Shown piece by piece: positions 1 to 64,000 of a stretch of DNA of 64,000 nt. The stretch comes from Oceanospirillaceae bacterium (lineage in GTDB: Bacteria; Pseudomonadota; Gammaproteobacteria; Pseudomonadales; Oceanobacteraceae). The notes beneath the pieces are model-generated. The model did no database searches, was not told the origin of the DNA, and was given only the letters and a program-made list of their open reading frames with translations. The stretch covers positions 248,001 to 312,000 of the forward strand of contig PBQA01000020.1 of NCBI GenBank assembly GCA_002724925.1, in the 5' to 3' direction. The translations under genes were made by a program, and so were the position numbers. Position 1 is the stretch's first letter, and each line of letters starts with the position of its first letter.

Positions 1-694
1 CCTCATTCAGGAAGCCGACAAACGAACCAAGACCGCCTTCAAACTCAAAAACATCTTCTTTATCCGAGCGCTCATCCTTCATATGAATGCGCACACCAGA
101 GTTCAGGAATGACAGTTCACGCAGACGCTTGGCCAGGTAGTCGTAGCTGAATTCTGTTTTGGTGAAGGTTTCTTTCGACGGCAGGAAGGTCAGTGCCGTA
201 CCCGTAGTGTCTGAAACACCGACTTCCTTCAGTGGATAGTCTGGCACACCGTGGGTGTATTCCTGTTCGTACAGCTTACCGCCACGACGGATGGTCAGTT
301 TCACTTTCTCAGAAAGCGCATTGACCACTGACACACCTACACCGTGCAGGCCGCCTGATACCTTATAAGAGTTATCATCAAACTTACCGCCAGCATGCAG
401 TACCGTCAGAATAACTTCCGCGGCCGAGACACCCTCTTCTTCGTGGATCTCAGTAGGAATACCACGGCCGTTATCGGAGACAGTAATGGAGTTATCCTGG
501 TGGATAACAACTTCTACCGTGTCACAGTGACCAGCGAGCGCCTCGTCAATGGAGTTATCGACAACCTCGAACACCATATGGTGGAGGCCGGTACCGTCAT
601 CGGTATCGCCGATATACATCCCTGGACGCTTCCGTACCGCATCGAGGCCTTTAAGTACCTTAATACTGGACGAATCGTAACTCTGATCACTCAT
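1..694 (-). CDS. gyrB: DNA gyrase subunit B, N-terminal part (cut by window edge)
   Basis: ATPase subunit of the type II topoisomerase that introduces negative supercoils. The reverse-strand translation from the ATG at 694 gives the GHKL ATPase domain: [10 protein letters not shown] with catalytic E43 and Mg-binding N46, DNGRG at 74-78 and GGLHGVG at 114-120. About 231 residues are present of the roughly 800 usual for gammaproteobacterial GyrB; the rest lies beyond base 1. The start codon overlaps the recF stop as ATGA, so translation is probably coupled to recF. It is the last gene of the leftward dnaA-dnaN-recF-gyrB set. Confidence 0.97.
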
Positions 695-1776
695 TCGGTG
701 CATTCCTCTAATTTGCCATGTTCCACGTGGAACACTTTACTGGCGACTGGCTGCCAGACATCGGTTAATTTTTCTTTGTCGATGCTGGTTATAAAGACCT
801 GACATTTTAAATCTTCCAGCAGTTTGCATAAAGCAAAACGGTGCTTTTCGTCGAGCTCAGACGCAAGATCATCCACTAAATAGATGGTTCTTCGGCCGCT
901 CTCCTGCTGAAAGAGAGATCCCTGCGCGATTTTAAGCGCAGACACTACAGTTTTCTGTTGCCCCCGAGACAATATCTCAGAAGCTGGTTGTTTATCGCAC
1001 TTAATGCGAAGCTCGGCCCGATGGGGGCCTGACTGGGTATATCCAAGCGTCATATCGCGCTCTTGCTGACGATTAAGTACGTCAGCTAGGCGGGAGTCTT
1101 TCTCCCAGCCTGGATAGTAAGCCAGTGTGACAGATATTGAAGGATCTAGCTCGTTCAATATTCGTTCAAATTCTGGTTTAAAGCGCTTCAGATAGGCCTG
1201 GCGTTCATTATCAATGTGTTCCGCTGCTTCGATGAAGCCAGCGTTCCAAACATCGAGCCATTCTTCCTCTTTCTGCTTAAGTACAGCGTTCCTTTGCTTG
1301 AGGTGCTTTCTGAAAGTTTTCCATTGTTCCATGAAACTTTGTTCCACGTGGAACACACCCCAATCAATAAACGCTCTGCGCTCTTCAGGAGACCCTGACA
1401 ACAACTTGAATGTGTTAGGTTCAATGATCTGAACAGGCAACCAGTGTGCAGCTTCAGCCTGACTGGTCAAAACAGAGCCGTTCAGCTTAAGAAGATGATC
1501 CCCTGCTTTCAGGCGCAGTGATTCCATCTCACAATCACCCATGTCGGGATCTTCAATGGAAAAACGCATTTCCATTCGATCGTTATCATGAGCAAGTACG
1601 TGTTTAAGCTGATTAGTACGGAATGACTTGCCGGAGGCCATCACAGCAATTCCTTCGAGAATGCTGGTTTTGCCAGAGCCGTTGTCTCCGTATATAAAAT
1701 TGACGTGGGGGTGGGGATCAAAGATCAGTGGCTGCAGATTGCGCACACCACTGATCCTGAGATGCCTGACTGGCAT
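691..1776 (-). CDS. recF: DNA replication/repair protein RecF
   Basis: SMC-like ATPase that helps load RecA at single-strand gaps. The 361-residue protein has Walker A GDNGSGKT at 30-37, an ABC-type signature LSRGQQKTV and a Walker B region [11 protein letters not shown] near the C-terminus, so it is full length. It starts with an ATG 19 bases after the dnaN stop and overlaps gyrB by 4 nt. Two perfect 16-bp parS sites (719-734 and 1340-1355) sit in its coding sequence and were accommodated as codons, which is unusual and suggests selection on the DNA as a segregation site. Confidence 0.97.
719..734. other. parS: parS centromere site 1
   Basis: Exact palindrome TGTTCCACGTGGAACA, the known ParB-binding parS consensus. 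It lies in the 3' end of recF, near the origin, as expected for chromosomal parS. The matching parA-parB genes are at 47.8-49.6 kb. Confidence 0.95.
1340..1355. other. parS: parS centromere site 2
   Basis: Second exact TGTTCCACGTGGAACA palindrome, in the middle of recF and 621 bp from the first. Two perfect copies in one gene make chance very unlikely. Confidence 0.95.
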
Positions 1777-1795
1777 AAATCAGAAACGCCTGAGA

Positions 1796-2896
1796 CTACA
1801 GACGCATCGGCATAACAACATACATCGCATCAGAGCTGTCTGGCTCTTCGATCAATGCACTGCTGTTTGCATCTGACAGAGTAAACTTAACCTGTTCGGT
1901 CGAAATAACGCCAAGAACATCTTGCAGGTAAGAAACGTTAAAGCCGATCTCAAGCGCGTCGCCCTGATACTCAACCGCTGTGGTTTCTTCTGCTTCTTCC
2001 TGCTCTGGGTTGTTTGCAAACACCTGAAGCGTATCGGTACCCAACACCAGGCGAACACCACGGTACTTTTCATTAGAAAGAATCGCAGTACGGTTAAACA
2101 CCTGACGCAGATCCGTACGATCAGCCAGAACCACGTTATTACCGCCCTTCGGAATCACCCGGCTGTAATCCGGGAACTTGCCATCAACCAGCTTCGAGGT
2201 GAAGGTAAACTCTTCAGTCTGAGCGCGCAGGTGATTAGCACTCAAAGACAGGCTTACGCTGGCTTCTGGATCAGTCAGCAGCTTCGCCATCTCCAGTACA
2301 CCTTTACGCGGCAGAATGATCTGACGGGTTTCAGCAAGGCCAGATACTTCAGTAACACAGGTCGCCAGACGATGGCCGTCGGTCGCTACAGCGCGCAGGC
2401 TGTCTGCAGTGACTTCCATCAGCATGCCGTTCAGGTAGTAACGAACATCCTGCTGTGCCATGGCAAAGCTTGAGCGATCAATAATGTGGCGCAGACTGGC
2501 TTGTGGCAGAGAGAACGACTGCTCGTCGGCGATCGCATCCACATTCGGGAATTCAGTCGCAGGCAGTGTTGAAAGCGTAAAACGCGAACGACCCGAGCGA
2601 ACATTAACGCGCGCTTCGTCCTGTTCGATCTCAATTTGAGCACCGTCCGGCAGAGAGCGACAGATATCCATCAGCTTCTTCGCTGGAACCGTAATCGCAC
2701 CTTCCTGACCAACTTCATCAAGAGTGACCCGGCCTACCAGCTCAACTTCAAGGTCGGTACCTGTGAGCGACAGTTGCTGACCTTCAATTTCAAGCAATAC
2801 GTTTGAAAGTACTGGCAGAGTCTGACGCTTTTCTACAACACCTGCTACCAATTGCAGTGGGCGCAGAAGGGCTTCCCTGGATATTACGAATTTCAT
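1796..2896 (-). CDS. dnaN: DNA polymerase III beta sliding clamp
   Basis: Ring-shaped processivity clamp of the replicative polymerase. The 366-residue length is the family norm. The sequence opens MKFVISREALLRPLQLVAGV, contains RGVRLVLG around two thirds of the way along, and ends with the typical YVVMPMRL. It lies between dnaA (37 nt upstream) and recF, all leftward, the classic origin-linked replication operon. Nothing odd is seen. Confidence 0.97.
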   Translation of the reverse strand: MKFVISREALLRPLQLVAGVVEKRQTLPVLSNVLLEIEGQQLSLTGTDLEVELVGRVTLDEVGQEGAITVPAKKLMDICRSLPDGAQIEIEQDEARVNVRSGRSRFTLSTLPATEFPNVDAIADEQSFSLPQASLRHIIDRSSFAMAQQDVRYYLNGMLMEVTADSLRAVATDGHRLATCVTEVSGLAETRQIILPRKGVLEMAKLLTDPEASVSLSLSANHLRAQTEEFTFTSKLVDGKFPDYSRVIPKGGNNVVLADRTDLRQVFNRTAILSNEKYRGVRLVLGTDTLQVFANNPEQEEAEETTAVEYQGDALEIGFNVSYLQDVLGVISTEQVKFTLSDANSSALIEEPDSSDAMYVVMPMRL

Positions 2897-2933
2897 GGTT
2901 CTCCACTCGGTCCGGAGCCTGAGCTAACAGGCG

Positions 2934-4478
2934 TTAGGTTGTCAGTAAGCGCAGCAGGTTCTTATAATCTTCCCGCACATCAGCACTGGATTCCTGCAAT
3001 TCTTTAATCTTACGGCACGCATGCAACACAGTCGTGTGGTCACGCCCGCCAAACAGCTCGCCTATTTCGGGCAGGCTGTGATTTGTCAGTTCTTTGCTCA
3101 ATGCCATAGCAACCTGGCGAGGTCGCGCAATCGAGCGTGTACGGCGCTTAGATAATAAATCAGACATCTTGATTTTGTAATACTCTGCGACCGTACGTTG
3201 AATATTTTCAACACTGACCTGTTTATCCTGGAGCGCCAGCAAATCTTTCAGCGACTCTTTAATAAAAGGTAAGGTGATTTCACTGCCCGTGAACTGAGCG
3301 TTTGCAGCGACACGTTTCAGTGCCCCTTCCAACTCACGCACATTCGAACGAATTTTCTGAGCAATAAAGAAAGCAGCATCATCCGGGAGATTCATACCTG
3401 TCTGCTCGGCTTTCTTCATTAAGATAGCAACACGGGTTTCTAATTCAGGCGGCTCGACGGCAACCGTCAGACCCCAGCCGAAACGAGACTTCAGACGCTC
3501 TTCCAGCCCAGCGATCTCTTTCGGATAGCGATCGCAAGTCAGAATCATCTGCTGACCACCCTCTAACAAGGCATTAAAGGTATGGAAGAACTCTTCCTGA
3601 GAGCGCTCTTTACCGGCGAAAAACTGAATATCATCAATCAGTAGGGCATCTAGGCTGCGATAGAAGCGCTTAAACTCGTTAATCGCACCCAGCTGGAGTG
3701 CTTTCACCATATCCTGAACAAAACGCTCAGAATGAACGTATAGAACACGAGCGTTCTTGTTCTTGGTTTGTAAGTAATTACCAACCGCGTGCATTAAGTG
3801 AGTCTTACCCAGACCAACACCACCATATATAAAGAGTGGGTTGTACGATCCGCCCGGATTGTCAGAAACCTGCTTCGCCGCTGCATGGGCTAACTGGTTC
3901 GACTTACCCTCAACAAAGCTATCAAACGTAAAATTCTGATTCAGGAAACTCTGATGCTGCAAGCCACCTTCTACCTGCACCTTTCTTTTGGGGGGTGGCG
4001 TCGGAGCCACAGGCGCAGGTTCAGAAACCGGATTTACCACAGCAAGCTCCGCCGCTGATGGCGCAGTATCTTCGGCGAAAGCCATTGGCTCTGCATTATA
4101 AGAACCACCCAATGGGGCAGTTTCAATTTTTGATACTGGCTCTCTTGGTGCGGCAAAGCTCATCGTGTCGTCTTTTATAGAACGAGGTTCTGGACGAGGC
4201 GGCGGTGTTGTCGGACGCTGAAACATAGGGCGTGACTCACCCGCCACTATATTCACGTGCGTGAGCAAGCCGCCATTAAGATCTGAAATGATTTCCTGAA
4301 TGCGTTGCAGGTATTTATCTCTTACCCAGTCTTTTACAAACCGGTTAGGCGCACTCAGAACAAGCTGCCCATTATCAGCGCTCGCGGTCAGAGGACGAAT
4401 CCATGTGTTGTATTGCTGTGCGGGTAACTCATGCTGCAGATACCCCAGGCAGTCTTCCCACAAACCCGTCACATGCAC
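2934..4478 (-). CDS. dnaA: Chromosomal replication initiator protein DnaA
   Basis: AAA+ initiator that binds DnaA boxes and melts oriC. Domain I at the N-terminus ([13 protein letters not shown]) is followed by a long Pro/Glu-rich linker (about residues 95-165). The AAA+ core has Walker [10 protein letters not shown] and LLIDDIQFF, and the C-terminal box-binding signature is [14 protein letters not shown]. The 514-residue length suits gammaproteobacteria with a long domain II. The start is a GTG at 4478 preceded by AGGA. A second in-frame GTG at 4472, preceded by GAGG, is also possible and would remove two residues. The oriC-like region lies immediately upstream. Confidence 0.97.
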
Positions 4479-4920
4479 CTCTGATCCTGACGTAGAAATA
4501 AATAGCTATAAAGAAGACGGACATACTACCCGAGGAAGTACCGGTTATCCACAGAAATACGTCATTCTGATGAACAAAGTTACCGCCTGATCTGTGGATA
4601 AGTCTCTTAACAGCTTGTCTTTTAAGGGGTGAATGAAATTGTGAACAACTCGCGATCCGGTCATCACTGTGCATAACCCATGATTTCGTCCACCAGATGA
4701 ACCCAACTTCCAGACAATGTTTACCGGGCTTATCCGCAGAGTTATTTATGAGATAATCAATTGAAAATTAAAGGGTTTTTCGACTTATCAACAGAATTAA
4801 GCGACCGTTTTAATAATAACTTCAGATTTCTTCTCTTCTTCATCACACATCATCAGTACTTAAAACATAAATATTCATCAGAATGACCGGTCTTCAGGTT
4901 TTTCAGAAAGTTCATAAACA
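4479..4920. other. oriC: Putative oriC: DnaA-box cluster between dnaA and rpmH
   Basis: Intergenic region with perfect TTATNCACA boxes at 4545-4553 (+), 4593-4601 (-) and 4668-4676 (-). One-mismatch boxes lie at 4640-4648, 4730-4738 and 4785-4793. An AT-rich stretch at about 4795-4875 is a candidate unwinding element. Transcription diverges here (dnaA left, rpmH right), which is the position of oriC in pseudomonads. A second box cluster upstream of mnmG (29.2-29.5 kb) competes for the same role. No gene is seen in this gap. Confidence 0.8.
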
Positions 4921-4934
4921 AAGCTATCTTGGCG

Positions 4935-4963
4935 TTGCTTTAAACGTTTCTTTTGCATACAAT
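4935..4963 (+). promoter_or_regulatory. Sigma-70 promoter for rpmH-rnpA
   Basis: TTGCTT (4935-4940), a 17-bp spacer, then TACAAT (4958-4963), about 57 bp upstream of the rpmH ATG. This is a near-ideal housekeeping promoter in the position expected for the rpmH-rnpA-yidD-yidC unit. Confidence 0.65.
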
Positions 4964-5008
4964 TCCCGCCCCTAAAAATTGCCCTGACTGTTGGGCTGTT
5001 CACACTAA

Positions 5009-5155
<147 letters not shown>

Positions 5156-5185
5156 TTGCTGTAACTGATCTGCGCAGAGAGAAAT

Positions 5186-5575
5186 ATGCCGGATACGTGC
5201 TTCCGTAAAAATTTACGGCTGCTGAAACCGGCAGAATTCAAACGTGTTTTCGATAACACGGCTCTGCGTGGTAGCACGCCTCACCTTCTGGTACTGGCTG
5301 CACCGAACGAACTTGACCGACCTCGTGTCGGTTTTGTTCTGGCGAAAAAACAGCTAAAGCTCGCGGTCGATCGCAATCGGGTAAAACGCCTGATACGTGA
5401 GTCATTCCGACAGCATCAGCATGATCTCGCCAGCCATGACTTTGTCATATTGGCACGTTCGGGCATCGTTCAGCTGGACAATCAGCAGATTCGTGAGATG
5501 ATCGACAGCCTCTGGTTCAGACTGAAGAAACCCCATGGCAAACACCAAGGCAGAAAACGCAAACCGCGGCGTTAA
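5186..5575 (+). CDS. rnpA: Ribonuclease P protein component
   Basis: Protein cofactor that helps the RNase P RNA cleave 5' leaders from pre-tRNAs. The 129-residue basic protein has the signature segment [16 protein letters not shown] (RNR motif) in the middle and ends in a Lys/Arg-rich tail. It overlaps yidD by 41 nt in another frame, an arrangement common in this operon. Confidence 0.96.
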
Positions 5576-5837
5576 TCCCGTGGCCAGGATTGCCCTGATG
5601 CTCATTTCTGTTTATCGGTACGCCATTAGTCCGATGCTTCCCAGCCGCTGTCGGTTCTACCCCACATGTTCTTCTTATGCCGAAGAAGCTATACGTCGCT
5701 ACGGTCTGATCCGTGGAGGCTGGCTTGCACTTCGCCGCATTGGCCGTTGTCATCCATGGGGTGGTCACGGCGTTGATCTGGTACCAGATCTGGAAACACA
5801 TACTCATTCCACTCATTGTTGCCAACGGAAACCCTGA
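5535..5837 (+). CDS. yidD: YidD family membrane protein insertion efficiency factor
   Basis: Small (100 aa) protein with the family core [20 protein letters not shown] and [11 protein letters not shown], then [19 protein letters not shown]. YidD assists YidC-dependent insertion of inner-membrane proteins. The start overlaps the end of rnpA by 41 nt and yidC begins 2 nt after its stop, so translation is tightly coupled. The Cys/His-rich end (THCCQRKP) is unremarkable for the family. Confidence 0.93.
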
Positions 5838-5839
5838 TC

Positions 5840-7507
5840 ATGGATATCCGCCGTTTAGTCATATATGCAGGTCTTGCGATCTCCTCTTACATGCTGATTC
5901 TTGCCTGGAATCAGGATTACGGAATCGAGAACGTTACTACCCCTGTTGCTGAAACCAGCACAGAGTCAGCACCAGAATTTGGTTCTGATACCCCAGACAT
6001 GTCAGAAGCTGTTGATGCTGACGTTCCTGATGTCAGTGATCAGCCAGCAGTCAGCGCCGCTGATATGCCAGAAGTTGCTGCCCCCACTGGTGATGTCATT
6101 ACCGTACAGACCGATGTTCTTAATCTAGAGATCAACCCTAAGGGTGGCCAGGTTGTGTCGGTTCGTTTACCTAAGTATTCAAAGTCGATTAAGCAAAAAG
6201 ACGTTCCGTTTACCCTGCTTGAAAACAGTAACGCACGTCTCTTTATCGCACAAAGCGGTCTGGTTGGACGTGACGGCATCGACAAAAACAACGGTGCTCT
6301 GTACAGCACTGAAAACACTGAATACACGCTGAACGAAGGCGAAGACACACTCGAAGTCGTGCTGACTCACCAGTCTGAAAAAGCCTACGTAGAAAAAATC
6401 TTCACCTTTACGCGTGGCGAATACCTGATGGATGTGCGTTACAAAGTACGCAACATCTCGCAGGAGCCATGGCAGGGTGCGTTTTACGCACAGCTGAAGC
6501 GTGACGGTTCTGATGACCCTTCCCAGTCAAGCAGCATGGGTATGCAGGCATACCTGGGTGCGGCACTGACCACGAGTGAAGAGCGTTATCAGAAAGTAAG
6601 CTTCGATGACCTCGAAGAAGGCAAATTCAAAAGCGTTGAAGAAGGTGGGTGGGCTGCCATTCTGCAACACTATTTTGTATCAGCCTGGATTCCGGCACAG
6701 GATCAACAGCACACCTACAATGGTCGTTACGTTAAAGGAAACTATATTTTTGGTTTCTACGACAACTCAGTCAGCGTAGCGCCAGGCGAAACCGCGACCA
6801 TGGGTGCTCAGCTCTACACTGGCCCTAAGATCCAGGAACGTCTGGAAGAAATCGCACCAAACCTGAATTTGGTGATCGACTACGGCATCCTCTGGTGGGT
6901 GGCGCAGCCGTTGTTCTGGTTGCTGGATAACATCCATGACTTTGTTGGCAACTGGGGTGTAGCAATCATCCTGCTGACGGTTCTGATTAAGCTCGTGTTC
7001 TTCAAGCTGTCGGCGATGTCGTACCGTTCAATGGCGAACATGCGCAAAGTGGCGCCGAAGATGGCCGAGATCAAAGAGCGTTACGGTGATAACCGCGAGA
7101 AACTCGGTCAGGAGATGATGAAGCTCTACAAGACCGAGAAGATCAATCCACTCAGTGGTTGTTTGCCGATTTTGGTTCAGATGCCGGTGTTCATTGCCCT
7201 GTATTGGGTACTGATGGAATCGGTAGAACTGCGTCAGGCGCCTTTTTTCCTCTGGATTGAAGACCTCTCGATCAAAGATCCGCTGTTCATCCTGCCATTG
7301 CTGATGGGTGCGTCTATGTTCATCCAGTTTAAGCTGAACCCAACACCGCCAGATCCTATGCAGGCGCGTGTTATGCAGCTGATGCCAGTAATCTTTACCG
7401 TATTCTTCCTGTGGTTCCCTGCAGGTCTGGTACTGTACTGGGTAGTGAACAACGTACTCTCGATTGCACAGCAGTACGTCATTACCAAACAGATTGAGAA
7501 GAGCTGA
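5840..7507 (+). CDS. yidC: Membrane protein insertase YidC
   Basis: Inner-membrane insertase acting with or without SecYEG. The start is set at the ATG at 5840 (MDIRRLVIYAGLAISS), giving 555 residues, the usual length for gram-negative YidC. It has an N-terminal membrane anchor, a large periplasmic domain (about 60-340), then the conserved insertase core with transmembrane segments from NWGVAIILLTVLIKLVFF onward, including INPLSGCLPILVQMPVF. It begins 2 nt after yidD and is followed by a strong terminator. Confidence 0.96.
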   Translation: MDIRRLVIYAGLAISSYMLILAWNQDYGIENVTTPVAETSTESAPEFGSDTPDMSEAVDADVPDVSDQPAVSAADMPEVAAPTGDVITVQTDVLNLEINPKGGQVVSVRLPKYSKSIKQKDVPFTLLENSNARLFIAQSGLVGRDGIDKNNGALYSTENTEYTLNEGEDTLEVVLTHQSEKAYVEKIFTFTRGEYLMDVRYKVRNISQEPWQGAFYAQLKRDGSDDPSQSSSMGMQAYLGAALTTSEERYQKVSFDDLEEGKFKSVEEGGWAAILQHYFVSAWIPAQDQQHTYNGRYVKGNYIFGFYDNSVSVAPGETATMGAQLYTGPKIQERLEEIAPNLNLVIDYGILWWVAQPLFWLLDNIHDFVGNWGVAIILLTVLIKLVFFKLSAMSYRSMANMRKVAPKMAEIKERYGDNREKLGQEMMKLYKTEKINPLSGCLPILVQMPVFIALYWVLMESVELRQAPFFLWIEDLSIKDPLFILPLLMGASMFIQFKLNPTPPDPMQARVMQLMPVIFTVFFLWFPAGLVLYWVVNNVLSIAQQYVITKQIEKS

Positions 7508-7523
7508 CGCTCTGACCAATCTT

Positions 7524-7548
7524 AAAAAGGCGCTGCGGCGCCTTTTTT
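7524..7548 (+). terminator. Rho-independent terminator after yidC
   Basis: AAAAAGGCGC, loop TGCG, then GCGCCTTTTTT, starting 17 nt after the yidC stop. It closes the rpmH-rnpA-yidD-yidC unit. Confidence 0.9.
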
Positions 7549-7592
7549 GTTGCCTTAAAATGAGGTCGCTGGCAATTCACCCACTATTGTAG

Positions 7593-7718
7593 GGTGGGCA
7601 TTGCCCACCAATTTAAAAGGGCGCTGCCCATAACCAACGGATACTAATACCGCTGGATACATCAGCAGGACGCGGCAAGCACATCCATGTGCGCTCAGTT
7701 ATGCCATCCATGGCATAA
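7593..7718. repeat. Palindromic elements in the yidC-mnmE gap
   Basis: The 256-bp gap between yidC and mnmE holds two inverted repeats: GGTGGGC-ATT-GCCCACC (7593-7609), and TTATGCCAT-CC-ATGGCATAA (7699-7718, 9-bp arms, 46 bp before the mnmE ATG). The first resembles dispersed GGGTGGGC palindromes seen in many proteobacterial genomes; the second could be a regulator site or an mRNA hairpin for mnmE. Apart from the yidC terminator nothing else is seen in the gap. Confidence 0.5.
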
Positions 7719-7763
7719 ATGCCTGCTTCATGCATCCAGAGGTATTTAACAAAAGGCCAGACC

Positions 7764-9167
7764 ATGACCCAGGTACACCAGGACACCATTACAGCCATCG
7801 CAACCGCCCCAGGGCGTGGCGGTGTCGGCATTATCCGCGTGTCTGGTGAGAAAGCCTTACAGGTTGCACGACAAGTACTGGGGTACGAGCCGAAACCGCG
7901 CTACGCGCACTACGGGCCGTTCAAAGCCGAAGATGGCACCGTACTCGACGAAGGCATCGCTCTCTTCTTCCCGAATCCGAATTCCTTTACCGGCGAAGAC
8001 GTACTTGAATTGCAAGGCCATGGTGGCCCTGTGGTGCTCGATCTTCTGCTGAAAGAAGTCGTTGCACTTGGCTGCCGTATGGCCCGCCCCGGTGAATTCT
8101 CAGAGCGTGCCTTCTTAAACGACAAACTGGATCTTGCTCAGGCCGAAGCCATCGCTGACCTGATTGATTCTGCCTCAGAGCAAGCCGCACGTTGTGCGCT
8201 GCGCTCCATGCAGGGCGAATTCTCAAAGAAAGTACATGAACTGCTCGATCAACTGATACACCTGCGCATGTACACTGAAGCTGCGATCGACTTCCCTGAA
8301 GAAGAAATCGATTTTCTCTCTGATGGCAAAGTCGAAGCCATGCTCACCGAAGTAGAACAGGCGTTAGAGAAGGTACTACGCGAGGCAAATCAGGGTGCCA
8401 TCCTTCGTGAAGGCATGAACGTCGTCATCGCTGGGCGCCCGAACGCGGGTAAATCTTCATTACTCAATGCCCTCGCTGGCCAGGACCGCGCCATCGTCAC
8501 CGACATAGCCGGTACCACCCGCGACGTACTGAAAGAACATATCCACATCGACGGTATGCCGCTGCACATCATCGACACGGCGGGTTTGCGTGATGCCCCC
8601 GACGAAGTCGAGCGCATTGGTATTCAGCGTGCCTGGGACGAGATCACCAAGGCGGATCGTATTCTGCTGATGATCGATTCAACCACAGACGAAACCGACC
8701 CTGAGAAGCTCCTGCACGCCCTATACGATGAGCGCGGCCTTGAACAACAGACCGACGACCTGCTCGCCAGCGGACGCGTTACCGTGATTCGTAACAAAGC
8801 CGACCTCTCGACCGAAACCGTTGGCCTGGATACCACCGAAGGCTCAAACGCGAATTACCCAACTATTACCCTCTCAGCGAAACAGAACGCGGGCGTCGAT
8901 ACCCTGCGTGAACACCTCAAAGACGTCATGGGCTACAACGCCGCGAACGAAGGTGGCTTTCTTGCCCGCCGCCGCCACATTGACGCCCTGAATCGAGCCA
9001 AAGACGCCCTCGCCTACGGCCGCCAACAGCTTGAAGGCATGGGCGCAGGCGAACTGCTCGCCGAAGACTTGCGCATGGCACAGAACGCACTGAACGAAAT
9101 CACCGGCGCGTTTACCGCCGATGATCTGTTGGGTGAGATTTTTGGAAGCTTCTGTATTGGGAAATGA
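7764..9167 (+). CDS. mnmE: tRNA modification GTPase MnmE (TrmE)
   Basis: With MnmG, forms the 5-carboxymethylaminomethyl group on wobble uridine 34 of several tRNAs. The start is the ATG at 7764 ([20 protein letters not shown]), giving 467 residues. The N-terminal tetrahydrofolate-binding domain contains the [12 protein letters not shown] segment. The G domain has [24 protein letters not shown] and NKADL. The protein ends with the essential CIGK (C464). Its partner mnmG, adjacent in many relatives, is 20 kb away here. Confidence 0.97.
9150..9167 (+). other. mnmE 3'-end site resembling the SGI1-type attB
   Basis: The last 18 bases of mnmE, TTCTGTATTGGGAAATGA, match the trmE 3'-end attachment sequence used by SGI1-family integrative elements at 16 of 18 positions as I recall it. 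The defence locus begins at the next base. I see no second copy and no integrase gene, so this is a candidate hotspot scar and not a proven att site. Confidence 0.4.
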
Positions 9168-10571
9168 TCAGATATCAATTTCCCGAACTTCTTCATAGAG
9201 GTGCTGGGAGTCTCTGTAGATATTGTTAATACGCCATTGAGAGCGTCGCTTGTTGTTCTTCGGGTTGTCCGGATCAAATTTGGGTGCAGGATCCAGAAAT
9301 ATGACACCACTGGCGATTGATCGGATCATTCGCTCAAGGCTGGTTCTCTTGCACCAAAGAACCTGATTTCCAAAATGTACCTTGCGCGTATAACCGGCGT
9401 CATACTCTTCCTGAATTTCGTTGTCGGTTACTCTCGCGGGCACATAAACAGATTCGTTATGCTTTACGCCCCAGTTATTCAAAAGTCTTTCGGCAGACCA
9501 GCTGGCGGCAATATTTTCATCGTCATCTGCGAGTACAACCATAAGGTTCTCTAACTGATGTGCCAGCGGCTTGTCAGGATCATAATTTTCCAGCCCTTCC
9601 GATTCTGAGCCTTTTGGAGTACACAGTACGCGAAGAGAAAGCCCTGACTTCTCACTGACCGATCCAGCCCTATGCAGGCCTGTCAGGCGATACACGGCTT
9701 CTTTTTCGTATCCGTACTTCTGCATAAAGTCAGAGAAGCTCTGTGAATACAGTCCGCCGTCTGGTTCAGGCGTAAACAGAGTTAGTTTTTTACTGGTAAA
9801 ACACTTCAGTTCTATTCCAAAGATATCTCCATCTTTGGAGGCATTCGTTCTGATACCTAATTCGTGTTCAAGTGTATAGCCGTGAACTTGAGTACCTGTA
9901 AATGGAACGGTGTTTCCGTTAGCATCTAGTCGGCACCCTTTAATACTTTTACTGCCGATACGCTGTTTAAGCAGAGTCAACAGTTTATGAGATTCGGCTT
10001 CCTGTTCAATTTCGAGTACCCGACAAATTTTAGAGTCTGCGAAGAAAGGAAGCCCGAGAAATTCTTTCTTGAACTCTGGAGTAGGTGAAACAATCATTAC
10101 CGCTATTGCTTGACCCTCAATCGTTGCACCAATAGCGAGGTATCTCTCTATACTAGGGTTCTCTTTAGTGAAATCTACAGACATTGATCTTGGCATCAGC
10201 CCTGTTTCTGCTTTGAAACCAGAGAGTCTTACTTCGGGGTATTGAGCGTAGAGAACGCCTTTGCAGGTTGGAACCCTATGAAGGCTCTGGTCTGTGCCCA
10301 ACCACTGAAAATCATTAAAAACAGCGGACAGTATCTTAGTCCCTTTGATGCTTCCTTTACGTTTATTACTTTGACTCTTTTCCCGTGTGGAAAATGTCAT
10401 GTCAAAAATTGCATTGAGCAGGCTTGCATCGTGATGGAAGTAGATCTGCTGTTTGTCGTTGTTATTACGGCCAAGTTTTTTAATCAGAATCCGTTCACAA
10501 CCATGCTTCTTAAGAAAGGACGAGAGCTGATCTACAGAGTATACATCGACGTGATCCAGCACGTTGTACAT
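9168..10571 (-). CDS. MvaI/BcnI-family restriction endonuclease
   Basis: Likely nuclease of the defence locus. The start is the ATG at 10571 (MYNVLDHVDVYSVDQL), 14 nt after the drmB stop and preceded by AAGGA; the frame stays open further upstream, but that would overlap drmB by about 120 nt. Of 467 residues, the segment at about 225-275 carries the MvaI/BcnI pattern: TLEHELGIRTN, then KDGDIFGIELKCF with candidate catalytic D249, E254 and K256 (D...E-x-K). MvaI itself is about 250 aa, so the first 200 residues are an extra domain I cannot name. The namesakes cut CCWGG (MvaI) and CCSGG (BcnI). The stop touches the mnmE stop with no intergenic base, the two genes converging. It occupies the 3' slot where DISARM loci often carry drmC. 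Confidence 0.8.
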   Translation of the reverse strand: MYNVLDHVDVYSVDQLSSFLKKHGCERILIKKLGRNNNDKQQIYFHHDASLLNAIFDMTFSTREKSQSNKRKGSIKGTKILSAVFNDFQWLGTDQSLHRVPTCKGVLYAQYPEVRLSGFKAETGLMPRSMSVDFTKENPSIERYLAIGATIEGQAIAVMIVSPTPEFKKEFLGLPFFADSKICRVLEIEQEAESHKLLTLLKQRIGSKSIKGCRLDANGNTVPFTGTQVHGYTLEHELGIRTNASKDGDIFGIELKCFTSKKLTLFTPEPDGGLYSQSFSDFMQKYGYEKEAVYRLTGLHRAGSVSEKSGLSLRVLCTPKGSESEGLENYDPDKPLAHQLENLMVVLADDDENIAASWSAERLLNNWGVKHNESVYVPARVTDNEIQEEYDAGYTRKVHFGNQVLWCKRTSLERMIRSIASGVIFLDPAPKFDPDNPKNNKRRSQWRINNIYRDSQHLYEEVREIDI

Positions 10572-10585
10572 CGTAAAAATCCTTA

Positions 10586-12499
10586 TTACATATTGGTAAG
10601 TAAGCGGGACAGAAAACCAAAATCGGGGTTTTCCGGCTCTCCCACTAACATGGCCCTGTCGAGCCCATTGTTCATTGCTTCGCAACTGGTTTCGGGTAAT
10701 AAAACGCAAGCGTGACAGGCGGCCTTATTGCTATGTTGCGAGCCACGATGTCCCATATCCTCTGAGCAAACAGGATCTGCGGAGCACCATGATGCTGTGT
10801 CGACTGCTCGACGGATGAGAGGTTCAAGCAGCTCGGGTTGTCCCTGTCGAACAAGACCACCAAGACTTCCATCAGCATCCCCAGAAGCGGTATAGATCAA
10901 AAGTGCCGCCATCGGAGCTTTAGTATCGCTGGAAACGTAGAGCCTTTCTTTGAGAGCAGCAGATGAATAACCGCACTCAAATACAAGCTGTTTAATAAGT
11001 ATGTGTGACAGCGTATGAACAAGAAGGTAACGGGCTGCCCAGCGCCAGTTTCTGTCAGTCAGCTGATCAGGAGCATTAAGAAGGTATTGGTCGGCCATAT
11101 TTGCAACAAAACTGCTATCTAGACGCTTCTGTAACCACTCTGAATGATCATCTAACCATCGATTAACATCCCTGTCTTTCAGCTCAATATATATACCTTC
11201 TCCATAATTCTTTACAGCCGGTAGCCACTGACCTGTTTCCGGGGGAGGGTTTCTGAACAGTGTATGAATTGCCGATTCTGGCATGTTGTCCAATGGCTTC
11301 TTCGAGCGGATCAGCCGATCAAATCCGTAAAATACACGGGTTTCTCTCAAACGCTCTACGCGATGAATTTTTGAGATCCAGCCTGAAAATTCATCAGGAA
11401 CTTTACTGCTTATAATTCTGAGTTCATCAGGATTTACAGTGTGAGCCGCGCTTAGAATTGTGAACTCTGAGCGTCTGAACGCCAGTTCGGCCGTATCTGA
11501 AGTAGTAGGAGAAATCTGATCGACGGCTTTCTGGCCATTGGATAAATTTTTTAATGCTTCGATAAGCTCTGCATCGCTGTAATCAGCTACCAGATTATCC
11601 AGGTTGCCTTTGACTAAAATCAGAGCCTGCTCTTCACCGCCAAGCTCTAGACTCGCTTTGGCTAAATTCAGTAAGGACTCATTTTCCTGAAAAATTAATG
11701 AAAGTTCTTTGGCTCGTTGATCCTGACCTACGTATGGTAAATATATCGAGGATATCGATTTTGCCATATAAATATTAGATTGATTGATCAGGGCGCCTAC
11801 AGGCTTACGATCGCACGGTTCATAAATATTACCTAACCAGGGCCTGTTACCTGTGCAGCTAAGGTTGGCTTTACTGTAGAGACCCGAAGATTCAACCTCG
11901 GATTTATCATCGCTCAATTCATATTGCATTGCTCCCTGAAGATCTCTACCCTTATTGCATCCTTTGCAATGAACTTTGACAGAGCCAAGATCCGGGCCGC
12001 CAGCATCATGCAGAAACAGCTGGTCTGATCCGGAGCAGGTACAGCCACTCCATTCCTTCCACGGAAAGTCTGAAATATGTCCATTTTCACATACTGAGAT
12101 AAATCTTACCGGTTGCCACTGCTCTCTATTCGGTGATCTGGCTTTCAGCATTCTAAGCCTGGATTCAAGATTAAACTGCGTCAGTCTTCCGGATATCTTA
12201 TCCACGTACCACCGGGGAAACCGGTGGATACCGATTTCCAGTTGACTGATTTCAGGATCATCCCGATCATATATGTACTGAGGTGGTTGATAGAAAAGCC
12301 CTACTTTTAAGAGCTCAGAAAGGCGAGCCTCGCTGATGAGGTATTTGTTTCTGACAGCATCAGATATCTTCGAGTCTCCTGGCTTTTTCAACCAGAAATC
12401 CAGTCCACAGACAATATTAGATTGACCATACTGGTCGTTATACAAACTACCCGGCCCAAAAGGAGCAATAAGTTGTCCTGTACGAATGTCATTGGCCAT
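10586..12499 (-). CDS. drmB: DISARM protein DrmB (DUF1998)
   Basis: DrmB is a core component of DISARM anti-phage systems. The N-terminus has the typical MANDIRTGQLIAPFGPGS; the ATG at 12499 is chosen over a GTG at 12508 because of AGAAGG 8 nt before it. Cysteine pairs in the first third (CENGHISDFPW, CTCSGS, CKGC) suggest a zinc fold. The DUF1998 region starts near 492 (LVHTLSHILIKQL), followed by a cysteine cluster at 572, 578, 595, 598 and 606. It overlaps drmA by 11 nt, so the two are translationally coupled. The 637-residue length is about normal for DrmB. Confidence 0.85.
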   Translation of the reverse strand: MANDIRTGQLIAPFGPGSLYNDQYGQSNIVCGLDFWLKKPGDSKISDAVRNKYLISEARLSELLKVGLFYQPPQYIYDRDDPEISQLEIGIHRFPRWYVDKISGRLTQFNLESRLRMLKARSPNREQWQPVRFISVCENGHISDFPWKEWSGCTCSGSDQLFLHDAGGPDLGSVKVHCKGCNKGRDLQGAMQYELSDDKSEVESSGLYSKANLSCTGNRPWLGNIYEPCDRKPVGALINQSNIYMAKSISSIYLPYVGQDQRAKELSLIFQENESLLNLAKASLELGGEEQALILVKGNLDNLVADYSDAELIEALKNLSNGQKAVDQISPTTSDTAELAFRRSEFTILSAAHTVNPDELRIISSKVPDEFSGWISKIHRVERLRETRVFYGFDRLIRSKKPLDNMPESAIHTLFRNPPPETGQWLPAVKNYGEGIYIELKDRDVNRWLDDHSEWLQKRLDSSFVANMADQYLLNAPDQLTDRNWRWAARYLLVHTLSHILIKQLVFECGYSSAALKERLYVSSDTKAPMAALLIYTASGDADGSLGGLVRQGQPELLEPLIRRAVDTASWCSADPVCSEDMGHRGSQHSNKAACHACVLLPETSCEAMNNGLDRAMLVGEPENPDFGFLSRLLTNM

Positions 12500-15400
12500 T
12501 CTGATCACCTTCTAATTCCATATAGCGCTCGTTGATACTAAATCGAGCTGTGCCATCGACATTACGCATGCTACTGAGCACATTGACTCCCGCTTTTTGC
12601 TGAGCAGAAGATGAATGAGCACCAGGCCATAAAATCAGGTAATTGCCGTCCCGTTTCTGTGGAAACTCGTGCCACATCAGCGGGTTCATTCTTCCCTTGC
12701 GGAGAAGTTCATCGTGTACCTGTTCAATGACTTTTACAACACGATCTGCCTCCGCTTCCTGTTGTTCGAAGAGAAGCTCGCAACGCTCAATCAGAAAATC
12801 CTTTGCGTCTTCAATGGTAGACTCGTAGTGTCCAAATGTTGCACCGGGATGATCTGAACGGTACTGCTGACGAGCCCAGAGCAACATGATTCCTGCCGCA
12901 GCTCGTTTAACCGTTTCGATTGAGAATGGCGTGGCTGAGGTGGGTTCAACCTGCTCGTATAACCGCTGGTGATAATTCTGGAAATGCTCGAAGTGAGATA
13001 AATCCCGGCTCTTATTCGGGTTGTACATCATCATGATCAGTCCCGGGCGATCCCACCAACGACGACCCACGCGGCCGGATACCTGAATATATTGAGCTGT
13101 TGATTTTGGCTGGCCAACAATCGCCATCAGTGAGAGCCGATCAATATCTACTCCGACCTCAATAATGTTCGAAGCCAGGCAGGCGTCGACGGGCTTGTAG
13201 GTATTAGTCAAGGGCCTGGACAGTTCATCCATCAACTTAACCAATTCTGCCTGGGTGCGGCGGCTGGTCAGTTCTTCAATTTTGTTCAGATACCGCTTCT
13301 GGTTGTCCTCGACGTTGTAGCGATGCATGAAGTCTTTCATACGTGCGGCTATATCAGAACTAAACAGTGTTCTGGCACCACCCAATTCCCGTAAGCTGTT
13401 ATAAAAAGCTAACAGGGACCACCAGGCGTCCTTGCTGTCATCAGGCATCAGGCTTGACCGGAATAATGCAGCAGAGAACGCCCGCACCTGGGTGGTGAGG
13501 AAAGATTTATAACCAGTTGCATTGATGCCAAGATAGAGGCGGCCTTGCTTCAAATTCCCATTGGCTTCTCTGGCATAACGGCCAAAGAAAGAATCGCTGA
13601 TATCAAGACCAGGATTTGGAAATAGCTGCAACTGATCTTCATAACGGGCATATATGGCCTTTGTTTGATTCATTGCACCACGGATGGTTGCTGTTGATGC
13701 GATGACTTTAGGCCGGACCGGATTACCCTTAATCTCCTGAGTACAAAGGCGCTCGATAGCAGTTTCATAGAGGCCATATATTGACCCCAATGGTCCAGAG
13801 ATAAGGTGGAATTCGTCCTGGATTATAAGACCCGGTGGCTCAGCGATACGTTCTATGGGACCGTTGGTTTCTGGATAGTGCCTGAGCCCAAACAATGTAC
13901 CGGCTTCTGGTTTAAAGGCCAGCATTGCGAATTTATCAGCCGTGCTGATAAACATACTGGGAGGGTTCTTATAGAGTGCTTCGTCAATCACTTCGATAGG
14001 CAGGCGGGTATCGATCGCACCGAAATGGCAATTCACATCGGAACACTTCAGATGCGGCTGCTTACTTTCAATTATTCCTAAAATGGTATTGTTCTTATGT
14101 GTTTTTACTTTCACGAGACCAATTTCACTGCGACACCATGGGCACTCAGTGATCACTAAGGGGTTACCCTTCGTTTCTTCTTTCTTGAATTTTCTTATTG
14201 CAGCAGTAGCGTCTTTCCACTTGTTCGGAGAAGCATCCCGTCCAACCCAGAGGCCAAGGGTAAAGGGTTTAGTGCCAAGATCAGTGTCCACGCTGTATGT
14301 ACGGATGTATTCCATTGAACAGATAAGACTGGCAGCGCGTTGAAACTGCTGGGTCGTCAACATGCGCAAGGTGTAACGCATAAAGACATTCGTACCGTCT
14401 TTCCGTAGTTCGCCATGTTTTGGAGGTTCCAGCCGCTGAAGAAACATATAGAAGGCAGCAACGCCTAAATAAGCTTCAGTCTTACCACCACCAGTGGGGA
14501 ACCAGATGAGATCAACAACCTCTCGGTCATCGGAGAATGGATCCGTGAAGCCTTCGATACTCAACAAGAGGAATGCTGCCTGGAAGGCGCGCCAGTATTT
14601 TTCAGAAGTCTTGGTTGAATCCTGCCATGCTTCATCCGGGTTCAGTGACGAATCTGGTGATTGAGCGACCGGTTCAGCTGTTTTATTTGAAGCTTTCAAA
14701 GGCCGTTGTTGGATGTCTTTTGTGGCTGTCTGTTGAAACCACATGGCTTTATTTGCAAGCCTGAAAGCGTTTAATGGATCGGTATTACCCGCCAGGGCTT
14801 CAAGTCCACTCTTCATTCGCGTCAGGCATCTGTTGCAGCCGTCAAGGTGCCTTTCCGCGGTTTCGCGGTGCTGGTCATTGAAGCCTGAAGTTTTTTTGCG
14901 CTCGTCATTGATCCATTGTTCATAGGCGTATACAAGAGTCTCAAGCGAGGCCCATCCAGGGTCACTACTGTCAGTATTCTGGATGTTCGCGAGGTCTCTC
15001 ATGGATAGTTTCAGTTCACTGCCATTTACGATGATATCCGGGGTCATACTCGGCAGCTCTACTGCGGGCATACAATCGGCCGTGATCATCATTGGCGTCT
15101 GGCCTTCATCGGCTCGCCAGGTGGCTGCGCACCCATGACCAATGGCCCAATTGGCTGAGTTTCTGTATAGCAGACTCAGGGTTTTCTCATCATCGTCCAG
15201 ATTTCTATGCTCTCCACGACCTTGTGGATATTCTGTAAATGACGCTCCATTACGTGCTTCGACTTCAAAGCACGCCTGATACAGTGTCTGCTCGATGACT
15301 TGACGATAAGACAGGTTCGTAGCGACCTGGCTGTTACGGAGTACCACAGTGATTATCCGCTTGCCAAATGAAGAGCGGGAATAAAGATCCAGTTGTAGCT

Positions 15401-16160
15401 TTATGCCGTTACTAAGGTTTATTTCTTGTTTAGTAAGTCGTCGGGTGAGTAATTCTGGAACGTCGAACGTGAATATCTGTTCAGTTTGTAGGGCAGGTCT
15501 ACGGCGCCAGGCATCACTTTCAACTGTTGTGCCATCACTAGCTGTTGTTACAGTAGTGCACCTCTCGTACACCCCGTTCACCAGGAATGGTTCGGAGTCC
15601 GGCTGCTGCCAAAACAGGCGTTTTTCGATGGGGATGCGTATGAGAATTTCGCCTTCGCTGCTCTCATCAATGCAGAAGCTGACACCCATAGTTGAAGGTT
15701 TGTAGGCATCAGAACCATTAACTTCGAAATCTTCGTCGTCAGCTGAATATACTGGGGCTGCTTCGTCCCGTGAGTATGTCTCGCTTTCTGCATCTTCATT
15801 CTTCAGGGCATATGTTCCGGCATCTGGAGCGGTATTTCCAACCACTGAATTGTTTCCGTCGTCAGGGCGTTCTGAGTCCCAAGGTTTTTCGTCCGAAGGT
15901 GGCAGGTAGTTCCCGGGGTACAGCAGGCCTATACCGTAGCGCTGAGCAGGGGTCTCTCTCCGGATGACCTCCTGTAGATGGTCCTGGCCTTCTGGTTGCC
16001 AGAACACAGATCCCTTCAACTTTCCAGGAGCTGGTAACTGGCAGGTGGACGATGAATTAAATTCAACTTTGAGTCCGGGGTAATCTTCACCTACTGGCCT
16101 TGAAGGCCCTATCATTTCAGATCTCAGAAATTCAATTTCCTGAGCACGTTCATTATTCAT
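12489..16160 (-). CDS. drmA: DISARM helicase DrmA
   Basis: Large superfamily 2 helicase of DISARM (1223 aa). The N-terminal 540 residues are family-specific. The helicase core follows: Walker A FPTGGGKT at 554-561, Walker B-like QDEFHLISG at 782-790, motif III-like ASTAT at 822-826 and motif VI VSGRVGRR at 1028-1035. An insert at 674-712 holds four cysteines (CPWC...CSDVNC), probably zinc-binding. DrmA and DrmB form the core complex; published work on DISARM assigns DrmAB DNA binding and translocation. The start at 16160 overlaps the upstream helicase gene by ATGA and has AGAAGGATC before it. Confidence 0.87.
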   Translation of the reverse strand: MNNERAQEIEFLRSEMIGPSRPVGEDYPGLKVEFNSSSTCQLPAPGKLKGSVFWQPEGQDHLQEVIRRETPAQRYGIGLLYPGNYLPPSDEKPWDSERPDDGNNSVVGNTAPDAGTYALKNEDAESETYSRDEAAPVYSADDEDFEVNGSDAYKPSTMGVSFCIDESSEGEILIRIPIEKRLFWQQPDSEPFLVNGVYERCTTVTTASDGTTVESDAWRRRPALQTEQIFTFDVPELLTRRLTKQEINLSNGIKLQLDLYSRSSFGKRIITVVLRNSQVATNLSYRQVIEQTLYQACFEVEARNGASFTEYPQGRGEHRNLDDDEKTLSLLYRNSANWAIGHGCAATWRADEGQTPMMITADCMPAVELPSMTPDIIVNGSELKLSMRDLANIQNTDSSDPGWASLETLVYAYEQWINDERKKTSGFNDQHRETAERHLDGCNRCLTRMKSGLEALAGNTDPLNAFRLANKAMWFQQTATKDIQQRPLKASNKTAEPVAQSPDSSLNPDEAWQDSTKTSEKYWRAFQAAFLLLSIEGFTDPFSDDREVVDLIWFPTGGGKTEAYLGVAAFYMFLQRLEPPKHGELRKDGTNVFMRYTLRMLTTQQFQRAASLICSMEYIRTYSVDTDLGTKPFTLGLWVGRDASPNKWKDATAAIRKFKKEETKGNPLVITECPWCRSEIGLVKVKTHKNNTILGIIESKQPHLKCSDVNCHFGAIDTRLPIEVIDEALYKNPPSMFISTADKFAMLAFKPEAGTLFGLRHYPETNGPIERIAEPPGLIIQDEFHLISGPLGSIYGLYETAIERLCTQEIKGNPVRPKVIASTATIRGAMNQTKAIYARYEDQLQLFPNPGLDISDSFFGRYAREANGNLKQGRLYLGINATGYKSFLTTQVRAFSAALFRSSLMPDDSKDAWWSLLAFYNSLRELGGARTLFSSDIAARMKDFMHRYNVEDNQKRYLNKIEELTSRRTQAELVKLMDELSRPLTNTYKPVDACLASNIIEVGVDIDRLSLMAIVGQPKSTAQYIQVSGRVGRRWWDRPGLIMMMYNPNKSRDLSHFEHFQNYHQRLYEQVEPTSATPFSIETVKRAAAGIMLLWARQQYRSDHPGATFGHYESTIEDAKDFLIERCELLFEQQEAEADRVVKVIEQVHDELLRKGRMNPLMWHEFPQKRDGNYLILWPGAHSSSAQQKAGVNVLSSMRNVDGTARFSINERYMELEGDQNGQ

Positions 16161-17881
16161 TTCAGATCCTTCTGGTTAATCCAGTTCAGCAAGTCTTGTT
16201 TGCTATCTTCACTACACAACACAAACACCTGTTCTGTTGCCCTTGTAATAGCTGTGTAGAAAAGATTACGGGTGACGGAAGTGCCGCGCAGGTCGACATC
16301 CGTAAGCAGAATCACTTTGTTCTCAAGCCCTTTGTAGGCATGAGCAGTTGTATATTGTACATAACCAGGGCGTTTGGTCTCGGATGCAGCCTGCAGGTTT
16401 ATCGTGCTCTGGTTCTGTAGCTCTGTGATACAGGACTTAGCGGCAGATCCATAGCTCAGTAATGTGATATCTTCGGCTTTGAAGCCGTTCTTTATGGAAG
16501 CTGAAATGAAAGTGTCTATCTTCCCGATCTGCTCATCTATGTTTTTGTAAGTTGCTAACTTAAAACTATTTAGGCCGCCGCCCGTTCGCATATAGCCACT
16601 ATAGGTATCATCAGAGGCATCTGATAAGGAGATAGCAAGATTCCCTACAGCAGAGTAATTACGGCAGTTCTCACCCAGTTTCCAGCAAGCGCTGTATCTC
16701 TTGAATTGGTTCAGTGTGTTACTGATCAGATCATGATCGAAAGTAAGAATCTGATTCTGAAAATCGCCCATCAACATGCAATGACCGCCATTGAAACCAC
16801 CTTCAATTAACAGGTCCACGGTTTCAAAGAGATCTGGCCGCCCGAGAAAATCCTGGGCTTCGTCTATTACCAGGTAGTCGAACATTGCTTCCTGTTGCCG
16901 TTCAGGGTTGGTGAGTGCATCCTGGACTTCTGAAAGCATGTCATCCCAGAACGAAGTCGGCGCTTGTGCAGGGATATCAATATCGAACAGATTGAGCAGA
17001 ACTGAGTTTACAGGCCCAGCGATTAGCAAAGGGTGATTACCTTGTGACACCTCGGATTGTGCCCATTTACCTACAAGATTATTGAAAGTCAGAAATGCAG
17101 TGCGTAACCCTTGCTCTGCTTTTCTGCGAGCTACCTCAAGCCCAATAAGGGTTTTACCAGTTCCGGCACCACCTTCAATGATAATTCTTGAGTTCCACTC
17201 GCTAAGCTTGAGCACCGGAGTCTGTTGTACCCGTAACTTCGCTTCCAGTTCATGGGACCGGGCTGCCAGTTCTTCTTCTTTCTCTGGCCGTCGCTTTCGG
17301 ATAGGAAAGCAGTATTCAATAAACTGCTCGATCATTACAGCTGATAGAGGTGTGTCTAAGGGTTTTACCTGGGGATCTGTATCGATAAGTTTCTGGGCCA
17401 TATTTTTCAACCCAGCGCAGAATTCGTCTGGGTGCTGCAGACTCCGGAAGCGAGTTCTGTCCATTACTTCGAAAGGTTGAATAGAGAGGTTTCTTGGAAC
17501 AGTAAAAGGAGCGTTAGGGAATATGCAGCAATGAAGAACCGGAACATCTTTCCACATGGCAAGACCTGCGGAGATACGTCGTTGCAGGGCGTAACGACCA
17601 TCCATTGCCTGCTGGAATGGAGACTTCTTCACCCTTTCCGGATACCAGGATTGTCCGTCGAAGCCTATCTCTCGGTGTGATTTAACTTCAACGCACAGAA
17701 GACCAACATCTGGAATGATAATCAGAAAGTCAATTTCGGTACGCTTCATCCGGTTAAAGGGAGCGAGATCCAGCGAATGAATCACCGTCCAGTCAGTGGT
17801 TGCTTGCTGTATTTTTTCATAGATAAGAACTTCGCCAGGTGGACTTTTATCCTGATCTATAAAGGCCGGGATTATACGCAT
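16157..17881 (-). CDS. NERD-domain UvrD/Rep-type helicase
   Basis: 574-residue fusion. The N-terminal NERD nuclease-related domain has D51, E65 and K67 in DFLIIIPDVGLLCVEVKSH, a PD-(D/E)XK-like arrangement. A superfamily 1 helicase follows, with Walker A GGAGTGKT at 237-244, IDEAQDF at 339-345 and C-terminal motifs TTAHAYKGLE and NLFYTAITRA. It overlaps drmA by 4 nt and the upstream unknown gene by 10 nt. NERD-helicase proteins are known defence and DNA-processing components but are not among the named DISARM genes; DrmD of class 1 DISARM is an SNF2-type helicase, which this is not. Role inferred: DNA unwinding or degradation with DrmAB. Confidence 0.85.
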   Translation of the reverse strand: MRIIPAFIDQDKSPPGEVLIYEKIQQATTDWTVIHSLDLAPFNRMKRTEIDFLIIIPDVGLLCVEVKSHREIGFDGQSWYPERVKKSPFQQAMDGRYALQRRISAGLAMWKDVPVLHCCIFPNAPFTVPRNLSIQPFEVMDRTRFRSLQHPDEFCAGLKNMAQKLIDTDPQVKPLDTPLSAVMIEQFIEYCFPIRKRRPEKEEELAARSHELEAKLRVQQTPVLKLSEWNSRIIIEGGAGTGKTLIGLEVARRKAEQGLRTAFLTFNNLVGKWAQSEVSQGNHPLLIAGPVNSVLLNLFDIDIPAQAPTSFWDDMLSEVQDALTNPERQQEAMFDYLVIDEAQDFLGRPDLFETVDLLIEGGFNGGHCMLMGDFQNQILTFDHDLISNTLNQFKRYSACWKLGENCRNYSAVGNLAISLSDASDDTYSGYMRTGGGLNSFKLATYKNIDEQIGKIDTFISASIKNGFKAEDITLLSYGSAAKSCITELQNQSTINLQAASETKRPGYVQYTTAHAYKGLENKVILLTDVDLRGTSVTRNLFYTAITRATEQVFVLCSEDSKQDLLNWINQKDLK

Positions 17882-19479
17882 GTCGCCTTATATTCCTTGT
17901 TCTGTATTGCTCTGTATTGTTCGGTCTGTTCCTTATCAATAAGCTTTGAGAGCATCTCTTCTGGTGCATAGAATCCTCTATCGATATTACTTACTCTTCG
18001 AAATACAACATGTCCTGTCAAACCGGTATCTTCTGGCATTGTGAATTCGTAAAAGTCTGTATTAGCGGATAATATATCGATATATGAATCCATGCATTTT
18101 CTCAGCTCATTATAAAGTTGATCTGCGACAATCCTATGGCTTAGTTGACCGTTTTCAATGCTACGGCTTTTATAATTACTCAATTCAGCCCAGGCGTTTT
18201 CTGCAATTGATAGACGAGGATCTTTTAAATCATATCCGTACCATATATCCTGCCGAAGAACCGATTCAATAAGGGCTATGAAATGTGATTTTCTTTGAGG
18301 GGCATTGATTCTATATTTATCAAAAGTAGACCAGCTTTCAGCGGCTTTATAACGATCCTGAAGTGCTATGCCTGCGAGTACCATCTTTAATGTAACAGCA
18401 CCTGGTAGACGACGAAGTTGCCGATGAAGATCTGATTTCCATATCTTTGCCATAGGATAATCTTCAGGGTTGATCTCCTCTTTTCCAAGATCGACCTCGA
18501 TACTTTGATCAATCCAGAAATCACCACTCCTTATTTCCTTTGCAGTTAATTGTAGAATTTCAAGACCGCAGGAATGGTTACGGAATACAAGTTCACGATG
18601 CCCCTTCCGGAATAGTGCAGCTTTGTTCTCTGAAAGTAATATACGTATGCAATTTATATCCGAACTTGCCTTAGTAGAGTAATTCTCTGCGTCGTTTAAG
18701 AATTCGTCATCAAGTGAGGAAGTGTCAGTATCACTATATTCTTCGGCGTGAGTACTATCCGAAACAGTTCTCGTTGTGAGTGGCATCAGCTGCAAATAAT
18801 TAATATCTGAATTTATTGGATCCTGTGCCAACTCGATTTCATCTGAAGTACGGTCCCAACAGAAACGGATTAGTTTTCTGTATTTTGGAGCATTAAGTAT
18901 CGGAGGCGCTATTTTTTGCATTCCCTCCATACGAAATGATCCGATTCGGAACAGTACATCGAATGGCTGAGCCACGCGATATTCTTTTAATCCTGTAATA
19001 AATTGGGTATCGGTCAGTTCTACATCATCATTAAGAAGTTTCTGAAAGTTGGCTATTTCTCGGCTTCGACATGCAATTCTTATACGGTCTACTCCAAACT
19101 CTGAAATTGTATTGATGACCTGTCTTCTAAATTCATCAATGAGAATCGAATTTCCTGACCGCCAATTAGTATGTAGTTCTTCGACTCGGTTTAATAACTT
19201 TCTGGTTTCTTCTCCGTATAACCGACCAACTTTTTCTTTATCTGATAGTAGAGGATGTGAAAATAGCTGAGAATCGCCATGCCACGGTGTATATCTTAGG
19301 CGAGCATACTCTATTCTTAGTTTGATTGCCGCTTCACTACCTTGGCCGTCTTCTTCTGGATCATCAAGATCGAAAGACACCTGTTTGAGTAATTTACATA
19401 AGTACGAGAATAGCTCTGATTTACATAACCATAATTCCTGACTGACATATTCTTCAGGTAGTTTTCTCATATCCGTCAT
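17872..19479 (-). CDS. Defence-locus protein of unknown function (535 aa)
   Basis: I do not recognise the family. The start at 19479 overlaps the upstream stop as ATGA and has GGAG 5 nt before it; a start at 19524 is open but lacks such a site. The protein is soluble-looking with no membrane segment. It has a segment of alternating hydrophobics (FDVLFRIGSFRMEGMQKI, about 173-190), an acidic low-complexity stretch at about 240-266, and a helical C-terminal half. Base composition is visibly more AT-rich than in drmA. Together with the 331-aa neighbour it approaches the size of DrmE, the unassigned component of class 2 DISARM, so a split DrmE-like protein is possible but unproven. Confidence 0.75.
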   Translation of the reverse strand: MTDMRKLPEEYVSQELWLCKSELFSYLCKLLKQVSFDLDDPEEDGQGSEAAIKLRIEYARLRYTPWHGDSQLFSHPLLSDKEKVGRLYGEETRKLLNRVEELHTNWRSGNSILIDEFRRQVINTISEFGVDRIRIACRSREIANFQKLLNDDVELTDTQFITGLKEYRVAQPFDVLFRIGSFRMEGMQKIAPPILNAPKYRKLIRFCWDRTSDEIELAQDPINSDINYLQLMPLTTRTVSDSTHAEEYSDTDTSSLDDEFLNDAENYSTKASSDINCIRILLSENKAALFRKGHRELVFRNHSCGLEILQLTAKEIRSGDFWIDQSIEVDLGKEEINPEDYPMAKIWKSDLHRQLRRLPGAVTLKMVLAGIALQDRYKAAESWSTFDKYRINAPQRKSHFIALIESVLRQDIWYGYDLKDPRLSIAENAWAELSNYKSRSIENGQLSHRIVADQLYNELRKCMDSYIDILSANTDFYEFTMPEDTGLTGHVVFRRVSNIDRGFYAPEEMLSKLIDKEQTEQYRAIQNKEYKATCV

Positions 19480-20471
19480 ATTCTCTCCATTGATCTGATC
19501 TGGATATATGGAGACTGGAAACATACTGGTGGGGGAATCTCATGATAGTAGCGCTGTCTATCCTGAAGGAAGGCCTCGAACTCCTCCAGAGCCGCACGAG
19601 AGCCGGATCTGTTAATGACTCCTACAATACTTGCGCCTGAAATATCGGAAAATATGTTCCAAGCACTAACAGTCTCTTTCGTGCCTTGTGCAATTATTAC
19701 CGAAGGATCTTGATAAAAGGCATGCTCTTCAAGTTGCCGTTCTCCTATCAGGGTGACACGGCTAATGGTTGATTTACTATCGTCTCCCAGCATTAACAGG
19801 TCAGCCATTGAGATGTAGCTGCCATCAAAAGTAAAACAAGATTTTCTTAGTAGATCCATATAGTTTGAATTGTCACCTGCTGAAGCGGAGACAAGAATAT
19901 GCTCAAGAAAGGAGGAGGTCAGGTTCTCTTTTTTGATTAATTTTAACCCGACTGGTAGTGATTCCATTACTCCGACTAGGGAAGGATCAGGTTGCAATGA
20001 ACTTTGAGGAACCGGTAGTCCATTTATTTGCCAGTCAGATGCATAGGCAGACATTATCCATGATTTTAGCGATTCATTTTTCTTCTTGCCTCTGGACCTT
20101 TTCTGTCCAGTAACAATAATACCGGTACTATCTACCTCCTCTGAAAAATAATATTGCTTTTCTGGATCGGTATGCTTCCGGACATGCCATGCCTCTAGCG
20201 AGCTATTCCGGGAAGTAAGTACTTTCTCTCGAGCTGATAGCAAAAAGGAGAAATAGTTATTACACAGATTGTCATCTGCTCGTTCGAGAGAAGCTCGCAG
20301 TGCTCCTAAAGCTATAAGAGGCGCGATAGAGGATTCAAAAGGTGATGAAATCAGATGGATCTTCTTTGAAGAGACCTTTTTATCATTTACCAAGGTGTAA
20401 CCAAGGCGTATAGATTTTACCACCCAGTCGGGCAGGTCCTCAAATAAACATCCTTGTTCGTAATATTTCAT
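19476..20471 (-). CDS. Defence-locus protein of unknown function (331 aa)
   Basis: Not recognised with confidence. The ATG at 20471 follows AGGA. Visible segments: HLISSPFESSIAPLIALGAL near residue 40 (hydrophobic, nucleotide-fold-like), a basic patch GQKRSRGKKKN near 127, and a Rossmann-like strand pattern near the C-terminus (DPSVIIAQGTKETVSAWNIF then ASIVGVINRSGSR). There are no catalytic motifs I can name. It is coupled by ATGA to the 535-aa gene, so the two products are probably made in equal amounts and may form one complex. It might be the N-terminal half of a DrmE-like protein; a profile search would decide. Confidence 0.72.
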   Translation of the reverse strand: MKYYEQGCLFEDLPDWVVKSIRLGYTLVNDKKVSSKKIHLISSPFESSIAPLIALGALRASLERADDNLCNNYFSFLLSAREKVLTSRNSSLEAWHVRKHTDPEKQYYFSEEVDSTGIIVTGQKRSRGKKKNESLKSWIMSAYASDWQINGLPVPQSSLQPDPSLVGVMESLPVGLKLIKKENLTSSFLEHILVSASAGDNSNYMDLLRKSCFTFDGSYISMADLLMLGDDSKSTISRVTLIGERQLEEHAFYQDPSVIIAQGTKETVSAWNIFSDISGASIVGVINRSGSRAALEEFEAFLQDRQRYYHEIPPPVCFQSPYIQIRSMERI

Positions 20472-20547
20472 ATTTCCTACCGGGCTAAAGCACTACTTAT
20501 CCATTTGACTTTACCTGGTGCATTACTTCAAGTACCTGTATCAGCAT

Positions 20548-21900
20548 TTACTCTATAAGGCGCTTGGTTACGAGTTTGGCTACTGCTCGGAATACAGGAA
20601 CCACGACAGAGTTACCAAACTGTTTGTATGCCTGCGTATCTGATACAGGGATGACAAAGTCATCCTGATCGGGGCGACTGAACCCCATCAGCTTTGCACA
20701 CTCATAGGGAGTAAGCCGTCTGGGGCGATTCTCCAGGTTCTTTCTGTTATCAAAGCCCTTTTTGAAGTCCCAGCCTCGATCAACGAGTATCTCTGATCCG
20801 TCTTTGTAATAACGTGCAGACAAGGTACGCGCGACATCATTGGGGCCGACAAGGCCGAAACCGAAGCCATTACCCTTTTCCTTATGCTTTATCGCATAAT
20901 TGTGGAGGTACTCCCAAAGCTTTGGAGTCAGTGTGTATTTAGCGTCTACATCCTGATCAAAGATGTCACCAAGGGTGATCTTCTTTTTAGGGTAGTATTT
21001 GCGAATATCTTTCAGTGTGAAGCCTTCATGGATGTTCAGGTCTTTGCGGAATCCCACAAGAACAATCCGCTCACGGTGCTGAGGAACCCAGTTTTTTGCA
21101 TCAATCACTTTAGGGTCTTTGGGACCTTCGTGATCTGCATCAGCAACCCAGTAGCCAAGCTCATCAAGGGTTTGCATGATGATCTTGAAGGTTTTGCCTT
21201 TATCGTGGCTCTTAAGATTTTTTACGTTCTCAAGAATGAACGCCTTCGGTTGCTTTGCCTTAATGATACGTGCGACGTCGAAGAAAAGGGTGCCTTGTGT
21301 ATTGCACTCAAAGCCATGAGCACGCCCGAGAGAATTTTTCTTTGAAACTCCAGCGATAGAAAATGGCTGACATGGGAACCCGGCTAACAGAATGTCGTGG
21401 TCTGGAATCATTCTGTCGATATTCTGATAGGCCTCTTCTTCGGAGACGGTCTCGTCAGAGGACAGCGTTACGTCTCTGATGTCCTCATTGAAGGTATGGT
21501 AGTCGCCATGACTGTAATAATTTGCCTTGTAGGTGCGCGCAGCAAACTTATTCCATTCGCTGGTGAATACGCAAAGACCATTCTCATCTTCAAATCCTTT
21601 ACGGATTCCACCAATACCCGCAAACAGGTCGATGAACCTGAAACTCTCTTTCCCGGGGATAACTTTTTCTTTCGGAAGAAGGCCTTTAAGAGCTTTGAAT
21701 TCCTTAGCGCTGAGGCGAGGTTCGGATTTACCTTTGCTCCATCTATTGATGGTTTCTCTGCACCAGTGCCCAGGAGTCACAGAGTTGAGAAAGTCTGCGA
21801 TTGCTTTCTGGTCATAAATTTCGAGAAGTTGACCCAAAAGAGTGGTATCAGATATGTCATCATAGCCTTCTGTGATGAATGCGAGTTGTTCAGTGGCCAT
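20548..21900 (-). CDS. dcm: DNA cytosine-5 methyltransferase, Dcm/EcoRII-like
   Basis: Predicted self-marking methyltransferase. The 450 residues carry the ordered C5 motifs: I DLFAGIGG (91-98), [10 protein letters not shown] with catalytic C177, VI ENV (224-226), VIII QHRER (274-278) and [13 protein letters not shown] near the end. The N-terminal 80 residues, with [10 protein letters not shown] and [14 protein letters not shown], resemble the extension of Dcm and M.EcoRII, which methylate the inner C of CCWGG; the specificity here is inferred from that. It is the first gene of the leftward defence unit, with GGAGAT 5 nt before the ATG, and diverges from vsr. Class 2 DISARM uses a C5 methyltransferase (DrmMII) reported to modify CCWGG. 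Confidence 0.9.
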
Positions 21901-21960
21901 TTTTATCTCCAGGTCAATTGTGTGACATCATATCACTGATTCATTCCATTCGGGAGCAAT
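21901..21960. promoter_or_regulatory. Shared divergent promoter region of methyltransferase and vsr
   Basis: 60-bp gap that must carry the start signals of both genes. I see TATGAT on the minus strand (about 21923-21928) as a possible -10 for the methyltransferase unit but no convincing -35. Ribosome sites are GGAGAT (methyltransferase) and GGGAG (vsr). Confidence 0.4.
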
Positions 21961-22416
21961 ATGTCAGACGTCCACTCCCCAGCTACCCGCAGTCGCAATA
22001 TGTCGGCTATCCGGGGTAAAGATACAAAGCCGGAAATGCTGATCCGGCGGGCCTTGCATGCTCGTGGCTTCCGGTTCCGTCTGCATAACCGGGCACTGCC
22101 GGGGTCGCCAGATCTGGTGCTACCTAAGTACCGTGCTGCAGTCTTTGTTCATGGCTGCTTCTGGCATCGTCATAACTGTCCTATGTTTCACTGGCCATCA
22201 TCCCGCGAAGAGTTCTGGCGGGAAAAGCTGAATGCCAACTACGAGCGCGATGAGCGTAATATCAACTTACTACTGAATGCAGGCTGGCGCGTTGCTGTGG
22301 TGTGGGAGTGCAGTCTTCGCGGTAGACAAAAGAAAAAACTGAATACTGTAATCAATCAACTCTCCACATGGCTCAGGTCTGACCAGCACTATTTCAGTAT
22401 GTCGGGTGATTCCTGA
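21961..22416 (+). CDS. vsr: Very short patch repair endonuclease Vsr
   Basis: Nicks DNA 5' of the T in T:G mismatches that arise when 5-methylcytosine deaminates in Dcm sites. The 151 residues have all family landmarks at the E. coli numbering: E25 (KPEML), D51 (SPDLVLP), H64 and H69 in VHGCFWHRHNC, and a zinc set including C66, H71 and C73. Position 63 is V where E. coli Vsr has T. It diverges from the Dcm-like methyltransferase across 60 bp, which supports CCWGG-type methylation by that enzyme. The 3' end overlaps the convergent 123-aa gene by 23 bp. Confidence 0.95.
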   Translation: MSDVHSPATRSRNMSAIRGKDTKPEMLIRRALHARGFRFRLHNRALPGSPDLVLPKYRAAVFVHGCFWHRHNCPMFHWPSSREEFWREKLNANYERDERNINLLLNAGWRVAVVWECSLRGRQKKKLNTVINQLSTWLRSDQHYFSMSGDS

Positions 22417-22765
22417 CGTAATACCGGGTTTCGAGCCAGTCGTTGATGATATTCATCACTCGTATAAATTGGTCGCACACTCCCTGTACGTCCAATTCTT
22501 CCCAATCGTAGAAATTACCTGCTTTCGGTATCGGATGGTCTTCATCAAGTAGGTATATGTTGGCATCTACAACGTCGTGTAGCTCAGAAAAAGTTTTAAC
22601 ATTTTCTGGCTGTACGCCTCTACGCAGATCTTCTTTGATCCATTCGATAGCAATAGCGGCGCGGTAGCGGATTACGCTTTCCAGTGTGAGTTCACCTCTG
22701 AGGCCGATGCCGTGGTGGAATGTGCGGGTTTCTTCAAGAACGGAAATTGCCTGGTTCGTTTCCAT
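22394..22765 (-). CDS. Hypothetical protein (123 aa)
   Basis: Unrecognised soluble protein, MET-NQAISVLEETRTFHHGIG start, no signal peptide or membrane segment. It contains ELTLESVIRYRAAIAIEW, where two consecutive helices are likely, and ends with a Trp/Tyr-containing helix (IINDWLETRYYV). Its 3' end runs 23 bp into the end of vsr on the opposite strand, so the vsr and orphan regions were joined closely. Translation is preceded by AAGAGACC. It could be an immunity-type or small accessory gene; no function is assigned. Confidence 0.6.
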   Translation of the reverse strand: METNQAISVLEETRTFHHGIGLRGELTLESVIRYRAAIAIEWIKEDLRRGVQPENVKTFSELHDVVDANIYLLDEDHPIPKAGNFYDWEELDVQGVCDQFIRVMNIINDWLETRYYVRNHPTY

Positions 22766-22793
22766 GATTTCAGGTCTCTTTCAAATACTGGTT

Positions 22794-22845
22794 AAATAAA
22801 CAGTATATGCAGGTTGCAGATAAGTAAAGTTTTTTCTGTTTATTT
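22794..22845. promoter_or_regulatory. Inverted repeat in the divergent gap between two orphan genes
   Basis: Perfect 10-bp arms AAATAAACAG (22794-22803) and CTGTTTATTT (22836-22845), 32 bp apart, between the leftward 123-aa gene and the rightward 106-aa gene. It could be a paired operator or a hairpin. No -35/-10 pair stands out. Confidence 0.4.
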
Positions 22846-22922
22846 ATACATGTGACTCATAGTCCGTGGAGTCTCCGGTGTTCAACTGACACACTTAAAC
22901 TCTTCAAAAGGAGGGTTTTTCA

Positions 22923-23243
22923 ATGCGCTATTTCTATTTGGTTGTAGACGGTTTTGGCCCAATCGCTGGCCATATGGAGGAGGTCGCTAAGGGGCTGCTT
23001 TGCGACTACATATATGATCAGGGTTATGAGGTATCCGATTGTTTTATCGCGTTCGAGGCAGGTACTAATGAGACAGCTGCGAAGATATACCTTGAGGCTT
23101 TTCGGCACATGAGAACATGTCTTTACGGCGAGTTTCAGGACAGTGAGTACTTTGATGTCGTAAGAGTAGTCAGTTCTATTACCGTACTTAACCTTAAAGT
23201 TTCCTTTAAGGATAGGTCATTTCATCTACCAGGCCCTAGGTAA
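22923..23243 (+). CDS. Hypothetical protein (106 aa)
   Basis: Small unrecognised protein with a very strong ribosome site (AAAGGAGGG, 7 nt before ATG). It starts MRYFYLVVDGFGPIAGHMEE and has mixed alpha/beta character, without a signal peptide or membrane segment. It stands alone: about 160 bp to its left is the divergent 123-aa gene, and 174 bp of apparently empty DNA lies to its right. No function can be offered. Confidence 0.6.
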   Translation: MRYFYLVVDGFGPIAGHMEEVAKGLLCDYIYDQGYEVSDCFIAFEAGTNETAAKIYLEAFRHMRTCLYGEFQDSEYFDVVRVVSSITVLNLKVSFKDRSFHLPGPR

Positions 23244-23417
23244 GCTAAATGATCTTATTCACCGAATTTAAGTTGCTAAAGGGAAGAGTTATTCCTAACG
23301 GTATTGCGCAGATACTTTTGAAGTCCATCGGCGGAAGATTGTACGGAAGCATAGAGAGCCTGGTGATGCTTTGAAGTCATAGAAATTTACTACATAAGAT
23401 GCAGAAAGCTAATTTCA

Positions 23418-23660
23418 TTAGGATTGTGGGGGGAAGTATTGCCCGCCTTTTTCCGTGACTAAGAGGATGCCAATGCTTTCAGGCGTCATTTTCCTAAGTT
23501 CACTAAAACCTATTTTAAAAATATGGAAATTTTTAAAACTTACTCTACCGGGTTCAGTAGAAGCAGTGATACAGAATTCTTTCTTCCCTTCCGCTTTGGT
23601 TAGAACCGGAGAAAATTCATGTTCATCTTGATTCACTACGTATACGATATTTTGGGTCAT
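23418..23660 (-). CDS. Hypothetical small protein next to toxin-immunity pair (80 aa)
   Basis: Unrecognised 80-residue protein (MTQNIVYVVNQDEHEFSPVL start), preceded by TAGGGAAAAGG. It starts 9 nt after the stop of the candidate immunity gene and reads in the same direction, so it is probably the last gene of the toxin operon and could be a second immunity protein. The gap at 23244-23417 to its right holds nothing recognisable. Confidence 0.55.
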   Translation of the reverse strand: MTQNIVYVVNQDEHEFSPVLTKAEGKKEFCITASTEPGRVSFKNFHIFKIGFSELRKMTPESIGILLVTEKGGQYFPPQS

Positions 23661-23669
23661 ACCTTTTCC

Positions 23670-24125
23670 CTACAATTTTATTTGTTCTGATAATTTTAAA
23701 CATCCGATCTCTATAATTCTATCTTTATAAATATTCAAGTCATCGATTTCTGGTTGAGAAAGGTTGAGGGAACTAAAATATCGTTCTATTGAGGAATAGA
23801 GTATTGACACTGATGATTTATTTAGTGATGAAAAATAAATAGGATTTCTAGAAAATAGTACGGCTAAAGCAAGTATATTTTCGATTACAGATTCAATGTT
23901 TTCTTGCGATTCTTCTGTTCCTAAGAACTCACTAAGTTTATTAATAAAAACCGTTAAATTTTTATCAGGGTCCTCTTCAATGTATTTCTTGACCCATCCT
24001 TTCGTTTGTGCAAAGTAAGCGTGTTCGTGGGTTTCTCGGTTACGAGAAAAATACTCGTCTTTACCTAGAAAAAACTTAACGGTTTCATTATTTTGAACTG
24101 CAGTTTTAAATAAATTATTACTCAC
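23670..24125 (-). CDS. Candidate immunity protein (151 aa)
   Basis: AT-rich gene whose start overlaps the toxin stop as ATGA, the usual toxin-then-immunity arrangement. The product is helix-rich and acidic, with no signal peptide, for example ESQENIESVIENILALAVLF and SVSILYSSIERYFSSLNLS. I do not recognise the family. Function as the cognate immunity protein is inferred from position, coupling and matching low GC with the toxin C-terminal region only. Confidence 0.6.
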   Translation of the reverse strand: MSNNLFKTAVQNNETVKFFLGKDEYFSRNRETHEHAYFAQTKGWVKKYIEEDPDKNLTVFINKLSEFLGTEESQENIESVIENILALAVLFSRNPIYFSSLNKSSVSILYSSIERYFSSLNLSQPEIDDLNIYKDRIIEIGCLKLSEQIKL

Positions 24126-25768
24126 TGTAATTTTTCCACATAAATATTATCGACTTTGGACAAATTATCGATATTGTTATTGTGTACAATATGTTCACCA
24201 CCTGACATAGTGGCTTCAGATGTGCCGGCTTTTGTGTACCCTCCAGGTATCCACTCGCCTTCGTAAGCTCCGCCTTCATTGCCTGTTGGAATTTTGTATT
24301 CGAAACGAGGATCCTTTGGCATAGTTTTTACGTAAGCGATCCTGGAATCTTCGAGCGTTACGTTTTCACCAAGGTTTAATCCATCTCTGAGTACTTTCCA
24401 ATCGCCTCCACTGGCTTTATATTTCTCAATCAGTAAATCCATTTCGGAGCCTAGGCCAACGAACTTGCCGTCAGGAGAAAGAGTTTTATATTTAGGGTTG
24501 TTTATCCAATCTTCAATGACAATAATTCCAGCCCCTTCATTCTCAAATTTTGCGAGATGTTCTGATATGTACTCTTCTGGTAGATATTCAGCTGGATTAT
24601 CAGGTCTATTACCTTGTTCTAGGTTTATGATCTCATCAAATTTTTCTTGAGTCATTGGGACGTTTTCAGGCACTACAGCATTTGCCGTGTTTTTCGGCTT
24701 ACTCACCTCCCCCGTCTCCGCCCCATGCGCATCGGTTTTCTTAACCGAACCATCGACGGATTCCAGCTTGCCTGGGCCGGTGTTCTTTCCATTGAACGCT
24801 TTTTTACGGTTCTTAATGCGTTTGGTTGCTTTCGCAAAGTCAGCTAACAGGTCACCGACTTTGTTGAATTTACGCACCAGGTGCATTTTGCTGCCTACGG
24901 CGGCCACCACGCCTGCACCACCAGTGACGGCGGCGACGATGATGGTGAGTATCAGCTCAAAGGCACCTGAGCCTGCGACTTCGGTCACTTCGATGCTGTG
25001 TTGCGCCTCGGCGTAGTCTTTCACGAAGCGGTATAGAATGTCGCGCAGGGTCTCGTCATTGAGCACCAGATCGGTCATGGCGATGGCTTCGTCGATCTGT
25101 TTCTGGGTGATCTGGCTAGGATCGAAGCCGATGGCTTCAACGAGTTCGCGTTTTTCGCCGCTCAGGTAGGTTTCGGCGTAGGTATCTGCGAAGTTATCCG
25201 ACTCCCATGCGTCACGAAGTGCTTTGGCATGGTGCTGCATTTTTACGAATGGGTTGATGACGTCGCTGAGCTCTTTTACCTGCACTGCGAGGCCCCAAGC
25301 GGATGAGCCGATGCCAGTCATGAAGGCGCCTGTGTAGATCAGGCCTTTCATCACGGTGGACTCTTTGTCGATCTGGCGTTGGTGCATGGCGGCTTCGCGC
25401 CGTTCGCCTTCTACGATCTGACGCAGGGCGTTTTCAATCTGTACGCGCAGGAATGGGCGATCATCGGGGATTTCGTCGTCGACTGCACGAGCGGTATCGA
25501 CCTTTTCGAGCGTCAGGTAGTTGGCCGCGATGGCTTTGGTCAGCGCTTGTCGCGGGCATGACGGTCGGTCATCCAGCTTTGACAGTACGTCGAAGTAGAA
25601 GTGGTTAAAGCTGTCGTCGATATTGCTTGTGCTGAAGTGGCCAAGCAGCAGTTCGGCATCAAAGTTGCCACCCGTGCAGAGGTTTTCTGGGTGGTACAGA
25701 CCGGGGCCTGAGCCGCGTCGGAGTCGGTAACGGTTGCCCTGAAGGTCTTCTAGTTCAAAATCGGCCAT
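24122..25768 (-). CDS. Polymorphic toxin with exchanged C-terminal domain
   Basis: 548-residue protein of modular build. The N-terminal part (1-340) is soluble at first, then has a helical region and a Gly-rich membrane hairpin at about 265-293 (LILTIIVAAVTGGAGVVAAV), similar to delivery regions of type VI secretion cargo effectors. A polar linker (about 330-365) leads to a C-terminal domain ending with EWIPGGYTKAGTSEATMSGG. The DNA for the last 175 residues is clearly more AT-rich than the first part, a sign of C-terminal module replacement. No PAAR, VgrG or RHS repeats are present. The enzymatic activity of the tip is unknown to me. It is coupled to a candidate immunity gene. Confidence 0.65.
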   Translation of the reverse strand: MADFELEDLQGNRYRLRRGSGPGLYHPENLCTGGNFDAELLLGHFSTSNIDDSFNHFYFDVLSKLDDRPSCPRQALTKAIAANYLTLEKVDTARAVDDEIPDDRPFLRVQIENALRQIVEGERREAAMHQRQIDKESTVMKGLIYTGAFMTGIGSSAWGLAVQVKELSDVINPFVKMQHHAKALRDAWESDNFADTYAETYLSGEKRELVEAIGFDPSQITQKQIDEAIAMTDLVLNDETLRDILYRFVKDYAEAQHSIEVTEVAGSGAFELILTIIVAAVTGGAGVVAAVGSKMHLVRKFNKVGDLLADFAKATKRIKNRKKAFNGKNTGPGKLESVDGSVKKTDAHGAETGEVSKPKNTANAVVPENVPMTQEKFDEIINLEQGNRPDNPAEYLPEEYISEHLAKFENEGAGIIVIEDWINNPKYKTLSPDGKFVGLGSEMDLLIEKYKASGGDWKVLRDGLNLGENVTLEDSRIAYVKTMPKDPRFEYKIPTGNEGGAYEGEWIPGGYTKAGTSEATMSGGEHIVHNNNIDNLSKVDNIYVEKLQ

Positions 25769-25869
25769 GACGCTGGGATATCCATACTTCCGTGTGAGGT
25801 TCCGGGTTCTGGCCCGGTTGCAGCGAGTCTAAAACGGGTGTCTGTCAAAGGCAAATAAGGTAAGACATT

Positions 25870-25893
25870 GGCGGCCACATTGAGGTGGCCGCC
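25870..25893 (-). terminator. Strong hairpin downstream of the hydrolase pair
   Basis: Perfect 9-bp stem GGCGGCCAC / GTGGCCGCC with a 6-nt loop, 9 nt beyond the stop of the second hydrolase gene. The following T-tract is poor, so it may act as an mRNA end-stabiliser or a weak terminator. Confidence 0.55.
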
Positions 25894-25901
25894 GAATAGG
25901 T

Positions 25902-26753
25902 TTACACCGCTTTGTAGTTGTCGTGCTCGGCTTCCCAGCCTTCGAGCAGTTCGCGGTTGTCGTGCTCCCACGGATGGAAATCACGACGGTAGTAGTCTTT
26001 GTATTCTTTCCAGATGGTCGGGAGCAGCGCTGGCGATTTCCAGTAGAAGCGGAACGCGGATTTCCAGGTCGACCATTTGAAGAGCTGCTTATCTTTCCAC
26101 AGGAAGTATGCCTGCACAGTGCTGAGGCGCATGATGAAGGTCATAGTGATGGTGGCCATGTGGAAAACCCGCTTCCAGTAGCCGCCGCCTGCCGCTTCAT
26201 ACACGTCAAAGCAAACGCCTTTGTGCTCGGTTTCTTCGACGGCGTGCCATTTCCACATTTCGCGGATGCGTGGGTCCATTTCATCGGTCAGCTCTTTGTT
26301 GGTGAGCATCTGGTGAGCAAGCATGGCGGTGAAGTGTTCAACCGCACAGGTGATGGCCAGGCGATCTTTGGCTGGCATGTGCTTTTTGATGAACAGGCGC
26401 ACGGCACGCTCTTGTGCCTCGACTTTGGTGGCTGGGTAACCGAGTGTGTCGAGATACTCACTGAGCATGTGGTGCTCGTTGCCGTGAATAGCTTCTTGTT
26501 TGATAAAGTTTTTCACCTGCGCTTTGAGGTGTTCATCTTTAACATGGTGTTCGTTGTCACGAACGGCATCAATAAACAGGCGCTCGCCCTCAAGGAACAG
26601 GCACGACAGTGCGTTCATCAGGGTACTTTTGAAGGCATCGTTGCCATACCAGTAGCGCGGCAGGTCTTCGAATTTAAATCCGAAGTCCATTTTACGGCCA
26701 TGAAATTCAATGCCCGCGCTTACTTTGCGGGCGGTCGCTTGTTTATCAGTCAT
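25902..26753 (-). CDS. Predicted metal-dependent hydrolase (PF10118 type), copy 2
   Basis: 283-residue paralogue of the preceding gene. The start is set at the ATG at 26753 (MTDKQATARKVSAGIEFHGR), 4 nt after the upstream stop. Metal-binding-type motifs are EAIHGNEHHMLSEYLDTLGY and HAVEETEHKGVCFDVYE, plus CAVEHFTAMLAHQML. These Glu/His-rich helices resemble a di-iron-like bundle. The family is annotated as predicted metal-dependent hydrolases; substrate unknown. It ends LEGWEAEHDNYKAV, almost the same as its neighbour, showing tandem duplication. Confidence 0.8.
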   Translation of the reverse strand: MTDKQATARKVSAGIEFHGRKMDFGFKFEDLPRYWYGNDAFKSTLMNALSCLFLEGERLFIDAVRDNEHHVKDEHLKAQVKNFIKQEAIHGNEHHMLSEYLDTLGYPATKVEAQERAVRLFIKKHMPAKDRLAITCAVEHFTAMLAHQMLTNKELTDEMDPRIREMWKWHAVEETEHKGVCFDVYEAAGGGYWKRVFHMATITMTFIMRLSTVQAYFLWKDKQLFKWSTWKSAFRFYWKSPALLPTIWKEYKDYYRRDFHPWEHDNRELLEGWEAEHDNYKAV

Positions 26754-26757
26754 AGTT

Positions 26758-27600
26758 TTATACGGTCTTATAGTTATTGTGGTCTGCCTGCCATTCACTC
26801 AGCAGCTCACGGTTGTCGTGATCCCATGGGTGAAAGTCGCGGCGGTAGTAATCTTTGTAGTCGCTCCAGATGCTCGGGATCAGCCCGGGCTTCTTCCAGA
26901 AGAAGTTGAAGCCTGATTTCCAGGTGGATGGCTTGAACAGTTTGCCGTCTTTCCACAGGAAGATGCCTTGCACGATGGCTGTGCGCAGCAGGAACATCCA
27001 GGTGACATTGAACATGGCGAAGACGCGCAGTGCATAGCTGCCGCCTGTCTGCTCATATACGTCGTAGCATACGCCTTTGTGTTCGGTTTCTTCGATGGCG
27101 TGCCATGTCCACATTTCTTTGAAGCGTGGGTCCATGCCTTCGGTAGCCTCAGGGTTCGTCAGCACCTGATGGGCAAGAATCGCCGTGAAGTGCTCAACCG
27201 CGCAGGTAATGGCCAGACGGCGGCGCGCCGGCATGTATTTGCGCATGAGCTTTTTCTCTTTGCGCTCAAAGTCTTCCACTTTGGTCGCCGGATAGCCCAT
27301 AGAATCCAGATATTCACTGAACTTATGATGTTCATGCCCGTGAATAGCCTCTTGTTTGATGAAGCTCTTCACTTGCGATAGCAATTTTTCGTCTTTGACC
27401 AGATGCTGGCTGTCGCGCACGGCATCGATGAACATACGTTCGCCTTCCAGGAACAGGCAGGAGAGTGCGTTCATGAAGTGGGTCTTGAATGCGTCGTTAT
27501 CGTTCCAGTAACGAGGCAAGTCTTCAAAGTTGAAGCCAAAGTCCATTTTTCGGCCAGGAAACTCAATATCAGCGCTGATTTCGCGTGCTGTCTTGCTCAT
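26758..27600 (-). CDS. Predicted metal-dependent hydrolase (PF10118 type), copy 1
   Basis: 280 residues with the same architecture as copy 2: GRKMDFGFNFEDLPRYW near the start, EAIHGHEHHKFSEYLDSMGY, CAVEHFTAILAHQVL, HAIEETEHKGVCYDVYE and an aromatic C-terminal tail. Glu and His positions are conserved between the copies, so both are probably active. A TetR-family gene lies 150 bp upstream in the same direction and may regulate the pair. AAGGCAGG precedes the ATG. Confidence 0.82.
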   Translation of the reverse strand: MSKTAREISADIEFPGRKMDFGFNFEDLPRYWNDNDAFKTHFMNALSCLFLEGERMFIDAVRDSQHLVKDEKLLSQVKSFIKQEAIHGHEHHKFSEYLDSMGYPATKVEDFERKEKKLMRKYMPARRRLAITCAVEHFTAILAHQVLTNPEATEGMDPRFKEMWTWHAIEETEHKGVCYDVYEQTGGSYALRVFAMFNVTWMFLLRTAIVQGIFLWKDGKLFKPSTWKSGFNFFWKKPGLIPSIWSDYKDYYRRDFHPWDHDNRELLSEWQADHNNYKTV

Positions 27601-27750
27601 AAATTACCTGCCTTACTGCGGTTAGCTCAGTAGTTATCTGTGCATTTGATAACCACGATAGTCGCTGTATAAGTCTTGTGACAGGTGGAGTTCGGACAAA
27701 GTTGCTTAATTTGATGTGTCGTTTCAAGCCATGAAAAGTAATAAAAAGAG

Positions 27751-28299
27751 TCAGTAGCTGCTGAGAGAGGCAATCCAGCTACGCGCAGCGTGCAGGTGTC
27801 GCGGACTATCACTGAGGCGGTCGAAGAGTAGTGAGCCCTCGAGTGCTGAAACGATAACGCAGGCGAGCTCGTCTTTTGGGATGGGCAACAGGCTGGCTTT
27901 CTGCAGGGCGTCTTCGACCCAGCGCTCCATGTGCTCCAGGAAGGTATTCACAGCGCCAAGGCTGGCGTCGCTGAGCTCATGAGGTGACGCGGCGTAGGCC
28001 AGGCTCATGCATTGGCGACGGTGTTTATGATAGCTCTCGAATACATCAATCAATGCACCCAGCCGCTGCCGTGGCCGATGGGTGCCAGCAGTGGCCGCAT
28101 CCAGTTCACTGAAGAATTTGAGGTCGTAGTCCTGAAGTAGCTCGGTAAGCAGTCTCTCGCGGCTCTGGAAGTGATAGTGCACAGAGCTGGATTTGATGCC
28201 TGCGGCTTTTCCCAGTTCACGAAAGCTGGCGGCCGCCAGATTCGCTTGTTGAATCTGGTCGATTGCAATGTGTTTCAGCTGGGCGCGCGTCTCGGACAT
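27751..28299 (-). CDS. TetR/AcrR family transcriptional regulator
   Basis: 182 residues. The N-terminal helix-turn-helix has SFRELGKAAGIKSSSVHYHF, the classic TetR DNA-binding segment, followed by a variable ligand-binding domain. A strong GGGAGG site lies before the ATG. It diverges from the lipoprotein gene across 85 bp and lies upstream of the two hydrolase genes on the same strand. A role in controlling those hydrolases or its own promoter is inferred from position. The ligand is unknown. Confidence 0.9.
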   Translation of the reverse strand: MSETRAQLKHIAIDQIQQANLAAASFRELGKAAGIKSSSVHYHFQSRERLLTELLQDYDLKFFSELDAATAGTHRPRQRLGALIDVFESYHKHRRQCMSLAYAASPHELSDASLGAVNTFLEHMERWVEDALQKASLLPIPKDELACVIVSALEGSLLFDRLSDSPRHLHAARSWIASLSSY

Positions 28300-28384
28300 G
28301 GTGCCTCCCTGTCTCCTGTTCTTTACCGGAAAAATCCAGCAGATGAACTAAGCTTTGATGAGATTGACTCGATCAGGACTGACC

Positions 28385-29233
28385 ATGTTACGCGTGCTTA
28401 TTTTCATACTGCTACCTCTGTTTGCGACTGGCTGCCTGGAGGAGGAGGAATCAGACGACATTGTTAACGATCAGGGAGATACCGTCTCCGATCCGACATT
28501 ACGACTGAACGGTCTGTGGAATGGTCAGCTGGATCAGGCAGGGGCGCTGAGGATGTTGATGTATAACGGTAATGTGTTTGGCTTCGATGAAACCATTGCC
28601 TTCTACGGTACGGTCGCACTCGATAACGACAGTGCGACCGCCACGATGACCCTGAGCGGTTACACCTACTCGAACAGTGATACTGCTGCCAATCAGTTTG
28701 TTGCTGGCGGAGCACCGGAAGATTTTACCTTGTCGGGTTTGCTTTATCCCACTACTACGACTGATGACACTCTGGTTGGTGATTACGACAGCGATACTGC
28801 CCCCGGCGGCTTTGCTCTGAGTAATGACGGCACCTGGGATACGAATTCACGGCTGGCGACCTTGCGCGGCAAGTGGACGTCGACCGGCTATGAGCTTTAC
28901 CTGACAGAGGTAGGCGATGAGCTTTCATTCCGTGAGGTCAGTGTCGCGACCCCAGCAACAGGTTGCACGACGCGAGGAACGATCCGGATTCTCAATGAAG
29001 AGGTTAACCTCTACACCGTTCAGCTGTCTGAGCGGAAGAACTGTCCCGGTTTTAATGTCACCAATGCCCCCGGTTATGCCACGGTGAACGCTAATGGTGA
29101 GCTTGAGCTGTTTATCCGGAAGGAAGAAGAGCTTTTGTATGCGCGTTACACCCCGGCAACGGCGACTACCGACACCACGACTGAGACGCCAACAGATGAA
29201 ACAACCGACGAGACTGCCGAACCCACCGAATAG
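28385..29233 (+). CDS. Putative lipoprotein with Thr/Glu-rich tail
   Basis: 282 residues starting MLRVLIFILLPLFATGCLEE, with lipobox FATGC, so a lipid-anchored envelope protein. The mature part is acidic and beta-rich, with no family I can name. The last 25 residues are a low-complexity Thr/Glu/Asp tail (TDTTTETPTDETTDETAEPT). The ATG at 28385 follows AGGA and is preferred over one at 28355, which would put ten residues ahead of the signal peptide. It diverges from the TetR gene. Confidence 0.7.
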   Translation: MLRVLIFILLPLFATGCLEEEESDDIVNDQGDTVSDPTLRLNGLWNGQLDQAGALRMLMYNGNVFGFDETIAFYGTVALDNDSATATMTLSGYTYSNSDTAANQFVAGGAPEDFTLSGLLYPTTTTDDTLVGDYDSDTAPGGFALSNDGTWDTNSRLATLRGKWTSTGYELYLTEVGDELSFREVSVATPATGCTTRGTIRILNEEVNLYTVQLSERKNCPGFNVTNAPGYATVNANGELELFIRKEEELLYARYTPATATTDTTTETPTDETTDETAEPTE

Positions 29234-29565
29234 TTGTGAATAAGTCTGTAGAAAACCTGAATAAAATTTCAGGAAAAGATGTTTAATCTTCAGAATAACT
29301 AAAATATCTGATAAACCACTCAATAAATATCCACATTAATGTACAGGGTTATCCACATTGATAACCCTTGCTATTACTGGGTTTTATCAAATTATTCCTG
29401 ATCTGTGGAAATCTTTATCCCGTTCTATACAGCGGTATTTTGTGCTGTGAATAAACTCCTTGGTTAAAATTCAAACAGTATCTATCGGCTGGTGTGTAGT
29501 GGTGTTACAATGCGCGCCCTTTTTCATCTGCCCGGCAGATGTGAACAACTGAATTGAGGTGTGTT
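29234..29565. other. Second DnaA-box cluster upstream of mnmG (origin-like)
   Basis: 332 bp without a gene. Perfect TTATNCACA boxes lie at 29235-29243 (-), 29349-29357 (+) and 29446-29454 (-). One-mismatch boxes lie at 29327-29335 and 29540-29548. The stretch at 29250-29330 is AT-rich and could melt. Enterobacteria and vibrios have oriC beside mnmG (gidA), so this may be the true origin, an ancestral origin half, or a DnaA-regulated mnmG promoter. Confidence 0.6.
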
Positions 29566-31464
29566 GTGGATTATCCCGTTCGTTATGACGTGATTGTTGT
29601 TGGTGGTGGCCATGCAGGTACGGAGGCGGCGCTGGCGTCGGCGCGTACCGGCGCGAAGACACTGCTGCTGACCCACAACACCGACACCGTGGGCGTGATG
29701 TCATGTAATCCGGCGATTGGCGGCATCGGCAAAAGCCATCTGGTGAAAGAAATTGATGCCCTCGGCGGTGCCATGGCGCGCGCTACCGACAAAGCCGGTA
29801 TTCAGTTCCGTACGCTTAACAGCCGTAAAGGTCCGGCCGTGCGTGCCCCCCGTGCCCAGGCCGACCGCGCGCTGTACCGCAGTGCGATCCGCAATATTGT
29901 CGAAAACCAGCCGAATCTGGATATCTTTCAGGCCGCCTGTGATGACCTCATCATGCAGGGCGACGGCGTTGGCTCGACCGTGGCGGGCATCGTCACCAAT
30001 ACCAACATGCGTATTCACGCGACCAGCGTGGTGTTAACAGCCGGCACCTTCCTTGGCGGACTTATCCACATTGGTATGGAAAACCACTCAGGTGGTCGTG
30101 CCGGTGATCCGCCTGCGATTGCCCTGGCGCAGCGTCTGCGTGAAATGCCGTTTAACGTCGGCCGTCTGAAAACCGGTACGCCTGCGCGTATTGACCGCCG
30201 CTCTGTGGATTTTTCTGTGATGCAGGAGCAGCCGGGCGATACGCCGCTGCCGGTGATGTCTTTTATGGGTTCTGTGGATGAACACCCTGAGCAGGTCAGC
30301 TGCTACATCACGCACACCAACGAGCGCACCCACGACATTATTCGTAATAATCTCGATCGTTCGCCGATGTTTGCGGGCGTGATTGAAGGCGTCGGCCCGC
30401 GTTACTGCCCGTCGATTGAAGACAAAGTCACCCGCTTTGCGGATAAGACCAGCCACCAGATTTTTGTGGAGCCAGAAGGCCTGAACAGCAACGAGCTGTA
30501 CCCGAACGGTATTTCGACCTCACTGCCTTTTGATGTGCAGCTGGATCTTATCCACAGCATGGCCGGCTTCGAAAACGCCCACATTACGCGCCCGGGTTAC
30601 GCTATCGAATACGATTATTTCGACCCACAAGATCTCAAACACAGCCTTGAAACCAAGTTTGTGAATAACCTCTGGTTTGCTGGCCAGATCAACGGCACCA
30701 CAGGTTATGAAGAAGCCGGTGCTCAGGGCCTGCTGGCCGGTGCCAATGCGGCGCTGCGCGCTCTGGAGAAAGACGCCTGGGTACCGCGTCGTGATCAGTC
30801 TTATATCGGCGTGCTGGTTGACGACCTGATCACGATGGGCACCAAAGAGCCGTATCGTATGTTTACTTCCCGAGCGGAGTACCGTCTGGTGCTGCGCGAA
30901 GATAACGCCGATTTGCGCTTAACCGAAGTTGGTCGCGAGCTGGGCCTGGTTGATGACGAGCGTTGGGCCGCGTTTACCGCTAAGCGGGAAGCCATCGAGA
31001 CCGAAGCTCAGCGTTTAAAAACGACCTGGGTGCAGCCCAATACCGACGAGGCCAAAGCGCTCGAAGGCATGGGTGAAGCGGCGATCGCGCGTGAGTACAA
31101 CCTGCACGACCTGCTGAAACGTCCGAAGCTGACGTATTCTCAGGTCGCGAATCTGAAAGGTGAACCCGTCAGCGATCAGCAGGTTGCCGAACAGGTTGAG
31201 ATTCAGGCGAAGTACGATGGTTATATCGCCCGTCAGCTGGAAGAAATCGAACAGCTGCGCCGCTATGAAAACACCCTGCTGCCAGAAGACCTCGACTACG
31301 ATGCGATCGGCGGCCTGTCGAACGAAGTGAAGCAGAAACTCAATACCGTACGCCCGGCCACTCTGGGTGTTGCGTCACGCATTTCCGGCCTGACTCCGGC
31401 AGCGATCAGTCAGATTCTGATTCATCTCAAGAAGCGCAATCTGGCAGGGAAGATGAGCGCCTGA
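29566..31464 (+). CDS. mnmG: tRNA uridine-5-carboxymethylaminomethyl modification enzyme MnmG (GidA)
   Basis: FAD-dependent partner of MnmE in wobble-uridine modification. The start is taken as the GTG at 29566, giving [20 protein letters not shown] as in relatives, with GAGG 6 nt upstream; a TTG at 29554 is less likely. The 632-residue protein has an FAD-binding Rossmann [30 protein letters not shown] and the C-terminal helical domain ([19 protein letters not shown]). It is separated from mnmE by the 20-kb accessory block. Confidence 0.97.
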
Positions 31465-31476
31465 TTCCCGGTTGGG

Positions 31477-31504
31477 TTGAAAGTGTAACCAGACAGGTTA
31501 CAAT
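31477..31504 (+). promoter_or_regulatory. higBA promoter with overlapping palindromic operator
   Basis: TTGAAA (31477-31482), 16-bp spacer, TACAAT (31499-31504). A perfect palindrome GTAACC-AGACA-GGTTAC (31485-31501) lies across the spacer and -10, 25 bp before the higB ATG. This is the expected position for autorepression by the HigA antitoxin. Confidence 0.7.
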
Positions 31505-31526
31505 GCTGTGAGAATAAGGATATTCG

Positions 31527-31829
31527 ATGGCAATCAAGAGTTTTAAGAGTAAAGCGCTCAAAAAGTTCTGGCAGGGCGATGTCAGCAAGGTGAAAGCCGA
31601 CCATGTGGATAAGATCAAAGACATCTTGTCCGTCATGCATGCTTCGCATCATCCGCAGGATCTCAAAGCTGTGTTTCCTTCGTTTGAAGAAAAGAAAGGT
31701 TCCGGCGCGGGAGTTTTTTCTATTCAGGTGAATGGCAACTGGCGAGTGACGTTTCAGATCGAAACCGATGGTGCCATTCTTGTCGACTATCTTGATTACC
31801 ACGGCAAAAATATCAGAGCGGTGAAGTAA
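31527..31829 (+). CDS. higB: HigB-type toxin (RelE/ParE superfamily)
   Basis: 100-residue basic protein of the HigB group, which are ribosome-dependent mRNA endonucleases. It starts MAIKSFKSKALKKFWQGD and has the core HPQDLKAVFPSFEEKKG, then SIQVNGNWRVTFQIE and VDYLDYHGK. AAGGA lies 7 nt before the ATG. The toxin gene comes first and the antitoxin follows 2 nt later, the typical hig order. The pair sits directly after mnmG in the gap where rsmG would be expected. Confidence 0.92.
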   Translation: MAIKSFKSKALKKFWQGDVSKVKADHVDKIKDILSVMHASHHPQDLKAVFPSFEEKKGSGAGVFSIQVNGNWRVTFQIETDGAILVDYLDYHGKNIRAVK

Positions 31830-31831
31830 TT

Positions 31832-32137
31832 ATGTCAATGAATGCAGAGCCTGTTGCAGGACCAGCTTTTCAGCCCTCCCATCCGGGCGAAATTTTTAAA
31901 AACCAGATTTTGAGTCGTTATGACTTATCCATTTCTGAAGCTGCCCGTCGCTTGGGGGTTTCTCGCAAACACCTGACGAACTTCTGCAACGCACACGTGC
32001 CTTGCTCAACCGACCTTGCCCAACGAATTGCGGCCGCGACGGACTCAGGCATTGCCATGTGGATAAACTTGCAGGCGGCTTACGACACATGGGCAGCTGA
32101 ACATAGGGAAGTACCAGACGTTCAGTCATTTCTGTGA
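31832..32137 (+). CDS. higA: HigA antitoxin (XRE-type helix-turn-helix)
   Basis: 101 residues with the HigA signature HPGEIFKNQILSRYDLSISE, then the helix-turn-helix AARRLGVSRKHLTNFCNAH and MWINLQAAYDTWAAE near the end. It neutralises HigB and probably represses the promoter through the GTAACC palindrome upstream of higB. An ATG two codons in (31838) is an alternative start. Confidence 0.93.
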   Translation: MSMNAEPVAGPAFQPSHPGEIFKNQILSRYDLSISEAARRLGVSRKHLTNFCNAHVPCSTDLAQRIAAATDSGIAMWINLQAAYDTWAAEHREVPDVQSFL

Positions 32138-32177
32138 ATCAGCGTTGGTTCTGGGTTTGAAGCGGTCAGAATCCCCT

Positions 32178-33050
32178 CTACTGCGACTCCAGCAGGTCGG
32201 TTAACACCGGCGGAATAAACTGCCGCTTCACGGTGACTGCGTAGAAATTTTCGAACACATTCGGCAGCGTCATATGCACCTTCAGAGTGCCTTGCTCAAT
32301 CTCATCTTTTACAACAACCGTGGGCAGCACAGTCAGCGCGCCGGTGTCCCGCGCGAGCAGGCGCAACATGGCCATGTCGTCTGCTTCTGCGAGGATAGCC
32401 GGTTCGTACTGCCAGCGACTGCAGAAGCCATCAAAGGCCGCGCGCATTTCGGTATTGGGTGCCGGTAGCACCCAGCGCATGTTGCTGTAACCGTCGGGAA
32501 ATTTCTTATTTTGCAGATCATCTGGGCCGACAATAGCGACCGGCTGTTGAGCTAGTAGCTGACTTTGCCAGAGGTCACTTTGCCCTTCGTTGACCACGTT
32601 GGCGTTGGTCAGAATCAGGTCGAGTTGATGGTTGCGCAGACCATTGAGCAGGTTCGCCATGCCTTGGGCGTGCAGACTGAAGCGCACATCCCGGCGCTCT
32701 ATCAGGGGGGTAATAAAGCCCTCAATGAAGTTACGGGACATGGTGGATAACACACCAATACGGAGTTGTTGCACCTCTGGGGTAATGCCCCGCTTGATCA
32801 GGGCTTCAAGCTCTTCTCCACGACTGAATATATCACCGGCGTAAGTGAGTACACGCTGACCCGCATCAGTCAGAACCAGTCTGCGGCCCTGCCGCGCAAA
32901 CAGTGGCGTGTTCATGCTCTCTTCCAGTGTGCGTATCTGTGCGGACAGCGCCGACTGCGATACGTGAAGCTGACGCGCCGCTTCAGTCAGGTTGCCCAGC
33001 GTGGCAACTCGCCAGAAGTAATACAGGTGGTGATAATTCAGACGGCTCAT
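32178..33050 (-). CDS. LysR-family regulator, NhaR-like
   Basis: 290 residues. The N-terminal helix-turn-helix is MSRLNYHHLYYFWRVATLGN then LTEAARQLHVSQSALSAQIR; the YHHLYYFW opening is like NhaR. The C-terminal part is an effector-binding domain. It diverges from dabBA, with 142 bp between start codons, so it is a likely regulator of the inorganic-carbon pump. The Shine-Dalgarno is weak (GAGAACTGCCCCCG). Confidence 0.9.
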   Translation of the reverse strand: MSRLNYHHLYYFWRVATLGNLTEAARQLHVSQSALSAQIRTLEESMNTPLFARQGRRLVLTDAGQRVLTYAGDIFSRGEELEALIKRGITPEVQQLRIGVLSTMSRNFIEGFITPLIERRDVRFSLHAQGMANLLNGLRNHQLDLILTNANVVNEGQSDLWQSQLLAQQPVAIVGPDDLQNKKFPDGYSNMRWVLPAPNTEMRAAFDGFCSRWQYEPAILAEADDMAMLRLLARDTGALTVLPTVVVKDEIEQGTLKVHMTLPNVFENFYAVTVKRQFIPPVLTDLLESQ

Positions 33051-33192
33051 CGGGGGCAGTTCTCTGTTGGCGGTCAGTGGACTGGTTGTCTTCGTTCATA
33101 AAAAGAGAACGATGTGTGAGTTTATATCTATTTTACATGAATACCTTCGCGGCTGGATACTCTACGCACATCTGAACAGGAGGATGCGTACC

Positions 33193-34791
33193 ATGAGTAT
33201 TTCCCCTCTGCTGGTTTCTGTAATGGTAGTAGCGGCAATCCCGCTTCTATTGCTGGCAGGAGCCTCCCTCGCTAGTTTGCAGAGCCGGTCTGTAACAATC
33301 ACTGAATCCATGCGCTGGCAGTGTGCCTGGCGTGCATCGCAGTTGGTGGCTGTATTTACTGCGTTACTGATCGCCGGCGTCGCCTGGTATGGCAGCCCGG
33401 AATTGCCTTTCTTCAGTATTGACCCCCTGAGACTGGCGCTGTTGACCTTACTGTCGGTGATGGCGTTGGTGGTCGTGAAATTTTCGCGTCGCTATCTGGC
33501 ATCTGATCCCGGTTTTGGCCGCTATCTGCGCTGGTTGTTGCTGACGCTGGCGGCTGTCGCGCTGGTGTTCATCAGTGATCATCTGTTGTTGTTTGCCGCA
33601 GGCTGGACTGCGATCAGTCTGTCACTGCATCAGCTGTTGATGTTTTTCCCAGAGCGGCCGCGCGCGGCGCTCGCAGCGCATAAAAAATTCCTGCTTGCCC
33701 GCGTCGCGGAGGCCTCACTCATTGCGGCTTTTTACCTGCTGTATCAGCAGCACGGTACTGCCATCATCAGTGATATCGTCGCGACGTATCAGGTGCCGGT
33801 GACGCTCAGCTGGCAGGAGCAGCTTGCGGCAGTTCTGATTGCTGTGACGGCGTTGATTAAGTGTGCGCAGTTGCCGATGCATGGTTGGCTGATTCAGGTC
33901 GTTGAGGCGCCGACACCTGTGTCGGCGCTGCTGCATGCGGGGGTTATTAATCTAGGTGGCTTCCTGCTGATTCTGTTTGCGCCTTTGTTTCTGCAGGTGC
34001 CGGCGGCGCAATGGCTTGTGTTGATTGTAGCGGGTCTGACGACAGTACTGGCTGCGCTGATCATGACAACGCGCATCAGTATCAAGGTACGCCTGGCCTG
34101 GTCGACCAGTGCGCAGATGGGCCTGATGCTGGTTGAATGTGCACTGGGGTTGGTCGAACTGGCACTGCTGCATCTGCTGGCTCATTCAGCCTACAAGGCC
34201 CACGCGTTTCTCAGCACCGGCTCAGAGGTACAGGCGCATGTTCGTCAATCTATGGTGTCTGTGGTTCCGCCGACACTGCGTCATTGGGCGCTGGCTCTGG
34301 TCGCTGCCTCGGCAATGACGTTGGCTGCCTGGTGGGCGACTCTCTCCCTTCACGCTGTGTACCAGCCTGTGAGTGGCTGGTTGTTACTCGCACTGGCTCT
34401 GACGGTCTTAGTGGCTGTTCGCAGTGCGGCGACCGGTTGGCTGGGAAGCCTGGTGATCGCAACGGGCGTGACCAGCGCTTACACACTCCTGAAAACGGGC
34501 CTGCACTTTGTCTCTGAGCCACTGAGCTCCGACCTGTTACCTACGATGTTCAGTGCGCCGGACCTCTGGGCACTCGGACTGTTCGCGTTGCTCTTCGCTC
34601 TTTGGTGGGCATTACGCTGGCGTGCCTACTGGCGCTGGGTACAGAAGTTATCGACTGCGCTGTTCGCCGGTCTGTATCTGGATGAATGGTTTACCCGTAC
34701 CACATTGATGATCTGGCCAGCGCGGTTACCGCAACGTGCCAATCCGAAGAAATCGATTCAGCTTAAAGAGTATGAGGAGAAGGTGTCATGA
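33193..34791 (+). CDS. dabB: Inorganic carbon pump membrane subunit DabB (NuoL-like)
   Basis: Proton-conducting membrane subunit that, with DabA, energises uptake of dissolved inorganic carbon. The start is the ATG at 33193, with AGGAGG 9 nt upstream, giving MSISPLLVSVMVVAAIPLLL and 532 residues. There are about a dozen hydrophobic segments, with the NuoL/MrpA-type core AQLPMHGWLIQVVEAPTPVS then ALLHAGVINLGG and a Lys in VTALIKCAQ. It overlaps dabA by ATGA. The absence of other nuo genes and the dabA partner argue against complex I. Confidence 0.92.
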   Translation: MSISPLLVSVMVVAAIPLLLLAGASLASLQSRSVTITESMRWQCAWRASQLVAVFTALLIAGVAWYGSPELPFFSIDPLRLALLTLLSVMALVVVKFSRRYLASDPGFGRYLRWLLLTLAAVALVFISDHLLLFAAGWTAISLSLHQLLMFFPERPRAALAAHKKFLLARVAEASLIAAFYLLYQQHGTAIISDIVATYQVPVTLSWQEQLAAVLIAVTALIKCAQLPMHGWLIQVVEAPTPVSALLHAGVINLGGFLLILFAPLFLQVPAAQWLVLIVAGLTTVLAALIMTTRISIKVRLAWSTSAQMGLMLVECALGLVELALLHLLAHSAYKAHAFLSTGSEVQAHVRQSMVSVVPPTLRHWALALVAASAMTLAAWWATLSLHAVYQPVSGWLLLALALTVLVAVRSAATGWLGSLVIATGVTSAYTLLKTGLHFVSEPLSSDLLPTMFSAPDLWALGLFALLFALWWALRWRAYWRWVQKLSTALFAGLYLDEWFTRTTLMIWPARLPQRANPKKSIQLKEYEEKVS

Positions 34792-37220
34792 CGGTACAGT
34801 CCAGTTCGTTTCATTTCGAAGCCATGTTCGCTGCAGTCGAGGCCGCCGGACAGAGTATCGCCCCGGTCTGGCCACTGGATCGCTCCATTGCTGTGAACCC
34901 GGTGTGGGAGCAACGCAGCGAGCATATTTCTGAAGTTGCCGCAGAGCTCGGCGCGCTGGGAGGCATCCGTTGCCTGATGCCGGGCGATTATTACCTCCGG
35001 CTATGGCAGCGCAGTGTCATAAAAAATCGCCACCTGGTCGCGGCGGCATCAGATCAGGGAGTCACGGCGACACCTGAGGATCTGCTTCAGGCATTGAAAG
35101 CACCGCTGGCCTCTGAGCACTGGCAGAACGTGTCTGACTGGCTTGATGAATCTCCTCAGCGGCAGAATAAGATGGCCTGGCGTGATGAGATTACACACCA
35201 GATCAGTCAGTTTATGGCGGACTATACCCAGTCAAAAGTGCAGACCGGTAATCAGCCGCACTCTCAGGTTAAGCCTCTGTATCAGGCATGGGTGAGCCAG
35301 GCCCGGGCTGACAAGGGCATTACCATCCTGATGGGCGAGCCTGGCCTGGCCCGCGCTTTTCAGGAGCTGCCAGATGATCCGGGCGCATTGATTCTTGCTG
35401 CTTTCTCAGAGCTGGGGGTCACGTCGGCGCATCAGGCAGAGCAGTATGCAAAGGCCTTACTACTGGATATCAATGGCTGGGCCTCGCGGCTGTCGTTTGA
35501 GCGTTGGGAAGCTCGCCTTAATGGGCAGGAAGAAGATGCCCTGCCACAGCTGGTCGCTATACGTCTGGGGTGGGAACTTGCCCTCTGGCGGCACTGGCAA
35601 TGGCGTCATCCGCAAGCGGCCAAGCGTCTGCAGGCGGCGTGGTTCATGCAACTGCCTCAGATTGGTTTATTGAAAGAGCGTCATCGCTACAGTCAGCAGT
35701 TACTTTGGGTATGGCAGCGTGCTGCAGAGCGGGCGCGTCAGGAAGAAGAGCAGCGTTTACTGCGCTCGCCGGCTTTAAAAGCGGCGCCGCAGACCAGCCT
35801 GCAGGCCGTTTTTTGCATCGATGTTCGCTCGGAGATCATCCGGCGCGCACTGGAGTCGCAGAGCCCGACGATTACTACCCATGGTTTTGCAGGCTTCTTT
35901 GGCTTGTCAGCGGCCTACGCACCTGTCGGAACAGGCCTGAAGCGGCCACAGCTGCCGGGGCTTTTCAGCGCTGGTTTCAGTGTCACCGAAGGTGGCCATG
36001 AGGCTCAGGAACTCGGTCAGGTCCGGGCGGTTCGTCACCAGCAGCAGGCCGCATGGAATGATTTCAGTCGCGGTGCCAGCACGGCATTCAGTATGGTCGA
36101 AGCGTTAGGGCTGACCTACGCCGGTAAGTTGTTAAAGCGGACGTTTGGTTGGCAGCGCGATGATCATCCGGTGAATGACCTGGCGACGACGGGTCATTGG
36201 GACCTGTATCAGGGCGAGCGACCGCTGACGATTTCTGAGAAAGCCGATATCGCGGGCCAGGTGCTCAAGGGTCTCGGCCTGCGTCGCCTCGCGCGTTCGG
36301 TCATGTTGGTTGGCCACGGCAGTCATACGACGAACAACCCGCATGCGGCAGGTCTGGACTGTGGCGCCTGTGGCGGACAGACCGGGGCCATCAATGTGCA
36401 GGTCGTAGCACAACTGCTGAATAACCAGGCGGTCCGGAAGGCGCTGGCAGAGCGTGGGCAGCGGATTCCTGATGCCACCCACTTTTATGCGGCGTTGCAC
36501 AATACCACCACAGACGACCTCGACTGTTTCGGTGAGCTGCCGGAGGACGTTGGCCAGTGGCTGAAAGATGCGACTCTGCTGGCGCAGCGTGAACGTGCCG
36601 GGAATCTGGGCCTGAAAGATCAGCCGGCTTTTAACAACCCGGATGCTCTTGACCGCGAAATCAGAAAGCGCGCCGCAGACTGGTCTGAGGTTCGTCCTGA
36701 GTGGGGATTGGCAGGCAACAGTGCGTTCATCGTGGCACCGCGCAGAATGACCCGTGGCGTGAACTTCGGTGGCCGGGCGTTTCTGCACGACTACGACGCC
36801 TCACTCGACAGCGACTTCTCGATACTGGAAGCCATCATGACAGCACCGATGGTCGTGACTCACTGGATCAACATGCAATACAACGCCTCGGTCACCGACC
36901 CGCTGAAATTTGGCAGCGGTAATAAGTTGCTGCACAACGTAGTTGGCGGTCACCTCGGCGTGTTTGAGGGCAACGGCGGGGATCTGCGGATTGGCCTGCC
37001 TTTCCAGTCGGTACACAACGGTCAGCGCTGGATGCATGAGCCACTGCGGCTGAGTGTCTACATTGCGGCACCTGAAGCCGCAATCAGCGATGTGATTGAT
37101 CGTCATGAAACGGTGCGGGATCTGGTCCACAACGAGTGGATCAACCTGTTCGCGCTGCGCGATAACGGCTTAGTCAGCCGTTGTGCGCCGCACGGTTGGG
37201 AGGAGGTGATCAATGACTGA
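34788..37220 (+). CDS. dabA: Inorganic carbon pump subunit DabA (DUF2309/UPF0753)
   Basis: Cytoplasmic carbonic-anhydrase-like subunit that hydrates CO2 vectorially when bound to DabB. The 810 residues carry the proposed zinc ligands C343 and D345 (VFCIDVRSE), H510 ([10 protein letters not shown]) and C525 (GLDCGACGG). Their spacing matches the Halothiobacillus DabA set as I recall it (C351, D353, H524, C539). GAGGAGAAGG precedes the start. It implies CO2 trapping for autotrophy or for anaplerotic carboxylation; no RuBisCO is visible in this window. Confidence 0.95.
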
Positions 37221-37722
37221 GATGGCAGAGAAGCGCCTTACCCACCTGCAGATGCTGGAGGCTGAGGCCATCCATATCATTCGCGAAGTCGCTGCGGGGT
37301 TCGATAACCCCTGTATGTTCTACTCGATTGGCAAAGACTCCACCGTCATGCTGCATCTGGCGCGGAAAGCGTTTTACCCCGGCAAGGTCCCCTTCCCGCT
37401 GCTGCATATTGATACCACGTGGGAATTTGCTGAAATGGCGCAGTTCCGCGACCGCCTCGCAGAAGAGCTTGATCTGAATGTGCTGGTGCATATTAACGAG
37501 GAAGCGCTTGAGCTTGGGGTACACCCGATTGAATCCGGCTCGGTGAAATACAACGACCAGATGAAAACGGTGGCGCTAAAGCAGGCGTTAGATAAATACG
37601 GCTTTGATGCCGCCCTGGGGGGTGCCCGCCGCGACGAAGAAAAGTCGCGGGCCAAAGAACAGGTATTCTCGGTGCGCACGCCGACGCATGGATGGGACCC
37701 GAAAGCTCAGCGGCCAAGGTAG
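37213..37722 (+). pseudogene. cysD: Truncated sulfate adenylyltransferase subunit 2 (CysD fragment)
   Basis: 169 residues matching the N-terminal half of CysD (normally about 300 aa): PP-loop [17 protein letters not shown], then [15 protein letters not shown] and [15 protein letters not shown]. It breaks off at WDPKAQRPR, where intact CysD continues QRPELW. No remainder is found in any downstream frame, so this is a deletion or recombination junction and not a simple frameshift. The start overlaps the dabA end by 8 nt and has GGAGGAGG before it, so it would still be translated. No cysN follows. A shortened functional protein cannot be excluded. Confidence 0.75.
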
Positions 37723-37964
37723 TTGATGCGACGGCATTGGAAACCCTGTTGGAACGCTACCCGGCTCAGGGCTGGATGGTGCACTCGGAAGCGGGTGTTC
37801 ACAAAGGCCTGATGGATCGTGAACAGGTTCTGGCGCTCTGCTCTGAGTGGCACGCTGCCAGTGCGGATATGGAAGGCCACTGGGAGTTGTGTATTGAATG
37901 CCCTCCGCAAACAGAGCGTTGGCAGGCCGTTAATGATCGTCTGCGCCGGGCAGCCGCGCGGTAG
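37692..37964 (+). CDS. Short ORF, possibly 3' fragment of another gene (90 aa)
   Basis: Open frame crossing the cysD break point in a different frame. From [20 protein letters not shown] to [11 protein letters not shown] it looks coding (amphipathic helices, one WELCIECPP segment), but I do not recognise it. There is no clear ribosome site at its ATG. It probably represents the retained C-terminal part of a gene joined to cysD by the same rearrangement. Between it and hipA (37965-38153) there is only the hip promoter region. Confidence 0.4.
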
Positions 37965-38088
37965 AGTACTGCTGATCTGTTGTGTCGTGGGCTCCAAGAA
38001 CTTAAAAAAAGGATGTGTGGCAACCGACAATCGGATTGCGCAGTAAAGTGCTCATTTTGTGATATTTCTGGATGTAATGATCAATATA

Positions 38089-38125
38089 TTGCACATTAAC
38101 TCTTAGTATCGTATAAATAGTGCAA
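38089..38125 (+). promoter_or_regulatory. hipAB promoter with flanking inverted repeat
   Basis: TTGCAC (38089-38094), 17-bp spacer, TATAAA (38112-38117), 37 bp before the hipA ATG. The -35 hexamer TTGCAC is mirrored by GTGCAA at 38120-38125, so a dimeric repressor such as HipB could straddle the promoter. Confidence 0.65.
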
Positions 38126-38153
38126 CTTAGTGCGCATTCATTATGGGCAGAAT

Positions 38154-39503
38154 ATGTCACGACTAACGCTTCAGACCTATCTTGGTGGTGCCTGGCAGGA
38201 CGCCTGTGAACTGTATTTCAGTGACCCTGATGCTGGTCGTCATGGTGCTGTTACGCTGGAATACGACGCCGGGTATGTTGCACGCTTTCAGGGAAATCCT
38301 GCGGCGCGGGTCAGCGCCCGCTATCCGCTCGACTTTTTCCCGCATGAAACGCCTCACTGGCCCGCATTTCTTTTGGACATCGTACCCATGGGCGCCGCTC
38401 GTCGTTATTGGGGACAGCAGCTTAATTTGCCGGACATCGAGCAGCCAAAGTATGACTTCCAGTTGCTGGCTGAATGTACCCGAGCTCCTATTGGCAATCT
38501 GCGTATCAAAGAAAGCGTGACAGAAAGTTCAGAGCTTCCGATGATTGGTTTCCAAATGTCTGACGTGCTCGAACAGGCGACAGAGTTTCTTGACTATGCC
38601 CGCGCACAAGGTGCGGCTGTAGGGGGGGCAACCGGTGCTGGCGGTGATGCGCCTAAGTACCTGCTGACTCGCGGTGCCGATGGGCTTTGTTATCCGGATG
38701 GCTCGCTGCCAGACAGTCAGGCGGAGGAGTACTTTCTGGTTAAATTTCCTCGCCGCAGCTCCCGCCAGGGGCGCTCTCTGGCCAGCGACAGCCTGATTCT
38801 TGAAACCGAACACGCGTATTACAAAGTGGCTCAGCGGCTAGGTTTCGATACGATTTCGTCAACCATACACATTGAATCAGGCCAGCCAGGAAGAGAAATA
38901 GCCAGCTTGTGGATGCCCAGGTTTGATCGGGTTACAGCTCATGGAGCAACAGAGCGATTGGCGGTCGAATCCCTGTATTCTTTGTCAGGTGTGATTGTTC
39001 CGGGCGCGACAATTCATCATACGACGTATCTTAAGGCGCTTACCCATCTCTGGAATGAATATGCCCAGAGCGATGACATAGAGAATATGGTGCAGGAGTA
39101 CCTGCGCAGAGATCTGTTAAACGTGGTTTCAGGCAATAGCGATAATCATGGGCGAAATACATCCGTAATGCGCCTTAACTCCGGAATCTGCCTTGCCCCG
39201 GTCTACGACCTTGCCCCGATGGTGCTGGATGAAGCGGGCATTACCCGTACCAGCCGTTGGAGCAATGACAACGAAATTGGAGGCAATTTCCGCTGGCGGG
39301 AAATCTGCGACGAAGCGGCAGCGGCAACACATCTTGATGGTCAGCGCCTATGGTCGGGGTTGCGCGATTTTGCCTTAACACTCTTCGATTTACCTGAGTA
39401 TGCGAGTGAATTCGGAGTGCCTGAACAGGTGATGGATTACGAGCTCCATGCACTCAATCTGAAAAGAGTACCTGATCGTCTGAAACAGTGGGGGCTGCTT
39501 TGA
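38154..39503 (+). CDS. hipA: HipA-family toxin kinase
   Basis: 449 residues from the ATG at 38154 (MSRLTLQTYLGGAWQDACEL). HipA proteins are serine/threonine kinases that inactivate targets such as glutamyl-tRNA synthetase and cause dormancy. Seen: a Gly-rich loop GGATGAGGDAPKYLL, the catalytic segment SGNSDNHGRN with D330, H332 and N335, and the metal-site region YDLAPMVL. The antitoxin follows it, the reverse of the E. coli hipBA order. The target cannot be predicted. Confidence 0.88.
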   Translation: MSRLTLQTYLGGAWQDACELYFSDPDAGRHGAVTLEYDAGYVARFQGNPAARVSARYPLDFFPHETPHWPAFLLDIVPMGAARRYWGQQLNLPDIEQPKYDFQLLAECTRAPIGNLRIKESVTESSELPMIGFQMSDVLEQATEFLDYARAQGAAVGGATGAGGDAPKYLLTRGADGLCYPDGSLPDSQAEEYFLVKFPRRSSRQGRSLASDSLILETEHAYYKVAQRLGFDTISSTIHIESGQPGREIASLWMPRFDRVTAHGATERLAVESLYSLSGVIVPGATIHHTTYLKALTHLWNEYAQSDDIENMVQEYLRRDLLNVVSGNSDNHGRNTSVMRLNSGICLAPVYDLAPMVLDEAGITRTSRWSNDNEIGGNFRWREICDEAAAATHLDGQRLWSGLRDFALTLFDLPEYASEFGVPEQVMDYELHALNLKRVPDRLKQWGLL

Positions 39504-39528
39504 GAGTTGACCTGAGAGCACATTTGTC

Positions 39529-39831
39529 ATGACAAAGAATCTCCCTGATTTTAAAGCGATGACGCGTACAGAAGTGCTGACCTGGGTTGAACGCTCTGTC
39601 TCAACGGGCGAATTATCTCTGGGCGGTGCCATACGGGTGCTTCGCCGTCATATCGCACGTCAGAATCAGGCTGACTTTGCAAAGCTCTGTGGCCTTTCCC
39701 GCCGGACACTGGTAGCGATCGAATCCGACGAAGGTAACCCGACGATTCAGACGGTTAACCAATTATTGAAACTGTTTGGACTGCAGCTTGGTTTGGCGAG
39801 GCTTTACCGGAACTCTGAGCATGAGCAATAA
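39529..39831 (+). CDS. hipB: HipB-like antitoxin (XRE helix-turn-helix)
   Basis: 100 residues; the helix-turn-helix spans QADFAKLCGLSRRTLVAIES, followed by EGNPTIQTVNQLLKLFGLQL, the usual XRE/HipB pattern. It lies 25 nt after hipA. Its last 69 bp overlap the 3' end of the convergent MFS gene, so the two transcripts are antisense at their ends. It presumably binds HipA and the inverted repeat at 38.1 kb. Confidence 0.87.
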   Translation: MTKNLPDFKAMTRTEVLTWVERSVSTGELSLGGAIRVLRRHIARQNQADFAKLCGLSRRTLVAIESDEGNPTIQTVNQLLKLFGLQLGLARLYRNSEHEQ

Positions 39832-40944
39832 AGCCCACACGCAGGCGCCCAGCCCCCAGACAAAGGTGGACGCCAGTGTGGCGCCCATGTGAATGCCCGC
39901 TTCTGCGACAATGGGGCCGAGCAGTTGTGCGACACCATACAGTGCGATCAGGGCGGCACTCAGGCGTGGTCCCTGATGAGGATGAATGGAGCGCGCCAGC
40001 CGTTGCGTCAGGAACACGGCGCCTAAAAAGCTTCCACCTATCATCGCGGCACAGATCCACAGCCCGCTGACCTGAAATGGCAGTACCAGTATCGCCGCGA
40101 TGGATATCGCCTGAACGGCGTAGTTGAGAATCAGGGCGTTGCGGTCGCCAAGCCGGTTGCCCAGAGAATTCCAGACGAAAATTGAGGGAACAGAGGCAAT
40201 AGCGGCGATCAGCCAGGGACTGGGGCTGACGTCGATGCTCCACTCCTGTGCAACTGCAGGCAGAAAGGTCATCGGCAGAATGTAGCCAAGGCCGGCGCCA
40301 AAATACGACAGAAACAGCGGCGTGCTCTGTTTGTCCCAGAGGGCTGAGTGGTCATCCCGGCTGACAGGTGCATCGCCTGAGCTGAGGCGGAACAGGTAAA
40401 CACCGGACCAGAGAGCCAGGGGAATGCTGATGATGGCCGCAGGTATCCAGCGGTCGTTGCCCTGTAACCAGATCGCAGTGCTTTCAACGATCTGGTTGCT
40501 TAACAGCAGACCAGCTCCCACACCCAGATACATCAGGCCGCTTAACGTCGCTTTGTTGCGGGCGGCGAGCCACTCCAGCACCAGCGCCGGAGCAAGCACA
40601 AAGACCACCCCATTGGTAATGCCGTTGCCTAAACGCAGACCTGCCATGTACGGAAAGTAATCGCCACCCACTTGCAGCAGCGTGATGACTGCGTTGCCGA
40701 GCACGCCGGTAAGCAGGGCACTCCGTCCCCAGCCATTCTGATACGCTAACAGCGCAATCATGGCGCCTGCGAGATAACCGACGTAATTCCATGTAGCCAG
40801 CTGTGCTGCTTGCTGAAGCGTGAGTAAACCATCACTTACTAGCAGTGGAATCAAAGGGGTATAAATAAAACGACCAAACCCATGAACGACGATCAGGGTG
40901 GTGGCGGCGGCGACAAGAGGCCAGAAGGGGCTACGGGCTGACAT
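39763..40944 (-). CDS. MFS transporter, YbfB/YjiJ type
   Basis: 393 residues from the ATG at 40944 (MSARSPFWPLVAAATTLIVV), with about 12 hydrophobic segments. The first contains HGFGRFIYTPLIPLL, typical of the YbfB/YjiJ branch of major facilitator proteins. The tail is basic (VKPRQTKLQSKQF). Substrate unknown. It converges on hipB with a 69-bp overlap. A 276-bp gap to the next gene (40945-41220) holds no other gene that I can see. Confidence 0.85.
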   Translation of the reverse strand: MSARSPFWPLVAAATTLIVVHGFGRFIYTPLIPLLVSDGLLTLQQAAQLATWNYVGYLAGAMIALLAYQNGWGRSALLTGVLGNAVITLLQVGGDYFPYMAGLRLGNGITNGVVFVLAPALVLEWLAARNKATLSGLMYLGVGAGLLLSNQIVESTAIWLQGNDRWIPAAIISIPLALWSGVYLFRLSSGDAPVSRDDHSALWDKQSTPLFLSYFGAGLGYILPMTFLPAVAQEWSIDVSPSPWLIAAIASVPSIFVWNSLGNRLGDRNALILNYAVQAISIAAILVLPFQVSGLWICAAMIGGSFLGAVFLTQRLARSIHPHQGPRLSAALIALYGVAQLLGPIVAEAGIHMGATLASTFVWGLGACVWALLLMLRVPVKPRQTKLQSKQFQ

Positions 40945-41220
40945 GATGGTCCTCGTTACTGAGGCCGACAGTATATAGATGCGGCTCAGGCTGGGCATCC
41001 CGACTTTGGATGAACACTCTGTTCTTTATCCAACTCGACGACGGCGTAATTCGTCTCAGGATAACGGCATATCGAACCGAGTGGCGCATTTGTGTCATCG
41101 GAGAGTAAGTATCCCTGTGCTAAACAGGGTTTTTCGTAGCGGGTCACATTTTTTCGTCAGGGCCACTGCTATAACATCGGGCGATTACAGGAACTGAGCG
41201 GACACAGCGCGGGACAGGGT

Positions 41221-43500
41221 ATGAATCTCCTAAAATTGCTGGCAGTCGGAATGGCCATATTCTGGCTGGCCGGGTGTGATAAAAACTACAGCGGCGAGCT
41301 TGCCGATGACGGCTATAACGCCGCCGGGCATGCACATTATCAGCAGATGTGTGCGTCCTGCCACGGCCTTGATGGCAACGGTACCTCTGTCGGCCCCTCT
41401 CTCGTCGGTTGTGCGACCTGCTCTTCTTTTTCGGTGTTAGCAGATGAAATCAGCCGCACGATGCCCATTGGTGATGTCGAAGCGTGCGTCGATGATTGTG
41501 CCTCTGACACCGCCGAATATATTCTTTATGCGTTTAACGGGCAGAACCTGGCGGATGCGCTGGCCACTATTCAGGGTGTGGAAAACCAGTCGGCTGCGCT
41601 GACGTTGCGCAAAGCATCACTTCAGTTAGTGGGCCGCTTACCTACCGGAACTGAGTTAGCTCAGGTTGCGGAAAGTGCGGATACCGGGCTCAGTACCTCG
41701 TTGGACGCTATGCAGCTGGAGCCGGGTTTTTACGACAACCTGATGGGCTTTTTTAACGAACAGCTTCTCACCGATAAGTACCTTTCAAGCAACCTGAATG
41801 AAGGCGGCATCAACCTGCTCGACAGCGACGATTACCCGAATCGCAAATGGTACAACGATGTGTATGCCGCTGATGAGCAAAGCAGCATTCGCCGCTGCGT
41901 CCGTGATGTCACGAACGACTCAGTCGCCCGTGAACCGCTGGAGCTTATCCGTTACGCGGCGATAAATGATCTGCCCCATACCTTATACATGACCGCCGAC
42001 TTTATGATGGTGAACTGGTACAGCCAGCAGGTGTACGAAGCGGAGCTGATTCAGTCTGACGAATTCAGGCAGCTGGCCGAACCGGTATGCGATGAAAATG
42101 GCGTGCAGATTTACTACGACCCGAGTGACTTCCGCCCTGCCCGCGTCACCAAACAGCTTGAGTATGAGCTGGGCGGTATTCCCCATGCCGGTGTTCTGAC
42201 TTCGCCGATGTTTCTGAATCGCTACCCGACGACCCGAACGAACAGAAACCGTCACCGTGCGCGTATCGTGTTCGATTACTTCCTCGATACTGACATTCTG
42301 GCCATCGAGGGGGATCGCCCTGAAGACGGTATTGGTTCTGGTGTCAGCAATCCTACTCTCCTCGACCCGGCGTGTTACGCCTGCCATCAGGTCATGGACC
42401 CGGTGTCTTCTTCATTCCAGCATTGGACAGACCGTGGTCGATACATCGTAACGGGCAGCTCTTCGGTGAATGATTGGGATGGTTCGGATATTGAGCCACC
42501 GGGGCTGGGTGGTAAGCAGGCACCCCTGTCAGGGTCAGAAGGCCAGTTCCGTACTTTATTGCAATGGCTCGGTAGCGAGATTGCAGCCGATCCAAGATTT
42601 GCCCGTGCCACGGTACGCACGCTCTATGAGGGTATGATCGGCCAGGAGGTACTGCCAGCGCCGGCTGCCGATGCGTCAGACGATGAGAAGCTCGCGTATA
42701 ACAGTCAGCGCGCCATTCTCAACAGTGTGGCCGACGCCATGGTTGCAGATGGTTGGGATATCAAAGCTGCCGTCAAAGCCCTGGTCATGAGCCCCTACTA
42801 CCGTGCGGCGAGCGTGGATGCGGAAGAGCTGGCGGTGAACGATCATATCGGTGCCAGTCAATTCATCAGCCCGGAACAGATGCAGACTAAGTTACAGGCG
42901 ATTTTTGGTTTTGGCTGGGATGAGCTGCGCTGGGAAGACAACCGCATTATGTATGGTGGGATGGACTCGGACAGTGTGACAGAGCGAATTCGTGAGCCGG
43001 GCGGCTTAGTTATTGCGATCCAGAATCGTATGGCGACCGAGATGGCATGCCGTTCAACGGCGTATGATTTCCTTAATTCGCCCTCGCAACGTCGTCTCTT
43101 TCCGCACGTAGAGGTCGAGACGCTACCTTTCGACCTTGAGGGAGTGGCCAACCCCTCAGCCGTTGATCGCATCAAAGAAAACATCCGCTACCTGCATTGG
43201 GTACTGCTGGGTGAGGACATCTCTGCGGGAAGTGTTGAAGAGCAGGCGACGTATGATTTGTTCCTGGCGGTACTAAGTGAAGGCCAGACCATGCTGGCCA
43301 ACCGCGAGCAGTATGATCCTCAACCGAGTGACTGGCTTGAGTGGGAGTGCCGGGCACGTTGGATGCGTCAGGCGGACGGACGCACAGATGGCGACCTGCC
43401 ATCAGAAGAACGCATTGAGCAGGACGAGTACTACAGCATCCGTGCCTGGATGGCGGTGCTGACTTATCTCATGTCTGACTACCGTTTCGTGTACGAATAA
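41221..43500 (+). CDS. Cytochrome c-like lipoprotein with DUF1588/DUF1585-type regions
   Basis: 759 residues. Signal peptide with lipobox LAGC at about 16-19. A c-type heme motif CASCHG near 43 is followed by CATC, and a second CYACH occurs in ACYACHQVMDPVSSSFQHWT at about residue 390. The arrangement (heme domain, then FLNRYPTTRTNRNRHRARIV, then FARATVRTLYEGMIG) resembles the DUF1592/DUF1588/DUF1585 proteins common in planctomycetes, which pair with DUF1501 proteins, as here. Probably a periplasmic electron-transfer or substrate-oxidising protein; the substrate is unknown. DUF1501 follows after 10 nt. Confidence 0.75.
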   Translation: MNLLKLLAVGMAIFWLAGCDKNYSGELADDGYNAAGHAHYQQMCASCHGLDGNGTSVGPSLVGCATCSSFSVLADEISRTMPIGDVEACVDDCASDTAEYILYAFNGQNLADALATIQGVENQSAALTLRKASLQLVGRLPTGTELAQVAESADTGLSTSLDAMQLEPGFYDNLMGFFNEQLLTDKYLSSNLNEGGINLLDSDDYPNRKWYNDVYAADEQSSIRRCVRDVTNDSVAREPLELIRYAAINDLPHTLYMTADFMMVNWYSQQVYEAELIQSDEFRQLAEPVCDENGVQIYYDPSDFRPARVTKQLEYELGGIPHAGVLTSPMFLNRYPTTRTNRNRHRARIVFDYFLDTDILAIEGDRPEDGIGSGVSNPTLLDPACYACHQVMDPVSSSFQHWTDRGRYIVTGSSSVNDWDGSDIEPPGLGGKQAPLSGSEGQFRTLLQWLGSEIAADPRFARATVRTLYEGMIGQEVLPAPAADASDDEKLAYNSQRAILNSVADAMVADGWDIKAAVKALVMSPYYRAASVDAEELAVNDHIGASQFISPEQMQTKLQAIFGFGWDELRWEDNRIMYGGMDSDSVTERIREPGGLVIAIQNRMATEMACRSTAYDFLNSPSQRRLFPHVEVETLPFDLEGVANPSAVDRIKENIRYLHWVLLGEDISAGSVEEQATYDLFLAVLSEGQTMLANREQYDPQPSDWLEWECRARWMRQADGRTDGDLPSEERIEQDEYYSIRAWMAVLTYLMSDYRFVYE

Positions 43501-43510
43501 GGAGGCCGCA

Positions 43511-44863
43511 ATGAAACGTCGTAATTTTCTGCAGATGATGGCGGCCGCAGGCCTGACTGCACAAGCACCCTTATGGGCGCCAAAAGTACAGGCAGCGCCA
43601 CCCGACCGCTTTTTGATTGTGGTGAATGCCAGTGGTGGCTGGGACCCGACATCGATATGCGACCCTAAGGGGCTTAATCAAGCCTACCAGGATCGATCAG
43701 ACCGCTACGAAGGTTCTACCAATTCGGTTGACCTCGACAGCAATAAAACCTTCGGTAATATTCAGTGGAGTGCGATTCCTGAAGGGGTCTCTAACGACGA
43801 ACTGGTGCGCCAGCGTATTAACGACCAGTTTGATGGCTTCTTTACGACCTACGGTAATCGCCTGACGGTGATCAATGGCATCGATACTGGCACTAACAAT
43901 CATGACACTGGCAATCGCTTTGTCTGGTCTGGTAACGATGAGACCGGCTACCCCAGTCTGGCTGCGTATTTTGCGGCATCTGTCGCGCCAACCTTGCCCA
44001 TGGCGTATATCAGTAACGGTGGGTATGACTTTACCGACTCTCTGGTCGCCCGAGCGCGTGCCAGCAGCGCCGGGTTTGTCAGTGAAGTCGCTGACCCGAA
44101 TAGCTATTACGATGATCGTGGTTTTCACTTTCGCACGGCTAACCGTGGAGTGGATCAGTATTCTCACATTGAGACGGCGCAGCGAGCACGGATTCAGCGT
44201 CAGCTGGACAGCGAACAGCTGCCATTAAGACGGAAACAGCTCCAGCAGTTGTTTGGTATCCGCAATACCGACAGTAACCTTGGCGAGCTGACGGTGCGCC
44301 TGGATGATCTGCAGGCCAACGTACTGCGTGATGATCACTGGAATACCAACCGTGCCAACAGTCTTAAGAGTCAGGCCGAGGTGGTGGTTGCATCAATGGC
44401 TGCAGGCCTGACCGCCAGTGCGAACCTGAATGTAGGTGGGTTCGACACCCACGGGAATCACGACGCCAATGCTTACCCTGATCTGGGCGATCTGCTGGAA
44501 GGTGTTCACTTTTTGATGGTTGCGATTGAATATGCCGGTATCGCTGATCGTACAACCGTCGTAATGGGCTCTGACTTCGGCCGTACTCCCTATTACAACT
44601 CGGGCAATGGCAAAGATCATTGGCCCGTCACCAGTATGATGGTGCTCAAATCGGGGAGTACCGGAGGCCGCGTGTTTGGCGCATCGACAAATGAGTTTAT
44701 GGCACAGCCGGTGAACCTTACAACTGGGCAGCCGGATGCCTCGGGCCAGACTCTGACGCCACAACATGTGAACCGGGCCATACGAAATCTGATGGGCGTA
44801 GGCAGTACCTCACTGGCTGACAATTACCCACTTAACGTACCTGACTTCAGGATATTTGGATGA
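43511..44863 (+). CDS. DUF1501 family protein with Tat signal
   Basis: 450 residues. The N-terminus MKRRNFLQMMAAAGLTAQAP is a twin-arginine signal, so it is exported folded and may carry a metal or cofactor. DUF1501 proteins share a sulfatase/phosphatase-like fold; visible motifs are VNASGGWDPTSICDP, GTNNHDTGNRF, GGFDTHGNHDAN and VVMGSDFGRTPYYNSGNGKD. It pairs with the upstream heme lipoprotein, a conserved association. It overlaps the DUF4266 gene by ATGA. Confidence 0.82.
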   Translation: MKRRNFLQMMAAAGLTAQAPLWAPKVQAAPPDRFLIVVNASGGWDPTSICDPKGLNQAYQDRSDRYEGSTNSVDLDSNKTFGNIQWSAIPEGVSNDELVRQRINDQFDGFFTTYGNRLTVINGIDTGTNNHDTGNRFVWSGNDETGYPSLAAYFAASVAPTLPMAYISNGGYDFTDSLVARARASSAGFVSEVADPNSYYDDRGFHFRTANRGVDQYSHIETAQRARIQRQLDSEQLPLRRKQLQQLFGIRNTDSNLGELTVRLDDLQANVLRDDHWNTNRANSLKSQAEVVVASMAAGLTASANLNVGGFDTHGNHDANAYPDLGDLLEGVHFLMVAIEYAGIADRTTVVMGSDFGRTPYYNSGNGKDHWPVTSMMVLKSGSTGGRVFGASTNEFMAQPVNLTTGQPDASGQTLTPQHVNRAIRNLMGVGSTSLADNYPLNVPDFRIFG

Positions 44864-45078
44864 AGCCGCTGCTGTTTACAGGTCTGCTGTCTGTGTTGTT
44901 ACCTGTTCTTTCAGGCTGCTCTGCCGTTGAGCCCTGGGACCGCGGGCGACTCGCGCATGATGTGATGGCCTGGGATACCGACCCGTTGAAAGCCTCACTC
45001 GATAATCACATTCACCATTCTAAGGAAGGCTCGTCCGGCGGGGGCGCAGCGGCAGGAGGCGGCTGCGGCTGTAACTGA
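44860..45078 (+). CDS. DUF4266-type small lipoprotein, Gly/Cys-rich tail
   Basis: 72 residues with lipobox LSGC, then the family segment VEPWDRGRLAHDVMAWD and DPLKASLDNHIHHSKEGSSG. It ends GGGAAAGGGCGCN, a Gly-rich tail with two cysteines. Such short conserved proteins occur with DUF3570 and ApbE, as here. The tail could bind metal or be a modification site; this is inference. It is coupled on both sides: ATGA with DUF1501 and TGATG with DUF3570. Confidence 0.8.
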   Translation: MKPLLFTGLLSVLLPVLSGCSAVEPWDRGRLAHDVMAWDTDPLKASLDNHIHHSKEGSSGGGAAAGGGCGCN

Positions 45079-46250
45079 TGAAGAAAACTATGAATTCTCT
45101 GGCAGCCCTGGCAGCGGCAGCGGCGCCACTTGCCGGACAAGCCGAGCCAGTACCCACCGAGCAGGCAGTAAGCTATCGGTTCAGCCAGTATCAGGAAGCC
45201 GATATACCTGAGTCGCGAACCTTTTCTGACGAAACGACGCGGTACAGTATTGATATTCACCAGCTCGGCTATCGCCGGCCATTAGCCGGTCAATGGTATC
45301 TGAATAGCGAACTGCAGTACGAGACGATGTCAGGCGCATCGCCTATGCAGACATACAAAAACTCAGAAGGCCAGAGTGCCGTGCTGATGAGCGGTGCCAG
45401 CATTGATGAGAGCAGGATTGACCTGAAGCTCGCTCCTACCCGCTACTTCGAGGATACTGTTGATGGCACCCTGGGCGGTCTGCTGGCGATCTCGACCGAG
45501 AATGATTATGACTCGGTGGCCGTCGGCGCTGAAGGTTCCCTCAACCTGATGAATAAACACACGACCCTGATGGGCTCGCTGACCTTGTCATATGACGTAC
45601 TGGCACCGACGGATGAGTTTCTGTCAGAAGCCAGGCGCAGAGCTGACGGTCGGGTGAAACGTAGCGTTTCTCTCTACGAGGGCGTATCTCAGGTGATCAA
45701 TAAGAATCTGGCTCTACAGGTCGGCGCTGGATTTACCCGGCTCTCCGGTTACCTGTCTGATCCTTATAAACTGGACGACCACCGCCCCGGAGAGCGCTCT
45801 CAGTATCTGATTGATGCGCGGGCGCGCCACTACTTTGCGGTGGGTGGCGGTGCTGCTTTGCACCTGGATTATCGCTTTTATACCGACAGCTGGGGCATTT
45901 ATTCCAACACGCTGGAAACCCGTTGGGCGCAGGCACTGAATGCCGGGCGCTTCAGTTTTAAACTGACCCCTTCGTTACGCTACTACCGGCAAACGCAGGC
46001 CAGTTTTTATCGGCTGACGCCTGCTGAAGCCGGTGAGTACAGCAGTTCGGATTACCGATTGTCTTCCTACGGCGCGTTTAACGTCGGCCTTGCAGCGAGT
46101 GCGGGTTATGGGCGCTGGCAGATCAGTGGGGACATTCAGCAATATATGTCATCCGAAGATATGATGTTGCTGCAGACGCCGGACGACGAAGCTCCGGCGC
46201 TGGTGGACTATTCAATAGTGAGCCTTGGGATTGAGTACAAAACACTCTGA
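45078..46250 (+). CDS. DUF3570 family protein (probable outer-membrane barrel)
   Basis: 390 residues starting MKKTMNSLAALAAAAAPLAG, a signal peptide. The mature protein is rich in alternating aromatic/hydrophobic strands (for example QYLIDARARHYFAVGGGAAL) and ends SLGIEYKTL, typical of an outer-membrane beta-barrel. DUF3570 proteins travel with DUF4266 and ApbE. Its end overlaps the likely start of the ApbE gene. Role unknown. Confidence 0.8.
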   Translation: MKKTMNSLAALAAAAAPLAGQAEPVPTEQAVSYRFSQYQEADIPESRTFSDETTRYSIDIHQLGYRRPLAGQWYLNSELQYETMSGASPMQTYKNSEGQSAVLMSGASIDESRIDLKLAPTRYFEDTVDGTLGGLLAISTENDYDSVAVGAEGSLNLMNKHTTLMGSLTLSYDVLAPTDEFLSEARRRADGRVKRSVSLYEGVSQVINKNLALQVGAGFTRLSGYLSDPYKLDDHRPGERSQYLIDARARHYFAVGGGAALHLDYRFYTDSWGIYSNTLETRWAQALNAGRFSFKLTPSLRYYRQTQASFYRLTPAEAGEYSSSDYRLSSYGAFNVGLAASAGYGRWQISGDIQQYMSSEDMMLLQTPDDEAPALVDYSIVSLGIEYKTL

Positions 46251-47136
46251 CGCCAGAGCGACCTATCTGGCACATGAGTTTCGTGCCATGGCGTCGCCCT
46301 GCTGCTTCCATCTCCCGGCCGGCACACCAACTGATGTGATCCACGCCATGGAGGCAGAGGTCCGTCGTATCGAAGCTAAATACAGTCGCTATCGTGATGA
46401 CAGCGTTCTTTCTGATATTAACCAGCGCGCAGGTCAGAAAGTGGGCCTGGATAACGAAACGCTCTGGTTGATTAACTATGCCTGTGCCTGCTTCGAGCAG
46501 AGTGATGGCCTGTTTGATATTTCTTCTGGGGTTCTGCGTCAGGCCTGGGATTTCCGCGCAGGGCAGTTACCTTCAGAGGCCACGCTGGCGCGGTTACTCC
46601 CGCGGATCGGACTAAGCCGCATTGAAATATCAGAGGCGCACCTGACGATGCCGCCTGATATGGAGCTGGATCTTGGCGGTATCGGTAAAGAGTACGCAGT
46701 CGATGCCGCCGCCAAGATCGCTCGCGAGGCAGGCATTAACCGCGGTGTGGTCGATCTGGGTGGCGATCTTTGCGTTCTCGGGCCGCATGCAGATGGCAGC
46801 CCCTGGCAGTTAGGCGTCCGTAATCCGCGTGACACGGAAAGTGCAATCGCATCATTGCCCGTATATCAGGGCGGAATGGCCAGTAGTGGGGACTATGAAC
46901 GCTTCTTTGAAATCGACGGCAAGCGATACTGTCATCTTCTGAATGCCAGAACGGGATTACCGGTGGAATACTGGGCATCGGTGACCGTCATTGCTCCGTC
47001 GTGTCTTCTCGCTGGCACGCTCTCAAGCATCGCGATGCTAAAGCAAGAATCTGGAGAAGACTGGTTACGCTCGCAGGAGGTCAACGCTTTGCTTATTCGT
47101 CCGGATTTATCATTGCTGAGTCTGACTGATCGCTAA
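46225..47136 (+). CDS. apbE: ApbE-like FAD:protein FMN transferase
   Basis: 303 residues. ApbE transfers FMN from FAD to Thr/Ser of target proteins. Motifs: FRAMASPC near the start, LGGIGKEYAVDAAAKIA, VVDLGGDL, MASSGDYERFF and CHLLNARTGLP. The N-terminus is uncertain: only a TTG at 46225 or 46231 allows the conserved FRAMASPC block with preceding residues; the first ATG is inside that block. No signal peptide or lipobox is visible, unlike most ApbE proteins, so it may act in the cytoplasm. It is last of the five-gene cluster, suggesting that a cluster product, or another protein, is flavinylated. Confidence 0.85.
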   Translation: MGLSTKHSDARATYLAHEFRAMASPCCFHLPAGTPTDVIHAMEAEVRRIEAKYSRYRDDSVLSDINQRAGQKVGLDNETLWLINYACACFEQSDGLFDISSGVLRQAWDFRAGQLPSEATLARLLPRIGLSRIEISEAHLTMPPDMELDLGGIGKEYAVDAAAKIAREAGINRGVVDLGGDLCVLGPHADGSPWQLGVRNPRDTESAIASLPVYQGGMASSGDYERFFEIDGKRYCHLLNARTGLPVEYWASVTVIAPSCLLAGTLSSIAMLKQESGEDWLRSQEVNALLIRPDLSLLSLTDR

Positions 47137-47182
47137 CCTGTGATAAACTCGCGGCCTTTTCCTCTTCCTGAATAATCCGGCA

Positions 47183-47818
47183 ATGAGTACATCTGAACAG
47201 CAGCTCCGCGCGGGCGCAGAGGCCCTTGGTATCAAGGTCTCCGACAATGAGTTTGCGGCCCTCCTCCACTATCTGGCGCTTCTGCAGAAGTGGAACAAAG
47301 CCTATAACCTGACGGCCATTCGTGATGAGTCCGGCATGGTCGCTTTGCACCTGCTCGACAGCCTTGCTGTCCATCCCGCTGTTCAGGATGCGGACAATAT
47401 CATCGACGTTGGTACTGGACCTGGCCTTCCGGGCATCGTTCTGGCGATTATGAATCCGCAGAAACGATTTACGCTGCTCGACAGCAATGGAAAAAAGACT
47501 CGCTTCCTTTTTCAGGCAAAGACGTCTCTGTCACTTGAAAACGTTACTATCGTCAATGACAGAGTCGAGGCATATCATCCCCCTGAACCTTTCGATATGA
47601 TTGTCAGCCGTGCCTTTGCTTCTTTGGCCGACATGACTGGCTGGTGTCAGCATCTGCGGGCAGAACATGGTTGTTTTCTGGCCATGAAAGGGCAATATCC
47701 ACAGCAGGAAATAGATGATCTGAAAGGCCAGTTTGAGGTTACTCAGGTCACCGAACTTCGAATACCGGGCGTGGATGGCGAGCGTCATCTGCTACGCCTG
47801 CTACCGGTTGTCTCATAA
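47183..47818 (+). CDS. rsmG: 16S rRNA (guanine-527-N7)-methyltransferase RsmG
   Basis: SAM-dependent methyltransferase (211 aa, normal length) acting on the 30S subunit. Seen: LQKWNKAYNLTAIRDESGMV, HLLDSLAV, and the SAM-binding DVGTGPGLPGIVLAI, then FTLLDSNGKKTRFL and VSRAFASLADM. It precedes parA by 12 nt, the conserved rsmG-parA-parB order, but is separated from mnmG by 16 kb of inserted genes. Confidence 0.96.
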   Translation: MSTSEQQLRAGAEALGIKVSDNEFAALLHYLALLQKWNKAYNLTAIRDESGMVALHLLDSLAVHPAVQDADNIIDVGTGPGLPGIVLAIMNPQKRFTLLDSNGKKTRFLFQAKTSLSLENVTIVNDRVEAYHPPEPFDMIVSRAFASLADMTGWCQHLRAEHGCFLAMKGQYPQQEIDDLKGQFEVTQVTELRIPGVDGERHLLRLLPVVS

Positions 47819-47830
47819 GGATCAAACAGC

Positions 47831-48604
47831 GTGACTCACATTTTTGCTATTGCTAACCAGAAAGGTGGTGTTGGTAAAACGACGACGGCAGTCAATCTGG
47901 CGGCGTCGCTGGCAGCGACCAAGCGCCGGGTGTTGCTGATTGATCTCGACCCTCAGGGCAACGCCACCATGGGTTGTGGTGTGGATAAGTACGAAATCGA
48001 ACGTTCTATGTACGACGTTCTGGTTTCTAACTGCAGTGCCGGGCAGGCATTAACCCCGGCGCCAGAAGCCAATTTCGATGTACTTCCTGCAAATGGCGAT
48101 CTGACGGCAGCGGAAGTCGAGCTGATGGAAGTCAGTGGCCGTGAACAGAAGTTGAATAACGCGCTCAGGCCGCTGCTTCCAGAGTACGACTATATCCTGA
48201 TCGACTGCCCGCCGTCGCTGAATATGCTGACACTGAATGCGCTTGTCGCCGCGCAGGGCATTCTGATTCCGATGCAGTGTGAGTATTACGCACTGGAAGG
48301 ACTGAGCGCACTGATGCAGACCATCACCTCGATTCAGTCTGGTCCAAATCCGCAGCTCGAGATTACCGGTCTGATCCGCACCATGTACGATCCGCGCAAC
48401 AGTTTGACCAAAGATGTATCTGATCAACTGACAGAGCACTTTGGCGACAAGCTGTTTACGTCAGTGATTCCTCGCAATGTACGACTGGCAGAAGCGCCGA
48501 GCCATGGCCTGCCGGTGTTGATGTACGATAAGGCATCAAAAGGCGCTTTGGCTTACCTGGCGTTGGCAGGCGAACTCAACCGGCGTATGACCGCGAGCAA
48601 ATAA
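47831..48604 (+). CDS. parA: Chromosome partitioning ATPase ParA (Soj)
   Basis: 257 residues with a GTG start preceded by AAGGA. The deviant Walker A KGGVGKTT is at about 11-18, then LLIDLDPQGNATMGCG and ILIDCPPSLNMLTLNAL. It acts with ParB on parS to segregate origins; the perfect parS sites are in recF, 47 kb to the left. There is no N-terminal helix-turn-helix, so it is the chromosomal type. Confidence 0.96.
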   Translation: MTHIFAIANQKGGVGKTTTAVNLAASLAATKRRVLLIDLDPQGNATMGCGVDKYEIERSMYDVLVSNCSAGQALTPAPEANFDVLPANGDLTAAEVELMEVSGREQKLNNALRPLLPEYDYILIDCPPSLNMLTLNALVAAQGILIPMQCEYYALEGLSALMQTITSIQSGPNPQLEITGLIRTMYDPRNSLTKDVSDQLTEHFGDKLFTSVIPRNVRLAEAPSHGLPVLMYDKASKGALAYLALAGELNRRMTASK

Positions 48605-48635
48605 TTACCGCCCTGTGGGCAGATGGAAACGATAG

Positions 48636-49574
48636 ATGGCAACAAAGAAAAAACGTGGCTTAGGCCGTGGCCTTGATGCACTGCTGGCAAGCTCCAACAG
48701 TGCGGCAGTGCCTGTCAGTGAGTCTGTAGAAACAGACGAAAGCGTCAGCGCATCTGAAAGTAGTGAAGTGCACTCAGCGACAGCGAAGGAGAGTGAACTG
48801 CGTCACCTCCCGGTTGAGTGGATTCAGCCAGGCCGCTATCAACCACGCCGCGACATTCAACCAGAAGCTCTGGAAGAACTGGCCGCCTCTATTAAAGCTC
48901 AGGGGCTGATGCAGCCAATCGTGGTGCGTCCATTGCCAGAGCAGACTGATCGTTTCGAGATTATCGCCGGTGAGCGTCGTTGGCGTGCCAGTCAGCTGGC
49001 GCAGCTGGATCGGGTCCCCGCGCTGATCCGTGACGTACCCGACGAAGCCGCCATCGCTATGGCGCTGATTGAAAATATCCAGCGCGAAAACCTGAATCCG
49101 ATGGAAGAAGCGATGGCACTTCATCGCCTGCAGCACGAGTTTGAACTGACTCAGATGGAAGTGGCCGAAGCCGTAGGCAAAAACCGCGCGACAGTCGCCA
49201 ACCTCCTGCGTCTGATGAATCTGAATGACGACGTGAAGGTATTACTTGAGCACGGCGACATTGAAATGGGCCATGCCCGCGCCCTGCTGGGTTTGCCGGT
49301 TGAGCAGCAGAGTAGTGCTGCCGCTGATGTTGTGGCCCGGGCGCTTACCGTGCGTCAGACCGAAGCGCTGGTTCGTAACCTGCTGGATGGCAAAGACCAG
49401 AAAGCCGACAGCAAACAGCCGGTGAACCCGGATATTCAGCGCCTCGAACGCATGTTAGGCGAGCGCCTCGGGGCGAAGGTTGCTATTCAGCACTCTGCCA
49501 AGGGCAAAGGTAAGCTGGTGATTAACTACACCAGTCTTGATGAGCTCGACGGAATTCTCGATCACATTCAGTGA
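48636..49574 (+). CDS. parB: Chromosome partitioning protein ParB (Spo0J)
   Basis: 312 residues. It starts MATKKKRGLGRGLDALLASS, including the LGRGL-type ParA-stimulating region. An acidic Ser-rich linker follows, then the CTP-binding ParB/Srx domain (IQPGRYQPRR, GERRWRAS, LIENIQRENLNPMEEA). The helix-turn-helix is TQMEVAEAVGKNRATVANLL and a C-terminal dimer domain ends the protein. It binds the TGTTCCACGTGGAACA sites in recF. Confidence 0.96.
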   Translation: MATKKKRGLGRGLDALLASSNSAAVPVSESVETDESVSASESSEVHSATAKESELRHLPVEWIQPGRYQPRRDIQPEALEELAASIKAQGLMQPIVVRPLPEQTDRFEIIAGERRWRASQLAQLDRVPALIRDVPDEAAIAMALIENIQRENLNPMEEAMALHRLQHEFELTQMEVAEAVGKNRATVANLLRLMNLNDDVKVLLEHGDIEMGHARALLGLPVEQQSSAAADVVARALTVRQTEALVRNLLDGKDQKADSKQPVNPDIQRLERMLGERLGAKVAIQHSAKGKGKLVINYTSLDELDGILDHIQ

Positions 49575-49672
49575 GTCGCACCGTCGGGCTGTCCTAAATG
49601 CCGTGCCTTAACTGACACATCGCTGCAGGCGAGCCTCTGATTACTAGACTGTTAGTAACAGAGGACTTGCCT

Positions 49673-49960
49673 ATGAAAATTCTGATTTGCAGTACCCTGC
49701 TGCTGTCGGCAGCCGCGCTGGCGACACCGCGCCCCATGATGATGCTCGATGATTCATCCCTGAGTAATACGCGGGTTGATTACCTCACCGGGCTGGAGCA
49801 ACAGCGCTCGAACGAAGAAACCGGCAAAGAAGAGTCGGAAATCGGTACAGCGCCGAAGCCTGATGTGCGCAGCGAGCTTCCTGTGGTGACTCCGGCATCT
49901 ATTCCTACCTCAATACCCTTGCCAGCGAAAGGGGTTTCTGTGCAGATCACCCCGCGTTAA
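49673..49960 (+). CDS. Small exported protein, Pro/Glu-rich (95 aa)
   Basis: Starts at the ATG at 49673 with GAGGA 7 nt upstream: MKILICSTLLLSAAALATPR, a signal peptide likely cleaved after ALA. The mature part is low in complexity (QQRSNEETGKEESEIG, then a Pro-rich end) and I recognise no domain. It stands alone between parB and the atp promoter. It could be a periplasmic linker-type protein; function unknown. Confidence 0.6.
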   Translation: MKILICSTLLLSAAALATPRPMMMLDDSSLSNTRVDYLTGLEQQRSNEETGKEESEIGTAPKPDVRSELPVVTPASIPTSIPLPAKGVSVQITPR

Positions 49961-50057
49961 ATACGGTTATAAGGGGTTGATTTCTGCAGTCAGCCCATCA
50001 TCTACGGCCATGTCGGCCCTGTCTTACAAATATCTCATTGATTCGGCCTGCTTGCTG

Positions 50058-50086
50058 TTGATGCGCGGGGCCGTAGCCCCTATAAT
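50058..50086 (+). promoter_or_regulatory. Sigma-70 promoter of the atp operon
   Basis: TTGATG (50058-50063), 17-bp spacer, perfect TATAAT (50081-50086), 59 bp before the atpI start. It is a strong housekeeping promoter, as expected for ATP synthase. Confidence 0.75.
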
Positions 50087-50144
50087 CCTCGCGCCCTGAA
50101 AATGGGTTGCTCAAACAGAGCGTTGCAAATTCAGCATCAAAGAA

Positions 50145-50525
50145 GTGGAGCACAGGTTGTCGTCGATACCGCGTCCACCGGTTTACAGGATCATTATTTT
50201 ACAGCTGGTCCTGACCCTGATAGCTGCAGCTCTGGCCTGGATTCACAGCGATGTGGCCGCCAAATCGGCATTGCTCGGAGGACTGACATGCGCCCTCCCG
50301 AATGCCTACTTTATTTGGCGAGCGTTCCGCTACACCGGTGCAAGGGCAGCCACTCAGGTGGTGCAATCGTTTTACCAGGGTGAATCCTGGAAGTTTGTGC
50401 TCACAGCGTTGTGTTTTGGTGTCATCTTCCAACGCGTTGAGCCTCTGAATGTTCTGGCACTGTTTGCTGGTTTCATAACAGTGCAGCTGGGGCACATTGC
50501 CTCAGCAAGAATCGCCAATTTATAA
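50145..50525 (+). CDS. atpI: ATP synthase subunit I
   Basis: 126-residue membrane protein with four hydrophobic segments (YRIIILQLVLTLIAAALAWI, then ALLGGLTCALPNAYFIW, FVLTALCFGVIF and NVLALFAGFITVQLGHI). AtpI helps assemble the c-ring and is not part of the finished enzyme. The start is a GTG at 50145; a TTG at 50157 with GGAG 6 nt before it (MSSIPRPPVYR) is at least as well placed. First gene of the atp operon. Confidence 0.88.
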   Translation: MEHRLSSIPRPPVYRIIILQLVLTLIAAALAWIHSDVAAKSALLGGLTCALPNAYFIWRAFRYTGARAATQVVQSFYQGESWKFVLTALCFGVIFQRVEPLNVLALFAGFITVQLGHIASARIANL

Positions 50526-50539
50526 ACCTTAAAATCTGA

Positions 50540-51448
<909 letters not shown>

Positions 51449-51476
51449 TTTTTAAACCTTAAATTCACTTAACTAA

Positions 51477-51728
<252 letters not shown>

Positions 51729-51779
51729 GGGTTCATTTCTTAACGAACTTCCTTAATCAACGAACATGAGGGCTCTGGC

Positions 51780-52250
51780 GTGAACTTAAATTTGACTCTG
51801 ATCGGCCAGATCATCACTTTTGGCGTCTTCGTGTGGTTCTGCATGAAGTTTGTATGGCCTCACCTGCTGACGGCTATGCAAGAACGCGAAAAGAAAATTG
51901 CCGATGGTCTGGACGCAGCTAACCGCGCTGCACGTGATCTGGAACTGGCTCAGAAAGAAGCCGCGGACCAGCTGCGTGAAGCAAAAGAGAAAGCTGCTGA
52001 AATCATCGAACAGGCGAACAAACGTGCTAACCAGATCGTGGACGAAGCAAAAGATAATGCTCGTTCCGAAGGTGAGCGCATCGTAGCTGCTGCTCAAGCT
52101 GAAGTTGAGCAAGAGGCAAACCGCGCTAAAGAAGCTCTGCGTAAGCAGGTGTCTGAACTGGCAGTAGCCGGTGCAGCGAAAATCCTTGGCAAATCAGTAG
52201 ATGCATCAGCTCACGATGAGCTGCTGGATACACTGGCCAAAGAGCTCTAA
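51780..52250 (+). CDS. atpF: ATP synthase F0 subunit b
   Basis: Stator stalk subunit, 156 residues, GTG start after GAGGG. One N-terminal membrane anchor ([20 protein letters not shown]) is followed by a long charged coiled coil rich in Ala, Glu and Lys. Normal length for gammaproteobacteria. Confidence 0.96.
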
Positions 52251-52262
52251 GCGAGGTTTTCC

Positions 52263-52799
52263 ATGGCTGAATTAACAACTCTCGCTCGGCCATACGCAAA
52301 GGCAGTGTTTGCTGAAGCAAGTGAGAAGAGTGCACTCGATGCCTGGTCTGATGACCTGGCAGTCCTGTCGGCTTTCGCAGCCGACGCCGATCTGGCGAAG
52401 GTACTGGTGCATCCTTCCCTGACGTCTGAACAGCAGGCACAGGCACTTATTGACGTATGTGGCGACAAGCTGAACGAAGCAGCCAAAAACCTGGTGGCCG
52501 TATTGGCCGAAAACAAGCGTTTGGCATTACTGCCTGAAATCGCTGAACTCTATGAAGAACTGAAGGCAAAACTGCAGAATGCAGTGGATGTTGTCGTCAC
52601 TTCAGCATACGAGCTGAGCGATGCCCAGGCAGAGAAACTGGCAGCTGCCTTAAAAGCCAAATTGCAATGTGACGTACGGGTAACCAGCGAAGTCGATGAG
52701 TCTCTCATCGGTGGCGCTATTATCCGTGCCGGGGACTTGGTTATAGACGGTAGCTTAACTGGCAAACTGTCAAAGTTAGCCGAAGCGATGAAATCCTAG
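52263..52799 (+). CDS. atpH: ATP synthase F1 subunit delta
   Basis: 178-residue stator protein linking F1 to subunit b. It opens [19 protein letters not shown] and contains the C-terminal family segment [20 protein letters not shown]. 12 nt after atpF. Confidence 0.96.
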
Positions 52800-52814
52800 T
52801 TTGAGGGACGATTC

Positions 52815-54353
52815 ATGCAGCAACTGAATCCATCTGAGATCAGTGAAGTAATCAAGAAGCGTATTGAAAGCCTTGATGTTACTTCTCAAGCCCAGAACGA
52901 GGGCACCGTCGTATCTGTATCCGACGGTATCGTTCGAATCCACGGTCTTGCCGACGCTATGTACGGTGAGATGATTGAATTTGAAGGCGGCGTATTCGGC
53001 CTGGCAATGAACCTGGAGCGTGACTCTGTTGGTGCAGTTGTACTGGGTGACTACAAAGGTCTGGCTGAAGGTCAGACTGCGAAGTGTACTGGCCGTATTC
53101 TTGAAGTACCTACTGGCAAAGCATTGCTGGGTCGTGTGGTTGACGCACTGGGTAACCCAATCGATGGTAAAGGTCCTATTGAGACTGATACCACCGCTCC
53201 TGTTGAGCGCGTTGCACCAGGCGTAATTGCACGTCAGGGTGTTGATCAGCCTCTGCAGACTGGTTACAAAGCTGTTGACTCCATGGTTCCGGTTGGCCGT
53301 GGTCAGCGTGAGCTGATCATTGGTGACCGTCAGACTGGTAAAACGGCGATGGCGATCGATGCCATCATCAACCAGAAAGGTACTGGCGTTAAATGTATCT
53401 ACGTTGCCGTAGGTCAGAAGCAGTCTTCTATCGCTAACGTTGTACGTAAGCTGGAAGAACACGGTGCCCTGGAGCACACCATTATCGTAGCCGCTGGCGC
53501 CGCTGATCCTGCAGCAATGCAGTTCCTGGCTCCATACGGTGGTTGTGCGATGGGTGAGTACTTCCTGGACAACGGTGAAGACGCTCTGATCGTATACGAT
53601 GACCTGACGAAACAAGCCTGGGCTTACCGTCAGATCTCCCTGCTGCTGAAGCGCCCACCGGGCCGTGAAGCATACCCAGGTGACGTATTCTACCTGCACT
53701 CACGTCTGCTTGAGCGCGCATGTCGCGTAAACGCTGACTACGTTAAGCAGGTCAGCGGTGTTGAAGGTAAGACTGGCTCACTGACGGCTCTGCCGATCAT
53801 TGAAACCCAGGGTGGTGACGTATCTGCGTTCGTACCTACGAACGTGATCTCCATTACCGATGGTCAGATCTTCCTGGAAACCAACCTGTTCAACTCCGGT
53901 ATCCGTCCGGCGATGAACGCGGGTATCTCTGTATCCCGTGTAGGTGGTGCTGCACAGACCAAGATCATCAAGAAGCTCGGCGGTGGTATCCGTCTGGCGC
54001 TGGCTCAGTACCGTGAACTGGCGGCATTCGCACAGTTTGCATCTGACCTTGATGAAGCTACCCGTAAGCAGCTGGAGCACGGTAAAGCCGTTACTGAACT
54101 GATGAAACAGGGTCAGTACGCTCCAATGTCTACTGCGGACATGGGTCTGTCGATTTTCGCTGCTACTGAAGGCTTCCTTGAAGACGTTGAAGTGGCCAAG
54201 ATCCAGGCATTCGAAGCTGCTCTGCTGAGCTACGCCAACAGCGAATACGCTGAACTGATGGCGAAGATCAACGTGAAGGGCGACTTCAATGATGAGATCG
54301 CGGCAGGTCTGAAAGAGTGTATCGAGAAGTTCAAGAGCACTCAGACCTGGTAA
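52815..54353 (+). CDS. atpA: ATP synthase F1 subunit alpha
   Basis: 512 residues. It starts [21 protein letters not shown]-loop GDRQTGKT; signature segment [20 protein letters not shown]. It forms the non-catalytic nucleotide sites of the F1 hexamer. Codon choice looks strongly biased, as usual for a highly expressed gene. Confidence 0.98.
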
Positions 54354-54360
54354 GTCCGGT

Positions 54361-54394
54361 GCTGGCGGCTTCCTGAAAAGGAATCACCGCCAGC
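54361..54394 (+). promoter_or_regulatory. Intercistronic hairpin between atpA and atpG
   Basis: GCTGGCGG (54361-54368) pairs with CCGCCAGC (54387-54394); the loop contains a smaller TTCC/GGAA stem. There is no T-run, so it is not a terminator. It probably affects mRNA stability or the alpha-to-gamma expression ratio. Confidence 0.6.
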
Positions 54395-54423
54395 TGGATT
54401 CACTCAGTTAAATAGGTTGCACT

Positions 54424-55284
54424 ATGGCAGTCGGTAAAGAAATTAAAGAGCAGATTACGAGCGTAAAAAGCACGCAGAAAATTACTTCAGCAATGGAAAA
54501 AGTTGCCGTAAGTAAAATGCGTCGTGCTCAGCTGCGCATGCAACAGAGCCGTCCATACGCGGATAAAATCCGTGATGTGATCGGTCACCTGGCGAATGCG
54601 ACATCTGAATACCGTCATCGTTATCTGCAGGACCGCGACGTCAAGCGTGTTGGCTATATCGTGGTGTCTTCCGACCGTGGCCTGTGCGGTGGCCTGAACA
54701 ACAACATGTTCAAGCGCCTCGCCCAGCAAGCCGGAGAGTGGAAAGAAAAGGGTGTTGAAGTTGATTACTGTGCAATCGGCTCAAAAGCATCTCTGTTCTT
54801 TAACAGCTTCGGTGGCAATGTTGTCGCCTCCCAGTCTCACCTGGGTGACGCTCCAGAGCTGGCCAGCCTGATCGGCTCGGTGAAAGTGATGTTAGAAGCG
54901 TATGACGAAGGTCGTATCGATCGTCTGTACATCATTTATAACCGTTTCGTGAACACCATGACCCAATCGCCTGAAGCGGTGCAGTTATTGCCACTCAAGG
55001 CACAAAAGGACGAAGAACTGAAAGGTCACTGGGATTACATCTACGAACCAGACGCGAAAGAGATCCTCGAAGGTCTGCTGGTGCGTTACGTAGAATCTCA
55101 GGTCTATCAGGGTGTAGTAGAAAACAATGCCTGTGAGCAGGCTGCGCGTATGCTGGCGATGAAAAACGCCACCGATAACGCCGGCAACATGATCACCGAG
55201 CTGAACTTGCTGTATAACAAGGCTCGTCAGGCGGCTATCACCCAGGAAATTTCAGAAATCGTCAGCGGTGCCGCGGCTGTATAA
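54424..55284 (+). CDS. atpG: ATP synthase F1 subunit gamma
   Basis: 286-residue rotor shaft. It starts [20 protein letters not shown], has [15 protein letters not shown] in the middle and ends in the conserved helix [20 protein letters not shown]. It is separated from atpA by 70 nt that hold a hairpin. Confidence 0.97.
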
Positions 55285-55312
55285 GCCGGGCAGCGAACAG
55301 GTTTTAAGTTAA

Positions 55313-56719
<1,407 letters not shown>

Positions 56720-56725
56720 TGGGCG

Positions 56726-56771
56726 GGCAGGCGCTGTACTTGTGCAGCGCTCTGCCTCCTCTGAACAGAGG
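56726..56771 (+). promoter_or_regulatory. Hairpins between atpD and atpC; the second hides the atpC ribosome site
   Basis: The first hairpin (56726-56756) pairs GGCAG/CTGCC with inner GCGCTG/CAGCGC. The second is a perfect CCTCTG-AA-CAGAGG stem (56758-56771) whose right arm contains the AGAGG ribosome site of atpC, 8 nt before its ATG. This predicts reduced or coupled translation of epsilon. Confidence 0.6.
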
Positions 56772-56779
56772 AATAGAAC

Positions 56780-57208
56780 ATGGCAATGACCGTCCACTGC
56801 GATATCGTCAGCGCTGAAGAGAACCTCTTCTCTGGTCTGGTCGAGCGAGTAATTGCTGCAGGTGCTCTGGGTGATCTGGGTGTTGAACCTGGTCACGCAG
56901 CCCTGCTGACTCCGCTCAAGCCGGGTCCTGTCCGCATTGTTAAGCAAGGCGGCGAAGAAGAGATTGTCTACGTCTCTGGCGGCTATCTCGAAGTACAGCC
57001 AAATTCAGTGTCTATCCTGGCCGACACCGCTGTTCGTGCAAACGACATCGATGAAGCCGCGGCACTGGAGGCGAAGAAACACGCTGAACAGGCGATGGAA
57101 AATCAGGGTGCAGACTTTGATTACTCCCGCGCAATGTCTCAGCTTGCTGAAGCGGCAGCGCAGCTGCGTACGATTCAGCAGATCCGCGAGAAGCTTGGTA
57201 AACACTGA
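56780..57208 (+). CDS. atpC: ATP synthase F1 subunit epsilon
   Basis: 142 residues: beta-sandwich domain ([20 protein letters not shown], then [16 protein letters not shown]) and a C-terminal helical hairpin ending IREKLGKH. It couples the rotor to the c-ring and can inhibit ATP hydrolysis. It is last in the operon. Its 3' end is partly repeated 120 bp downstream. Confidence 0.96.
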
Positions 57209-57223
57209 GTTTTTGCGGTACAG

Positions 57224-57253
57224 AAAGCCTCGCCTCTTGCGAGGCTTTTTTTT
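57224..57253 (+). terminator. Terminator 1 of the atp operon
   Basis: AAAGCCTCGC, loop CTCTT, GCGAGGCTTTTTTTT, starting 16 nt after the atpC stop. Strong stem and T-run. Confidence 0.93.
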
Positions 57254-57298
57254 GACTACTGAAACGCAGCTTAGCTGCGACCGGCGTACAGTGGTTAT

Positions 57299-57330
57299 CA
57301 GATCCGTGAGAAGCTTGGTAAGCACAGAGT
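57299..57330 (+). repeat. Decayed duplicate of the atpC 3' end
   Basis: 32 bp matching 57179-57210 (the last atpC codons and stop) at 29 of 32 positions, offset by 120 bp. It is followed by a second terminator, so the atpC tail plus terminator unit appears to have been duplicated in tandem and then to have diverged. Confidence 0.8.
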
Positions 57331-57346
57331 CATCCGGATCAGAAAT

Positions 57347-57368
57347 AACCCGCTGAGGCGGGTTTTTT
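57347..57368 (+). terminator. Terminator 2 of the atp operon
   Basis: AACCCGC, loop TGAG, GCGGGTTTTTT. It sits after the duplicated atpC tail in the same relative place as terminator 1, giving a double terminator. Confidence 0.9.
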
Positions 57369-57469
57369 ATAGCCGGACTTCCGAGGGCTGCTTGGTACAA
57401 TTATTTTTATAGCCAAGGCTTACGGATTTACGACGTTTTACTCAGGGAAAATAAGGAAATAGAGCTACA

Positions 57470-58048
57470 ATGAAAGAATATGCACTGGTGCCGGCTCTGG
57501 CGCTCTCACTTCTTTCTCCACAGCTTTTTGCTACTGAGGCAGACAAACAGTTCTATATCGGAGCCAACCTGGGCGTCGGCTCAGGTGAAGAGACTATCTC
57601 GATTGATGGTGATGAGGAGGACTACGATACGGATATTTCAACTATGAGGCTGGCAGTAGGCTTTATCGTTGATGAAAATGTTCGTATCGAGGCTTCATAC
57701 GGTGGCTATGATCTGGAATTTGATGACTTTGAAGATTCAGAAATCACAACGTTTGAGTTTGACGGCTACTTACTTTTTCCCGCCGATGGGGTAACACCTT
57801 ACGTTACCGCTGGTTTGGGCCTCGCGACCTATGAAGATACGGGAGACGTGCTTGAAGGTGATGATCTGTCAGGTGTTTCTCTTCAGCTAGGTGCTGGCAT
57901 TTCAATGCCCGTAAGTGAGGTAGTGGAGCTCGATGCCTCTTATCGTATCAAGGTAATCGGCTGGGAGACGGTCGAGGTCTTTGATACTGAAATTGAGACA
58001 AGCCATTCAATGGGGCTCTTCACCGTTGGCGGCAGAGTATTATTCTGA
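57470..58048 (+). CDS. Outer-membrane beta-barrel protein (OmpA/opacity-like, small porin family)
   Basis: 192 residues. It has a signal peptide (MKEYALVPALALSLLSPQLF, cleavage after ATE or FA), then FYIGANLGVGSG and about eight alternating strands, ending FTVGGRVLF with a C-terminal Phe, as expected for a barrel recognised by BAM. Loops are strongly acidic (DGDEEDYDTD, DDFEDSEI), which could bind cations. AAGGAAAT precedes the ATG. Confidence 0.82.
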   Translation: MKEYALVPALALSLLSPQLFATEADKQFYIGANLGVGSGEETISIDGDEEDYDTDISTMRLAVGFIVDENVRIEASYGGYDLEFDDFEDSEITTFEFDGYLLFPADGVTPYVTAGLGLATYEDTGDVLEGDDLSGVSLQLGAGISMPVSEVVELDASYRIKVIGWETVEVFDTEIETSHSMGLFTVGGRVLF

Positions 58049-58058
58049 TCGTTTCAAG

Positions 58059-58083
58059 AAGCCCCGCATACACGGGGCTTTTC
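58059..58083 (+). terminator. Terminator between convergent outer-membrane and lipoprotein genes
   Basis: AAGCCCCG, loop CATACA, CGGGGCTTTT. The left arm begins with AA only, so it is stronger in the rightward direction, but it could serve both convergent genes. Confidence 0.85.
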
Positions 58084-58089
58084 ACTGTA

Positions 58090-58902
58090 TCAGGGGTACT
58101 GGCTAACCGTGTTTTCACTATTTTCCTGATACATACGCTCAAGTACGGAGTATGAGGGTTTTCGTTCGTCCCGGGTCCGGTAGCCGTGATCATTTTCTTC
58201 CCACCAGCTACTGAGAAAACGACGGCGGTCCATTTGCCAGCTACAGCTACGGTAGTTATCGAGTGGCATGACGACACTCTGACGTATCTGGTGTTTGTCA
58301 GTGTAACTTATTGGCAGGTAGGACATTAATGGTGCATCAGCCTCCGCATACATCACCACCCAGAAATTAAGGTCCCCTCCAGGAGGAACTTCAAAATCCC
58401 GCGCGAGAATGTGTGAGCTGTCCTCCAGTGATCTAGGGCCATAAGAGGCCTGATCTATTGCTTCGTCCGCTCGCGTCAAAAGGATTCCAGTTGCGAGCGC
58501 CGCTCCCGCACTCTTGCTAAGCTGAGAGTCCGAATTCAGCCCTATTGAGGCAATCTTCAGAGCGGAGGACGTCATCAGAACTTCATTAAGTATTTCTCTT
58601 CGTTTGCGGTTTATCGTCGCTTTAGCCCATGATTCCAGGCGGTCACCAGTCATAATCTCAAACTGAGTGGAGGCATAAGGAAGTCGTATAGCCGTCGATG
58701 AGACTGTCTGCCATTCCGAGCTGGGGTTAACGACGGCAATGCGCAGGTAACTGAAGTGATCATTGCAGAGGTCTCCCTCAAAGCGTGCAGACAGTTCCAG
58801 TTCCGCTGAGTCATGCACCTGGGTACCAGGCGTTCCGTAATGAGGCCCTCTCGCGCAAGCGACGAGACCAAGAATAAAAACGGCAGTAACGATTAAGCGC
58901 AT
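58090..58902 (-). CDS. Hypothetical lipoprotein (270 aa)
   Basis: MRLIVTAVFILGLVACARGP gives a lipobox LVAC. The mature part has a mixed strand/helix pattern with a Tyr/Arg-rich end (RSCSWQMDRRRFLSSWWEEN, then SYSVLERMYQENSENT). I recognise no domain. It converges on the outer-membrane protein gene and shares the terminator between them; the hybrid kinase gene lies just upstream on the same strand. Confidence 0.65.
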   Translation of the reverse strand: MRLIVTAVFILGLVACARGPHYGTPGTQVHDSAELELSARFEGDLCNDHFSYLRIAVVNPSSEWQTVSSTAIRLPYASTQFEIMTGDRLESWAKATINRKRREILNEVLMTSSALKIASIGLNSDSQLSKSAGAALATGILLTRADEAIDQASYGPRSLEDSSHILARDFEVPPGGDLNFWVVMYAEADAPLMSYLPISYTDKHQIRQSVVMPLDNYRSCSWQMDRRRFLSSWWEENDHGYRTRDERKPSYSVLERMYQENSENTVSQYP

Positions 58903-58977
58903 ATCATTCCCTGAAGGTTTGCTAAAGCTTTTTAATATGCCATCGTCATATGACTTATTTGTGAAAACTTAGCGTCT

Positions 58978-61900
58978 TCAGGCCTGATTGCGCTTGCTCA
59001 GAAACTCGCTGAAAGCCTCTTCCAGCTTGTCGTATTCATCCTCAAACATGTGCTTATATTTCTTCAGCGTATCCATGTGCCCCTCGCGGGCTTCGGCTTC
59101 CAGGGTTTTGCAGATATGTTGCAACCGCGTCGCCGCAACACTGGCCGACGAGCCTTGCAGGAACTTAGCGAGCGACACGACCTCTGCGGTATCAGTCCGC
59201 GCCAGCGCGCTCTTCAATTTAGCGACTTTTTCTTCACTGGCTTCATGAAATACATCAATTAATCTTCCTAGTCGCTCTTCCTGATTACTTACCAGCTTCA
59301 TGACGGTTGGCTTATCCCACACGGGGTATATATCCAGGTCAGTGCTTTTTTCAACCACCAGCTGCTCTACAGGCTGATATTCGGCAGAGGTGACGGCTGA
59401 CATCCATTGAGTCAGTGCTTTCCGCAGCTCTTCGTTATCAATCGGTTTGGCTAAATAATCGTCCATACCGGAGAGCAGGCATTTCTCACGATCTCCTGCC
59501 ATAGCACTTGCAGTCATTGCGATGACAGGGATTCTGCAGGCACTATCGCCGGCATATCCCCCGCGAATCTGGCGAGTACACTCATAGCCGTCCATGGAAG
59601 GCATCTGACAATCCATAAGGATAAGATCAATCAGGTGGCCGGAGCGACGCAGCATATCGATGGCTTCTACGCCATTTCCGGCGGAAACGACTTCAGCGCC
59701 AAGGTGACGCACCATTCCCTCTATTACCGCCAGGTTAATCTGGTTGTCGTCAACCGCGAGAATTCTTCGCCCTGCCAGGGCGGCAGTTTTACCGCTGCTC
59801 TCCAGATTGGAACTTTTTTCGTCAGCAGATCCTGTTTTTAATCGGCGAACCGCATACTCCAGTTGCACCGGAGTAATGGGTTTCGATAAACGGAAGGCTC
59901 CATGCAAGTCGGGAAGTTCGATCTCTGTGCGCTTTACGTGAGGCACGGTGATGATGACTCCAGCGACGTTTTCATGAGGTACGAAGTTTTCGGCCAGAGT
60001 GGCATCAATGATTATGTAGCTACCTTTCCGGATATGCGCATCAGGCCGTGGGTGACGTGAGCTGATTGCTTGAGCACCCCAGCTTTTGAGAAGTTTTACC
60101 AGGTTTGCCGCTGAATCATCGGAGCGGTCAATGACATGGAAGTTGAGCCCGGAAAAATCGGGGTTTTGTTTTTCAGCTTCTGAACCTACTGCCAATTTCT
60201 GAACAAAAGTGGCTGTGAATTTAGTGCCTGATCCTTTTTCGCTCTGAACATCCAGTCTGCCACCCATTAACTTACAGAGTTTATTGGTAATAGTGAGTCC
60301 CAAGCCTGTACCACCAAATTCTCTTGTTACCGCCGCATCCTCCTGAACAAAGGCGTCGAAAATGGTTGGCAGTTTTTCTTTGCTTATACCGACACCGGTA
60401 TCCTCTACTTCGATGCTCAATGTGGTGCTTTCTGCGTTTGTATTCTGCGTAGTCAGCCGTACAAGAATATGCCCTTTCAGCGTAAACTTGATCGCGTTAT
60501 TAATCAGGTTGGTGAGTATTTGGCGGATACGGTTTGCATCACCGGAAAGCGAAGGTGACTGTACTTCTGAAACATCGAGAATGATCTCCAGACCTTTTTC
60601 TGACGCCGGGACTGACATGGATAGCACCAGATCTGAGATCAAGCGATTGAGGTCGTAGGGGATATTATCAATATCGAGTTTTCCTGCTTCGATCTTTGAA
60701 AAATCGAGGACATCATTAACGATCGCTGCCAATAATTGTGAGCTGGTATCTGCAAGATCAAGATACCGCTTTTCCTGAACTCTGAGTTCGCCGCGGCGAA
60801 TCAACTGAAGCATACCAATAATGCCATTAAGAGGTGTCCGGATTTCATGGCTGACATTAGCAATAAACTGGCTCTTGGCGCGGCTTGCGGACAGTGCCAT
60901 ATTTCGTGCCTGCTCGAGTTCTTCGGTTCTCTGTTCGACGACGGCTTCGAGGTTAGTGTTTAAATCGCGGATTCGTTGTTCTGCTCGTTCCTGTTCGCTG
61001 ATGTCCCGAATGATTGCAGAAACACCGATGGCCGCTCCCTTGGCCGTTTTGATGGGTGATACGCTGAGTTGGGTGGTCAGAGTGTGCTGATTTTTTGAGA
61101 CAAGAGGTACGCGTAATGTCTCAGGTTGACCACCTTCAGCAACGCTGGCGATCACTTCTTTGACCCATTCCTGATGCTCGCCAGTGGCAAAGGTCTCGGT
61201 AAAGTCACTGTTTTCAATCTGGCGGCTGCTATAACCCAGGATGCTGGTTGCAGCGCTGTTCCAGCTTGTTATGGTTCCGTCCGTGCGCATCCCTATGATG
61301 GCATCCGTTGAGTCATCCACAATGGCACGGAAGCGTGCTTCGGTATCACTCAGATTTAAGGTTTTACGTACCTGCCGCTGGTAGAACAGGAACAGCACAC
61401 TCAGTACGAAAGAAACAACTAAGGCGGCGGCGCTGAACCGCAACGTGTCTGAGATCGTTTGTTGCTGGATAAGCCGCGTTGGGGTCGCTATGGCAACCTT
61501 GATAAACCGATCACCATTGGAGCCGGGCATGTTCAGCTGGCGCTGCGTCAGGTAGTAGTGCGCTCCGTCGCTGTTTGCTGATACGAGTGCGGTACCGCGG
61601 TGAATAGAGTTTTGCTCTGCGCTGTACAGGTCGCTCCAGAGCGTGGCGTTTGCGAATTCAAAGCTGAAGGCCTCTCCCGATGTGGGTGACACAAGGATAT
61701 GGCCATCGTGATCGTACAGGTACACTTTGCTTGTATTGGCTGCCAGGTTACTGAGACGAGACAGCAGGAAATAGGCGTCAAAGTTAAGAACCAGTGCGCC
61801 GAAAAGATGGCCATCTTGCGCATATATCGGCATGACGAGTCGGTAAACTGATTGATGTGGATAGGAAACGCGCCCGTATTCTTTATTCAGTTCAATATCG

Positions 61901-62436
61901 GATAGGTAGAAGTCGTTGGCTCGGATATAGGGCAGTATTTCAACGTAATCGCGGCCCCGCTTCTCCTGAAGTTCGGTACTGTTTGCAACCCGGGTGCTGC
62001 TGCCGGTGCGCTGCACACGAATAATTTCCGACCAGTTGCCGTCATTGATCAGATAGCGCGCCTGCAACGCGTGAGCGTTATTTTCAATGTAAGCTTGAAA
62101 GATGGTTTCCAGACGGGCTTTCCATTGTGCCTGCCGGGTATTGTCGAGCGGATCGATACCGCCGTTGCCTGAGGACCGCACTATGCCATGTATGGGTGGA
62201 GTCGCATAAAGGAAGCGTAGCTGGTGATAGTCCCTTTCGAACTGCTTGGCGAGTTCATCGATGATGGCGCTCTGCTGCTCGCCTGAAGCCTGCTGATACT
62301 GATCAAACACGCGCTGTTCAGACAAGTAGTATTGGCCGACTGTCACGAGTGTGAGCAAGAGAAGCAGGCCGAGTACCATGGTTTGTGGTCGTATATAGGC
62401 AGCTTGCTGCTGTTTGCTCGTGTGCCTCAGAAACAT
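58978..62436 (-). CDS. Hybrid sensor histidine kinase (Cache-PAS-HisKA-HATPase-REC-Hpt)
   Basis: 1152 residues from the ATG at 62436, chosen for the GAGAGG 7 nt upstream; a start at 62526 would place 30 extra residues before the membrane anchor. Order: TM1 (18-37), periplasmic double-Cache-like sensor, TM2 (about 345-370), PAS, HisKA with ANVSHEIRTPLNG, HATPase (NLINNAIKFT, DTGVGISKEK, GGTGLGLTI), a degenerate receiver-like segment, a true receiver (LAVDDNQINL, LILMDCQMPSMDGYE, AKPIDNEEL) and a C-terminal Hpt-like domain. In the latter the phospho-accepting His is replaced by K1091 (LAKFLQGSSA). The ligand is unknown. Confidence 0.9.
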   Translation of the reverse strand: MFLRHTSKQQQAAYIRPQTMVLGLLLLLTLVTVGQYYLSEQRVFDQYQQASGEQQSAIIDELAKQFERDYHQLRFLYATPPIHGIVRSSGNGGIDPLDNTRQAQWKARLETIFQAYIENNAHALQARYLINDGNWSEIIRVQRTGSSTRVANSTELQEKRGRDYVEILPYIRANDFYLSDIELNKEYGRVSYPHQSVYRLVMPIYAQDGHLFGALVLNFDAYFLLSRLSNLAANTSKVYLYDHDGHILVSPTSGEAFSFEFANATLWSDLYSAEQNSIHRGTALVSANSDGAHYYLTQRQLNMPGSNGDRFIKVAIATPTRLIQQQTISDTLRFSAAALVVSFVLSVLFLFYQRQVRKTLNLSDTEARFRAIVDDSTDAIIGMRTDGTITSWNSAATSILGYSSRQIENSDFTETFATGEHQEWVKEVIASVAEGGQPETLRVPLVSKNQHTLTTQLSVSPIKTAKGAAIGVSAIIRDISEQERAEQRIRDLNTNLEAVVEQRTEELEQARNMALSASRAKSQFIANVSHEIRTPLNGIIGMLQLIRRGELRVQEKRYLDLADTSSQLLAAIVNDVLDFSKIEAGKLDIDNIPYDLNRLISDLVLSMSVPASEKGLEIILDVSEVQSPSLSGDANRIRQILTNLINNAIKFTLKGHILVRLTTQNTNAESTTLSIEVEDTGVGISKEKLPTIFDAFVQEDAAVTREFGGTGLGLTITNKLCKLMGGRLDVQSEKGSGTKFTATFVQKLAVGSEAEKQNPDFSGLNFHVIDRSDDSAANLVKLLKSWGAQAISSRHPRPDAHIRKGSYIIIDATLAENFVPHENVAGVIITVPHVKRTEIELPDLHGAFRLSKPITPVQLEYAVRRLKTGSADEKSSNLESSGKTAALAGRRILAVDDNQINLAVIEGMVRHLGAEVVSAGNGVEAIDMLRRSGHLIDLILMDCQMPSMDGYECTRQIRGGYAGDSACRIPVIAMTASAMAGDREKCLLSGMDDYLAKPIDNEELRKALTQWMSAVTSAEYQPVEQLVVEKSTDLDIYPVWDKPTVMKLVSNQEERLGRLIDVFHEASEEKVAKLKSALARTDTAEVVSLAKFLQGSSASVAATRLQHICKTLEAEAREGHMDTLKKYKHMFEDEYDKLEEAFSEFLSKRNQA

Positions 62437-62562
62437 GGGGCTGCCTCTCGTGAACGTTGGCCTGTTCTCAAGGTTTAGTTCAAAGAGGCCAATATTCAAC
62501 TCGATACTATGTGTGTCTCCTGACAATCAGGACGAGACTCGGCTATCAGAACGGCAGTCTCG

Positions 62563-64000
62563 TCAGCGCTTATCGGATAGCTTGTTGAGCAGCAGGACAG
62601 GCACGAGGCCGATAACGACAATGAGTAAAGATGCGGTGGAGGCCTCGGCGATGCGCTCATCGCTGGCCAGCTTATAGACGCGGGTCGCCAGCGTTTCAAA
62701 ATCGAACGGGCGCAACAGCAAGGTAGCGGGTAGCTCGCGCATACTGTCGACGAAGACAAGGATGCCCGCTGCCAGTATTGAGCGGCTCATCAATGGCAGG
62801 TGGATACTTTTCAATACGCGCCATGGAGTCGCTCCCAGGCTGCGAGCGGCTTGATCGTATATCGGAGGAATAGCTTCCATGCCACTGTTGGTCGAGTTGA
62901 ACGCCACGGTGAGAAAGCGCACGACATAAGCATATACAACGATGGCAACCGTACCGGTCAGTAGTAGCCCAGTCTGAATATCAAACTGCTCGTCAAAGAA
63001 GGTAGCGATGGCGCGATCGAATTGCGATACCGGGGCGAACAAGCCTACTGCCAGCAAGGCACCGGGTAGCGCATAACCCAGTGTTGATAGTTGGATAGAA
63101 AGGTTCACGGCTTTGCTGTCAGTCAGACGCTTAGCGTACGTCAGGACAAGCGCGATGATGACAGCGGCCAGTGTCGCTGACAAAGCCACTTGCAGGCTAT
63201 TGCCGATAAACCCGGTAAAGCCATGTCCTAGCAGTGGATCACCTGTGGTCAGTGCGAAATACGCGAGGGTGCCACCAGGGATCAAGCTGCCCAATACGAC
63301 AGGCAGAACGCACAGTAATGTCGCGCCTGCTGCTACTAGGCCTGTCAGCTGGGTGCGCTGAAGGTTACCGTCGCGGGCGATGGCTTGAGCCTGAGACGGG
63401 CGCCGGTTGTACTTTTCGATCACGATGAGCAGAACAACAAAGCTGAACATGACCGCCGCTAACTTCAGTGCCGCAGCCTTATCCCCCATTGAAAACCAGG
63501 TTCGGAATATGCCCGTCGAGAAGGTGGGTACGGCGAAGTAATCAACCGTGCCGTAATCCGCCAGCGTTTCCATCAAGACCAATGCTAGGCCACCCACTAA
63601 GGCGGGTCGGGCTGCTGGTAAGGCGATGCGCCAGAATGCAAAAAACGGACTGGCCCCCAAGGTGCGCGCTGCATCATAAAGTGTCGCCGAGCGTTGGATA
63701 AAGGCCACACGAACCAGTAGGTACACATAGGGGTACAGCACCAGACTGATAATGAAGGCCGCACCACTCAACGAGCGTATTTCAGGAAAGTAATACTCAC
63801 CAGCATACAAGCCAGTCAGGCTTCTGATCAGGGTCTGCACCGGGCCACTGTAATCCAGCAGATCGGTATAAACATAGGCGACGATATAAGCAGGGGCGGC
63901 GAGTGGCAGCATTAACGCCCAGGTCAGAATTCGACGTCCGGGGAACTCGGTTGCAGCGGTGAGCCACGCCGTTCCCACGCCAATTACAGTGGTATAGAGC
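62563..64000 (-). CDS. Iron(III)-type ABC transporter permease (cut by window edge)
   Basis: The frame stays open to base 64000, so the true start lies outside. The visible 478 residues show two permease modules with two EAA-type loops, YDAARTLGASPFFAFWRIAL and IYDQAARSLGATPWRVLKSI, typical of FbpB/SfuB fused permeases that import ferric iron bound by a periplasmic protein. LTAATEFPGRRILTWALMLP near the edge fits this family. The ATPase and binding-protein genes are not in view. Confidence 0.87.
   Translation of the reverse strand, partial: LYTTVIGVGTAWLTAATEFPGRRILTWALMLPLAAPAYIVAYVYTDLLDYSGPVQTLIRSLTGLYAGEYYFPEIRSLSGAAFIISLVLYPYVYLLVRVAFIQRSATLYDAARTLGASPFFAFWRIALPAARPALVGGLALVLMETLADYGTVDYFAVPTFSTGIFRTWFSMGDKAAALKLAAVMFSFVVLLIVIEKYNRRPSQAQAIARDGNLQRTQLTGLVAAGATLLCVLPVVLGSLIPGGTLAYFALTTGDPLLGHGFTGFIGNSLQVALSATLAAVIIALVLTYAKRLTDSKAVNLSIQLSTLGYALPGALLAVGLFAPVSQFDRAIATFFDEQFDIQTGLLLTGTVAIVVYAYVVRFLTVAFNSTNSGMEAIPPIYDQAARSLGATPWRVLKSIHLPLMSRSILAAGILVFVDSMRELPATLLLRPFDFETLATRVYKLASDERIAEASTASLLIVVIGLVPVLLLNKLSDKR

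Follow-up and report, generated by a model that had tools for sequence, protein, structure and literature searches.

A rare relative of DISARM joined to a predicted CCWGG modification and restriction set in an Oceanospirillaceae bacterium

Analysis of a stretch of 64,000 nucleotides from an Oceanospirillaceae genome (contig PBQA01000020.1; hereafter the window) showed that it carries a rare relative of DISARM joined to an ordinary DNA-marking and DNA-cutting set. The combination is apparently undescribed; a literature search found no paper describing this gene set. Five genes, P331-P550-NERD/UvrD-DrmA-DrmB (the core), stand in identical order in all eight complete loci (window included) and in five loci cut by contig ends, and the core is spread over five phyla. 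Recurrence of the gene order in other genomes, a check proposed in the first-pass annotation, was thus found for the core, indicating that the gene set is not a product of chance.

Genes of the locus and known systems

All eight genes that the first-pass annotation had listed were found where it had placed them, and their families were assigned by profile matches (Table 1). The genes from MvaI to dcm form one codirectional, tightly spaced run, from which vsr diverges. The overlap of MvaI with drmB that had been described was not borne out: homologues align from a methionine at about 10571, indicating that the 513-aa MvaI reading frame was over-called and that the gene (about 467 aa) begins 14 nt past the drmB stop. 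P550 probably starts at 19479 (535 aa rather than 550), with an ATGA-type overlap with the P331 gene. At one end of the locus the stop of mnmE, which ends at 9167, abuts that of MvaI on the opposite strand (from 9168). At the other end, a small gene found next to the cassette in the window and in three further genomes of the genus is a boundary marker, and its membership in the system is not claimed.

Table 1. Features of the locus, with positions in the window
Feature	Position	Strand	Support or remarks
Exchanged block, core and MvaI	9164..20572	.	blastn break points 9163 / 20573; ~11.4 kb
MvaI/BcnI-family restriction endonuclease	9168..10571	-	~467 aa; PF15515 8.8e-26; by profile, R.MvaI 1.2e-9 and R.BcnI 2.3e-4
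DrmB (MZB/DUF1998 zinc domain)	10586..12508	-	NF038324 393.7 bits (cut-off 240); profile vs 7s9v_B 5.5e-70
DrmA SF2 helicase	12489..16160	-	PADLOC DrmA 683 bits; profile vs 7s9v_A 2.1e-169
NERD (PD-ExK) and UvrD-type SF1 helicase fusion	16157..17881	-	PF08378 3.3e-11; PF13538 2e-8
P550	17872..19479	-	RecA2-like fold without helicase motifs; C-terminal part remotely DrmE_C-like
P331	19476..20471	-	331-aa alpha/beta protein; possibly RecA1-like half without Walker A
Dcm-type C5 methyltransferase, predicted CCWGG	20548..21900	-	NF007772 753.5 bits (cut-off 710); 3me5 608 bits
Vsr very-short-patch repair endonuclease	21961..22416	+	divergent from dcm; TIGR00632 158 bits; 1cw0 8.2e-44
Small gene (no Pfam family found)	22394..22765	-	homologues in G1002, G1007, G1001

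The methyltransferase aligned over its full length with 3me5, a Dcm-type enzyme, and its C-terminal TRD region is conserved. The profile of the nuclease matched R.MvaI and R.BcnI, and the PD-ExK residues lined up (the single sequence gave no phmmer match in the PDB, so that a profile search was needed). The locus has two features expected of a CCWGG type II system, a Dcm-family C5 methyltransferase and a CCNGG-family nuclease with its catalytic residues in place, and Vsr matched 1cw0, E. coli Vsr. These matches, together with an EcoRII-C gene beside the Dcm-Vsr pair of a same-genus genome, make CCWGG a good reading of the set as judged from sequence, and CCWGG is the predicted site of both Dcm and MvaI. 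The first-pass annotation had argued that three independent families point to this site; the family assignments held, but their independence is weaker than it sounds, because MvaI, dcm and vsr were found together on plasmids with no DrmAB nearby. The observed/expected ratio of CCWGG in the window was 0.78, but that of GGWCC was 0.80, and therefore no avoidance is claimed. MvaI occupies the place of drmC in DISARM, after drmB, and its long N-terminal part is common to MvaI cassettes elsewhere.

DrmA has intact GGGKT, DEFH and GRVGR motifs and matched the PADLOC model and 7s9v_A, while its score of 869 bits against NCBIfam DrmAS lies under the equivalog cut-off of 950. Its best-scoring model is the short DrmA model, which is true also of the class 1 DrmA in another locus (L056). 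DrmB is a separate DUF1998/MZB gene above the NF038324 cut-off, and the C5 methyltransferase in the operon, above that of NF007772, was also matched by the PADLOC DrmMII models. In the DrmA tree the window's clade separated at 100/100 from the comparison rows, all of class 1 save one class 2-like row, with no verified class 2 DISARM locus among them; the closest DrmA relative bears a different nuclease partner. The NERD/UvrD fusion contains both motif sets, and NERD D51, E65 and K67 and helicase G240-K243 (GTGK) were invariant in 12 of 12 aligned rows; the NERD profile had no match in the PDB at 1e-6.

P331 and P550 of the window gave no meaningful family match, and direct Pfam searches with 13 P550 and 11 P331 proteins gave none either. 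Residues ~10-240 of P550 have a fold resembling RecA2 and lack helicase motifs, and P331 may be RecA1-like; the latter assignment is weak because the matches of the second aligner lie within that aligner's stated background, and its list excludes no other family. Foldseek found no PDB match at E ≤ 0.001 for either model, and above that value its top rows paired P331 with PilT ATPases and P550 with UDP-glucose dehydrogenases. DrmE_C was matched by a Nostoc protein (1.9e-6) and a Priestia protein (1.2e-6), both encoded before drmA, and the Nostoc protein is related to P550, providing a transitive link between P550 and DrmE. DrmE_C matched none of the 13 core P550 proteins at E ≤ 5 and nothing in 249 own-phylum genomes. 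We infer that P331 and P550 may together be a split, inactive, DrmE-like helicase.

Class 2 DISARM consists of DrmE, DrmA, DrmB, DrmC and DrmMII. The window resembles it in DrmA and DrmB with intact motifs and a C5 methyltransferase in the operon, and may do so in DrmE through the transitive DrmE_C link of P550, but differs in lacking the PLD nuclease DrmC (no DrmC/PLD match among its eight proteins), in place of which core loci have MvaI, Vsr or McrBC-like nucleases, in the added NERD/UvrD helicase, in a DrmE-like part that is divided over two proteins and escaped direct recognition, and in its own DrmA clade. The earlier description of a DISARM-like DrmAB core that shares one codirectional run with CCWGG-type modification and restriction genes was upheld, but membership in class 2 is only partial. 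Class 1 DISARM (DrmD, DrmMI, DrmA, DrmB, DrmC) shares DrmA and DrmB, but neither an SNF2-type DrmD nor the adenine methyltransferase DrmMI was found among the window's eight genes, DrmC is missing and the DrmA clade is separate. The lack of DrmC and of class 1 genes suggests that the locus is a new DISARM-like variant. Dcm/EcoRII or MvaI type II systems with Vsr share the Dcm-type methyltransferase, the MvaI/BcnI nuclease, Vsr and, within the genus, an EcoRII-C gene at the same place, but the window has five extra genes between methyltransferase and nuclease. ARMADA, BRIGADE and TALON (PMC12458937) also have a YprA-family helicase and contain Vsr or NERD-type nucleases. However, the window has no BrxHII(-like), PglX(-like), TPR-CSD, TBP or deazaguanine genes among its eight; its Vsr is a separate gene rather than a C-terminal part of the helicase as in ARMADA, its NERD is UvrD-fused, in contrast to TALON, and, as in DISARM, its helicase and its DUF1998 part are separate.

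Recurrence of the core and its changing partners

The core is rare and patchy, occurring in three of 369 genomes of the class (its own included). As five of the eight complete loci were found only with the NERD query, the presence of NERD/UvrD in every one of them is partly by construction. NERD helicase matches in Selenomonas, Leisingera, Thermomicrobium, Nostoc carneum and Mycolicibacterium were rejected as relatives, with no DrmA/DUF1998 gene nearby by annotation or models, as was a Paracoccus match in which the models showed NERD only. A search with P550 alone gave no match in plasmids and viral contigs, a NERD search gave one weak match in phages, and one relative turned up when viral contigs were scanned for DrmA. 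DrmA tblastn against plasmids yielded 74 records; 12 chosen among the best 40 of the 74 were examined, and four further records among those 40 were examined via other searches. Frequencies in this set are not estimates, since the records were chosen.

A C5 methyltransferase lay within 4.1 kb of the core in seven of the eight complete loci, the expectation under random placement being ~0.006 per locus. Compared with the window's enzyme, the six others were 69% (L012) and 48% identical, 23-27% identical over part (three) or without a match (one), and five of the six being less than half identical suggests that the link has been largely re-made, not just inherited. The nucleases in core loci were MvaI (three), McrBC-like (one, in Pseudomonas sp. 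MWU13-2100) or Vsr as the only one seen (three); the Pseudomonas partner, a LlaJI-like restriction set of McrBC with a C5 methyltransferase, is absent from the window. Because methyltransferase and nuclease vary between loci, CCWGG is one plug-in and not intrinsic to the DISARM-like part. Further DrmAB lineages, separate from this one, lie within ~3 to 8 kb of MvaI or EcoRII-C with dcm, and two of these were first encountered in the MvaI search. MvaI is divergent in L012, the methyltransferase is on the opposite strand in L015 and L019, and none is visible beside the complete core of L013, where the contig ends; no methyltransferase lies nearby in Nostoc and D. psychrotolerans, which belong to the wider DrmA clade.

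Exchange at the mnmE site

In the same-genus genome G1002, ~1.9 kb with an EcoRII-C gene (PF09019 1.6e-65) stands in place of a block carrying core and MvaI together (Table 1). The DNA flanking the block matched G1002 on both sides (84.9% and 86.1% identical, blastn), and Dcm and Vsr at this site are 93% and 86% identical to the window's. EcoRII-C beside the same Dcm-Vsr pair supports the CCWGG reading, and the exchange suggests that core and MvaI are the restriction arm of Dcm. Restriction arms at the site beside mnmE differ across the genus. Site-specific integration would be expected to leave the end of mnmE in duplicate, but no such duplicate is in the window. One genus thus offers a clean comparison under the same Dcm-Vsr mark, with EcoRII-C in one species and DrmAB plus MvaI in another.

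Proposed mechanism and alternatives

The reading we favour, at roughly even probability, is that the whole locus is a restriction system in which two layers share a single self mark (5mC). In its favour are the fixed order of the core, the nearby and largely re-made C5 methyltransferases, the different nuclease partner of the closest DrmA relative, the same-genus exchange with an EcoRII-C gene, and the MvaI or EcoRII-C genes with dcm near separate DrmAB lineages. Dcm is predicted to methylate host CCWGG sites, Vsr would repair the deamination damage arising from this methylation, and the MvaI-type nuclease would cut unmethylated CCWGG in incoming DNA. In Serratia, DrmAB was shown to load onto DNA ends or single-stranded overhangs and to be most active when the DNA is unmethylated (PMC9142583), and the window's DrmAB may do likewise. 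The NERD/UvrD protein would unwind and degrade DNA, and P331 with P550 may be a DNA-binding adaptor or sensor. Most likely, MvaI would make ends that the core processes, spreading the attack along DNA without the 5mC mark; such physical cooperation of core and MvaI, the translocation by DrmAB and the NERD helicase on behalf of MvaI that the first-pass annotation proposed, and an effect against phage are conjectural. MvaI with dcm and vsr also occurs elsewhere without the core, implying that the MvaI set need not require it, and the unfixed layout between loci and the methyltransferase-less Nostoc and D. psychrotolerans also count against two layers.

DrmC has been reported as dispensable and frequently absent from DISARM (PMC9142583), and how DISARM destroys DNA is therefore an open question. 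A related clade beside sequence-specific nucleases makes it possible to test DrmAB as an extension of a restriction nuclease and 5mC as the gate of DrmAB, and relatives with the marking partner or cutting block swapped make the pairing directly testable.

More tentatively, the core may be a portable restriction amplifier for any 5mC restriction-modification set, in which DrmAB and the split pseudo-helicase would read absent 5mC and the core would degrade DNA nicked or cut by its partner (MvaI, NaeI-type, McrBC-like or Vsr); it would then be a separate DISARM-like class with exchangeable nucleases replacing DrmC. It is possible, though again doubtful, that two independent defences, a CCWGG type II system and a separate DISARM-like system, share an insertion site and travel together. 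The type II cassette occurring without DrmAB, the core of L013 with no methyltransferase in view and the differing restriction arms at mnmE are consistent with this, but mostly dissimilar C5 methyltransferases near seven of eight cores, the codirectional run of the window and the joint exchange of core and MvaI argue against it.

A diverged class 2 DISARM that lost drmC and split drmE into P331 and P550, the adjoining nuclease having no functional weight, is unlikely. It would account for DrmA, DrmB and the C5 methyltransferase, for the short DrmA model (although class 1 L056 shares this), for DrmE_C before drmA in Nostoc and Priestia, the Nostoc protein being P550-related, and for the dispensable DrmC. 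However, every complete core locus has NERD/UvrD (with the query bias given above), the DrmA clade stands apart from the class 1 rows and the one class 2-like row, and no core P550 matched DrmE_C. Finally, Vsr is a repair enzyme and one YprA-family helicase branch is repair-related (PMC12458937), but a locus mainly for 5mC housekeeping or repair, made up of Dcm, Vsr and helicase-nuclease repair proteins, is very improbable given the restriction nuclease within the run, the rare and patchy occurrence and the different restriction genes that relatives carry at this site.

Recurrence and rarity of the five-gene core

The DISARM-like variant at the window locus is real, conserved and rare, and its 5mC restriction partners change from locus to locus. 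Its core, P331 (331-aa gene)–P550 (550-aa gene)–NERD/UvrD–DrmA–DrmB, was sought in 84,980 species genomes by a single scan with the NERD/UvrD alignment. The scan gave 74 pattern matches, 13 of which encode a relative; because it was limited to two peptide patterns and seeded with NERD, further members are likely and forms without NERD would be missed. P550 adjoined the NERD relative in 12 of the 13 loci (models built from three loci), and the thirteenth, in Mycolicibacterium, has the NERD protein alone. When both flanks were required to be in view, eight complete cores were obtained, the window included, and all eight have the same gene order, showing that the order recurs outside the window's own genome. 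L014 and L020 are the same loci, with the same genes, as G332 and G213 from the P550 search. Five contig-cut loci (two in Crenothrix, one each in Verrucomicrobiales, Spirochaetales and Blastocatellia) keep this order in the portion that fits; L010 and L017 come from the same metagenome-assembled genome (MAG), on separate contigs. By record label the core spans five phyla, with complete cores in two, a count to which doubt about MAG binning applies. Within the class, 3 of 369 genomes have the core, the window's own included, and among 398 genomes of the phylum and 9 of its genus it was found only in the window's own; in the Pseudomonas genus set it occurs in 1 of 249, the L011 genome itself.

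Loci with the core, DrmAB relatives or side features
Locus	Source	Coordinates	Feature
L011	Pseudomonas sp. MWU13-2100		complete core
L012	Noviherbaspirillum galbum		complete core
L013	Massilia sp. Root335		complete core
L014, L020	two Gammaproteobacteria MAGs		complete cores
L015	Gemmatimonadetes MAG		complete core
L019	Steroidobacteraceae MAG		complete core
L024	Rhodococcus opacus pROB02	10870-24465	wider-clade operon: two unknown genes, NERD, DrmA, DrmB
L049	Rhizobium pTA1_2	2977-21495	other DrmAB lineage
L005	Photobacterium damselae plasmid	2734-18990	other DrmAB lineage
L052	Photobacterium TY1-4	10035-24790	other DrmAB lineage
L031	Deinococcus gobiensis P4	2727-17630	NERD-DrmA-DrmB
L058	Deinococcus sp. 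AJ005 plasmid	7275-15603	annotated class 1 DISARM
window		24122-25768 and 23670-24125	locus of the 548-aa protein
L075	same-genus relative	3291-8108	compared with the locus of the 548-aa protein

In a DrmA tree of 28 rows (unrooted, with several long branches), the core loci formed one clade (10 rows, support 100/100) within a wider clade of 15 rows (100/100), to which R. opacus pROB02, Deinococcus psychrotolerans, Nostoc sp. HK-01, Priestia megaterium and one viral contig also belong. Outside it lie five class 1 DISARM rows (the label of one, L059, rests only on its large methyltransferase), seven other DrmAB rows and L055, called class 2-like by gene order, its 801-aa gene matching no DrmE model. 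Among the five additional rows only Nostoc was recognised by the P331 and P550 models (1.4e-6 and 3.2e-6); Rhodococcus and D. psychrotolerans carry two genes without a match to these models at the same two places, and one Rhodococcus gene product resembles the P550-like protein of Nostoc (22.7% identity, 3e-12). The pROB02 operon is neighboured by Vsr, a NaeI-family nuclease, an HNH protein and a C5 methyltransferase, and the viral contig also has a C5 methyltransferase in the neighbourhood. No methyltransferase was found near the Nostoc or D. psychrotolerans genes, nor on the entire D. psychrotolerans plasmid; the view of Priestia covers one side.

Changing restriction partners

A C5 methyltransferase lies within 4.1 kb of the core in seven of the eight complete loci. 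The exception is L013, where none was seen beside the core and the contig stops about 6 kb upstream; a C5 methyltransferase–Vsr pair at the end of another contig of that genome may or may not adjoin the core. In six genomes selected because they contain the core or parts of it, a PF00145 search gave 9 C5 genes over 32.3 Mb, fragments of a single gene being joined by eye; the chance of finding one within 10 kb of a random point is then about 0.006. If the background in defence islands were as high as 0.2, seven of eight would still have a probability of 8e-5, which is not a strict test since the loci are related by descent. A plain alternative to joint action, somewhat less probable in our view, is that the MvaI restriction set and the core are two neighbours; the set is able to stand alone, as MvaI, dcm and vsr occur on Celeribacter and Sphingomonas plasmids with DrmAB not in view.

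Returning to a core with exchangeable partners, a Vsr-like gene is present in six of the eight complete loci, MvaI in three (window, L012, L015) and a McrB-like gene paired with DUF2357/PD-(D/E)XK in one (L011). No nuclease but Vsr was found in L014, L019 and L020 by ORF lists and our own models, the Pfam scan covering some neighbours. Identity to the window's methyltransferase is 69% in L012 and 48% in L015, but 23–27%, over part of the enzyme, in L011, L014 and L019, and the L020 enzyme gave no match; unlike the loci, the methyltransferases are thus mostly without common descent. In the tree, the window's DrmA is sister to that of L011 with its McrBC-like partner (98/98), L012 groups with L013 (100/100) and L015 branches elsewhere. 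Partner change is therefore the rule, and CCWGG is not. The first-pass annotation had joined a DISARM-like core to a CCWGG modification and restriction set: the core recurs, while CCWGG is only one of its plug-ins. For the window itself, the CCWGG reading is strengthened by G1002, of the same genus, in which the same Dcm–Vsr pair has an EcoRII-C gene where the window has core and MvaI.

Gene calls, motifs and a possible mechanism

The eight gene positions proposed earlier for the window locus were all confirmed. Two starts lie downstream of the longest-ORF starts: aligned homologues put that of the MvaI-type gene near 10571, so that its supposed overlap with drmB was not borne out, and 19479 is the likelier start of the 550-aa gene. 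DrmA has the motifs GGGKT, DEFH and GRVGR, DrmB the zinc-site cysteines and the NERD/UvrD protein its enzyme motifs; Walker A was found in none of 11 P331 and none of 13 P550 sequences. The PD-ExK residues of the MvaI-type protein (D250, E255 and K257 in its 468-letter alignment row) are invariant across seven aligned rows, and a profile of these sequences aligns them to R.MvaI and R.BcnI.

Serratia DrmAB binds 5'-overhang DNA, and its ATPase is raised by unmethylated and lowered with 5mC DNA; DrmC is dispensable and is not co-purified (PMC9142583). If such behaviour holds here, MvaI cuts in unmethylated DNA would supply DrmAB and the NERD/UvrD protein with ends. The 5mC mark may be no strict gate, since class 2 DISARM protects against modified phage as well (PMC9142583).

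Published systems and related loci

ARMADA, BRIGADE and TALON are defined in PMC12458937, which describes a PLD nuclease following the DUF1998 gene as a typical DISARM feature; its main text contains 'MvaI' 0 times and 'NERD' twice. The passages of PMC12839542 matching relevant terms do not mention DISARM, and PMC4752239 describes a restriction set that contains DUF1998 and an HNH nuclease but differs from this one. No paper treating this gene set was found by title or abstract start, most subscription journals and bioRxiv lying outside the search.

In the Rhizobium and Photobacterium loci (L049, L005, L052), DrmAB lies near MvaI and dcm (plus Vsr in Rhizobium) or EcoRII-C and dcm, with UvrD, NERD or AAA proteins alongside. 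P331 and P550 were not found in these lineages with our own models; the CCWGG link may recur beyond the core clade. In L031 the DrmAB genes are adjoined by Vsr, a DUF2357 protein, a hypothetical protein and a C5 methyltransferase, resembling the Pseudomonas (L011) partner set, and in L058 Vsr and a C5 methyltransferase lie directly downstream.

The 548-aa window protein, whose locus matched no Pfam family, matches ORFs in the same genus: a 1605-aa ORF in G1008 (368 aa, 93%) and a 501-aa ORF in G1003 (406 aa, 88%), each then followed by different small genes. The locus is perhaps polymorphic-toxin-like with exchanged ends.
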